From Actinocatenispora comari (GTDB lineage Bacteria > Actinomycetota > Actinomycetes > Mycobacteriales > Micromonosporaceae), in the NCBI RefSeq assembly GCF_017312725.1, contig NZ_BOPO01000010.1, positions 1-36,856 on the forward strand: a stretch of 36,856 nt of DNA, in the 5' to 3' direction. A model generated the notes under the pieces. That model searched no databases and was not told the DNA's origin. It saw only the letters and a list, made by a program, of their open reading frames with translations. Made by a program: the position numbers and the translations under genes. Shown here piece by piece: positions 1 to 36,856 of the stretch (positions are counted from its first letter, which is position 1; every line of letters starts with the position of its first letter).

Positions 1-1328
1 CCGGAGCCGACCACCAGCCGCACCTGGCGCAGGTCGCGGCCGGGACCGCGGCTGCCGTCGGCGCGGCGCTGCCCGCGGGCGTGCCGGCGCAGCGCGACGT
101 GCAGCGCGAGGCCGGCGAGCCGCCGGTCGAGGTCGCGCTCGGCGGCGCTGTCCGGCAGCAGGCCCGGCTCGGCGGCCCGCCGGTCGGCACCGGGGGCGAA
201 CGCCGCGACCGCATCGTCGGACAGCAGCCGTTCGTCCCGGGCGGCGGCGAGGATGCCGGGGGCGTTCCAACGCATCCCGAGGTCGCCCTCGACCGTACGG
301 GAGCGCCACAGGGTGCCGGCGACCTCGCGGCGCGGCCCGTCGCGTTCGGCGTCGGGGACCAGCACCGAGTACACGTCGGTGGTGGCGCCGCCGACATCGA
401 CGGCGAGGATCTCACCGGCCGCGGGAATCTCGGCGGCGCCGTCGGCGAGCAGCTCCACCCCGGCCAGTACGGCGTCGGGGGTGGCGGCCCGCACCAGCCG
501 CGGGAACCGCGCACCGCGGGACAGCTTCTTGCCGCCGATCACGTGCGACAGGAACACCTGCCGGATCGCGGCACGGGCCGGCGCCGGGTGCAGCTGCCCG
601 ATGCGGGGCAGCACGTTGTCGGTGACGGTGACCGGTACCCCGGCGTCGGCCAGCCGGTGTCGCACCGTCTCGGCGGCGTCGGCGTTGCCGGCGACCACCA
701 CCGGCACCCGCAGCCTGGTGCCGGCCAGCCGCGCCGCGTTGTGCGTGAGCACCTGCGCGTCGCCGCCGTCGGTACCGCCGACCAGCAGCACCACGTCGGG
801 CTTCGCGGCCCTCAGCGTCCGCACCCCGGCGGCGTCGAGCGGGCCGGCGGCGACGTGCACGACCCGGGCGCCGGCCGACAGCCCGACCCGGTGCCCGGCA
901 TCGGCGGTGACCAGCGGCTCGTACCCGACCACGGCCAGGCGCAGGCCTCCCCCGGCCGAGGAGCACACGTACTGCGCCGACAGGTCGGCGCCGGGCAGCT
1001 GCTCGGCCAGCCCGGCCAGGCAGGCGTCGTAACCGTGCAACACGTCGGTGTCGACGGTGGTGCGGTGTTCGGCGGTGGCCGCCACCGTACCGGTGGCGAG
1101 GTCGACGGCGAGCAGCTTGGTGTAGGTGGAGCCGACGTCGCCGCACACCGCGACCGCCTCGGCGCCACGCGGCGGGTGCCCGGTGGTCTCGGCACCACCG
1201 CGGCGCTCGGTGGTCTCGGTGCCACCCCGGCGCCGGGTGGTCCCGGCGCCGGACCGAGGCCTGGGCTCCGCGGGGGTGGCGCCGGTCCCCGGCCCGCCGG
1301 CGGGCGACGGGCGGCGGGGCTCGGTCAC
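1..1328 (-). CDS. MutL/GlmL-like mutase reactivase, 3' end missing
   Basis: An ASKHA-fold ATPase of the glutamate-mutase MutL (GlmL) family, unrelated to mismatch-repair MutL. The family sits beside B12-dependent aminomutases and is proposed to reactivate them. Read from the minus strand, the frame stays open to the window edge (442 codons). It shows a phosphate-binding motif CGDVGSTYTKLLAVDL near residue 65, a VLLVGGTDGGD loop and a second nucleotide-binding motif ILAVDVGGATTDVYSV. The GTG start overlaps the TGA of the preceding gene by 4 bp (GTGA), which fixes the start and implies translational coupling. The first 60 or so residues are a Pro/Arg/Thr-rich extension built partly from a 27-bp repeat (RRGGTETTE / RRGGAETTG). 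Its place at the end of the kamDE-kal run makes reactivation of lysine 5,6-aminomutase the likely job (inference). The C-terminus lies outside the window. Confidence 0.88.
   Translation of the reverse strand, partial: MTEPRRPSPAGGPGTGATPAEPRPRSGAGTTRRRGGTETTERRGGAETTGHPPRGAEAVAVCGDVGSTYTKLLAVDLATGTVAATAEHRTTVDTDVLHGYDACLAGLAEQLPGADLSAQYVCSSAGGGLRLAVVGYEPLVTADAGHRVGLSAGARVVHVAAGPLDAAGVRTLRAAKPDVVLLVGGTDGGDAQVLTHNAARLAGTRLRVPVVVAGNADAAETVRHRLADAGVPVTVTDNVLPRIGQLHPAPARAAIRQVFLSHVIGGKKLSRGARFPRLVRAATPDAVLAGVELLADGAAEIPAAGEILAVDVGGATTDVYSVLVPDAERDGPRREVAGTLWRSRTVEGDLGMRWNAPGILAAARDERLLSDDAVAAFAPGADRRAAEPGLLPDSAAERDLDRRLAGLALHVALRRHARGQRRADGSRGPGRDLRQVRLVVGS
1182..1250. repeat. 27-bp tandem repeat inside the MutL-like gene
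   Basis: Two full 27-bp units (1182-1208 and 1209-1235) and the start of a third follow each other in frame in the 5' part of the MutL-like gene. Each unit encodes nine residues. The units differ at a few positions. They lengthen only the disordered extension ahead of the ATPase fold. Confidence 0.75.
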
Positions 1329-1717
1329 GGGACGACGACGGTGCCGGTGGCGGTGACCGCGACGACCGGCTCGGCCAGCGCCTCGGCGGCCGACTCGCCC
1401 CGGTCCGGGCGGCCCCGGCACACCACCCGGGAGGCGAACTCGATGCGCCGCGAGCGGCGGCCGCGGGCGATCAGGGTGGCGGTGACCTCCAGGACGTCGC
1501 CGGCCCGTACCGGGGCGCGGAACTGCACGTCGTCGTAGGAGGCGAACAGCCCCTCGTCGCCGTCGGTACGGATGCACAGCTCGGTGGCGGCGTCGCCGAA
1601 CAGGCCCAGCGAGTACGCCCCGTCGACGAGGTTGCCGGCGTAGTGGGCGTGGCTGGCCGGCACGTACCGACGGTGTACGACGGTGACCTGGTCGGCGGGT
1701 GCCAGCGGCTCAGGCAT
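1325..1717 (-). CDS. kal: 3-aminobutyryl-CoA ammonia-lyase
   Basis: A small single hot-dog-fold protein of 130 residues, the usual size for Kal. It is expected to remove ammonia from L-3-aminobutyryl-CoA to give crotonyl-CoA in the lysine fermentation pathway. The N-terminal stretch HRRYVPASHAHYAGNLVDGA, the following FGDAATELCIRTDGDEGLFASYDDVQF and the core VRAGDVLEVTATLI match the Kal/hot-dog pattern. It overlaps the end of kamE by 8 bp and the start of the MutL-like gene by 4 bp, so it is inside a tightly coupled operon. Identification rests on both the sequence pattern and the neighbours. A generic hot-dog thioesterase is the alternative, but the kamDE context makes Kal much more likely. 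Confidence 0.9.
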   Translation of the reverse strand: MPEPLAPADQVTVVHRRYVPASHAHYAGNLVDGAYSLGLFGDAATELCIRTDGDEGLFASYDDVQFRAPVRAGDVLEVTATLIARGRRSRRIEFASRVVCRGRPDRGESAAEALAEPVVAVTATGTVVVP

Positions 1718-2483
1718 GCACGGTCTCCTTGGCGCGGTCGCGGCGGGTGATCAGGGCGTCGACGAGGTAGGACGCGACCTCGCCCGGGGTGGTGGAGCGG
1801 CCGAAGATGCGGTCGACGCCGAGCTCGCCGGACATCAGCTCGTCGAACCGCGGCCCGCCGGCGACCAGCAGCGGCCGCTTGTCGGCGCCGAACGCCTCCC
1901 GGAACGCCGCGGACGCCTCCCGCGTGTTGTGCAGGTGCGCGTCGCGTTGCGTGACGACCTGGGAGATCAGCACCGCGTCGGCGCGTTCGGCGCGCGCGGC
2001 CTCGACCAGGTCGGGCACCGCGACCTGGGCGCCGAGGTTGACCACCCGCATCTCCCGGTAGTACTCCAGCCCCTTGTGGCCGGCGGTGCCCTTGATGTTG
2101 AGGATGGCGTCGATGCCGACGGTGTGCGCGTCGGTGCCGATGCAGGCGCCGACCACGACCAGCTTGCGGCGCAGCTTCTTGCGGATCGTCTGGTTGACCG
2201 CCGCGGCGCTCAGCTCGGGGAAGTCGCGCTCCACCACCTGCACCGTCGACACGTCGACCAGGTGCTTGACCTGCCCGTACACCACGAAGAAGGTGAAGTC
2301 GGGGCCCATCGCCTTGGCGTGGACCAGCATCGCCGGGTCCATGCCCATCTTGCCGGCGAGCTGCAGCGCGGCCCCCTCGGCCCGCTTGTCGTGCGGTACC
2401 GGCAGGGTGAACGACAGCTGCACCATCCCGTCGCCGGTGGTGTCGCCGTACGGGCGGACGATCTGGTGTTGCGGCTCGGTCAT
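1710..2483 (-). CDS. kamE: Lysine 5,6-aminomutase beta subunit
   Basis: Cobalamin-binding subunit of the B12- and PLP-dependent enzyme that moves the terminal amino group of beta-lysine (or D-lysine) to the next carbon. The protein has 257 residues against about 262 in clostridia. The base-off/His-on B12 motif is DAHTVG with His120. Lys131 lies exactly eleven residues further on in ILNIKG, the same spacing as the clostridial cobalt-ligand His133 and PLP-binding Lys144. The C-terminal Rossmann-like half carries ADAVLISQVVTQRDAH and LLVAGGPRF. Its ATG overlaps the kamD stop by 4 bp (ATGA), as expected for two subunits made in equal amounts. All key residues are present, so I expect an active subunit. 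Confidence 0.97.
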   Translation of the reverse strand: MTEPQHQIVRPYGDTTGDGMVQLSFTLPVPHDKRAEGAALQLAGKMGMDPAMLVHAKAMGPDFTFFVVYGQVKHLVDVSTVQVVERDFPELSAAAVNQTIRKKLRRKLVVVGACIGTDAHTVGIDAILNIKGTAGHKGLEYYREMRVVNLGAQVAVPDLVEAARAERADAVLISQVVTQRDAHLHNTREASAAFREAFGADKRPLLVAGGPRFDELMSGELGVDRIFGRSTTPGEVASYLVDALITRRDRAKETVHA

Positions 2484-4087
2484 GCGTCCGCCTCCAGGAT
2501 GTCGGTGGCCGGGTTGTAGTAGGCGGTGTCCTTGGCCGCCACCCCGGACAGGCCCTTCCCGCCGTCCGGTGGGCGCTTCATGATGCCGAAGGTGCCGGCG
2601 CCGATGGCGTCCAGCAGCCCCTGCTCGCCGATGCGCTCCAGCAGGTCCAGCGCCTCCGACAGCACCTGGTTGGCGCGCTGCTGGATGAACCCGCCGGGCG
2701 CGGGGACGAAGTCCTCGTGCAGGTTGCCGGCGGCGCCCAGCACGTAGCGCACGTTGGCCAGGGCGATGTCGCGGTCCGACAGCCAGGGCGTGACGACCGC
2801 CTCGGTCATCATGCCGACCAGCAGGATCGACTGGCCGGTCATGGTGCCGGCGAGGTTGAAGAACCCGTCGAGCAGGTTGCCGCGGAACACGTCGCCGGTC
2901 ATGTGCTTGGTCGGCGGCATCCACTTCAGCGGCGCGTTCGGGAACAGTTCGCGGGCCAGCAGCGCGTGCGCGAGCTCCAGCCGGAACGAGTCGGGCAGAT
3001 CGGGGTTGATCTCGAACGCGTGCCCCAGGCCCAGCTGCCAGTCCGCCAGCCCGGCCTCCTTGCCGAAGTACTCGTTGAGCAGCTGGGAGACGGTGACGGT
3101 GTGCGCCTCGTCGACGGCGTCGGCGGTGGTGAGGTAGTTGTCCTCGCCGGTGTTGATGATGATGCCGGCGCGGGCGTGCACCTGCCGGGAGAACCGCTGG
3201 TCGACGAACGTGCGGATCGGGTTGATGTCGCGGAACAGGATCCCGTACATCGAGTCGTTGAGCATCATGTCCAGGCGTTCCATCCCGGCCAGCGCCGCGA
3301 TCTCCGGCATGCACAGCCCGGACGCGTAGTTGGTCAGCCGGATGTAGCGGCCCACCTCTTTGGACGTCTCGTCCAGCGCGGCGCGCATCAGCCGGAAGTT
3401 CTCCTGGGTGGCGTACGTGCCGGCGAACCCCTCGCGGGTGGCGCCCTCGGGCACGTAGTCCAGCAGCGACTGGCCGGTGGAGCGGATCACCGCGATGATG
3501 TCGGCGCCCTCCCGGGCGGCGGCCTGCGCCTGCGGGATGTCCTCGTAGATGTCGCCGGTGGCCACGATCAGGTACACCCAGGGCCGCTGCGGCGGGTCGC
3601 CCAGCCGGCGCACCAGCCGGTCGCGGGTGCTGCGGGCGGTGTCCATCCGCCGTACCCCGGCGGCGGCGGCGCGGCGGGCGGCCCGCCGGGCGGCGGTGGC
3701 CTGCTTGCCGTCGGGTACCTCGAAGCGCACCGAGCCGGCGCCGGCCTTCTGCGCCAGCGCCACCAGCGCGTCGCCGACCGGTACGTCCCGGCCGGCCAGC
3801 CCCTGCTGCGCCAGCGCGTGGAACACCGGCAGCGCGGCGCCGGCGGTCAGGCCGACGTCGGCGACCACGGCGTCGACCAGCCGGTTGACCCACGGGATGC
3901 CGTCCGGGTCGGCGCCGTGCATGCCGGCCAGCCGCAGCACGGCACGCTCCACCGACACGGTGGTGTGCTCACGGGCCAGCTTCACCACCGGCCGGCCGGC
4001 CCGGCGGGCCAGCGTCCGGGCGCGGCGAACCAGCGCCGGATCCAGGTCCAGCTTGCGACCGCGTCGGGGCCGCGCCATTGCTGCCAC
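2480..4087 (-). CDS. kamD: Lysine 5,6-aminomutase alpha subunit
   Basis: Catalytic TIM-barrel subunit (535 residues; clostridial KamD is about 516) that holds PLP and substrate and pairs with KamE. Family segments are clear: YLIVATGDIYEDIPQAQAAA, GADIIAVIRSTGQSLLDYVP, GRYIRLTNYASGLCMPEIA, MMLNDSMYGILFRDIN and a C-terminal FGIMKRPPDGGKGL. A GTG start is chosen: a strong AGGAGG lies 8 bases ahead of it, whereas the in-frame ATG three codons later would be 17 bases away. The first 30 residues are Arg/Lys-rich. The 160-bp gap in front separates it from the amidohydrolase on the same strand, so it could have its own promoter, but I see no clear one. Confidence 0.97.
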   Translation of the reverse strand: MAAMARPRRGRKLDLDPALVRRARTLARRAGRPVVKLAREHTTVSVERAVLRLAGMHGADPDGIPWVNRLVDAVVADVGLTAGAALPVFHALAQQGLAGRDVPVGDALVALAQKAGAGSVRFEVPDGKQATAARRAARRAAAAGVRRMDTARSTRDRLVRRLGDPPQRPWVYLIVATGDIYEDIPQAQAAAREGADIIAVIRSTGQSLLDYVPEGATREGFAGTYATQENFRLMRAALDETSKEVGRYIRLTNYASGLCMPEIAALAGMERLDMMLNDSMYGILFRDINPIRTFVDQRFSRQVHARAGIIINTGEDNYLTTADAVDEAHTVTVSQLLNEYFGKEAGLADWQLGLGHAFEINPDLPDSFRLELAHALLARELFPNAPLKWMPPTKHMTGDVFRGNLLDGFFNLAGTMTGQSILLVGMMTEAVVTPWLSDRDIALANVRYVLGAAGNLHEDFVPAPGGFIQQRANQVLSEALDLLERIGEQGLLDAIGAGTFGIMKRPPDGGKGLSGVAAKDTAYYNPATDILEADA

Positions 4088-4247
4088 CTCGATGACCTCC
4101 TGCTCGTTTCGTGCCGCCCCGCGGGCGACCGTGTCTCGTGCCGCCCGGCGGCGGTGCTGCCTCGCGCCGCCCCGCGGCCGTGCCGCCCCGCGCCGCCAGG
4201 CGATGGTGCTGCTCTGCGCCGCCGGGCGGTGGCCGCCGGCGGCCCGG
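4088..4247. other. Intergenic gap with degenerate GC-rich repeats
   Basis: The gap holds the ribosome binding site of kamD and, further upstream of that gene, three to four degenerate copies of a unit resembling TCGTGCCGCCCCGCGG (about 4109-4240) spaced by roughly 26-30 bases. No gene, clear terminator or promoter is visible. The low complexity may form strong RNA structure between the amidohydrolase and kamD. Confidence 0.5.
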
Positions 4248-5774
4248 TCAGGCCGTGTGGATGGTGACCCCGTCGCGTACGGTGCGCAGGCAGCGCGGGG
4301 TGGCGTCGGGGTCGTCGAGCAGCGGCAGGCCGTGCTCGTCCAGCCCGGCCGGGCAGTCCCACACCGCCAGCGTCGCCGGCGCGCCTGGGGCGAGGTAGCC
4401 GGCCTCGTCGTACCGGGCGGCCCGCCACCCGCCGCGGGTGTGCGCGGCGAACGCGGTGCGCACGCTGATGCGCTGCGCCGGGTTGTGGTGGTGGGCGGCG
4501 GCCCGCACCCCGCCCCACGGGTCGAGCGGGGTGACCGGCGAGTCGGACCCGAACGCCAGCGGCACCCCCACCCCCGACAGCGACCCGAACGGGTTGGACG
4601 CCAGCGAGCGGTCCAGTCCCAGCCGCGTCTCGTACATCTGGCCGGCGCCGCCCCACAGCCGGTCGAACGCCGGCTGCACGCTGGCGGTCAGCCCGAACTC
4701 GACCAGCCCGGCGATCAGCGTCTTGGTGAGGATCTCCGCGTGCTCGACCCGGTGCCGGGCCGCGCGCAGCCGCTCGATGCCGACGACCTCGGCGGCGGCG
4801 GCGAACCCGGCCAGTACGGTCTCGACCGCCGCGTCGCCGATGGCGTGCATGCCGCCCTGCATGCCGTGCCCGGTGCAGTCGACGATGTGCGCGGCGACCT
4901 GCTCGGCGGACAGCAGCCCGTGCCCGCAGCCCCCGGCGTCGGCGTACGGGACGCTCAGGTACGCGTCGGTGGACCCGAGCGCGCCGTCGGCGTACAGGTC
5001 ACCGGCGGCGCCGACGGCACCCAGCTCCCGCGCCTTGCTCGCCGCGCCGAGCTCCCCCCAGTACCCGATGACCTGCGGTACCGGCTGGGACGCGGAGGCG
5101 GCGAGCAGTTCGGTGAAGTCGATCTCGGAGCTGGTGGTCGGCCCGCCGCACTCGTGCACGCAGCCGATGCCGACCGACGCGGCGGTGGCCAGCGCCAGCT
5201 GCTGCGCCCGGTGCCGGGTCGCGGCGTCCAGCTGCCCGGTCGCGGCGACGTACAGCGCGTCGACCGCCTCCAGGGTGTGCCGGCCGTCGGCGCCGAAGCC
5301 GGGCATGCCGGTCACCCCCGGCACCGCGGCGGCCAGCGCACCGGTGGCCAGCGCGGCGTGCCCGCTGATGTGCGAGACGTAGCAGGGCCGCCCGTCGACC
5401 GCGGACTCCAGCTGCGTGCGGTGCGGCAGCGCCGGGTCCGGCCAGGTCGACTCGTCGTAGCCGCGGGCGTACACCAGGGCACCGGCGGGCAGCGTGGCCG
5501 CGTGCGCGGCGAGCGCGTCGAGCAGCTGGGCCGCCGACCGGACCGGCGAGACGTCCAGCAGTGTCATGGTCAGGCCGGTGTTGGTCAGGTGGGCGTGCGC
5601 GTCGACGAACGCGGGCGCCACCAGCGCCCCGTCCAACTCGACGGTGGTCTCGGCGGTGGGGGCGTCGTCGTCCGTGCCGACCCAGCTGATCCGGTCGCCG
5701 TCGACGGCAAGGGCTGTGGCGTGCGGGTCGGCCGGGCTGTACACCCGACCGCCGCGATACAGGGTTCGCACCAT
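4248..5774 (-). CDS. YtcJ-like metal-dependent amidohydrolase
   Basis: A 508-residue amidohydrolase-superfamily protein of the YtcJ / N-substituted formamide deformylase type; such enzymes cleave amide or formamide bonds with one or two metal ions. Visible metal ligands are His60 and His62 (DAHAHL), His310 (GMHAIGDAAV), His345 (RHRVEHAEIL) and Asp411 (FGSDSPV). In the usual 'K-x-x-x-DG-x-LGS' segment the lysine position is Asp259 (GDLYADGALGST), so the bridging carboxylated lysine seems to be missing. ATG is listed as start, but the GTG right after it is better spaced from GGAGG. It lies 38 bp behind kdd on the same strand and so probably in the lysine operon. It has no role in the known pathway. 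The substrate is unknown: an acylated or cyclised diamino acid is possible (inference). Confidence 0.85.
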   Translation of the reverse strand: MVRTLYRGGRVYSPADPHATALAVDGDRISWVGTDDDAPTAETTVELDGALVAPAFVDAHAHLTNTGLTMTLLDVSPVRSAAQLLDALAAHAATLPAGALVYARGYDESTWPDPALPHRTQLESAVDGRPCYVSHISGHAALATGALAAAVPGVTGMPGFGADGRHTLEAVDALYVAATGQLDAATRHRAQQLALATAASVGIGCVHECGGPTTSSEIDFTELLAASASQPVPQVIGYWGELGAASKARELGAVGAAGDLYADGALGSTDAYLSVPYADAGGCGHGLLSAEQVAAHIVDCTGHGMQGGMHAIGDAAVETVLAGFAAAAEVVGIERLRAARHRVEHAEILTKTLIAGLVEFGLTASVQPAFDRLWGGAGQMYETRLGLDRSLASNPFGSLSGVGVPLAFGSDSPVTPLDPWGGVRAAAHHHNPAQRISVRTAFAAHTRGGWRAARYDEAGYLAPGAPATLAVWDCPAGLDEHGLPLLDDPDATPRCLRTVRDGVTIHTA

Positions 5775-5812
5775 GCCCTCCAGTCTTCCCCGCGTGCCTG
5801 CCGCCGCGCCGA

Positions 5813-6877
5813 TCAGCCCGCGAGCCGGGCGCCGAACAGCTCCCGCACTCCGGGCTCGGTGCGCAGCAGCTCCAGCGCGAACGCGGCGTGGCCGGGCACG
5901 TAGCCGTTGCCGACGAGCATCGTGACGTCGGCGGCGAGCCCCTCGGCGCCCAGCGCGGCGGCGGCGAACGAGGTGGCCATGGAGAAGAAGATCACCGTGC
6001 CGCCCTCGGCGGTGGCGAGGATCGCGCCGTGCTCGCAGCCGGGTACGTCGACGCACACCACGGTCACGTCGGCGCCGGTGCCCACGGCGGCCGCGAGCGC
6101 GACCGGGTCGGTGGCGTCGGCGATCACGACGGTGTCGGCGAGGCCGGCCGCCGTGAGCCGGTCGGCCTCGGCCCGGGTCGGTACCACGCCGACGGTGCTG
6201 GCGCCGGCGCGGCGGGCGGCGGCGAGCGACAGGCTGCCGGACTTGCCGGCACCACCGAGCACCGCGACCCGCGGCGCGCCACCGAGCCGGGCTGCGGCGG
6301 CCTCGACCACCCGGGCGGTCAGCGCCGGCGCGCCGCACACGTCCAGTACCGCGAGCGACAGTTCGGGGTCCTCGTCGTCGGGCAGCACCGCGGCGATGGA
6401 GCGGGCGAACAGGATGGCGTGGCCGGCGGCGGGCACCTGCTCGCCGCGGCCGTCCCAGCCGGCGAGCCCGTCGGTGACCGCGAGCGGGGTCAGCGTCAGC
6501 GACACCAGGGTGGCGACCCGCTGCCCGACCCGCAGACCCAGCAGCGACTTCTCGCCGACCGCGTCGACGGTGCCGATCAGCATGCCGCCGGAGCCGGTGA
6601 CCGGATTGTGCATCTTGCCGCGGCTGGTGATGATCTCCAGCACCTCGGCGCGGATCGCGTCGCCGTCACCGCCGTGCTTGGTCGCCAGCTGCCGGTAGCT
6701 CGCCGCGTCCAGGTTGAGCCGTTCCAGGCTGATGCGTACCTCGCCGGGCCGGATGTCGGGGCGGGTGTCCAGTCGCTGCGCGGCCTGCGGCAGCACCCCG
6801 ACGGGCGCCAGCACCCGGTGCAGGCCGACCGGCGACTCGGTCGCCGTCGCCTCGCTACGTTCCGCGACCCCGCTCAT
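5813..6877 (-). CDS. kdd: L-erythro-3,5-diaminohexanoate dehydrogenase
   Basis: NAD(P)-dependent oxidative deamination of 3,5-diaminohexanoate to 3-keto-5-aminohexanoate, the step after lysine 5,6-aminomutase. The 354-residue protein has the Kdd N-terminal pattern GLHRVLAPVGVLPQAAQRLD, then RISLERLNLDAASYRQL and GKMHNPVTGSGGMLIGTV. A Rossmann nucleotide-binding loop VAVLGGAGKSG lies near residues 204-214, and the C-terminal part carries MLVGNGYVPGHA. The ATG has GGAGG five bases ahead; an in-frame GTG four codons earlier would overlap that ribosome binding site and is rejected. The first 17 residues (with AERSEATATES) are an extension compared with the family. First gene of the minus-strand operon and divergent from kamA. 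Confidence 0.95.
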   Translation of the reverse strand: MSGVAERSEATATESPVGLHRVLAPVGVLPQAAQRLDTRPDIRPGEVRISLERLNLDAASYRQLATKHGGDGDAIRAEVLEIITSRGKMHNPVTGSGGMLIGTVDAVGEKSLLGLRVGQRVATLVSLTLTPLAVTDGLAGWDGRGEQVPAAGHAILFARSIAAVLPDDEDPELSLAVLDVCGAPALTARVVEAAAARLGGAPRVAVLGGAGKSGSLSLAAARRAGASTVGVVPTRAEADRLTAAGLADTVVIADATDPVALAAAVGTGADVTVVCVDVPGCEHGAILATAEGGTVIFFSMATSFAAAALGAEGLAADVTMLVGNGYVPGHAAFALELLRTEPGVRELFGARLAG

Positions 6878-6933
6878 GCGCCCCTCCACATCCGTGCCAC
6901 ACCGGAAATCCTTCGGCAGGATAATTACTCACC

Positions 6934-6957
6934 CGCAAGAATTCCACTATCCTTGCG
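6934..6957. promoter_or_regulatory. Putative operator between kdd and kamA
   Basis: An inverted repeat with 9-bp arms and one mismatch, CGCAAGAAT-N6-ATCCTTGCG, lies in the 126-bp divergent gap. The right arm ends one base before a possible kamA -10 element, TAAGGT (6959-6964). A second short inverted repeat, ATCCT-N5-AGGAT, sits at 6908-6922 on the kdd side. The gap is much more A+T-rich than its surroundings. The placement suits a regulator acting on both directions. Which protein binds is unknown. Confidence 0.55.
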
Positions 6958-7003
6958 CTAAGGTACCGGAGCACGCGGCACCGGCAAGCGAGGAGGCAAC
7001 ACC

Positions 7004-8482
7004 GTGGCGGAGCACGCCGGCAACACTGTGGCGGAACAGGTCGAGAGCACCCTGGCGCAGGGCGACGGCACCGGCGGCCAGCCGTACGAGTACCGCCGGG
7101 TCGAGCTGGTCGAACCCGACTGGACCCGACTGCCCGGTTTCGCCGAGGTCACCGCCGCCCAGTGGCGCTCCGCGCAGTGGCAGCGCGCGCACTGCGTCAA
7201 GAACATCAAGCAGCTGCGGCAGCTGATGGGCGACCTGCTGGACGAGAGGTTCTACGACGACCTCGCCGCCGACCAGAAGCAGCACGCGACCATGTCGATG
7301 CTGCTGCCGCCGCAGATGCTCAACACCATCGTGCCCGCCGGGGTGCCCGACACCGACGCGTTCTACGCCGACCCGATCCGCCGGTACATGCTGCCGGTCG
7401 CCTCCGACCGCCGCACCGACTGGCCCAGCCACCCGCACGCCACCCGCGACTCGCTGCACGAGCACGACATGTGGGTGGCAGAGGGCCTGACCCACCGGTA
7501 CCCGACGAAGGTGCTCGCCGAGTTGCTGTCGACCTGCCCGCAGTACTGCGGCCACTGCACCCGGATGGACCTGGTCGGCAACTCCACCCCCACCATCGAC
7601 AAGCTGCGGCTGTCCGGCAAGCCGGTCGACCGGTACGACGCGATCATCAGCTACCTGCAGCAGCACCCCGAGGTGCGCGACGTGGTCGTCTCCGGCGGCG
7701 ACGTGGCCAACGTGCCGTGGAAGAACCTCGAAGCGTTCCTGATGCGGCTGCTCGCCATCGACACCATCCGCGACATCCGGCTGGCCACCAAGGCGCTGAT
7801 GGGCATGCCGCAGCACTGGCTCGCCCCCGACGTCGTCGAGGGGCTGGAGCGGGTGGCCCGCACCGCCCACCGGCGCGGCGTCAACCTCGCCATCCACACC
7901 CACGTCAACCACGTCAACTCGCTGACCCCGCTGGTCGCCGAGGCCGCCCGCACCGCCCTGGACGTCGGCGTACGCGACGTGCGCAACCAGGGCGTGCTGA
8001 TGCGCGGCGTCAACGCCACCGACACCGACCTGCTCGACCTGTGCTTCGGGCTGCAAGGCGAGGCGAACATCCTGCCGTACTACTTCTACATGTGCGACAT
8101 GATCCCCAACGCCGAACACTGGCGGGTCTCGGTCGCCGAGGCACAGCACCTGCAGCACGCCATCATGGGCTACCTGCCCGGCTACGCCACCCCGCGCATC
8201 GTGTGCGACGTGCCGTTCGTCGGCAAACGCTGGGTGCACATGCTCGCCGACTACAACCGCGAACGCGGCATCTCCTACTGGACCAAGAACTACCGCACCG
8301 GCATCGAGCTCGACGACCCCGACGCACTCGACCGCCGGTACCCGTTCTACGACCCGATCTACACCCTGCCCGAGGCCGGCCAGCAGTGGTGGCGGGAGAA
8401 CTTCCCGCCCGACACCGCGGCCGCCGCCGATGCCGCGGCGGCGTCCCGCGCGGCCGCCGAACGCGACGCCGTACACGCCTGA
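7004..8482 (+). CDS. kamA: Lysine 2,3-aminomutase, radical SAM
   Basis: First step of the pathway: L-lysine to L-beta-lysine using a 4Fe-4S cluster, S-adenosylmethionine and PLP. The cluster motif is CPQYCGHC (Cys178, Cys182, Cys185). Two aspartates that hold the lysine side-chain amino group in the clostridial enzyme (Asp293, Asp330) have counterparts Asp365 (YMCDM) and Asp402 (VCDVP) with the same spacing of 37. The PLP lysine is probably Lys408, but the usual Gly-rich PGGGGK loop reads PFVGK and is one residue shorter. At 492 residues it is longer than the clostridial protein (about 416), with an Ala-rich tail. The GTG start has GAGGAGG seven bases ahead. It is transcribed away from kdd and is followed by a strong terminator. 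Glutamate or arginine mutase activity is less likely given the two aspartates. Confidence 0.93.
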   Translation: MAEHAGNTVAEQVESTLAQGDGTGGQPYEYRRVELVEPDWTRLPGFAEVTAAQWRSAQWQRAHCVKNIKQLRQLMGDLLDERFYDDLAADQKQHATMSMLLPPQMLNTIVPAGVPDTDAFYADPIRRYMLPVASDRRTDWPSHPHATRDSLHEHDMWVAEGLTHRYPTKVLAELLSTCPQYCGHCTRMDLVGNSTPTIDKLRLSGKPVDRYDAIISYLQQHPEVRDVVVSGGDVANVPWKNLEAFLMRLLAIDTIRDIRLATKALMGMPQHWLAPDVVEGLERVARTAHRRGVNLAIHTHVNHVNSLTPLVAEAARTALDVGVRDVRNQGVLMRGVNATDTDLLDLCFGLQGEANILPYYFYMCDMIPNAEHWRVSVAEAQHLQHAIMGYLPGYATPRIVCDVPFVGKRWVHMLADYNRERGISYWTKNYRTGIELDDPDALDRRYPFYDPIYTLPEAGQQWWRENFPPDTAAAADAAAASRAAAERDAVHA

Positions 8483-8499
8483 CCCGCCGCGCCGCGTCT

Positions 8500-8533
8500 C
8501 CGCCGCACCCGACAACGGCGTCGGGTGCGGCGG
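8500..8533 (+). terminator. Rho-independent terminator after kamA
   Basis: A perfect 14-bp hairpin (arm CCGCCGCACCCGAC, loop AACGGC) begins 17 bases after the kamA stop and is followed by TGCCTTTCT. It ends the kamA transcript before the histidine phosphatase gene. Confidence 0.85.
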
Positions 8534-8615
8534 TGCCTTTCTGCGCCGGGTGGCGCGGTCGACACCGCGCCGGGAACCCCGCGTACCGCTGGAGCCGATC
8601 GGGAAGACTGTGGCC

Positions 8616-9191
8616 ATGGCAGAGATCGTCCTGATCCGGCACGGCGAGACCGCCTGGTCGGCAAGCGGCCAGCACACCTCCGTCACCGACCTGCCGCTCA
8701 CCGAACGCGGTGAACGACAGGCGAGCGACCTGGCCACCACCCTCGCCCGGCGCCGGTTCACCGCCGTGTACAGCTCGCCGCGGATCCGCGCGCAGCGCAC
8801 CGCGCAGCTGGCCGGGCTGACGGTCACCGCCCTCGACGACGACCTCGCCGAATGGAACTACGGCGACTACGAGGGCCGCACCACCGCCGACATCCACACC
8901 GAGGCACCCGACTGGGACCTGTGGACCGACGGCGCCCCCGGCGGCGAGAAACCCGCCGAGGTCGGCGCCCGGCTCGACCGGGTGCTGCAGCGCGCCCGCG
9001 AACACCTCTGCGACGGCGACGTCGCGCTCGTCGCGCACGGCCACGCCCTGCGGGTCGCCGGCGCCCGCTGGATCGGCCTGGCCGCCGCCTGCGGCGGGCT
9101 GCTCAAGCTCGACACCGGCACCCTGTCCACCCTCGGCTTCGAACACGGCCGCCCGGTCATCACCAGCTGGAACGCCACCGTCACCGGCTGA
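8616..9191 (+). CDS. Histidine phosphatase (phosphoglycerate mutase family)
   Basis: A 191-residue single-domain enzyme of the histidine phosphatase superfamily. It has the phospho-accepting motif LIRHGET with His9, SSPRIRAQRTA, the acid-donor region DDLAEWNYGDYEG and the second catalytic histidine in VAHGHALRV (His141). Actinobacterial members act on small phosphate esters such as sugar phosphates or cobalamin precursors; the motifs do not tell which. Cobalamin-phosphate phosphatase is one possibility next to a B12-dependent pathway, but only by association. The ATG is preferred; an in-frame GTG two codons earlier is possible. It has its own transcript, since a terminator precedes it. Confidence 0.88.
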   Translation: MAEIVLIRHGETAWSASGQHTSVTDLPLTERGERQASDLATTLARRRFTAVYSSPRIRAQRTAQLAGLTVTALDDDLAEWNYGDYEGRTTADIHTEAPDWDLWTDGAPGGEKPAEVGARLDRVLQRAREHLCDGDVALVAHGHALRVAGARWIGLAAACGGLLKLDTGTLSTLGFEHGRPVITSWNATVTG

Positions 9192-9232
9192 GCGCTGCAC
9201 CCGCGCGACAGCAACACCGCACAGTGACCGCC

Positions 9233-9277
9233 ACGTCGGCCACCGGGTACGTCGGCCACCGGCACGTCGGCACCGGG
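9233..9277. repeat. Short tandem repeat, three units
   Basis: Three consecutive copies of ACGTCGGCCACCGG (units of 16, 15 and 14 bases) lie between the convergent histidine phosphatase and DoxX-like genes. No terminator hairpin is evident here. It looks like a recent slippage product. Confidence 0.7.
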
Positions 9278-9278
9278 C

Positions 9279-9713
9279 TCAGACCCGGCTACCGGACCGC
9301 GGCGCCACCACCGCGCCGCCGGCCCGACGCGGCGCCCGCAGCCGCCGCGACACCGGCCGCAGGGCCCACGACAGCACCGTCAACACCGCCAGGCCGGTGA
9401 GCACCACGACCTCACCCGCCCCGTACGCCGAGACCAGGTGCGACACGATCGCGCCGGTGTAGACGAAGAACGCCCCCGCGTACGCCCACTCCTTCACCAG
9501 CGGCCACCGCGGCACCAGCAACACCGCCGCACCCGCCACCTTCCAGCACCCCAGCAACACCAGGAAGTACGACGGGTACCCCAGGTGAGCGACCACGTCG
9601 GCCACGAACGACAACCGGGCGAGATCCCACACCCCGCCCACCGCCAGCTCCGCCGCCACGACCCCGGTCGCCACCCAGAACACCACCGGCCGCGCCCCGC
9701 TCCACGAATCCAT
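9279..9713 (-). CDS. DoxX-like integral membrane protein
   Basis: A 144-residue hydrophobic protein with four predicted membrane segments (about residues 10-28, 45-65, 72-92 and 97-115) followed by a basic Arg-rich tail. The pattern with the YPSYFLVLLGCWKVAGAAVLL segment and VKEWAYAGAFFVYTGA is that of the DoxX/DoxD-like family, whose role in actinobacteria is mostly unknown. The ATG at MDSWSG is chosen because the first membrane segment begins soon after; GGAGGGA lies about ten bases ahead. It is transcribed away from the GH89 gene. Confidence 0.8.
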   Translation of the reverse strand: MDSWSGARPVVFWVATGVVAAELAVGGVWDLARLSFVADVVAHLGYPSYFLVLLGCWKVAGAAVLLVPRWPLVKEWAYAGAFFVYTGAIVSHLVSAYGAGEVVVLTGLAVLTVLSWALRPVSRRLRAPRRAGGAVVAPRSGSRV

Positions 9714-9837
9714 CGCCGGCACGTCCCTCCACCGCTCGACCACCCAGCCGGCGTGCCGTGCGCCGGCCCCACCGCCATGACGTACCGCCGCCCGCAGACG
9801 TGACCGGACAGCCGCGGCACCGGCCTCAATGCGCAAA

Positions 9838-9884
9838 CTTGTCGCCCAACAGCCCTTGTCGACCAACTTCGCGCACCATAGGCT
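9838..9884 (+). promoter_or_regulatory. Promoter with direct-repeat operator for GH89 gene
   Basis: A -35 TTGTCG (9856-9861) and -10 TAGGCT (9879-9884) are separated by 17 bases. The -35 sits within the second of two near-identical 13-mers, CTTGTCGCCCAAC (9838-9850) and CTTGTCGACCAAC (9855-9867), repeated with a 17-bp period. The repeats face the same side of the helix less than perfectly but could bind an activator or repressor. Confidence 0.6.
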
Positions 9885-9919
9885 GCCCGCAACCCGATCG
9901 CCCCGGCCGGAGGTCCCCC

Positions 9920-12900
9920 ATGACGCGACGCAGAACAGTCCTCGCCGCCGGCGCAGCCGGCGCCGGCCTGGCCGCCACCGGCCTCGCCGGCCCCGCCGCC
10001 GCCCAGGACACCGCCGAACCCGCCCGCGCCGCCCTGCGCCGCCTCATCGGCCGCCGCGCCGACCAACTCACCCTCGGCCTCACCGACCGCGGCGACACCG
10101 ACACCTACCGGATCTTCGGCAACCGTGGACGGCTGCACATCGAGGCCACCACCCCGGCGACCATCCTCACCGGCTTCCACCGCTACCTCGGCGAAACCCT
10201 GCACGCCGGAATCTGGTGGGCCGGCACCAACCTCGACCACCTGCCCGCCCAACTACCCGCACCCGCCACCCCGATCACCGGCCACGCCGACGTACCCCAC
10301 CGGTTCGCCCTCAACGACACCAACGACGGCTACACCGGCCCTTACTGGGACCTCGACCGCTGGCGCCGCGAGGTCGACATCCTCGCCCTGCACGGCTTCA
10401 ACGAGATCCTCGTCTACCTCGGCGCCGACGCCGTCTACCGCGACACCCTGCGCGAGTTCGGCTACACCGACGACGAGGTCCGCGCCTGGATCCCGGCACC
10501 CGCCCACCAGCCCTGGTGGCTGCTGCAGAACATGTCCGGCTTCGGCGGACCCGTCGCCGCCGACCTCATCGAGCACCGCGCCCGCACCGCCGCCGGCCTG
10601 ATCGACCACATCCGCGCCCTCGGAATGACCCCCGTACTGCCCGGCTACTTCGGCACCGTCCCACCCGACTTCGCCGACCGCAACACCGGCGCCCACGTCG
10701 TACCCCAGGGCAGCTGGTGCGGCTTCACCCGACCCGGCTGGCTCGACCCCCGCGACGACCACTTCACCCGGCTCGCCGCCGCCTTCTACCGCCACTCCAC
10801 CGCCCGCTACGGCGACACCACCATGTACAAGATGGACCTGCTGCACGAGGGCGGCACCGCCGGCGACGTCCCCGTCGGCCCCGCCTCGAAGGCCGTCGAG
10901 ACCGCCCTGCGCACCGCGCACCCCGACGCCACCTGGGTCATCCTCGGCTGGCAGGACAACCCCAAGAAGGACACCATCGCCGCCGTCGACACCAGCCGCA
11001 TGCTCATCGTCGACGGGCTGTCCGAACACGCCGACAAGACCGACCGCGACACCGACTGGTCACACACCCCGTACGCCTTCGGCACGATCTTCAACTACGG
11101 CGGCAAGTCCACCCTCGGCGCAGCCGGCGCCGCCTGGCTCGGCAAGTACCGGCAGTGGCGCGACAAACCGGGCGGCGCACTGTCCGGCATCGCCCTGATG
11201 CCCGAAGCCGGCGACACCAACGCCGCCGCCCTCGACCTGTTCGCCTCGCTCGCCTGGACCGACCACGCCATCGACGCCCACGACTTCTACACCGACTACG
11301 CCACCCGCCGCTACGGCCGCGCCGACCGGCACGCCACCGCCGCCTGGCAGACCCTGCGCGCCACCGCCTACGCCCTCGACGGCACCGTCAAGGGCGAACC
11401 ACAAGACAGCCTGTTCGCCGCCCAACCCAGCCTGTCCGCCACCTCCGGCGCCGGCTGGTCACCCACGACCATGCAGTACGACGGGGCCACCTTCGACCAG
11501 GCGCTGCCCCTGCTGCTCGCCGCCCACCCCACCCTGCGCCACACCGACGCCTACCGGCACGACCTCGTCGACGTCGCCCGGCAGACCCTCACCAACCGCA
11601 GCCGCATCCTGCTACCCCAGATCGCCGCCGCCCACCACGCCGGCGACACCGCCACCTTCGACGAACTCACCACCCTGTGGCTGACCTGGATGCGGCTGCT
11701 GGACCGACTCGTCGCCAGCCGACCCGAATTCCTGCTCGGCCCCGCCCTCGCCACCGCCCACCGCACCGCGGGCGCCGCCGGCGAGTTCGACCAGCGCACC
11801 ATCCTCACCGTCTGGGGCGACCGCAACGCCAGCCAGGTCGGCGGCCTGCACGACTACGCCAACCGCGAATGGCACGGCCTGATCGGCGACGTCTACCTCG
11901 ACCGCTGGCGCCGCTACTTCGACAGCCTGCGCACCGCCCTGACCACCGGCCGGGCACCCACCCCGATCGACTGGTACGCACTCACCGACGCCTGGACCCG
12001 CCGCACCAACACCTACCGCAGCCACCCCACCGGCGACGAACACGCCCTCGCCACCGCCGTGCACCGGGCGCTCGCCGCCGACACCCACCAGGTACCGGTG
12101 ACCGTCACCGCCGACCCCGCCGTGCTCGTCGCCGGCGCCGCCACCACCCTGACCGCCCGCATCACCAACGCCAGCGGCCTGTCCGACGTGCACGCCGCCA
12201 CCCTCACCCCCGGCGTACCCGACGGCGCCACCGTCACCGCACTCGACCCCACCGGCATCGCCACCCTCGCCGGCGGCACCAGCGCCACCGTCCGCTGGCG
12301 CGTCACCGCACCCTCCGACTGGCACACCGACCAACCCACCGCCACCCTGACCGTACGAGCCGACTACCGCGCCGGCCGCACCACCGGCCACGCCACCGGC
12401 ACCGCCCGGGTACTCGCCGGCAGCCCCGTCACCGCCCCCTACACCACCGTCGACTTCAACGACGCCACCTTCGCCGCCGCCGGTACCGGCTTCGGCATCT
12501 ACGGCGGCGGCCGCGACATGTGGGGCGGCACCAACCAGTTCGCCGCCATCGTGCTACCCGGCGGGCTCCCCGACGGCGCCACCGCCACCGCCCGCGTCGT
12601 CCTCCAGGACCCCACCGGCCAGTGGGCCCGCGCCGGCCTGGTCGTCCGCAACTCGCTGGCCACCAACGGATCCCTCGGCTACGCCAACCTCGCCGTCACC
12701 CCGCAACACGGCTGCGCGCTGTCGGTCGACGACAACGGCGACGGCAAGCTCAACAAGGTCACCTCCGCCGCCGGACCCGTCGCACCCGTCACCCTGCGGC
12801 TGACCCGCGCCGGCGCCGACCTCACCGCCGCCTACTCCCCCGACGGCACCACCTGGACCACCCTCGGCACCGTGCGCCCCAGCGGCCTCGCCGCCACCCC

Positions 12901-12985
12901 CGACATCGGCATCTTCATGACCGCCGCCAACGGCGGCTCCGGCGCCACCGGCATCGCCACCTTCGACACCATCAGCGTGCACTGA
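9920..12985 (+). CDS. Tat-exported GH89 alpha-N-acetylglucosaminidase
   Basis: A 1021-residue secreted glycosidase of family GH89, which removes alpha-linked N-acetylglucosamine from glycans. The N-terminus TRRRTVLAAGAAGAG followed by cleavage near AAA-QD (residue 28) is a twin-arginine signal. The family's fold markers are present: RREVDILALHGFNEIL, LGMTPVLPGYFGTVP, and FGTIFNYGGKSTLGA. By position the catalytic glutamates should be Glu310 (MDLLHEGG) and Glu429 (LMPEAGDTN). After the catalytic part come an Ig-like NEW3-type segment (about 730-835) and a jelly-roll-like C-terminal domain (about 840-1021) that may bind carbohydrate. The ATG follows GGAGG by six bases. The two glutamates are assigned by motif alignment from memory, not by a computed alignment. 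Confidence 0.9.
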   Translation: MTRRRTVLAAGAAGAGLAATGLAGPAAAQDTAEPARAALRRLIGRRADQLTLGLTDRGDTDTYRIFGNRGRLHIEATTPATILTGFHRYLGETLHAGIWWAGTNLDHLPAQLPAPATPITGHADVPHRFALNDTNDGYTGPYWDLDRWRREVDILALHGFNEILVYLGADAVYRDTLREFGYTDDEVRAWIPAPAHQPWWLLQNMSGFGGPVAADLIEHRARTAAGLIDHIRALGMTPVLPGYFGTVPPDFADRNTGAHVVPQGSWCGFTRPGWLDPRDDHFTRLAAAFYRHSTARYGDTTMYKMDLLHEGGTAGDVPVGPASKAVETALRTAHPDATWVILGWQDNPKKDTIAAVDTSRMLIVDGLSEHADKTDRDTDWSHTPYAFGTIFNYGGKSTLGAAGAAWLGKYRQWRDKPGGALSGIALMPEAGDTNAAALDLFASLAWTDHAIDAHDFYTDYATRRYGRADRHATAAWQTLRATAYALDGTVKGEPQDSLFAAQPSLSATSGAGWSPTTMQYDGATFDQALPLLLAAHPTLRHTDAYRHDLVDVARQTLTNRSRILLPQIAAAHHAGDTATFDELTTLWLTWMRLLDRLVASRPEFLLGPALATAHRTAGAAGEFDQRTILTVWGDRNASQVGGLHDYANREWHGLIGDVYLDRWRRYFDSLRTALTTGRAPTPIDWYALTDAWTRRTNTYRSHPTGDEHALATAVHRALAADTHQVPVTVTADPAVLVAGAATTLTARITNASGLSDVHAATLTPGVPDGATVTALDPTGIATLAGGTSATVRWRVTAPSDWHTDQPTATLTVRADYRAGRTTGHATGTARVLAGSPVTAPYTTVDFNDATFAAAGTGFGIYGGGRDMWGGTNQFAAIVLPGGLPDGATATARVVLQDPTGQWARAGLVVRNSLATNGSLGYANLAVTPQHGCALSVDDNGDGKLNKVTSAAGPVAPVTLRLTRAGADLTAAYSPDGTTWTTLGTVRPSGLAATPDIGIFMTAANGGSGATGIATFDTISVH

Positions 12986-12991
12986 CCCGAC

Positions 12992-13018
12992 GGTCCGGGG
13001 CCGGCACGGCCCCGGACC
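12992..13018. terminator. Bidirectional terminator hairpin
   Basis: A perfect 12-bp hairpin, arm GGTCCGGGGCCG with loop GCA, lies between the stop codons of the convergent GH89 and Lrp-type genes. It has no U-tract, as is common in actinomycetes. Confidence 0.75.
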
Positions 13019-13021
13019 GGC

Positions 13022-13486
13022 TCAGTCGGTGTCCGCCGGCGGGACCGGCGGCCGCGCCGGACGCCCCTCGTACGGCGTGGACAGCACGATCGTCGTGCGG
13101 TGCGTGACCCCGGCCATCGACCGGATCCGCTGCAACAGACCCTCCAGATCCACCGGCGAGGCCACCCGCACCTTCAACAGGTAGAAATCCTCACCGGCCA
13201 CCGAGTAGCACGACTCGATCTCCGGCAGGTGCGCCAACCGCTCCGGCGCATCGTCCGGCGCCGCCGGATCGGTCGGCCGGATCGCCACGAACGCCGTCAA
13301 CGGCAACCCCAGCGCCTCGTAGTCGACCACCGCCGCGTACCCGCGGATCACGCCGCGCTGCTCCAACCGCCGCACCCGCTGGTGCACCGCCGAGACCGAC
13401 AGGCCCACCCGCTCGGCGAGATCGGTGAACGACAACCGGCCGTCGGCCGACAACGCGGCCACGATGGCCCGATCGATCTGCTCCAC
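13022..13486 (-). CDS. Lrp/AsnC-family transcriptional regulator
   Basis: A 154-residue regulator with an N-terminal winged helix-turn-helix (DRAIVAALSADGRLSFTDLAERVGLSVSAVHQRVRRLEQRGVI, residues 5-48) and a C-terminal RAM ligand-binding domain (VAGEDFYLLKVRVASPVDLEGLL). Proteins of this family sense amino acids and usually control amino-acid catabolism or transport. The only plausible start is a GTG with no obvious ribosome binding site. It lies 32 bp behind the acyl-CoA dehydrogenase gene on the same strand, so the two are probably cotranscribed. Targets may include that operon or the lysine locus; this is inference. Confidence 0.93.
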   Translation of the reverse strand: MEQIDRAIVAALSADGRLSFTDLAERVGLSVSAVHQRVRRLEQRGVIRGYAAVVDYEALGLPLTAFVAIRPTDPAAPDDAPERLAHLPEIESCYSVAGEDFYLLKVRVASPVDLEGLLQRIRSMAGVTHRTTIVLSTPYEGRPARPPVPPADTD

Positions 13487-13518
13487 GCGGAAACGCTACA
13501 CCGCCGGCCGCGACGCCC

Positions 13519-14688
13519 TCAGGACGTCAGCGCACGCGAGATCACCACCCGCTGGATCTGGTTGGTGCCCTCCACGATCTGCAGCACCTTCGCCTCCCGG
13601 AAGTACCGCTCCACCGGATGGTCGGCCACGTACCCGTACCCGCCGAGCACCTGCACCATGTCGGTGGTCACCCGCATCGCGGTGTCGGTGGCGAACAGCT
13701 TTGCCTTCGCCGCCTCCACCGTGTACGGCCGGCCCGCGTCCTTCAACCGGGCCGCGGTCAGCAGCAACGCCCGCGCCGCAGCGACCTGCGTCGCCGCATC
13801 CGCCAGCAGGAATCCGACCCCCTGGAACTGCGCGATCGGCCGACCGAACTGCTCCCGCTCGGCGGCGTACCCGCACGCGTAGTCCAGCGCCGCCTGCGCC
13901 ACCCCGATCGCGCACGCCGCGATCCCCAGCCGGCCGGAGTCCAGCGCCTGCATCGCGATCCGGAAACCGACGCCTTCCGCACCGACCAGCCGCTCCGCCG
14001 GCACCACCGCGTCGTCGAACACGATCTGCGCCGTCGGCCCGGCGCTCAGCCCCATCTTGTGCTCCGGCCGCTGCGGCACCACCCCCTCGGTACCGGGGTC
14101 GACCAGCAGGCACGAGATGCCCTTCGGCCCCGGCCCACCGGTACGGGCGAACACGTTGTAGAAGTCGGCCACGCCGCCGTGCGACACCCACGCCTTCGTC
14201 CCGCTCACCCGGTACGACTCGCCGTCCAGCCGAGCGCGGGTGGTCAGCGCCGCGGCGTCCGAGCCACCCGCCGGCTCCGACAGGCAGTACGCACCGAGCT
14301 GGTCGCCGCCGAGCATGTCCGGCAGGTACCGCTTGCGCTGCTGCTCGGTGCCGAACTCGGCGACCGGGAAGCAGGCAAGGGTGTGCACGCTGACGCCGAG
14401 CGCCACCGACAGCCAGCGACGCGCCAGCTCCTCCACGACCTGCAGGTACACCTCGTACGGCTGGGCTCCCCCGCCGTACTCCTCGGGGTACGGCAGGCTC
14501 AGCAGCCCGGCCCGCCCGAGCGTGGCGAACGCGGTACGCGGGAACTCGCCCCGCGCCTCGAACTCCGCCGCACGTGGGGCAAGTTCCCGGTCTGCGAGGT
14601 CGGCCGTCAACTCCAGCAGCGCCTCGGCCTCGTCGGTGGGCAGCAGCCGCTGCACCGTACTGACCGGGCCGGCGCCGGACTCGCCCAT
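13519..14688 (-). CDS. Acyl-CoA dehydrogenase
   Basis: A 389-residue FAD-dependent acyl-CoA dehydrogenase of the short/medium-chain type. It shows the FAD-binding segments YCLSEPAGGSDAAALTT and KAWVSHGGVADFYNVFA, the C-terminal QFGRPIAQFQGVGFLLAD and QVLGGYGYVADHPVERYFREAK, and the catalytic base Glu373 in QIVEGTNQIQ. The substrate cannot be read with certainty; a butyryl-, isovaleryl- or similar short acyl-CoA is likely. Start: ATG with GGGAGGG five bases ahead. It is followed by an Lrp/AsnC gene, and a palindrome overlaps its probable -10. A role in using the crotonyl/butyryl-CoA pool from lysine is possible but unproven. Confidence 0.95.
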   Translation of the reverse strand: MGESGAGPVSTVQRLLPTDEAEALLELTADLADRELAPRAAEFEARGEFPRTAFATLGRAGLLSLPYPEEYGGGAQPYEVYLQVVEELARRWLSVALGVSVHTLACFPVAEFGTEQQRKRYLPDMLGGDQLGAYCLSEPAGGSDAAALTTRARLDGESYRVSGTKAWVSHGGVADFYNVFARTGGPGPKGISCLLVDPGTEGVVPQRPEHKMGLSAGPTAQIVFDDAVVPAERLVGAEGVGFRIAMQALDSGRLGIAACAIGVAQAALDYACGYAAEREQFGRPIAQFQGVGFLLADAATQVAAARALLLTAARLKDAGRPYTVEAAKAKLFATDTAMRVTTDMVQVLGGYGYVADHPVERYFREAKVLQIVEGTNQIQRVVISRALTS

Positions 14689-14728
14689 GGTTCCCTCCCG
14701 AAGTTCCTGTCCTGCCGCAACTGGCGGC

Positions 14729-14743
14729 AGCTTAACGCTCGTT
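14729..14743 (-). promoter_or_regulatory. Promoter/operator of the acyl-CoA dehydrogenase operon
   Basis: An inverted repeat AACG-CT-CGTT (14734-14743) overlaps a minus-strand -10 TAAGCT (14729-14734), about 40 bases ahead of the ATG. A hairpin CTGCCGC-N5-GCGGCAG (14712-14730) lies in the presumed leader. AACG-NN-CGTT palindromes are typical of TetR-type operators in front of actinobacterial acyl-CoA dehydrogenase genes (general knowledge). No -35 is obvious. Confidence 0.5.
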
Positions 14744-14807
14744 TGGGTCTCGTGGGGAGTCGGCGAAGCTCCGATGTGGGGTGTGGTGGCGGCTACGCCG
14801 CCTATGC

Positions 14808-14819
14808 CTTCCTAGGAAG
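14808..14819. promoter_or_regulatory. CTTCCTAGGAAG palindrome ahead of rRNA methylase gene
   Basis: A perfect 12-bp palindrome centred on CCTAGG lies 34 bases upstream of the methyltransferase start, where an operator would be expected. CCTAGG is rare in such G+C-rich DNA. A related site (CTTCCTAGGTAA) occurs at 20285-20296, upstream of the HAD gene. Confidence 0.45.
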
Positions 14820-14852
14820 CTGGAAATATGGCGGATCGGGGATGATCGGAAG

Positions 14853-15680
14853 GTGCTCAGCGACGCCATCGACCACCTGCGCTGCCCGAACTGCGCCGGC
14901 CCGCTCACCCTCGACGACAGGCGGGCGCGGTGCCCCCGCGGCCACAGCTTCGACGTCGCCAAACACGGGTACCTGACACTGCGCGCCGGCGGCGCCGGCC
15001 CCGGCACCGGCGACAGCGCCGAGATGGTGGCCGCCCGGCACCGGTTCCTCGCCGCCGGCCACTACTCCCCCATCAGCGACGCGATCAGGACCGCGGCACC
15101 CGCCGGCCCCGACCCGGTACTCGACCTGGGCGCCGGCACCGGCCACTACCTCGCGCAGCTGCTCGCCGCCCAGCCCGACCGCGTCGGCATCGCCGTCGAC
15201 CTGTCCGGCTACGCGCTGCGCCGGGCCGCCCGCGCCCATCCCCGCATCGCCGCGATCGGTGCCGACGCCTGGCAGCCGCTGCCGGTACGCCCCGGCCACA
15301 TCGGCCTGGTCCTCAACGTCTTCGCGCCCCGCAACGCCGCCGAGATCGCCCGGGTGCTGACCGCCGACGGGCTGCTGCTGGTCGTCACCCCCGCCGCCGA
15401 CCACCTGGGCGAACTGGTCGCGAGGCTCGGGCTGGTCGGCGTCGACGCGGCCAAACCGGACCGGCTCGCCGCGACCCTCGCCGACTTCGTCCCGGTCGGC
15501 ACCGAGACGGTGCGGTTCGGGCTGCGACTGGACCACGACGAGGTCGCCGCCGTCGTCGGCATGGGACCCAGCGCCCGCCACCTGCCGGCCGACACCCTCG
15601 CCGAGCGCATCGCCACCCTGCCCGCGGCCACCGACACCACCGCCGCGGTCACCGTCGCCGGCTACCGGCCACGCCGGTGA
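14853..15680 (+). CDS. RlmA-type 23S rRNA (guanine-N1) methyltransferase
   Basis: A 275-residue enzyme of the RlmA/TlrB family, which methylates N1 of G745 or G748 in 23S rRNA; the G748 form gives resistance to tylosin-like macrolides. The N-terminal zinc site is Cys11, Cys14, Cys27, His31 (CPNC...CPRGH), followed by the family signature HSFDVAKHGYLTL. The SAM-binding motif is VLDLGAGTGHYL, with NVFAPRNAAEIARVL downstream. GTG is taken as the start because the zinc motif begins ten residues later; an extension upstream to residue -24 is open but has no family support. No strong ribosome binding site is seen. Actinobacterial members are mostly of the RlmA(II) G748 type, which I favour. Confidence 0.9.
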   Translation: MLSDAIDHLRCPNCAGPLTLDDRRARCPRGHSFDVAKHGYLTLRAGGAGPGTGDSAEMVAARHRFLAAGHYSPISDAIRTAAPAGPDPVLDLGAGTGHYLAQLLAAQPDRVGIAVDLSGYALRRAARAHPRIAAIGADAWQPLPVRPGHIGLVLNVFAPRNAAEIARVLTADGLLLVVTPAADHLGELVARLGLVGVDAAKPDRLAATLADFVPVGTETVRFGLRLDHDEVAAVVGMGPSARHLPADTLAERIATLPAATDTTAAVTVAGYRPRR

Positions 15681-15728
15681 CCCCGCGCGGTACCGGCGAT
15701 CGGCCAGCAGCCCCGCCCGGGCGAGGGC

Positions 15729-15782
15729 CACGCAGGCCCGGGTCACCACGCAGGCCCGGGTCACCACGCAGGCCCGGGTCGC
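15729..15782. repeat. 18-bp tandem repeat, three units
   Basis: CACGCAGGCCCGGGTCAC occurs three times in a row in the 249-bp gap between the methyltransferase and oxidoreductase genes, with one change in the last unit. The rest of the gap shows no gene. It is a minisatellite rather than a CRISPR, since there are no spacers. Confidence 0.85.
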
Positions 15783-15929
15783 ACGGCCGCGCAGCACCCA
15801 GTCGGGCGCGCAGTCCCGGGGCTGGGTCACCTCGCGAGGCAGCGCGCGCTGCGCCGGTTTCGGGCCGCGGGCAAGGCGGGACGCGTACGGTCGCAGCTGG
15901 CCCGACCGCACGATCAGGAGGAGACGCTG

Positions 15930-16850
15930 GTGCGCGCCGTCTACTACGAGTCCTTCGCCGCCGACAACTCGACGCTGCGGGTGGGCGAGCTGCCCGATCC
16001 GAAGGTCGGCCCCGGTCAGGTGCTCGTCGAGGTACGGGCCGCGGGCGTCAACCCGGTCGACTGGAAGGTCCTGGCCGGCGGCCTGGACCCGATGATCGAC
16101 GCGGTGTTCCCGGTCATCCCCGGCTGGGACGTCGCCGGCGTGGTGGTCGGCCGCGGCCCGGACACGCCCGAGTTCGCGCCCGGCGACGAGGTCATGGCCT
16201 ACGCCCGCAAGGAGGCGGTCGGCGCCGGCACGTTCGCCCAGTACGTCGCCGTCTCGGCCACTGCGGTCGCGGCCCGGCCGGCCGCGCTCGACTGGGCCCA
16301 GGCCGGCGGCCTGCCGCTCGCCGGGCTGACCGCGAAGCGCTGCCTGGACCGGACGAACGTGCAGGCCGGCGACGTCGTCCTGGTGTACGGCGCCGCCGGC
16401 GGGGTCGGCACCCTCGCCGTCCAGCTCGCCGTCGCCCGCGGCGCCCGGGTGCTCGGCACCGCGTCGGCGACCAGCCACGACGCCGTGCGGGCCCTCGGCG
16501 CCACGCCGATCGAGTACGGCGACGGGCTGGTCGAGCGGGTCCGCGACCTAGCACCGGACGGGGTGACGGTGGTCCTGGACCTGGTGGGCGGTCAGTTGCC
16601 GACCACGATCGCGGTGCTCGCCGACGGTGGCCGGCACGTGTCGATCGCCGACCCCGGCGTCGAGGAGCACGGCGGCGCCTGGGTCTGGGTGCGGCCGGAC
16701 GGCGCCGGGCTGGCCGAACTCGCGCAGCTCGCCGACCGTGGCCGGTTGACCGTGCCGGTCCAGGCCAGCTACCCGCTGACCGAGGTCGGCGCCGCGTTCG
16801 ACGCCAGCCGCGGCGGCCACACCCACGGCAAGCTGGTCATCGTGCCGTGA
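15930..16850 (+). CDS. Quinone oxidoreductase-like MDR protein
   Basis: A 306-residue medium-chain dehydrogenase/reductase of the zinc-free zeta-crystallin (QOR) type, expected to use NADPH to reduce quinones or enones. It has the GroES-like start (AAGVNPVDWKVLAGG), the GWDVAGVVVGRG segment in place of the zinc-binding GHE, and the coenzyme loop VYGAAGGVGTLAVQLA. The structural four-cysteine loop is absent. The C-terminal GGHTHGKLVIVP is the normal family ending. The GTG start follows AGGAGGAG at a proper distance. It stands alone between a minisatellite and the exonuclease gene. The substrate is unknown. Confidence 0.9.
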   Translation: MRAVYYESFAADNSTLRVGELPDPKVGPGQVLVEVRAAGVNPVDWKVLAGGLDPMIDAVFPVIPGWDVAGVVVGRGPDTPEFAPGDEVMAYARKEAVGAGTFAQYVAVSATAVAARPAALDWAQAGGLPLAGLTAKRCLDRTNVQAGDVVLVYGAAGGVGTLAVQLAVARGARVLGTASATSHDAVRALGATPIEYGDGLVERVRDLAPDGVTVVLDLVGGQLPTTIAVLADGGRHVSIADPGVEEHGGAWVWVRPDGAGLAELAQLADRGRLTVPVQASYPLTEVGAAFDASRGGHTHGKLVIVP

Positions 16851-16926
16851 GGCACCAGCCGGCACGGCGCTCGCCTCGTGCCGTGAGGCGCAGCGGTTGT
16901 CGTACCGGCATGGCAGTCTGGCACGG

Positions 16927-17844
16927 GTGAGCCGACCGCTGCTGCTCGTCGACGCCGCGAGCCTGTACTTCCGTGCCTTCCACGGCATCCCCGCCTCGAT
17001 CACCGCGCCCGACGGCACTCCCGTCAACGCGGCCCGCGGCTTCCTCGACATGCTCGCCCAGCTGATCCGCACCCGCGGGCCGGACCGGATGGTCTGCTGC
17101 CTGGACGCCGACTGGCGGCCGGCCTGGCGGGTCGCCCTGATCCCCTCGTACAAGGCGCACCGCCTCGCCGCCGACGGCGGTGAGGAGGTGCCGGAGGCGC
17201 TGAGCCCGCAGGTGCCGATCATCCTGGACGCGCTGCGGGCGGTCGGCATCGCCAGCCTCGGCGCGCCCGGCTGCGAGGCCGACGACATCATCGGCGCGCT
17301 CGCCACCCGCGAACCGGGCCCGGTGGAGGTGGCCACCGGTGACCGCGACCTGTTCCAGGTCATCGACGACGACCGGCAGGTACGGGTGCTCTACTGCGGT
17401 CGCGGCGTGGCCAAGCTGGAGGTCTACGACGACGCCACCCTGCACGGCCGCTACGGCGTGCACCCGGCGCAGTACGTCGACTTCGCGGTGCTGCGCGGCG
17501 ACCCGTCCGACGGGCTGCCCGGCGTCGCCGGCATCGGCGACAAGACCGCGGCCGGCCTGATCACCCGGTACCGGACGCTCGACGCGCTGCTCGCCGCGGT
17601 CGACGGCGCCGATCCGGCTGTGCGCCCCGCACAGGCCCGCAAGCTCGCCGCGGCCCGCGACTACCTGGCGGTGGCGCCGCGGGTGGTCGCCGCCGGCGCG
17701 GAGGCTCAGGTCCCGGCGGTCGACACGGCGCTGCCCACCGTTCCGGCCGACGAGCAGCAGCTGCTGGCGCTGGCCGAGCGTTGGAACCTGGCCTCGCCGC
17801 TGACCCGGCTCACCGATGCGCTGTCCGAGACCGCCTCGGCGTAG
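16927..17844 (+). CDS. Stand-alone 5'-3' exonuclease (Pol I N-terminal type)
   Basis: A 305-residue nuclease equal to the 5'-3' exonuclease part of DNA polymerase I without a polymerase domain. Metal-binding acidic residues are visible in LLVDAASLYFRAFHG, CCLDADWRPAWR, CEADDIIGAL and ATGDRDLFQV. The DNA-binding helix-hairpin-helix is LPGVAGIGDKTAAGLI. Its role would be flap or RNA-primer removal during repair and lagging-strand synthesis. Many actinobacteria carry such a second copy beside polA. The GTG start is chosen because SRPLLLVDA is the family's N-terminus. The gene ends only 3 bp from the end of the convergent P-loop kinase gene. Confidence 0.93.
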   Translation: MSRPLLLVDAASLYFRAFHGIPASITAPDGTPVNAARGFLDMLAQLIRTRGPDRMVCCLDADWRPAWRVALIPSYKAHRLAADGGEEVPEALSPQVPIILDALRAVGIASLGAPGCEADDIIGALATREPGPVEVATGDRDLFQVIDDDRQVRVLYCGRGVAKLEVYDDATLHGRYGVHPAQYVDFAVLRGDPSDGLPGVAGIGDKTAAGLITRYRTLDALLAAVDGADPAVRPAQARKLAAARDYLAVAPRVVAAGAEAQVPAVDTALPTVPADEQQLLALAERWNLASPLTRLTDALSETASA

Positions 17845-17847
17845 CGG

Positions 17848-18783
17848 TCATCCGACGGTCGGCTGGCGCTGCCCGCACAGCACCAGCGGGCCGGTGCGGG
17901 CCCGGTAGTCGTCGATGTCGATGTCGGCCTCGGCGGCGCAGCCGAGCCGGGTGCACTCGCACACGAACGGTCCGGCCAGCGGCGCGGTGGTGCCGATCCA
18001 TGCCCGGTGCGCGGTCAGGTTCGCCAGCACCGCCGCGTTCTCGGCCCGCCGCAACCGCTGCCGGGTGTCCCCATCGGCCGCGCCGACCCGGCCGGCAACG
18101 TCGGCCGCGCCGACCCGGCCGGCAACGTCGGCCGCGCCGACCCGGCCAGCAACGTCGGCGGTGTCGGTGCCCGCGGGGGTGGCGGGAAGGCCGAGGCGTG
18201 CGGCGACCAGGTCGGTGAGACGGTCCCAGTCGGCGTCGTCGTTGACCTCGACGGCGGCGCCGCCGAACGCCCGGGTCTGCGCGCGCAGGTGCTCGGCGAG
18301 CAGCACGTCCCGGTCGATCAGCGTGTTCAGCACCCGGCCCAGCGTGGCCCGGTCGGCCGGGCCGGTGAAGCCGCGGTGCCGGCGCGACCGCCGTACCTGG
18401 GCCGGTGTCGGGATCAGCCAGATGGCGGCGCCACCGTGCGCGGTCACCTGTGCCGGGAGCAGCTGCGGCCCCTCCACCAGCGTCAGCGTCCGGTCCGGCA
18501 GTGCCGCCAGCTCGTCGGCGAGCATCGCGAACTGCTCGGAGGCGTACCCGAGGAAGCGCACCAGCTGGTCGTGCGTCGACGCGGACAGCCAGCGCTCGGT
18601 GAAGTCCAGGCCGGCCGCGCCGCGCATCACCGGCCAGCCGGGCTCGGTCGCGGCCCGCCGCTCGTGCGCGTAGCTGTACGCATCCACCGGCACCAACCGC
18701 AGGTCGTACCGGTACGCCAGGCGCCGCGCCAGGGTGCTCTTGCCCGCCCCGCAGCCGCCACCCAGCCACACCACGTTCGCCAT
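17848..18783 (-). CDS. P-loop kinase-like protein with Cys-rich C-terminal module
   Basis: A 311-residue protein with a Walker A motif GGGCGAGKST at residues 8-17, an N-terminal half like uridine-kinase-type small-molecule kinases, then a linker made of three identical 9-residue units (VAGRVGAAD). A C-terminal module follows: RRAENAAVLANLTAHRAWIG...FVCECTRLGC...IDIDDYRARTG. That FVCEC pattern is also found at the C-terminus of unrelated small actinobacterial proteins of unknown function and may bind metal through its cysteines. I cannot name a substrate. The ATG has a GGGGAG ribosome binding site; an upstream in-frame start adds five residues only. Confidence 0.8.
   Translation of the reverse strand: MANVVWLGGGCGAGKSTLARRLAYRYDLRLVPVDAYSYAHERRAATEPGWPVMRGAAGLDFTERWLSASTHDQLVRFLGYASEQFAMLADELAALPDRTLTLVEGPQLLPAQVTAHGGAAIWLIPTPAQVRRSRRHRGFTGPADRATLGRVLNTLIDRDVLLAEHLRAQTRAFGGAAVEVNDDADWDRLTDLVAARLGLPATPAGTDTADVAGRVGAADVAGRVGAADVAGRVGAADGDTRQRLRRAENAAVLANLTAHRAWIGTTAPLAGPFVCECTRLGCAAEADIDIDDYRARTGPLVLCGQRQPTVG
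18074..18154. repeat. 27-bp tandem repeat, three units, in frame
   Basis: Three contiguous 27-bp units (18074-18100, 18101-18127, 18128-18154), the third with one base change, code for a nine-residue repeat in the linker of the P-loop kinase-like protein. Near-identity at DNA level points to a recent expansion. Confidence 0.9.
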
Positions 18784-18981
18784 CGCCGCTCCCCTCACCC
18801 GGTACGGTCAGTGTGTCCGGTTGGCGCGGCGCAAAGATCGTCGTCGGTGACGATGCGGTCCGGCCCGCCGGAAACGTACGCTTCGGAGTGCGGGCCGACG
18901 CGATCGCGGACTGGCGGCGCGCCGGCGCGGTGCCGGCCGTACGGTACGGGTGTCGGTCGACAGCCACCCGAGGAGCACCGC

Positions 18982-20166
18982 ATGGCGAGCACGTCACCCG
19001 CAGCCCAGCACCCGCTCGCCCTGTTCGGGGTCGAGGAGCTGCTGACCGACGACGAGCGGGAGATCCGGGACACCGTGCGCGCGTTCGTCGCCGACCGCGT
19101 CCGGCCGCAGCTGGCCGACTGGTACGAGGCGGGGCACGTGCCGGCCCGCGAGCTCGCCGTGGAGCTGGGCAAACTCGGCGTGCTCGGCATGCACCTGACC
19201 GGGTACGGGTGCGCCGGCACCAACGCGGTCAGCTACGGGCTGGCCTGCGCCGAGCTGGAGGCGGCCGACTCGGGCCTGCGCAGCCTGGTCTCGGTGCAGG
19301 GCTCGCTGGCCATGTACGCGATCCACGCGTTCGGGTCGGAGGCCCAGAAAATGCGCTGGTTGCCGGAGCTCGCCGCCGGCCGGGCGATCGGCTGCTTCGG
19401 CCTGACCGAGCCGGACTTCGGCTCGAACCCGGGCGGGATGCGTACCCGGGCCCGGCGGGACGGCGACGACTGGGTGCTGTCCGGCAGCAAGCTGTGGATC
19501 ACCAACGGTACGGTCGCCGACGTCGCGGTGGTCTGGGCCCGCACCGACGACGGGGTGCGCGGCTTCCTGGTCCCGGCCGGTACCCGCGGGTTCACCGCCA
19601 CCGAGATCACCCGCAAGCTGTCGCTGCGCGCCTCGGTCACCGCCGAGCTCGCCTTCGACGAGGTACGGCTGCCGGCCGAGGCGATGCTGCCGGACGCGCG
19701 CGGCCTGCGCGCCCCGCTCAGCTGCCTGGACGAGGCGCGGTTCGGCATCGTGTTCGGCGCCACCGGTGCCGCCCGCGACTGCCTGGAGACCACGATCGCC
19801 TGGTCGGTCGACCGGCAGGCGTTCGACCGACCGGTCGCCGGCTTCCAGCTCACCCAGCAGAAGCTGGTGGACATGACGCTGGAGCTGGGCAAGGCGACGC
19901 TGCTCGCGCTGCACCTGGGGCGGCGCAAGGACGCCGGCACGCTGCGCAGCGAGCAGATCAGCCTGGGCAAGCTGAACAACGTCCGGGAGGCGCTCGCGAT
20001 CGCCCGCGAGTGCCGCACGATCCTCGCCGCCGCCGGCATCACGCTGGACTTCTCCCCGCTGCGGCACGCCAACAACCTGGAGTCGGTGCTCACCTACGAG
20101 GGCACCAGCGAGGTGCACACGCTGGTACTCGGCCAGGCGCTCACCGGAGTCCCCGCCTTCCGCTGA
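18982..20166 (+). CDS. gcdH: Glutaryl-CoA dehydrogenase
   Basis: A 394-residue acyl-CoA dehydrogenase that converts glutaryl-CoA to crotonyl-CoA and CO2. It follows the GCDH pattern closely: HLTGYGCAGTNAVSYGL, DSGLRSLVSVQGSLAMYAI, GCFGLTEPDFGSNPGGM and KLWITNGTVADVAVVWAR. Arg100 and Ser104 match the residues that hold the glutaryl carboxylate in human GCDH (Arg94, Ser98). The catalytic base is Glu373 in LTYEGTSEVH. The ATG has GAGGAG seven bases ahead. It stands alone. The product, crotonyl-CoA, is also the product of Kal, so two lysine-derived routes in this window end at one intermediate. Confidence 0.93.
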   Translation: MASTSPAAQHPLALFGVEELLTDDEREIRDTVRAFVADRVRPQLADWYEAGHVPARELAVELGKLGVLGMHLTGYGCAGTNAVSYGLACAELEAADSGLRSLVSVQGSLAMYAIHAFGSEAQKMRWLPELAAGRAIGCFGLTEPDFGSNPGGMRTRARRDGDDWVLSGSKLWITNGTVADVAVVWARTDDGVRGFLVPAGTRGFTATEITRKLSLRASVTAELAFDEVRLPAEAMLPDARGLRAPLSCLDEARFGIVFGATGAARDCLETTIAWSVDRQAFDRPVAGFQLTQQKLVDMTLELGKATLLALHLGRRKDAGTLRSEQISLGKLNNVREALAIARECRTILAAAGITLDFSPLRHANNLESVLTYEGTSEVHTLVLGQALTGVPAFR

Positions 20167-20480
20167 CCGCTCCCCCGGCACGGCCGGCGTAGCCCGGGTC
20201 ACCGGTCGTCGATCGGTCACCGTCGGCGACGAGGGGTGGGCCGTTTCGCGCTCGGCCGCGTGAGCTGCACCACGCCCAACATTGCTTCCTAGGTAACTGC
20301 GCCACTGCCGCGTCGGGCGGCAAGATCATCCCGGTGCAGGTCGGGCGACCGTGCGCGGGCCGAGACCCGTCGACCTCGGTGCCCCGGGCCGGCGGCCGGC
20401 TAGATCACGGGGAGGCCACGGCGGACGGCGCGCCGCGCCACGACGTTCCAATCCCCCTGTTCGCCGTTACTATCGGTGCC
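20167..20480. other. 314-bp intergenic region before the HAD gene
   Basis: No gene is supported here. It holds a near-palindrome CTTCCTAGGTAA (20285-20296) and, at its right end, a promoter-like TTCCAA (20446-20451) N16 TACTAT (20468-20473). The -10 ends seven bases before the GTG of the HAD gene, the distance expected for a leaderless transcript. Confidence 0.55.
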
Positions 20481-21254
20481 GTGTTGGGGCTTCCGAACGG
20501 CGTCCGCGCCTGCCTGTTCGATCTTGACGGCGTGCTCACCCGCACCGCCGTGGTGCATGCCGAGGCGTGGCGGCAGATGTTCGACGCGTACCTCGCGGAG
20601 CGTGCGCGCCGCGAGCACGCCACCGCGCAGCCCTTCACGCAGAGCGACTACGACCGGTACGTCGACGGGAAGCCACGGCAGGACGGCACCCGTTCGTTCC
20701 TCGCTTCCCGTGGCATCACCCTGCCGGAGGGGTCGCCGGACGACCCGCCGACCGCCGAGACCGTGCGCGGGCTGGGCAACCGGAAGAACGAGCTGGTGCT
20801 GCGGCTGATCCACGACCAGGGCGTCGACGCCTACCCGGGTTCGGTGCGGTACGTGCTGGCCGCGCGCCGGGCCGGCCTGCGCCGCGCCGTGGTCTCCTCC
20901 AGCGCCAACTGCCGGGACGTGCTGGCCGCGGCCGGCATCCAGGACCTGTTCGAGGAGATCGTGGACGGGGTCGTCGCCGCCCGCGACGGCCTGGCCGGCA
21001 AGCCGGCGCCGGACACGTTCCTCGCCGCGGCCCGCACCCTGGGCGTGGCACCCGACGAGGCGGCCGTGTTCGAGGACGCGCTGTCCGGCGTCGCGGCCGG
21101 CCGGGCCGGGAAGTTCGGTCTGGTCGTCGGGGTCGACCGGGTAGGCCAGGCCGACGCGCTGCGCGAGCACGGCGCCGAGGTGGTCGTCGACGACCTCGCC
21201 GAGCTGATCGACGCCGACATCCCCGAGGCAGAGCCGCATACCGCGCGGCACTGA
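20481..21254 (+). CDS. Beta-phosphoglucomutase-like HAD protein
   Basis: A 257-residue HAD-superfamily enzyme with the beta-phosphoglucomutase signature: catalytic Asp14 and Asp16 in LFDLDGVLT, a cap domain, [12 protein letters not shown] (motif 2), [12 protein letters not shown] (motif 3) and [12 protein letters not shown] (motif 4). It should turn beta-glucose 1-phosphate into glucose 6-phosphate. This fits its place ahead of the GH65 phosphorylase, which releases beta-glucose 1-phosphate. GTG start, probably leaderless: a TACTAT -10 ends seven bases before it and there is no ribosome binding site. An upstream in-frame extension would run through this promoter and is rejected. Confidence 0.92.
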
Positions 21255-21405
21255 CCCGGACCGCAGCACCCGGGCGCCGTCGGCGATCCGGTGACACCGG
21301 GCCGGACCGGCCACCGGACAACCACATCATCACCCATGCTTGCCGTCACGGCGTCGAATGGCGCCGCAGCCGGCGTACACCACGAACCATGAAGATCGGG
21401 GAACC

Positions 21406-23760
21406 ATGACTACTGGCCGGGCGTTCACCGTGGAGCCCTGGTGCCTGCGCGAACTGAGCCTCGACCTGGACCGGATAGCCCAGTCGGAGTCGGTGTTCGC
21501 GCTGTCCAACGGGCACATCGGGCTGCGGGCCAACCTGGACGAGGGCGAGCCGCACGGCCTGCCGGGCACGTACCTCAACGGCGTGTTCGAGCTGCGCCCG
21601 CTCCCGTACGCGGAGGCCGGGTACGGCTATCCGGAGTCCGGGCAGACGGTCATCAACGTCACCAACGGCAAGCTGATCCGGCTGATGGTCGACGACGAAC
21701 CGTTCGACCTGCGGTACGGCACGCTGCGCGCGCACGAGCGCAACCTGGACTTCCGGGACGGGGTGCTGCGCCGCGACGTCACCTGGACCTCGCCGGCCGG
21801 CCGTACCGTGCAGGTGACCTCGACCCGGCTGGTGTCGTTCACCCAGCGCGCCATCGCGGCGATCTGCTACGAGGTGGAGCCGGTCGACGGCCCGGCCCGG
21901 GTGGTGCTGCAGTCGGAGCTGGTGGCCAACGAGCAGCTGCCCGAGCAGTCCGGTGACCCGCGCGCCGCCGCCGTGCTGGAGGCGCCGCTGCGGGCCGAGC
22001 ACAACGGCGTGTCCGGCGAGCGGGGCGCGATCCTGATCCACCAGACGGCCCGCTCCGGGCTGCGGGTGGCCGCCGGGATGGACCACCGGATCACGGTGCC
22101 CGAGGAGGTCAACCTGCACGTGGCCACCGAGTCGTTCGACGACCTGGCCCGGACCACCGTCGCCACCGTGCTGCGCCCCGGGCAGAAGCTGCGGCTGGTC
22201 AAGTTCCTCGCGTACGGCTGGTCGTCGTACCGGTCGGTGCCGGCGGTGCGCGACCAGGTCGCCGCGGCGCTGTCGGCGGCCCGGTTCACCGGCTGGAACG
22301 GGCTGCTCGCCGAGCAGCGCAAGTACCTCGACGAGTTCTGGCAGGGCGCCTCGGTCGAGGTGGACGGCGACACCGAGATCGAGCAGGCGATCCGGTTCGC
22401 GCTGTTCCACGTGCTGCAGGCCAGCGCCCGGGCCGAGCAGCGGGCGATCCCGGCGAAGGGGTTGACCGGCCCCGGCTACGACGGGCACTCGTTCTGGGAC
22501 ACCGAGATCTTCGTGCTGCCGGTGCTGACCTACAGCGTGCCGCAGGCGGTGGAGCAGGCGCTGCGCTGGCGGTACAACACGTTGCCGATGGCGCGGGACC
22601 GGGCCCAGCAACTCGGGCTGGCCGGGGCGGTGTTCCCGTGGCGGACCATCCGCGGCGAGGAGTGTTCCGGCTACTGGCCGGCCGGTACGGCCGCGTTCCA
22701 CCTCGGCGCGGGCATCGCGCACGCGGTGGTGCGGTACGTGCAGGCGACCGACGACCGCGACTTCGAGCGCGAGGTGGGCCTGGAGCTGCTGGTGGAGACG
22801 GCGCGGATGTGGCGCTCGCTGGGCCACCACGACACGCACGGCCAGTTCCGGATCGACGGGGTGACCGGCCCGGACGAGTACTCGGCGATCGCCGACAACA
22901 ACGTCTACACCAACCTGATGGCGCGCCGGAACCTGATCGCGGCGGCCGACGTGGCGGAACGCTATCCGTCGCGGGCCGGCGAGCTGGACGTCAGCGTCGA
23001 GGAGATGGCGTCCTGGCGGGACGCGGCGAAGGCGATGACCATCCCGTACGACGAGACGCTCGGGGTGCATCCGCAGTCGGAGGGGTTCACCAGCCACGAG
23101 CACTGGGACTTCGCCGCCACCGGCAGCCGGTATCCGCTGATGCTGCACTTCCCGTACTTCGACATCTACCGCAAGCAGGTGGTCAAGCAGGCCGACCTGG
23201 TGCTCGCGATGCAGACCTGCGGGGAGGCGTTCACCCCGGAGCAGAAGGCGCGCAACTTCGCCTACTACGAGCCGATCACGACGCGGGACTCGTCGCTGTC
23301 GGCGTGCAGCCAGGCGGTGATCGCCGCCGAGTGCGGCCACCTGGACCTGTCGCTGGACTACCTGGCCGAGGCGGCCCTGACCGACCTGTACGACCTGCAC
23401 GCCAACACCAAGGACGGGCTGCACATGGCCTCGCTGGGCGGGGCCTGCCTGGCGCTGGTGGCCGGGTTCGGCGGGCTGCGCGACTCCGAGGAGGGGCTGG
23501 CGTTCGCGCCGCGGCTGCCGCGGGGGCTGTCCCGGGTGGCCTTCCGGATGCTGATCCGCGGCCACCACCTGCGGGTCGAGGTGACCAGCGAGACCGCGAC
23601 GTACTCGCTGGTCGACGGGCCGGCGATCCCGATCGGCCACCACGGCGAGCGGCTGATGCTCGCCCCCGGCGACCCGGTGACCCGGTCGATCCCCCCGGCG
23701 CCGAGCTGGCCGGAGCCGCTGCAGCCGCCGGGGCGGGCGCCCCGCCGCCGGGAGCCCTGA
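21406..23760 (+). CDS. GH65 disaccharide phosphorylase
   Basis: A 784-residue glycoside hydrolase family 65 protein. Members cleave maltose, trehalose, kojibiose or related glucosides with phosphate, giving beta-glucose 1-phosphate and glucose. The catalytic general acid is Glu491 in GPDEYSAIADNNVYTN. The phosphate site is supported by RDSSLSACSQAV, so a phosphorylase rather than a hydrolase is expected. Other markers: FWDTEIFVLPVL, FPWRTIRGEECSGYWPAGTAAFH and HWDFAATGSRYPLMLHFPY. The exact disaccharide cannot be told from sequence. ATG start with GGGGA ahead; a six-codon frame (MKIGEP) ends on it in an ATGA overlap. Forms a functional pair with the upstream HAD gene. Confidence 0.95.
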   Translation: MTTGRAFTVEPWCLRELSLDLDRIAQSESVFALSNGHIGLRANLDEGEPHGLPGTYLNGVFELRPLPYAEAGYGYPESGQTVINVTNGKLIRLMVDDEPFDLRYGTLRAHERNLDFRDGVLRRDVTWTSPAGRTVQVTSTRLVSFTQRAIAAICYEVEPVDGPARVVLQSELVANEQLPEQSGDPRAAAVLEAPLRAEHNGVSGERGAILIHQTARSGLRVAAGMDHRITVPEEVNLHVATESFDDLARTTVATVLRPGQKLRLVKFLAYGWSSYRSVPAVRDQVAAALSAARFTGWNGLLAEQRKYLDEFWQGASVEVDGDTEIEQAIRFALFHVLQASARAEQRAIPAKGLTGPGYDGHSFWDTEIFVLPVLTYSVPQAVEQALRWRYNTLPMARDRAQQLGLAGAVFPWRTIRGEECSGYWPAGTAAFHLGAGIAHAVVRYVQATDDRDFEREVGLELLVETARMWRSLGHHDTHGQFRIDGVTGPDEYSAIADNNVYTNLMARRNLIAAADVAERYPSRAGELDVSVEEMASWRDAAKAMTIPYDETLGVHPQSEGFTSHEHWDFAATGSRYPLMLHFPYFDIYRKQVVKQADLVLAMQTCGEAFTPEQKARNFAYYEPITTRDSSLSACSQAVIAAECGHLDLSLDYLAEAALTDLYDLHANTKDGLHMASLGGACLALVAGFGGLRDSEEGLAFAPRLPRGLSRVAFRMLIRGHHLRVEVTSETATYSLVDGPAIPIGHHGERLMLAPGDPVTRSIPPAPSWPEPLQPPGRAPRRREP

Positions 23761-23763
23761 GCC

Positions 23764-24549
23764 GTGCCCGACCGTGCCGCGCTGTTCGCCGCGATGGCCG
23801 AGCAGTACGACCAGATCGTGCCGTACTTCGCCGAGTTCGGCCGGCGCACCGTCGAGCTGGCGGCGCCCGCCGCCGGCGAGCGGGTGCTCGACGTGGCCTG
23901 CGGGCGCGGGGCGACGGTGGTACCGGCGGCGCACCGGGTCGGCCCGGCCGGTCTGGTGCTGGGCGTGGACCGGGCCGCGCCGATGGTGGCGGCGCTGCGC
24001 CGGGACCTCGCCGGCCGGCCGAACGTGGCGGTGGCGACCGCGGACGCGGCCGCGCTGCCGGTACCGACCGGCGGGTTCGATCTGGCGCTGTGCGGGTCGG
24101 CGCTGTTCCTGCTGCCGGACCCGGCCGCGGCGGCCGCCGAGCTGCACCGCGCGGTGCGGCCCGGCGGGCGGGTCGCGGTGTCGGTACCGCGGGAGACCGA
24201 CGGCGGCTGGCCGTTCCTGCGCCCGACGTTCCTGCGCCACTGGCAGGCGGCCGGGCTGCCCGGGACGCCGTGGCCGGCCGGCACCTTCGACGCGACGGCG
24301 GTCCTGTCCGCCGCCGGGTTCACCGAGGTCACCGCGGCCGTGGTGGCCGCCGACATCCGGTTCGGCGACGGGGACACCTGGTGGCGGTGGATCCACACGA
24401 TGGGCTGGCGGGCGGCGCTGGACCGGCTGCCTGCACGGTCACGCGCGGCACTGTGGGCCGAGCTGTCCGGTCCGCTCGCCGCGCAGGCCGGCCCGGACGG
24501 GCTGACCGGCCGCTACGAGATGACGGTGGTCACCGGCCACCGCGACTGA
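23764..24549 (+). CDS. Class I SAM-dependent methyltransferase
   Basis: A 261-residue methyltransferase with SAM-binding motif I VLDVACGRGATVVPAA, motif II LGVDRAAPMVAAL, ATADAAALPVPTGGFDLALCG and the post-motif RAVRPGGRVAVSVPRE, typical of UbiE/Methyltransf_11 proteins. The N-terminal AALFAAMAEQYDQIVPYF is also typical. The acceptor is unknown. Its GTG follows the GH65 stop by 3 bp, so the two are translationally coupled, which suggests a shared function although no methylation step is known in phosphorolysis. Confidence 0.9.
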   Translation: MPDRAALFAAMAEQYDQIVPYFAEFGRRTVELAAPAAGERVLDVACGRGATVVPAAHRVGPAGLVLGVDRAAPMVAALRRDLAGRPNVAVATADAAALPVPTGGFDLALCGSALFLLPDPAAAAAELHRAVRPGGRVAVSVPRETDGGWPFLRPTFLRHWQAAGLPGTPWPAGTFDATAVLSAAGFTEVTAAVVAADIRFGDGDTWWRWIHTMGWRAALDRLPARSRAALWAELSGPLAAQAGPDGLTGRYEMTVVTGHRD

Positions 24550-24708
24550 GCCCGGCGAGCCGGCGGCCGCGGCTGAGGCCGGCGGCCGGGTGGGATCCGC
24601 GGACGCCGCCCGGCGTGGCGGACTAGCCTAACGCAACGCCCCGGCGGGCGGACCCGCGCGGTACGCGGATCGGCGGGAACCGGGGCTCGGGGAAAGCGAG
24701 GGCGGATC

Positions 24709-25812
24709 GTGGGGTTCGATCCACTGGCTGCGACGCGCAGCGCGGACGGCGCCGACTTCGACCTGTTCGTGTACGGCACGGTGTTCCTGGACATCGTGTT
24801 CACCGGGCTGGCCCAGCCGCCGGGCGCGGGTACCGAGGTGTGGGCCGAGGGCATGGGCTCCTGCCCCGGCGGCATCGCGAACCTCGCCATCGCCGCCTCC
24901 CGGCTCGGACTGCGCACCTCGCTCGCGGCCGCGTTCAGCTCCGACGACTACGGCGACTTCTGCTGGCGCACGCTGGCCGAACAGGAGGGCGTCGACCTGT
25001 CGCGGTCGCGGCGGTTCGAGGGCTGGCACTCGCCGGTGACGGTGTCGATGGCCTGCCACGGCGACCGGTCGATGGTCACCCACGGGCACGACGCGCCGGT
25101 ACCGGCGGCCGCGATCGTCGGCGCGCCGCCACGCTCGGCGGCGATCTTCGTCGACCTGTCCAACGAGGACGGGTTCGGCCGCGCCGGCGCCGCCGGCTGG
25201 GCCGATCCGATGGTCGACGCCGGCGCGCTGGTGTTCGCCGACGTCGGCTGGGACGCGAGCGGCACCTGGGACCGGCAGGTGCTGGACCGGCTGTCCCGCT
25301 GCCACGCGTTCGTGCCCAACGCGACCGAGGCGATGGCCTACACCCGTACCGACAGCGCGCAGGACGCGCTGTGGGCGCTGGCCGACCTGGTCCCGCTCGC
25401 GGTGGTCACCGACGGCGCGAACGGCGCCCTGGCCATCGACTCCACCACCGGCGAGGAGGCCCGGGTACCGGCGCCGCGGGTGGACGCGCTGGACGCGACC
25501 GGCGCCGGCGACGTGTTCGGTGCCGGCATGGTCCTCGGTACGCTCGCCGGCTGGCCGCTCACCGACCGGCTGGCGTTCGCCGGTGCCTGCTCCGCGCTGT
25601 CGGTGCAGCAGTTCGGCGGCTCGCTCGCCGCACCCGGGTGGGGCGACCTGGCCGACTGGTGGCACGCGGTACGCGACTGCGACAGCACCGACGCCTACCA
25701 CGCGTCGCTGCGCCGCCGGTACGCGTTCCTGGACGGGGTGGTGCCCTCGTCGCCGCCGGGTGCGGTGCGTCGCGCCGCCGCCACCATCGCCCGCCAGTCC
25801 GACCTGCACTGA
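24709..25812 (+). CDS. PfkB-family sugar or nucleoside kinase
   Basis: A 367-residue ribokinase-type kinase. The glycine-rich GSCPGGIANLAIAASRLG segment (about 50-67) and the ATP/anion-hole motif LDATGAGDVFGAG with catalytic Asp268 are clear. The substrate is not readable; adenosine kinase, fructokinase and ribokinase are all possible. The GTG start follows a GCGAGGGCGG stretch. It is separated from the methyltransferase by 159 bp, so it may have its own promoter, but it follows the sugar-phosphorolysis genes on the same strand and could act on a released sugar (inference). Confidence 0.92.
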   Translation: MGFDPLAATRSADGADFDLFVYGTVFLDIVFTGLAQPPGAGTEVWAEGMGSCPGGIANLAIAASRLGLRTSLAAAFSSDDYGDFCWRTLAEQEGVDLSRSRRFEGWHSPVTVSMACHGDRSMVTHGHDAPVPAAAIVGAPPRSAAIFVDLSNEDGFGRAGAAGWADPMVDAGALVFADVGWDASGTWDRQVLDRLSRCHAFVPNATEAMAYTRTDSAQDALWALADLVPLAVVTDGANGALAIDSTTGEEARVPAPRVDALDATGAGDVFGAGMVLGTLAGWPLTDRLAFAGACSALSVQQFGGSLAAPGWGDLADWWHAVRDCDSTDAYHASLRRRYAFLDGVVPSSPPGAVRRAAATIARQSDLH

Positions 25813-25821
25813 CATCGCGGG

Positions 25822-26490
25822 TCAGGCGGCCGCGTCGAGGAGGATCTTGAGGACCTGGTCCGGCGCGTCGCGCAGCAGGTTGTGCTCGCTGTCGAGCTCG
25901 TGCACCGTCCAGTCCGGATCGGCGCGCAACCGCTGCCAGGTCGGCTCGAACGGCGACGAGGTCGGCCAGCGCAGCGCGTACGCGTAGTCGCGGCGGCGGA
26001 ACGCGGACAGGTCCCGGGTCAACCGGATGCGTTGCAGCAGCGACGCGAGCGGGTGCGGGGTGGCCCGCCGGTCGAAGAACGGCAGCGGCGGCACCGCGAA
26101 GCCGGTGTCCCCGACGTCCAGGTACCAGGAACGCTGCTCGTCGGTGGTCAGCCGCCAGCAGGAGTCGCCGTCGTCGGGTACGAACGCGTCCAGGTAGACC
26201 AGCGCGTCCACCAGCTCCGGAGCCCGGTCGGCGACACCGCTGACGACCATCCCGCCGTAGCTGTGCCCGACCAGGATCGTCTCGCGCAGCTGCTCGGCCG
26301 CGAGCACCGCCAGTACGTCCTCGATGTGGGTGTCGAGGTTGACGGTGCCGGACAGCAGGTGCGCCCGCTCCCCCAGGCCGGTCAGCGTCGGGGTGAGGAC
26401 CCGGTGGCCGTACTCGCGCAGGCGGTGCGCGAGCGGCGCGTACCACCAGCCGCCGTGACAGGCGCCGGCGATCAGCACGAAGGTCGCCAT
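25822..26490 (-). CDS. Alpha/beta hydrolase
   Basis: A 222-residue alpha/beta-hydrolase of the salicylate-esterase/EstC-like group. The oxyanion region is IAGACHGGWWYAPL, the nucleophile Ser77 in VGHSYGGMV, and the catalytic histidine is His203 in DSEHNLLRD near the C-terminus. Expected to act on small esters; no specific substrate can be given. ATG start with GGGAGGAC five bases ahead. It lies 91 bp behind the sigma-factor gene on the same strand and may be read from the same promoter as part of a stress response. Confidence 0.9.
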   Translation of the reverse strand: MATFVLIAGACHGGWWYAPLAHRLREYGHRVLTPTLTGLGERAHLLSGTVNLDTHIEDVLAVLAAEQLRETILVGHSYGGMVVSGVADRAPELVDALVYLDAFVPDDGDSCWRLTTDEQRSWYLDVGDTGFAVPPLPFFDRRATPHPLASLLQRIRLTRDLSAFRRRDYAYALRWPTSSPFEPTWQRLRADPDWTVHELDSEHNLLRDAPDQVLKILLDAAA

Positions 26491-26581
26491 CGGGTCCTCC
26501 CTACGCCGCTTCCCGAGGTCATCATCACCCCGCGCCCGGCTCGGTGGGCCCGCCCGGGGCGAGCCGTGGCCGTTCGGGTGG

Positions 26582-27475
26582 TCATGCCGCCCGAGACGAC
26601 GACCTCGCCGCCCGCCGCGCCGTCGCGGCCGGACGCCCGGTCGTCGCGGACCGGCCCGCCGCCGGCCGCCGGGTGCCACGCCGCGGCCGGGCCTGGCACA
26701 CCTCCACCCGGGTGGCGTCGCCGTCGATCCAGTCGCGCAGCCCGACCAGGGTCCGCGCGATCAGCCGGGACACGTGCATCTGGGACAGCCCGACCGCGGC
26801 GCCGATCTCGGCCTGGGTGCGCTGCTCGACGAACCGCATGGCGAGCACCCGGCGCTCCCGCTCCGGCAGCTGCCGCAACGCGGGCCGCAACGACACCCGG
26901 TCCGGTACCTGCTCCACCCGCTCGTCCGCCCCGCCGAGCAACTCGCCGAGCTCGATCCCGTCGCCACCGCCCGGCGCGTTCAGCGACACCGGCGCGTACG
27001 CGCTGGCGGCGGCCAGCGCCGCGGTCAGCTCGCGGACCGCGACGCCCAGCTCGGCGGCGAGTTCACCGGTGCCCGGTTCCCGGCCGGTACGCTGCGCCAC
27101 CCGTTCGGCCGCCGCGGCCGCCGCCAACCGCAGCTCCTGCAGCCGGCGCGGCACCCGGACGTCCCAGCAGGCGTCGCGGAAGTACCGCTTCAGCTCGCCG
27201 GAGATGGTGGGCACCGCGTACCCGAGGAACGGGCCGAGATCCGGGTCGAAGCCGTCCACCGCCTTGATCAGGCCGATCCGGGCCACCTGGGTCAGGTCGT
27301 CGAGCCGCTCGCCGCGCTGTGCGTATCTCCGGGCGATGCGGTCGGCGACCGGCAGGTAGGCCAGGATCGCCGCGGACCGGGCGGCGGCCCGTCGCGGGTC
27401 GCCCGCCGGACACGACCGCATCACCGTGAGCTGTTCGTCCGCCTGCCGAAACGACGGGTCGTTCTGGTATGGCAC
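26582..27475 (-). CDS. SigB/SigF-type sigma-70 family factor
   Basis: A 297-residue group 3 sigma factor of the SigB/SigF/SigG type. Region 2 spans about residues 36-105 (LAYLPVADRIARRYAQRG, DDLTQVARIGLIKAVDGFDP, FLGYAVPTISGELKRYFRD), then VRVPRRLQEL and region 3, and region 4 carries QRTQAEIGAAVGLSQMHVSRLIARTL. After region 4 there is an Arg/Ala-rich tail of about 45 residues not usual in the family. GTG start, with GGTGGA six bases ahead; an internal ATG 18 codons later is the alternative. A promoter of the type these factors recognise lies upstream. No anti-sigma gene (RsbW type) is adjacent, which is unusual. Confidence 0.93.
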   Translation of the reverse strand: MPYQNDPSFRQADEQLTVMRSCPAGDPRRAAARSAAILAYLPVADRIARRYAQRGERLDDLTQVARIGLIKAVDGFDPDLGPFLGYAVPTISGELKRYFRDACWDVRVPRRLQELRLAAAAAAERVAQRTGREPGTGELAAELGVAVRELTAALAAASAYAPVSLNAPGGGDGIELGELLGGADERVEQVPDRVSLRPALRQLPERERRVLAMRFVEQRTQAEIGAAVGLSQMHVSRLIARTLVGLRDWIDGDATRVEVCQARPRRGTRRPAAGRSATTGRPAATARRAARSSSRAA

Positions 27476-27582
27476 GAGCCATCCACCCCCCGGATGTCGT
27501 CGGCCAACCGCTGCGGCTGGCGCGACGCCGCTCGTACCCCCATGATGGCCCCGCGACCGCCGGTGCGGTGGGTGTTTTGTCC

Positions 27583-27608
27583 GTACCCGCTCGCCCCGGC
27601 GCCGAAAC
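27583..27608 (-). promoter_or_regulatory. SigB/SigF-type promoter of the sigma gene
   Basis: On the minus strand GTTT (27605-27608) and GGGTAC (27583-27588) are separated by 16 bases. This is the SigB/SigF-class consensus GTTT-N14-16-GGGTA(C/T). It points at the sigma gene with a leader of about 100 bases, so the factor probably drives its own transcription. Confidence 0.7.
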
Positions 27609-27704
27609 GACCCGGTGTCGGGGTGCCGCCGGGTCACTCGCGCGGTCCCGGCCGGGCCGATCGTCTCGACGTGGCCGACGAGGTGGCGCAGACTGGGACC
27701 GAAC

Positions 27705-27710
27705 GGGTAC
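27705..27710 (+). promoter_or_regulatory. Possible GGGTAC -10 of the divergent gene
   Basis: GGGTAC lies 22 bases ahead of the ATG of the unknown protein, right for a short leader that includes its GAGGGGG ribosome binding site. No GTTT -35 is found at the proper distance, so the call is weak. Confidence 0.35.
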
Positions 27711-27732
27711 TGATCAGCCCGAGGGGGCAACG

Positions 27733-28431
27733 ATGTCCATGACCCGTACGCCCGACCTGGTCCCCGTGCTGTCCCGCGGCCGGCACCGCAACCCGCGGCG
27801 CGGCGCCTGCTTCATGGAGATGGCGTCCTACCTGGCCGGCGAGCGCTGGAGCGACCACCCGGCCTGCACCCATCCGCTGCTGGCCGCCACCGCCCGCCAG
27901 GTCAACGACCGGATCAGCGACGCCGGCCGGGCCCGGCTCGCCGCGCTGATCCCGTCGGTGATCGGGCTGACCGGCGACGACATCCGGATCGAGGTGGGCA
28001 TCGCGCTGCACTGCGCGATCACCGCGCTGCCGGTGGTGGCCGCCGAACGCCAGCGCGGGCTCGCGGTCGCCGTGCTGTCGGCGAACCGGCTCACCAACGC
28101 GCTGGACGACCGGCCGGAGGACCGCCTCGACGAGGCGAGCCGGGCGGCGCTGGCCGCAGTGCCGCACGCGTGGCGCTGGGCCCGCCAGTTCAGCCCCGGG
28201 TTCTCCCCGTCGGCCAAGGCGTTCCGTCGGTACGCGGCGCCGGCGACGGTGACCGGCGCCGTGGACGGCGTGGCCACCGCCTGCATCGCCGACCCGGACC
28301 CGATGCTGTACGACCTGCTCGCCGGGTCGATCGAGATCACCGCGGCGCTGGCCGGGCCGGCGCCGAGCCGTCGCCCCCGGGTACCGGCCCGGCGGGCGGT
28401 GCGGCTGCCGGGCGCCGGGACCCGCCGCTGA
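27733..28431 (+). CDS. Conserved actinobacterial protein of unknown function
   Basis: A 232-residue soluble protein. Its N-terminal signature RRGACFMEMASYLAGERWSD followed by HPACTHPLLA, then LIPSVIGLTGDDIRIEVGIAL, recurs in many actinomycete hypothetical proteins as I remember them; no function is established. Cys26, His42, Cys45 and His47 are close together and could bind a metal, but this is only a suggestion. Most of the rest is predicted helical. The ATG has GAGGGGG six bases ahead. It is divergent from the sigma factor gene with 257 bp between them, and a GGGTAC element sits just upstream, so it may belong to that sigma regulon. Confidence 0.88.
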   Translation: MSMTRTPDLVPVLSRGRHRNPRRGACFMEMASYLAGERWSDHPACTHPLLAATARQVNDRISDAGRARLAALIPSVIGLTGDDIRIEVGIALHCAITALPVVAAERQRGLAVAVLSANRLTNALDDRPEDRLDEASRAALAAVPHAWRWARQFSPGFSPSAKAFRRYAAPATVTGAVDGVATACIADPDPMLYDLLAGSIEITAALAGPAPSRRPRVPARRAVRLPGAGTRR

Positions 28432-28436
28432 GCCGG

Positions 28437-28454
28437 CCGCGCGCCGGCGCGCGG
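28437..28454. terminator. Palindromic terminator between convergent genes
   Basis: An exact 18-bp palindrome (CCGCGCGCC and its complement) fills the 27-bp gap between the unknown protein and the VOC gene. It can fold on either strand and probably stops both transcripts. Confidence 0.55.
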
Positions 28455-28458
28455 GTCG

Positions 28459-28836
28459 TCAGCCGTTCCAGTCGACCAGCTGGACGATGACGCCGTTCGG
28501 GTCGCGCACCTGGAAGGCGCGCTCGCCCCACTCCTCCACCGTCAGCGGCATGGTGATCGGCACGCCCTCGCCCTGCAGCCGGGCCAGCTCGGCGTCCAGG
28601 TCGGCCACGGTCAGCGCGAGGATCAGCCCGGCGGCGTGCTCGTCGCGCTGGTCGGCCGGCAGCGTCGACAACCCGCGGCGCAGGAAGATCACGTTCATCC
28701 CGACGTCGGCGCGGGCCAGCGAGGCGAACCCGTCCGCCGCCAGCTGCTCGGCGAAGCCGAAGTGGCGGCACAGGAACGCGCTGGACGCGGCGACATCGTC
28801 CACCGTCAACGACACCGCCGATGCGGTGACCTGCAT
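28459..28836 (-). CDS. VOC-family (glyoxalase-like) protein
   Basis: A 125-residue single VOC-fold protein with paired beta-alpha-beta units: an N-terminal SLTVDDVAASSAFLCRHFGF and a C-terminal EEWGERAFQVRDPNGVIVQLVDW. Such proteins are glyoxalases, dioxygenases or drug/antibiotic-binding proteins; the sequence does not decide. The ATG has GAGGGG ahead. It is divergent from a TetR-type regulator with an A+T-rich gap that holds an imperfect palindrome, so control by that regulator is likely, as is usual for such pairs. Confidence 0.9.
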   Translation of the reverse strand: MQVTASAVSLTVDDVAASSAFLCRHFGFAEQLAADGFASLARADVGMNVIFLRRGLSTLPADQRDEHAAGLILALTVADLDAELARLQGEGVPITMPLTVEEWGERAFQVRDPNGVIVQLVDWNG

Positions 28837-28850
28837 GGGAGCCCCTCTCG

Positions 28851-28878
28851 TAAAACTATTTACGTTGTACAGTATAAC
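28851..28878. promoter_or_regulatory. Putative TetR operator between VOC and tetR genes
   Basis: This stretch is strikingly A+T-rich for the region. It contains the imperfect palindrome GTTGTAC-A-GTATAAC (28864-28878; one mismatch per arm) and a possible rightward -10 TATAAC. The location between a TetR gene and its divergent neighbour is that of a shared operator. Confidence 0.6.
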
Positions 28879-28909
28879 GGCTCGGGCGACGCTCTGCGAG
28901 GATCGGGCG

Positions 28910-29671
28910 GTGGCGGAACGGACCGGTGGCGGCGACGCGGCGAAGACCCTGCACCTGCTCTGGGACGAGGCCGCGCCGCCGCGCCGCGGGCCGCGCCCGG
29001 GCCTCACCGTGGCCGACGTGGTCGCCGCCGCCACCGCGGTCGCCGACGCCGACGGGCTCGGCGCGCTGACCATCCGGCGGGTCGGCGAGCGGCTCGGCGT
29101 CTCCGCGATGACCGTCTACACCTACGTACCGGGCAAGGCGGAGCTGCTGGACCTGATGCTGGACGCCGCGTACCGGGCGATGGACCGGACCGACCGCACC
29201 GGCCAGGACTGGCGGAGCCGGCTCACCGCGATCGCCGCGGAGAACCGCCAGCTGTGCCGCGACCACCCGTGGGTCGCCGGGGTCTACACCGCGCGGCCGA
29301 CGCTCGGCCCGGGCCTGATGGCCAAGTACGAGCACGAGCTGGCCGCCTTCGACGGGCTCGGGCTGCCCGACGTGACCTGCGACGACGCGCTGAGCTACCT
29401 GCTCGGCTTCGTGTACGCCAACGCCCGCGACGAGCGCGCCGCGGCCGCGGCCGCCGGTACCGACCAGCAGTGGTGGGCGCAGGCCGGGCCGCTGCTGGCG
29501 CGCATCTTCGACGAGTCCGCCTACCCGCGCGCGGTCCGCATCGGCGCCGCGGCCGGGGCCGCACGGGGCAGCGCGTACGACCCGGCTCAGGCGTACGAGT
29601 TCGGGCTGGCCCGGGTGCTCGACGGGCTCGGCGTGCTGATCGATCAGGCCGCGTCGCGGCGGCGCCAGTAG
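28910..29671 (+). CDS. TetR-family transcriptional regulator
   Basis: A 253-residue regulator. The helix-turn-helix is LTIRRVGERLGVSAMTVYTYVPGKAELLDLMLDAAY (about residues 53-88); the C-terminal half resembles the TetR_C tetracycline-type ligand-binding domain (WRSRLTAIAAENRQLCRDHPWVAGVYTARPTLGPG). Ligand unknown. The GTG start has GAGGA seven bases ahead. Likely represses itself and the divergent VOC gene. Its last 28 bp overlap the end of the convergent membrane-protein gene. Confidence 0.93.
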   Translation: MAERTGGGDAAKTLHLLWDEAAPPRRGPRPGLTVADVVAAATAVADADGLGALTIRRVGERLGVSAMTVYTYVPGKAELLDLMLDAAYRAMDRTDRTGQDWRSRLTAIAAENRQLCRDHPWVAGVYTARPTLGPGLMAKYEHELAAFDGLGLPDVTCDDALSYLLGFVYANARDERAAAAAAGTDQQWWAQAGPLLARIFDESAYPRAVRIGAAAGAARGSAYDPAQAYEFGLARVLDGLGVLIDQAASRRRQ

Positions 29672-30690
29672 GTCAGCAGGCCGAGCATCAGCAGCGCGCT
29701 GGGCAGTTCGGTGAGCGCGCCGAACTGGCTGTCGGTGAAGTTGAACAGCTGGGTGACGAACAGGTTCACGTACAGTGCGGCGATCAGCCACCGGTAGCCG
29801 GCGGCCCGGTCCCGCCGCCAGCGCAGCGCACCGACCACGACCAGGACCGCCTCGGCGGTACGGGTCAGCGCGCTCGCCAGCACCGCACCGAACTCGCGGC
29901 CGAGCAGCGACTGGTCGTCGTGGGCCAGCGCCACCACGGCCTGCACCACGAACACCACCGCCACGATCAGCCGGGTCACGGTCAGCACGCCGACCACGAT
30001 CGGCGGCAGGAACCGCCAGTCCACCACCCGGCGGGCGAGGCGCCGCAGCGAGCCGAGCCGGCCGGCGCCGGGACGCAGCTCGGATCGCGACGGCGCCGCC
30101 GCGATCAGGTACCGCACCCCGAGCGCCGCGGCGTCCTCCCGGCCGGCCACCAAGGCCATCGCCTCGCTGCGCTGCCGCACGGTCAGCCCGCCGGTCAACC
30201 CGCCGGCGGCGAGCACCGCGGCGGCCGCGGCGTCGGCGGCGGGCCCGCCGCGACGCCGGGTGCGCACCTTCAGCACCAGCAGCACCAGCGCGGCGAACAG
30301 CAGGTACATCACGCCGGCCGCCGGCGCGAAGAAGTAGTTGTTGGTGCGGGTGATGAACTTGCCGACCTCGTCGACGAACAGGCCGAGCCCGACGCCACCG
30401 GCGAGCGCGGTCACCAGCCGGGCGGTCCGGTCGGCGAACAGCAACGCGACGACCAGTCCGATCAGCATCAGCAGCCCGCCCCACAGGGCGTGCGCGATGT
30501 GCAGGCTGCCACCGCCGATCTGCGGGTACCCGGTGGCGGCCAGGTACAGGCGGGTCACCAGCACGGTGACGATGCCGGCCAGCACCATCAGCCGCATGTT
30601 GCGGCCCCCGTCCAGCGCCCGGACCAGGCGCAGCACCCGCGCCGGTCGCACCGATCGCCACCAGCCGGTCCGCGGCGTGCTCTGCGACAT
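29644..30690 (-). CDS. Multi-spanning membrane protein of unknown function
   Basis: A 348-residue integral membrane protein. Hydrophobic segments occur near residues 36-52, 65-85, 90-106, 122-140, 235-258 (PPIVVGVLTVTRLIVAVVFV), 275-292, 299-315 and 325-342. A cytoplasmic-looking loop rich in Arg and Ala lies around 142-230. FVDEVGKFITRTNNYFFAPAAG between segments is a recognisable stretch in actinobacterial hypothetical proteins, but I know no function for it. ATG start with a GGGGGAG motif very close. It lies 62 bp behind the nickel/cobalt permease gene on the same strand and overlaps tetR tail-to-tail by 28 bp. Confidence 0.85.
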   Translation of the reverse strand: MSQSTPRTGWWRSVRPARVLRLVRALDGGRNMRLMVLAGIVTVLVTRLYLAATGYPQIGGGSLHIAHALWGGLLMLIGLVVALLFADRTARLVTALAGGVGLGLFVDEVGKFITRTNNYFFAPAAGVMYLLFAALVLLVLKVRTRRRGGPAADAAAAAVLAAGGLTGGLTVRQRSEAMALVAGREDAAALGVRYLIAAAPSRSELRPGAGRLGSLRRLARRVVDWRFLPPIVVGVLTVTRLIVAVVFVVQAVVALAHDDQSLLGREFGAVLASALTRTAEAVLVVVGALRWRRDRAAGYRWLIAALYVNLFVTQLFNFTDSQFGALTELPSALLMLGLLTYWRRRDAA

Positions 30691-30701
30691 CCACTCCCCC
30701 T

Positions 30702-30741
30702 CGGCCACCCGTAACCCGTTGCTACAGGCTATGGGTGGCCG
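30702..30741. terminator. Inverted repeat behind the NiCoT gene
   Basis: Nine-bp arms CGGCCACCC and GGGTGGCCG enclose 22 bases between the permease gene and the membrane-protein gene. It may weaken read-through or end the permease transcript. The long loop makes it a modest candidate. Confidence 0.4.
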
Positions 30742-30752
30742 CTCGGGCGTGA

Positions 30753-31868
30753 TCAGTCGTCCACGGTCTCGGTGCGCAGCCGGGCGTTCCAGCGCTGCTC
30801 GATCCGGCCGAACCGCCAGGTCAGCAGGGCGATCCCCCAGATCGCGACGAACAGCCCGACGATCACGAAGCCGACGTAGTTGAGGTCCAGGCCGGCGATC
30901 CAGGCCAGCGGGCCGGTCGAGATCGACAGCTTCTCGGCCAGGACCGACAGCAGCTCGATCACGCCGATGATCAGCGCCACCGCCACCGACAGCGCGGTGA
31001 TCGTCAGGTTGTAGTACACCTTGCGCACCGGCTTGGCGAACGCCCAGCCGTACGCGAAGTTCATGAACGAGCCGTCGATCGAGTCCAACAGCGACATGCC
31101 GGCGGCGAACAGGATCGGCAGCGTCAGGATCGCGTACCAGGGCAGCGCGAACGCGGCCGCACCACCGGCGAGCACCAGCAGCGAGACCTCGGTCGCGGTG
31201 TCGAAGCCGAGCCCGAACAGCAGCCCGATCGGGTACATGTGCCACGGCTTGCGGACCGCGCGGGTGGCGCCGCCGAGGATCCGGTTGACGAAGCCGCGCT
31301 TGTCGAGCTGCTCCTCCAGCTCGGCCTCGTCGAAGTGGCCGGAGCGCATCCGGCGGAACACCTTCGCGATGCGGGTCAGTACGGCCAGGTTGAGCACCGC
31401 GATGATGACCAGGAACACGCCGGAGACCAGCGTGCCGATCAGCCCGGTGACGGTCTGCAGCGTCGACGAGTCGTTCTCGACCTGGCCGGCGAGGGTACGC
31501 ACGCCGAAGCCGAGCAGCGCGCACAGCCCGAACACCACCGAGGAGTGGCCGAGGGAGAACCAGAACCCGACCGAGACCGGCCGCTGCCCGTCGCCCATCA
31601 GCTTGCGGGTGGTGTTGTCGATCGCGGCGATGTGGTCGGCATCGAACGCGTGCCGCATGCCCAGCGTGTACGCGGTGACGCCGAGGCCGATGCCGAAGAT
31701 CTGCCCGCCGACCCGGTACTGCGCCGGGGCGACCAGGGTGACCAGCAGTCCCCAGCCGACGACGTGCAGGGCCAGCACGAACAGTCCCATGCCGATCAGC
31801 CGCCGGCGCTCACCGGCGGACAGCCGGCGGCGGGTGCGGGTCGGCGCTGCGGATGACAAACCGGTCAT
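30753..31868 (-). CDS. NiCoT-family nickel/cobalt permease
   Basis: A 371-residue HoxN/NixA-type secondary transporter of Ni2+ and/or Co2+ in the cytoplasmic membrane. The family signature HX4DH is present as RHAFDADHI (His73, Asp78, His79), followed by AAIDNTTRKL. Later conserved parts are FWFSLGHSSVVF, the charged loop RSGHFDEAELEEQLDKRG, and GLLFGLGFDTATEVSLL, with LPILFAAGMSLLDSIDGSFM. ATG start with GGAGGGC four bases ahead. A Nur-box-like site overlaps its promoter, which argues for nickel uptake under nickel control. Confidence 0.95.
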   Translation of the reverse strand: MTGLSSAAPTRTRRRLSAGERRRLIGMGLFVLALHVVGWGLLVTLVAPAQYRVGGQIFGIGLGVTAYTLGMRHAFDADHIAAIDNTTRKLMGDGQRPVSVGFWFSLGHSSVVFGLCALLGFGVRTLAGQVENDSSTLQTVTGLIGTLVSGVFLVIIAVLNLAVLTRIAKVFRRMRSGHFDEAELEEQLDKRGFVNRILGGATRAVRKPWHMYPIGLLFGLGFDTATEVSLLVLAGGAAAFALPWYAILTLPILFAAGMSLLDSIDGSFMNFAYGWAFAKPVRKVYYNLTITALSVAVALIIGVIELLSVLAEKLSISTGPLAWIAGLDLNYVGFVIVGLFVAIWGIALLTWRFGRIEQRWNARLRTETVDD

Positions 31869-31921
31869 GACGCCCTCCGGCCGGTACCCGGCGCGTCGCG
31901 ATGAAGTGTCGGCACGTCCAG

Positions 31922-31962
31922 ACCCTAAAGCCGCAGTCTTGGTTCCTGCAAGAGATGTGCAA
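31922..31962 (-). promoter_or_regulatory. Nur-box-like operator and promoter of the NiCoT gene
   Basis: On the minus strand TTGCAC-N5-TTGCAG (31946-31962) matches the Nur box TTGCAA-N5-TTGCAA at five of six bases in each half. Its second half doubles as a -35 (TTGCAG), followed after 18 bases by a -10 TAGGGT (31922-31927). Nickel-loaded Nur bound here would block the promoter. Confidence 0.65.
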
Positions 31963-32033
31963 TTAGCCACGCGCGACAGCGCTCCGCCGGAGTGGGCCCG
32001 GCATGCCGGGCGATCCCACCAGGCGCGACGCCA

Positions 32034-32062
32034 TTGACCTTTGCTGCGCACTTCATTACGGT
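32034..32062 (+). promoter_or_regulatory. Sigma-70 type promoter of the secreted propeller gene
   Basis: TTGACC (32034-32039), 17 bases, TACGGT (32057-32062). The predicted transcript begins near 32069, which excludes the ATG at 32064 as start codon and leaves a leader of about 45 bases to the GTG chosen. Confidence 0.65.
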
Positions 32063-32114
32063 CATGTCCTCAAACAGGGTGGCAGCTCCCCGACGTACCG
32101 GAAGGGTGGCCCTC

Positions 32115-34631
32115 GTGCCTGCTCGTCGCGTTCGTACCGCTCCCCTCCTCGCCGCCGCCGTCCTGGCGGTCTGCGCCGTCGTCGGCCCGGCCGACGGCGC
32201 CGCCCGGGCCACGCCGGCCGGCACCGGCGACATCCTCATCGGCAACCACAGCTTCGAGTCCGGCACCGACGGCTGGACTTTCGGCCGAGCCGGAAAGGAC
32301 ATCCCGCGGCCGGATCCCGCGTGCGCCGGCACCGCGGTGACCGACCGGCACACCGACGGCTCGGCGAGCCTGCGGCTGTCCCCCGCCGCCGGCTGCCCCA
32401 CCCCCGCCGCGGTCGCCGACCCGGTCGCCGTACAGGCCGGTACGACCTATCACGCCTTCCTGCAGATCTCCGGCCCGCAGGCGAGTGCCCGGCTGCGGCT
32501 GGTGTTCGCCGCCGCCGACGGCACCGTGCTCGACGTGTCCGGCGGGCCGGCCGGCACGCCGGGCGCCGGCTGGTCCACCGTGTCGGCCGCCGCGACCGCA
32601 CCCGCCGGTACCGCGACGGTCGCGGTGCGGCTCGACGTGGCCAAGGCGACGGTGTGGGCCGACGACGCGCTGATCACCGCCACCGACACCGATCTCGGCT
32701 CGCAGGTGGGCAAGGCGTCCGTCAACGCGACGACGTTCGGGGTGGACGGCGCCGGCGCGCGCACCGCGTACACGGTCGTGACCGGGGCGAGCAACTGGGA
32801 CGCGCACCTGGTCGGGATCACCGAGGCGACCGGCAAGGTCACCGTCGACCTGCCGCTGCCGGGCGCCACCGGCGCGTGGAACGCCACCACCGCCACCGAC
32901 GGCTCGGTCTACGTCGGCAGCTACAACTTCGACGACACCAGCAGGAACGGCCGGCTCTACCGGTACGTGCCGGGCGCCACGGCGGTGCAGGACCTGGGGC
33001 AGCCGATCGCGGGCGACACGTTCGTCTGGGACGTCACCGCCGGGCCGGACGGCAGCGTGTACGGCGGGGGCTACCCGTCCGGCGGCGCCTTCCGGTACTC
33101 GCCGGCGGACGGGTTCCGGCAGGTCGGCGCGCGGCCGATGGTCGCGCCCGAGCAGTACGTGCGCAGCGTCGCCTACGACCCGGCCAACGACGTGGCGTAC
33201 GCCGGGATCGGCTCGCACGCGCACCTGATGGCCTGCCCGGGCGGCGGGACGACGTGCACCGACATCCTGCCGGCCGAGTACGCCGCGGAGGAGTTCACCT
33301 ACTCGCTGGAGGCCGGCGACGGCTACGTGTTCGCGAACCTGTCGAACACCGGCGACGGGCACCTGCTGATCATGAAGGTGACGGCGACCGGCGACACCGT
33401 CACCGCCACGAAGGTCGCCGACATCCCGAAGGTGCGCTACCCCGGCGCGTCCCCGGTCGTCGCCGGCGGCGTGTACTACCTGAGCGGCTCGAAGCTGATG
33501 CGCTACGACCTCGCGGCCGGCACGTCGGCCGCGGTGGCGAGCGGGCTGCCGGCCGCCGGCCGGTCCTGGGGCGTGGACACCGGCGGCCCGGCACCCGCAC
33601 TGGAGGCGGTCGGCAACACCGCCGCCGGCCCGGTGGTGATGCGCTACGACACCGGCACCGGCACGGTGAGCTCGGTGACCGCCACCGGCGTACCGGCGGC
33701 GCCGACCAACCTGCAGACCCCGCTGCTCGGCCCGGACGGCAGGATCTACACCTCCGGCTTCCTGTCCGGCGGCACCGGCGTGTACACCCCGATGCGCTCC
33801 GACGCCGACGTCCAGTACACCGGGGTGCCGCAGGTCGAGGGCGCCACCGTCATCGGCGACACGATGTACTTCGGCGGCTATCCCGGCGCCAACGTGTACG
33901 CCTACCAGCCGGCGAAGCCGTGGAAGCTCGGCACCAACCCGGTCAAGGTCTGCTCGCTGACCGACCAGGACCAGGACCGGCCGTACGGGATGGTGAACGC
34001 GGGCGGCAAGCTCGTGATCGGCACCGAGGCCGGGTACGGCAAGCTCACCGGCGCGCTCGCCGTCTACGACCCGGCGACCGGCTCCTGCGTCACGCACCCG
34101 AACATCGCCGACGACCGCACCGTCGCGAGCCTGGCGTACCTGGACGGCATGGTGTACGGCGGGACGTCGATCTGGGGCGGGCTCGGGGTCGAGCCGTCCC
34201 AGCGGGAGGCGGTGCTGCTCGCCTACGACCCGGCGACCGGGGCGCACCACGAGATCGCGCTGCCCAGCCGCGGGCTGCGTACCGTGCTGGGGCTGACCGT
34301 CGGCCCCGACCACCGGCTCTGGATGATCGCCGAGGACCACGTGCTGGTGTACGACCCGGTCAGCCAGCGGTTCGTCGCCGACCAGCGGATCTTCCCGGAA
34401 CTGGACGTGCCCGGCGACGAGCTGATCGACGCGCACGACGCGTTCCTGCGCACCGGCCGGGATGGCAACCTCTACGGCACCATCCACGGCCGGTACGTGT
34501 TCCGGCTCGACCCGCGGACCCTGCACGCCACGGTGCTGCGCCGGGGCACCGTCGAAGGGCTGACCGCCGACCGGTACGGCAACCTCTACTACGTCCAGGA
34601 CGGGTACCGGCTGCACCGGCTGGTGCCGTAG
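32115..34631 (+). CDS. Secreted protein with N-terminal CBM-like and beta-propeller domains
   Basis: An 838-residue exported protein. The N-terminus [20 protein letters not shown] is a Sec-type signal peptide ending near residue 32. Residues 36 to about 195 look like a galactose-binding/CBM jelly roll ([40 protein letters not shown]). The rest has repeated blades such as [52 protein letters not shown] and [18 protein letters not shown], typical of SMP-30/NHL or PQQ-like propellers. No catalytic residues are recognised; ligand or substrate unknown, perhaps a polysaccharide. GTG start with GGAAGGG at a proper distance and after the mapped promoter. Confidence 0.85.
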
Positions 34632-34699
34632 CGCCGGCGGATGGCCGGTCGGGGCGCGGGTCGCTCGGTGATCGCCTACGGTCGAGCCGGAGGTGTGCG

Positions 34700-35809
34700 A
34701 TGACCGACACCGCGACGCCGGCCGGCCCGATCCCGGACCGGATGACCGGCTGGCAGGTGACCACGCCGGCACCGGTGGCGGACCGGCCGCTGCGCGCGAC
34801 GACGCTGCCGGTGCCCACCCCGGCGGCGGACGAGCTGCTGGTGCGGGTACTGGCCTGCGGGGTGTGCCGGACCGACCTGCACGTCACCGAGGGCGACCTG
34901 CCGGTGCACCGGCCCGGCGTGGTGCCCGGGCACGAGGTGGTCGGGCGCGTCGTCGCGGTCGGGGCCGGGGTGACCGGGTGGGCGGTCGGCGAGCGGGTCG
35001 GCGTCGCCTGGCTGCGGCACACGTGCGGACACTGCCGGTACTGCCGGGCCGGTGCGGAGAACCTGTGCCTGGCGTCGCGGTACACCGGGTGGGACGCCGA
35101 CGGCGGCTACGCGCAGTACACCACCGTGCCGGCCGGCTACGCCTACCGGCTGCCCGCCGGGTACTCCGACGTGGAGCTGGCGCCGCTGCTGTGCGCCGGG
35201 ATCATCGGCTACCGGGCGCTGCTGCGCGCCGAACTGCCGGCCGGCGGACGGCTCGGCATCTACGGGTTCGGCGCCTCCGCTCACCTCACCGCGCAGCTGG
35301 CCCTCGCCCAGGGCGCCACGGTGCACGTGCTGACCCGGTCCGCCGCGGCCCGGCAACTGGCGCTGGAGCTCGGTGCCGCGTCCGCCGGCCCGGCCGACGG
35401 CGCACCGCCCGAGCCGCTGGACGCGGCGATCCTGTTCGCCCCGGTCGGCACCCTGGTACCGGTGGCGCTGGCCGCGCTGGACGCCGGCGGCACCCTGTCG
35501 GTGGCGGGCATCCACCTCACCGACATCCCGCCACTGAACTACCAGCGGCACCTGTTCCGCGAACGCACCCTGCGCAGCGTCACGGCCAACACCCGCGACG
35601 ACGGTCGCCGCTTCCTCGACCTCGCCGGCCGGCACCACCTGCACGTGACGACCACGCCGTACCCGCTGGCGCAGGCCGACCGGGCGCTCGCCGACCTGGC
35701 CGGCGACCGGGTCGAGGGCGCCGCGGTACTGGTACCCGAACCGTCGCCGGCCGCACCGGTGACCGGCAGACCGTCGCCGGGCGCACCGGTGACCGGCGGA
35801 ACGGAGTGA
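34700..35809 (+). CDS. Zinc-dependent alcohol dehydrogenase
   Basis: A 369-residue MDR alcohol dehydrogenase of the bacterial AdhA/AdhP type. Catalytic zinc ligands should be Cys56 (CGVCRTDLH), His78 (GHEVVG) and Cys165 ([10 protein letters not shown]); the structural zinc loop is Cys109, Cys112, Cys115, Cys123 ([15 protein letters not shown]). The NAD-binding loop is [15 protein letters not shown]. The C-terminus beyond the family's normal end ([11 protein letters not shown]) is extended by a 10-residue unit present twice ([10 protein letters not shown] / [10 protein letters not shown]). ATG start with GGAGGTG six bases ahead. The following VOC gene starts 4 bp after its stop, so they form an operon. 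Confidence 0.94.
35741..35800. repeat. 30-bp tandem duplication at the end of the dehydrogenase gene
   Basis: Two in-frame 30-bp units (35741-35770, 35771-35800) differ at only a few bases and make up the last 20 codons but three of the dehydrogenase. They add a Pro-rich tail outside the enzyme fold. Confidence 0.85.
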
Positions 35810-35813
35810 CCGG

Positions 35814-36257
35814 ATGACCGACCACCCCCGCTTCGACCAGCTGACCGTCCGGCTGCCGGTAGCCGACGTCGCCGCGGCGGCGGGGTTCTACCGACGGCTG
35901 TTCGGCCGCGACCCGGACTTCGCCCCGCACGAGGACTTCCTGGAGTGGCAGGCGGTACCGGGCACCTGGGTGCAGGTGTGCCCCGGCGCCGCGACCGGCG
36001 GTACCGGCCGGCTCCGGTTCGGCGTCGCCGACATCCGGGCCGCGGTGACGTGGGCCGAGGTGTCGCTGCGGGTCGAGTGCACGCCGATCCAGTCGCTGCC
36101 CGGCGTGGTCGCGTTCACCGACTTCACCGACCCGTACGGGCACGGCTGGGGCTTCTTCCAGGATCTCGTCGATCCGGCGACGGCGGTCGGCCCGGGTGGC
36201 TCGGTGACCGACGAGACGCTGTTCGTCGCCGGCGTCGCCGACCCGTCCAACGACTGA
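35814..36257 (+). CDS. VOC-family (glyoxalase-like) protein
   Basis: A 147-residue single VOC domain: LTVRLPVADVAAAAGFYRRLFGRDPDF at the N-terminus, a WVQVCPGA strand, RLRFGVADIRAAV, and VAFTDFTDPYGHGWGFFQDL at the end. Ligand or reaction unknown. It begins 4 bp after the alcohol dehydrogenase stop and uses an ATG inside GGATGACC, so translation is probably coupled. A role beside an alcohol/aldehyde oxidation step (such as aldehyde detoxification) is conceivable, but the sequence does not show it. A strong terminator follows. Confidence 0.88.
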   Translation: MTDHPRFDQLTVRLPVADVAAAAGFYRRLFGRDPDFAPHEDFLEWQAVPGTWVQVCPGAATGGTGRLRFGVADIRAAVTWAEVSLRVECTPIQSLPGVVAFTDFTDPYGHGWGFFQDLVDPATAVGPGGSVTDETLFVAGVADPSND

Positions 36258-36260
36258 CGA

Positions 36261-36293
36261 GGCCCGAGGTCGGACCGGGTCCGACCTCGGGCC
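36261..36293 (+). terminator. Strong terminator hairpin after the VOC gene
   Basis: A perfect 14-bp stem (arm GGCCCGAGGTCGGA) with a five-base loop CCGGG starts three bases after the VOC stop codon. It lacks a U-tract. Further GC-rich direct repeats follow to about 36370, with no gene seen up to 36476. Confidence 0.8.
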
Positions 36294-36476
36294 CGGCCCG
36301 ACCTCCCAGCCGGCCGGAAGCCGGCCCGGCCTCCGGCCGGCACGACCTCCGGCCCGGGGCCGACGAGCCGGTGGTGACTCTCCGGGCACAGGCTCGGCAC
36401 AGCAACGGCCGGTACTCCCCGCAAGCTCCCAGTCACCCGCCAGCCGAGCCGCAGTGCACCGGCGCACGCTCGACCC

Positions 36477-36856
36477 ATGAGTACCGATCCGGGAACCCAC
36501 CTCGACCCCGAGCCGGACGAGCCGCGGCCGACCGGCACCGACCACGCCGCCTCGTCGGCGGCAGACCCGAAGCCGGCCACACCGGCCGGACCCCGACACC
36601 CGGAACCGACCCCGCCGCCCGCCTCCTGGGCACCGGAGCCCGGCGAGTGGCCCGCGCGGGCCGCCACACAGCACGACCCGGAGCCCGTCACCTCGGCCGC
36701 CGAGGCCGCCACGGCGCGGGCCACCTCGGTCCGCGAGGCCGGCACGCCACCGGACCCGGAGGCCGGCACACCAGCCGCCGCGGCCGCCACGGCGCGGGAC
36801 GCGGAGGCGGTCACCCCGGCGGGCGTCCGGCAGCCGGCGGCGGGCCCGGTGGCCGG
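36477..36856 (+). CDS. Pro/Ala-rich open frame, 3' end missing
   Basis: From an ATG the frame stays open for 126 codons to the window edge. The product begins MSTDPGTHLDPEPDEPRPTG and is dominated by Pro, Ala, Glu and Thr, with no hydrophobic segment and no recognisable domain. It looks like a disordered N-terminal region, as often found ahead of membrane or cell-surface domains in actinomycetes. No clear ribosome binding site is seen, so the start is uncertain. A repeated piece (EAATAR... / AAATAR...) suggests slippage growth. A chance open frame in G+C-rich DNA cannot be excluded. Confidence 0.5.
   Translation, partial: MSTDPGTHLDPEPDEPRPTGTDHAASSAADPKPATPAGPRHPEPTPPPASWAPEPGEWPARAATQHDPEPVTSAAEAATARATSVREAGTPPDPEAGTPAAAAATARDAEAVTPAGVRQPAAGPVA

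Follow-up and report, generated by a model that had tools for sequence, protein, structure and literature searches.

What would a set of lysine fermentation genes do in an actinomycete that carries respiratory genes? The window, a 36,856-nucleotide stretch of DNA from Actinocatenispora comari, contains kamA, kamD, kamE, kdd, kal and a MutL-like gene; a sequence-only reading had placed them here, and all of them lie at the positions it gave (Table 1). Judged from the sequences, these genes very probably belong to a pathway by which aerobic actinomycetes degrade lysine (beta-lysine), encoded at two sites on the chromosome. Its closest known counterpart is the anaerobic lysine fermentation of Acetoanaerobium and Fusobacterium (Kreimeyer et al. 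2007, as related in passages of PMC3149608 and PMC4619459).

Table 1. Features of the kam locus in the window, with the matches behind each assignment
Feature	Position	Strand	Match or remark
MutL/GlmL-family protein, candidate reactivase	1..1148	-	truncated by contig end
Kal	1325..1717	-	NCBIfam NF052388, 191.3 (cut-off 160)
KamE	1710..2483	-	NCBIfam NF052385, 344.2 (cut-off 280)
KamD	2480..4078	-	NCBIfam NF052384, 693.9 (cut-off 600)
Amidohydro_3 (YtcJ-like) amidohydrolase	4248..5774	-	Pfam Amidohydro_3, 220 bits
kdd, L-erythro-3,5-diaminohexanoate dehydrogenase	5813..6877	-	NCBIfam NF052381, 254.6 (cut-off 200)
Divergent kdd/kamA intergenic region	6878..7003	no strand	weak motif match, 4/16 mismatches
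kamA, divergent lysine 2,3-aminomutase-type radical SAM enzyme	7004..8482	+	PDB 2a5h; below AblA cut-off

KamD, KamE, Kdd and Kal each exceed the NCBIfam equivalog cut-offs. KamD is 49-51% identical to the KamD proteins of Acetoanaerobium and Fusobacterium, and its solved relatives are 8t0v (E 5.2e-164), 9q1a and 1xrs. In KamE, the B12-site motif D-x-H-x-x-G (D118, H120, G123) and K131 are identical in 80 of 80 aligned sequences, residue counts being restricted to sequences that pass length and identity filters. The key residues that the sequence-only reading had named in KamE and KamA are conserved across aligned relatives, and the spacings it gave, 11 between His120 and Lys131 of KamE and 37 between Asp365 and Asp402 of KamA, are real and conserved as well. 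KamE and Kal were each found in 65 of 65 covered named loci; in 65 of 66, kdd is no more than about 10 kb away from kamD.

The locus is widespread in the class and not the peculiarity of one actinomycete: the KamD model is matched by 52 of 197 class genomes (49 above the cut-off). It is placed within a housekeeping block. A 2009 survey places 5,6-LAM among the B12 enzymes with a narrow distribution of 2 to 26 organisms (PMC2667541). Among the open-access literature matches listed, as seen in titles and abstract openings, there is no actinobacterial kam pathway; enzyme names that contain commas were unsearchable. The pathway, best known from strict anaerobes, would be a widespread trait of aerobic-type actinomycetes, presumably inherited vertically.

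KamA is a distant relative of lysine 2,3-aminomutase. It scores 158.6 bits on the AblA model (cut-off 525.4), its sole PDB match is 2a5h (E 1.4e-39), and it is 28-30% identical to KamA of the anaerobes, compared with the far closer match of KamD. Cysteines C178, C182 and C185 are kept in 71 of 71 sequences, and the C-terminal cysteines that presumably have a role in lysine 2,3-aminomutase are missing. The substrate could, from the sequence, differ from lysine; KamA would then act on another amino acid, and KamDE would take D-lysine or imported beta-lysine. The low AblA score and the low identity fit such a scheme, as does a loop ahead of the PLP-type lysine that is one residue shorter in the alignment with 2a5h. 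However, R187 and D365 are kept in all 71 sequences and D402 and K408 in 70, the remaining one having a gap, and R187, D365 and D402 align with what we take to be the substrate-binding residues of lysine 2,3-aminomutase. In addition, AblA is the best-scoring equivalog, ahead of the arginine and glutamate models, and kamA neighbours kamDE. We consider a substrate other than lysine decidedly unlikely. Orthologues of KamA occur in six class-sample genomes without a kamD match and are absent from three kamD genomes.

Between kdd and kamD lies an amidohydrolase gene that the earlier reading had not mentioned. Five of its residues (H60, H62, H310, H345 and D411), putatively the metal site, are invariant in 21 sequences. 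The protein might be a pathway enzyme, for instance one that frees beta-lysine from amides, since 55 of 66 covered named loci have it close to kamD, its putative metal-site residues are invariant and a distant relative is part of the alternative cassette described below. Yet it is present in just 6 of 17 covered Nocardioidaceae loci, and it stands in the lnt block, in stretches with no kam match, in Tsukamurella (fxsA-amidohydrolase-lnt-ppm1-rbpA) and Streptomyces sp. BHT-5-2 (ACAD-Lrp-amidohydrolase-lnt-ppm1-fxsA-rbpA). For this reason the idea of a lysine enzyme no longer leads, and we set it aside as highly unlikely; the gene probably belongs with the block of lnt, ppm1, fxsA and rbpA.

The window has no gene for Kce, as the sequence-only reading had noted, and a search of the genome for kce, whose complete absence it had named as grounds for refutation, turned up a Kce-like gene on contig C90 (60526-61356 of 77443). 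This gene is internal to C90, which rules out a Kce just past the window on a neighbouring contig end. The best solved relative of its product is the Kce structure 2y7d. The protein scores 259.9 bits, below the Kce cut-off of 382; no protein of the 197 class genomes exceeds this value, whereas Acetoanaerobium Kce does (455.5). Compared at the key residues given in an excerpt of PMC5741869, it is identical to Kce at H46, H48, S82, E143, R226, E230 and D231, and T106 is replaced by S. These residues hold in 22 Kce-like orthologues, all of which have S at T106. E14, which we take to be a further key residue, is likewise E (8 of 9 key residues identical overall), and is found in 19 of the orthologues, with a gap in three.

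Kce-like orthologues (identity of at least 55%) were detected in 50 of 52 kamD genomes and in 1 of the 145 other class genomes (Fisher P 3.5e-43, ignoring relatedness). In three of the 50 (G043, G070 and G119) the orthologue is incomplete or split in two, and the exceptions to the co-occurrence are all drafts (G023, 80% complete; G150, 68%; G069, 94%). None of 80 named kamD loci, 46 of them with a full 10 kb on each side, has a Kce match, and where a single contig carries kamD as well as kce, as in six genomes, they are 0.56-2.8 Mb apart (contigs treated as circular). Of 22 kce loci, 14 have what we take to be an RsiG-like gene after kce, and 13 have a YgfZ-like gene in the vicinity. These data suggest that Kce has not been lost and that the co-occurring, unlinked Kce-like gene is the candidate for the missing step; its product could also cleave another beta-keto acid.

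From the gene content, conserved residues, co-occurrence and respiratory genes, which are direct observations, we infer the enzymatic steps, the substrate and the direction of flux as follows. KamA would convert L-lysine to beta-lysine, KamDE (with B12 and PLP) would convert beta-lysine to 3,5-diaminohexanoate, and Kdd would turn this into 3-keto-5-aminohexanoate. The distant Kce would then cleave 3-keto-5-aminohexanoate with acetyl-CoA, giving acetoacetate and 3-aminobutyryl-CoA, from which Kal would remove ammonia to form crotonyl-CoA. Acetoacetate would be activated by acetoacetyl-CoA synthetase, and both products would reach acetyl-CoA and enter respiration instead of ending in butyrate. 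COX1-family matches in the host draft genome (96.5% complete) number four, three full-length and one partial; the genome also has an acetoacetyl-CoA synthetase above the cut-off and no match to a family I CoA transferase, so the pathway products are likely respired in the host. The sequence-only reading had offered, as one of two options, that crotonyl-CoA and acetoacetate feed respiration, which fits these genes, and its picture of genes of the lysine fermentation type in an actinomycete is supported, here together with genes for respiration; the atoAD-like CoA transferase that it proposed to look for is the one without a match.

The anaerobic fermentation has in common with the actinomycete pathway kamA, kamD, kamE, kdd, kal and a Kce or Kce-like enzyme. 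In the Acetoanaerobium control the order is kal-kce-kdd-kamA-kamB-kamC-kamD-kamE, whereas in the actinomycetes kce is unlinked and KamA is distant in sequence; unlike the fermenters, the window host is equipped with genes for respiration and with acetoacetyl-CoA synthetase. The Kat variant of lysine fermentation, in the part of PMC3149608 that describes it, has the same upstream enzymes and is without kal, a beta-transaminase performing the step for which the window has Kal.

The pathway could instead serve the salvage of beta-lysine from the organism's own natural products or the antibiotics of others, with KamA mainly supplying beta-lysine elsewhere. We found nothing in favour of antibiotic-derived beta-lysine as the substrate, which the earlier reading had offered as an option. 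A KamA homologue with 76% identity does lie in an NRPS/PKS-looking cluster of genome G112 (type judged from translations), an excerpt of PMC3364876 reports a lysine aminomutase for a polyketide cluster of Actinoplanes, and kamA is transcribed divergently from the remaining genes, as it is not in Acetoanaerobium. Against this, 64 of 66 covered named loci have KamA close to kamD, which favours a KamA that feeds KamDE; no beta-lysine antibiotic genes were noticed on reading the loci, and the amidohydrolase is a member of the lnt block. We regard salvage as unlikely and retain lysine degradation through KamA.

A KamDE-type enzyme is expected to need reactivation. The MutL-like reactivase of the sequence-only reading is present as a gene (Pfam MutL, 404.5 bits, profile 3-386 of 450; NCBIfam glmL_fam, 233.6 against a cut-off of 204.05), but only GlmL-type models match it at E 0.001, and no KamB/KamC model does. 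Its last residues are on contig C83 (G000:C83:12-122, profile 414-450), followed by the lnt and fxsA matches. The KamC that was also sought has no match: tblastn (E 1e-3) detected neither KamB nor KamC in the 210 locus sequences read; both are present in the Acetoanaerobium control. All 30 covered Micromonosporaceae loci have GlmL-type MutL; of the other covered loci, an unplaced MAG has it and the remaining 34 do not. The protein may reactivate KamDE in Micromonosporaceae. The ornithine 4,5-aminomutase system similarly pairs a B12 aminomutase with a GlmL-type MutL protein, and a cluster of this type with such a protein is present in genome G081 (L153); in contrast, KamD and KamE of the window match the lysine models and not OraE, and their subunits are separate. 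The lack of KamB/KamC matches in the loci read raises the question of how KamDE stays active in air.

A TTGCG/CGCAA-type dyad between kdd and kamA is present in 1 of 72 intergenic regions and is thus not conserved. Another motif matches 27 of 39 Micromonosporaceae regions with at most 4 of 16 mismatches, compared with 0 of 360 shuffled sequences, a count that is inflated because the motif was chosen from the same, closely related sequences; the copy in the window has 4 mismatches, and outside this family most regions match no better than shuffled sequences do. A riboswitch search of the window and three further loci gave no Rfam match at gathering scores.

In some genomes of a Nocardioides-like genus, the same slot and KamA are present, but genes for a GNAT protein, an amidohydrolase, a CoA ligase and an enoyl-CoA hydratase stand in place of kdd-kamDE-kal. 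Among 196 genomes, kamD was detected in 123 and the GNAT marker in 28, never together (17.6 expected; P 1.9e-14, ignoring relatedness). All four genes lie between KamA and lnt, in the direction of KamA, in 22 of 23 alternative loci read. In the flank-gene tree, built by a quick method, the slot type changed about six times, at least four of them by well-supported branches. No Kce orthologue was found in the three of the 28 GNAT-marker genomes that fall within the class sample. The composition of the cassette suggests a B12-free route in which beta-lysine is activated with CoA and then loses ammonia.

We tentatively propose, at a little below an even chance, that KamA is a common entry to two interchangeable modules of one slot, Kdd-KamDE-Kal with its unlinked Kce, which depends on B12, and a B12-free one (acetylation, CoA, ammonia elimination, deacetylation), that the second is an undescribed lysine route and that the modules have been exchanged repeatedly between lineages. 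It is also conceivable, if somewhat doubtful, that the cassette is unrelated to beta-lysine and merely landed in the slot: its domains are generic, its GNAT protein matches no NCBIfam family, its amidohydrolase is just 28-30% like that of the window, and 4 of 23 loci have a further ligase-like gene (31-32%) ahead of lnt. The mutual exclusion with kamD, the shared direction of the four genes with KamA and the repeated changes of slot type argue against a chance arrival, and so does the CoA ligase with a hydratase-type ammonia lyase shown for another beta-amino acid, beta-valine, in the relevant part of PMC4619459. That BvaA/BvaB pathway resembles the cassette in its CoA ligase and enoyl-CoA-hydratase-type protein; BvaA resembles phenylacetate CoA ligases, its substrate is beta-valine, and the gene table of that paper has no GNAT or amidohydrolase, unlike the cassette. 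The two-module arrangement would constitute a natural experiment, in which a module that needs B12 and one that apparently does without it trade places in one slot. The alternative cassette is not described among the open-access literature matches listed (titles and abstract openings). The alignment of the cassette hydratase has 23 rows from 22 loci, as the reference appears twice; all of them have E130, and 21 have E156, the other two having D there.

The window forms the left end of contig C10 in a draft genome of 7.96 Mb (151 contigs, 96.5% complete). By reading frames and family scans, the minus strand encodes MutL/GlmL, Kal, KamE, KamD, an Amidohydro_3 protein and Kdd, and the plus strand KamA. 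In the family scan, scores above the curated equivalog cut-offs were obtained for Kal, KamE, KamD and Kdd; the model nearest to KamA is AblA (158.6 bits against a cut-off of 525.4), and KamA has a single solved relative, 2a5h, at E 0.001. The KamE and KamA residues named in the sequence-only reading are real and are conserved in an alignment of relatives. A contig break splits mutL, the end of which lies on contig C83, followed by lnt and fxsA matches. A motif like GGCTACTGGAAAACTT occurs between kdd and kamA in the window and in the same region of loci from named species. With at most four mismatches it is found in 27 of 39 Micromonosporaceae kdd/kamA regions and in 0 of 360 shuffled sequences, and could, as a sequence pattern, be a regulator site.

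Positions of features in the window, in other contigs of its genome (G000) and in compared loci
Feature	Position	Strand	Remark
MutL/GlmL	window 1-1148, cut	-	reading frames and family scans
mutL, end	G000:C83:12-122
Region with GGCTACTGGAAAACTT-like motif	window 6878-7003
Alpha-N-acetylglucosaminidase (NAGLU) family protein	window 9920-12985	+	start signal-like
HAD hydrolase, then glycoside hydrolase family 65 protein	window 20481-23760	+
NicT/NixA-type nickel/cobalt transporter	window 30753-31790	-	558.3 bits, NicT cut-off 450
Kce-like protein	G000:C90:60526-61356		beta-keto acid cleavage family
KamA homologue (76% identity)	L143 (genome G112) 7710-9107		within NRPS/PKS-looking cluster
KamA homologue (62%)	L144 (genome G056) 7172-8596		adjoins ATP-grasp-looking protein
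OraE with GlmL-related protein	L153 (G081:C1:2596000-2606000)

The first reading also had Kce missing, which is true of the window; contig C90 of the genome carries a Kce-like gene, although its product falls below the Kce model cut-off. Nor does any of the 197 genomes of a class sample reach this cut-off. The best solved relative of the Kce-like protein is Kce (2y7d), and the protein keeps E14, a further Kce residue. PMC5741869 reports eight Kce residues, of which seven are identical here and T106 is replaced by S. Kce orthologues were defined by at least 55% identity, full-length hits from 36 to 55% being absent. They are present in 50 of the 52 class-sample genomes with kamD and in 1 of the 145 others; P values throughout treat genomes as independent. 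The two kamD genomes lacking an orthologue are 80% and 68% complete, and the lone kamD-negative genome with one, G069, is a draft with KamA (68%) near a contig start. Where kamD and kce share a contig, as they do in six genomes, they lie 0.56-2.8 Mb apart, contigs being taken as circular. No Kce match was found in the 80 named kamD loci (the best 80 of at least 580), of which 46 have complete 10 kb flanks. Given this co-occurrence and wide separation, the pathway appears, from gene content and position, to be divided between two loci that genomes retain or lose jointly. Of 22 kce loci, 14 have an RsiG-like gene downstream of kce and 13 have a YgfZ-like gene nearby; in the window's genome the surroundings of kce include the YgfZ-like gene, and an RsiG-like gene was not seen there.

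At least 580 KamD relatives were confirmed among species-representative genomes. Among the best 80, which were read, identity reaches 85% (top, Micromonospora), a level that points to Micromonosporaceae as the family of the window's genome, and 43 are from Micromonosporaceae, 21 from Nocardioidaceae, 8 from Kribbellaceae and 8 from other groups, five of these being single named groups. The class sample has a KamD match in 52 of 197 genomes (49 over the cut-off, 21 family codes). Where contigs among these best 80 reach far enough, tblastn places KamA near kamD in 64 of 66 loci, Kdd in 65 of 66 (one about 10 kb away), KamE and Kal each in 65 of 65, the amidohydrolase in 55 of 66 and lnt in 53 of 54. 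MutL is found in 31 of 65, comprising all 30 Micromonosporaceae loci with such coverage and one unplaced MAG. The counts rest on tblastn; the codon-usage caller applied to the loci does not detect every gene, KamA in L144 being one that it missed. Outside the pathway genes, many loci are flanked by lnt, ppm1, fxsA and rbpA at one end and by an Lrp/AsnC regulator and a 5'-3' exonuclease at the other (some of these names are presumptive). These flanks put the kam locus in a housekeeping region, and we infer that it is inherited vertically.

The putative metal-site residues of the amidohydrolase are unchanged across 21 sequences. The gene order is ACAD-Lrp-amidohydrolase-lnt-ppm1-fxsA-rbpA in Streptomyces sp. 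BHT-5-2 and fxsA-amidohydrolase-lnt-ppm1-rbpA in Tsukamurella tyrosinosolvens, with no kam matches within either stretch. In Streptomyces the stretch resembles the flanking block of the kam loci minus the kam genes, and the amidohydrolase is best read, from gene order, as a resident of the lnt-ppm1-fxsA-rbpA block.

In the anaerobe Acetoanaerobium noterae the order is kal-kce-kdd-kamA-kamB-kamC-kamD-kamE, and KamA (645.2 bits against AblA) and Kce (455.5) are both above their cut-offs, unlike in the window's genome; a Fusobacterium record has kal, kce, kdd, kamA, kamD and kamE matches ordered likewise. NCBIfam names KamB and KamC as lysine 5,6-aminomutase reactivase, and tblastn gave 0 matches to them in 210 other, partly overlapping sequences, some of which are not kamD loci. 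By analogy with genome G081, where an ornithine mutase has a GlmL-related protein as its companion, the GlmL-type MutL found in Micromonosporaceae is a candidate substitute reactivase. G081 is an actinobacterium with kamD as well as ornithine 4,5-aminomutase OraE (1317.5 bits, cut-off 800), which adjoins the GlmL-related protein.

KamA orthologues (at least 60% identity) occur without a kamD match in six class-sample genomes (G056, G063, G069, G112, G126 and G156), and three genomes have kamD without such an orthologue (G014, G119 and G166). In G063, G126 and G156, from which Kce orthologues are absent, KamA still lies between Lrp/exonuclease and lnt, and kdd-kamDE-kal is replaced by GNAT, Amidohydro_3, AMP-binding CoA ligase and enoyl-CoA hydratase-type genes, all co-directional with KamA. 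Among 196 genomes of a genus that we call Nocardioides-like, because named Nocardioides loci fall among its genomes in trees, 123 have kamD, 28 have the GNAT gene, 45 have neither and none has both, against 17.6 joint genomes expected (P 1.9e-14, relatedness ignored). Alternative loci were read in 23 of the 28 GNAT genomes, and 22 carry all four module genes in the slot; the exception, L183, has GNAT and KamA only, with the Lrp/exonuclease side. In twenty kamD loci of the genus, selected with a preference for good assemblies, this slot is occupied by the kam genes. Four of the 22 cassette loci (L169, L170, L173 and L176) have an extra ligase-like gene, 31-32% identical to the cassette's CoA ligase, between cassette and lnt and in the lnt direction.

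Module type changes six times, at least four by starred branches, in a quick-method tree of six flanking proteins (53 of 56 rows, L183, L191 and L192 being omitted for missing flanks; four rows are long and stars are less trustworthy). The tree of KamA, with 55 of 56 rows, likewise shows six changes of module type, at least two by starred branches. Flanks travelling with the module would lower these counts, not raise them.

In a beta-lysine-degrading Pseudomonas, degradation reportedly starts with acetylation. Pseudomonas beta-valine degradation uses a CoA ligase and hydratase-type ammonia lyases (PMC4619459). By analogy with both, the alternative module suggests an acetylation-first route, in which, judging from generic enzyme families, GNAT would acetylate beta-lysine, the product would be CoA-activated and deaminated by the hydratase-type protein, and the chain would then be shortened and finally deacetylated, this last step by the amidohydrolase.

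The window's genome has three full and one partial COX1-family matches and an acetoacetyl-CoA synthetase (802.7 bits, cut-off 520.9); a search of it for family I CoA transferases gave no match. By established pathway knowledge, lysine would give acetoacetate and crotonyl-CoA, and thus three net acetyl-CoA with no carbon lost. Elsewhere in the window, the HAD hydrolase and glycoside hydrolase family 65 protein are perhaps a disaccharide phosphorylase/mutase pair.
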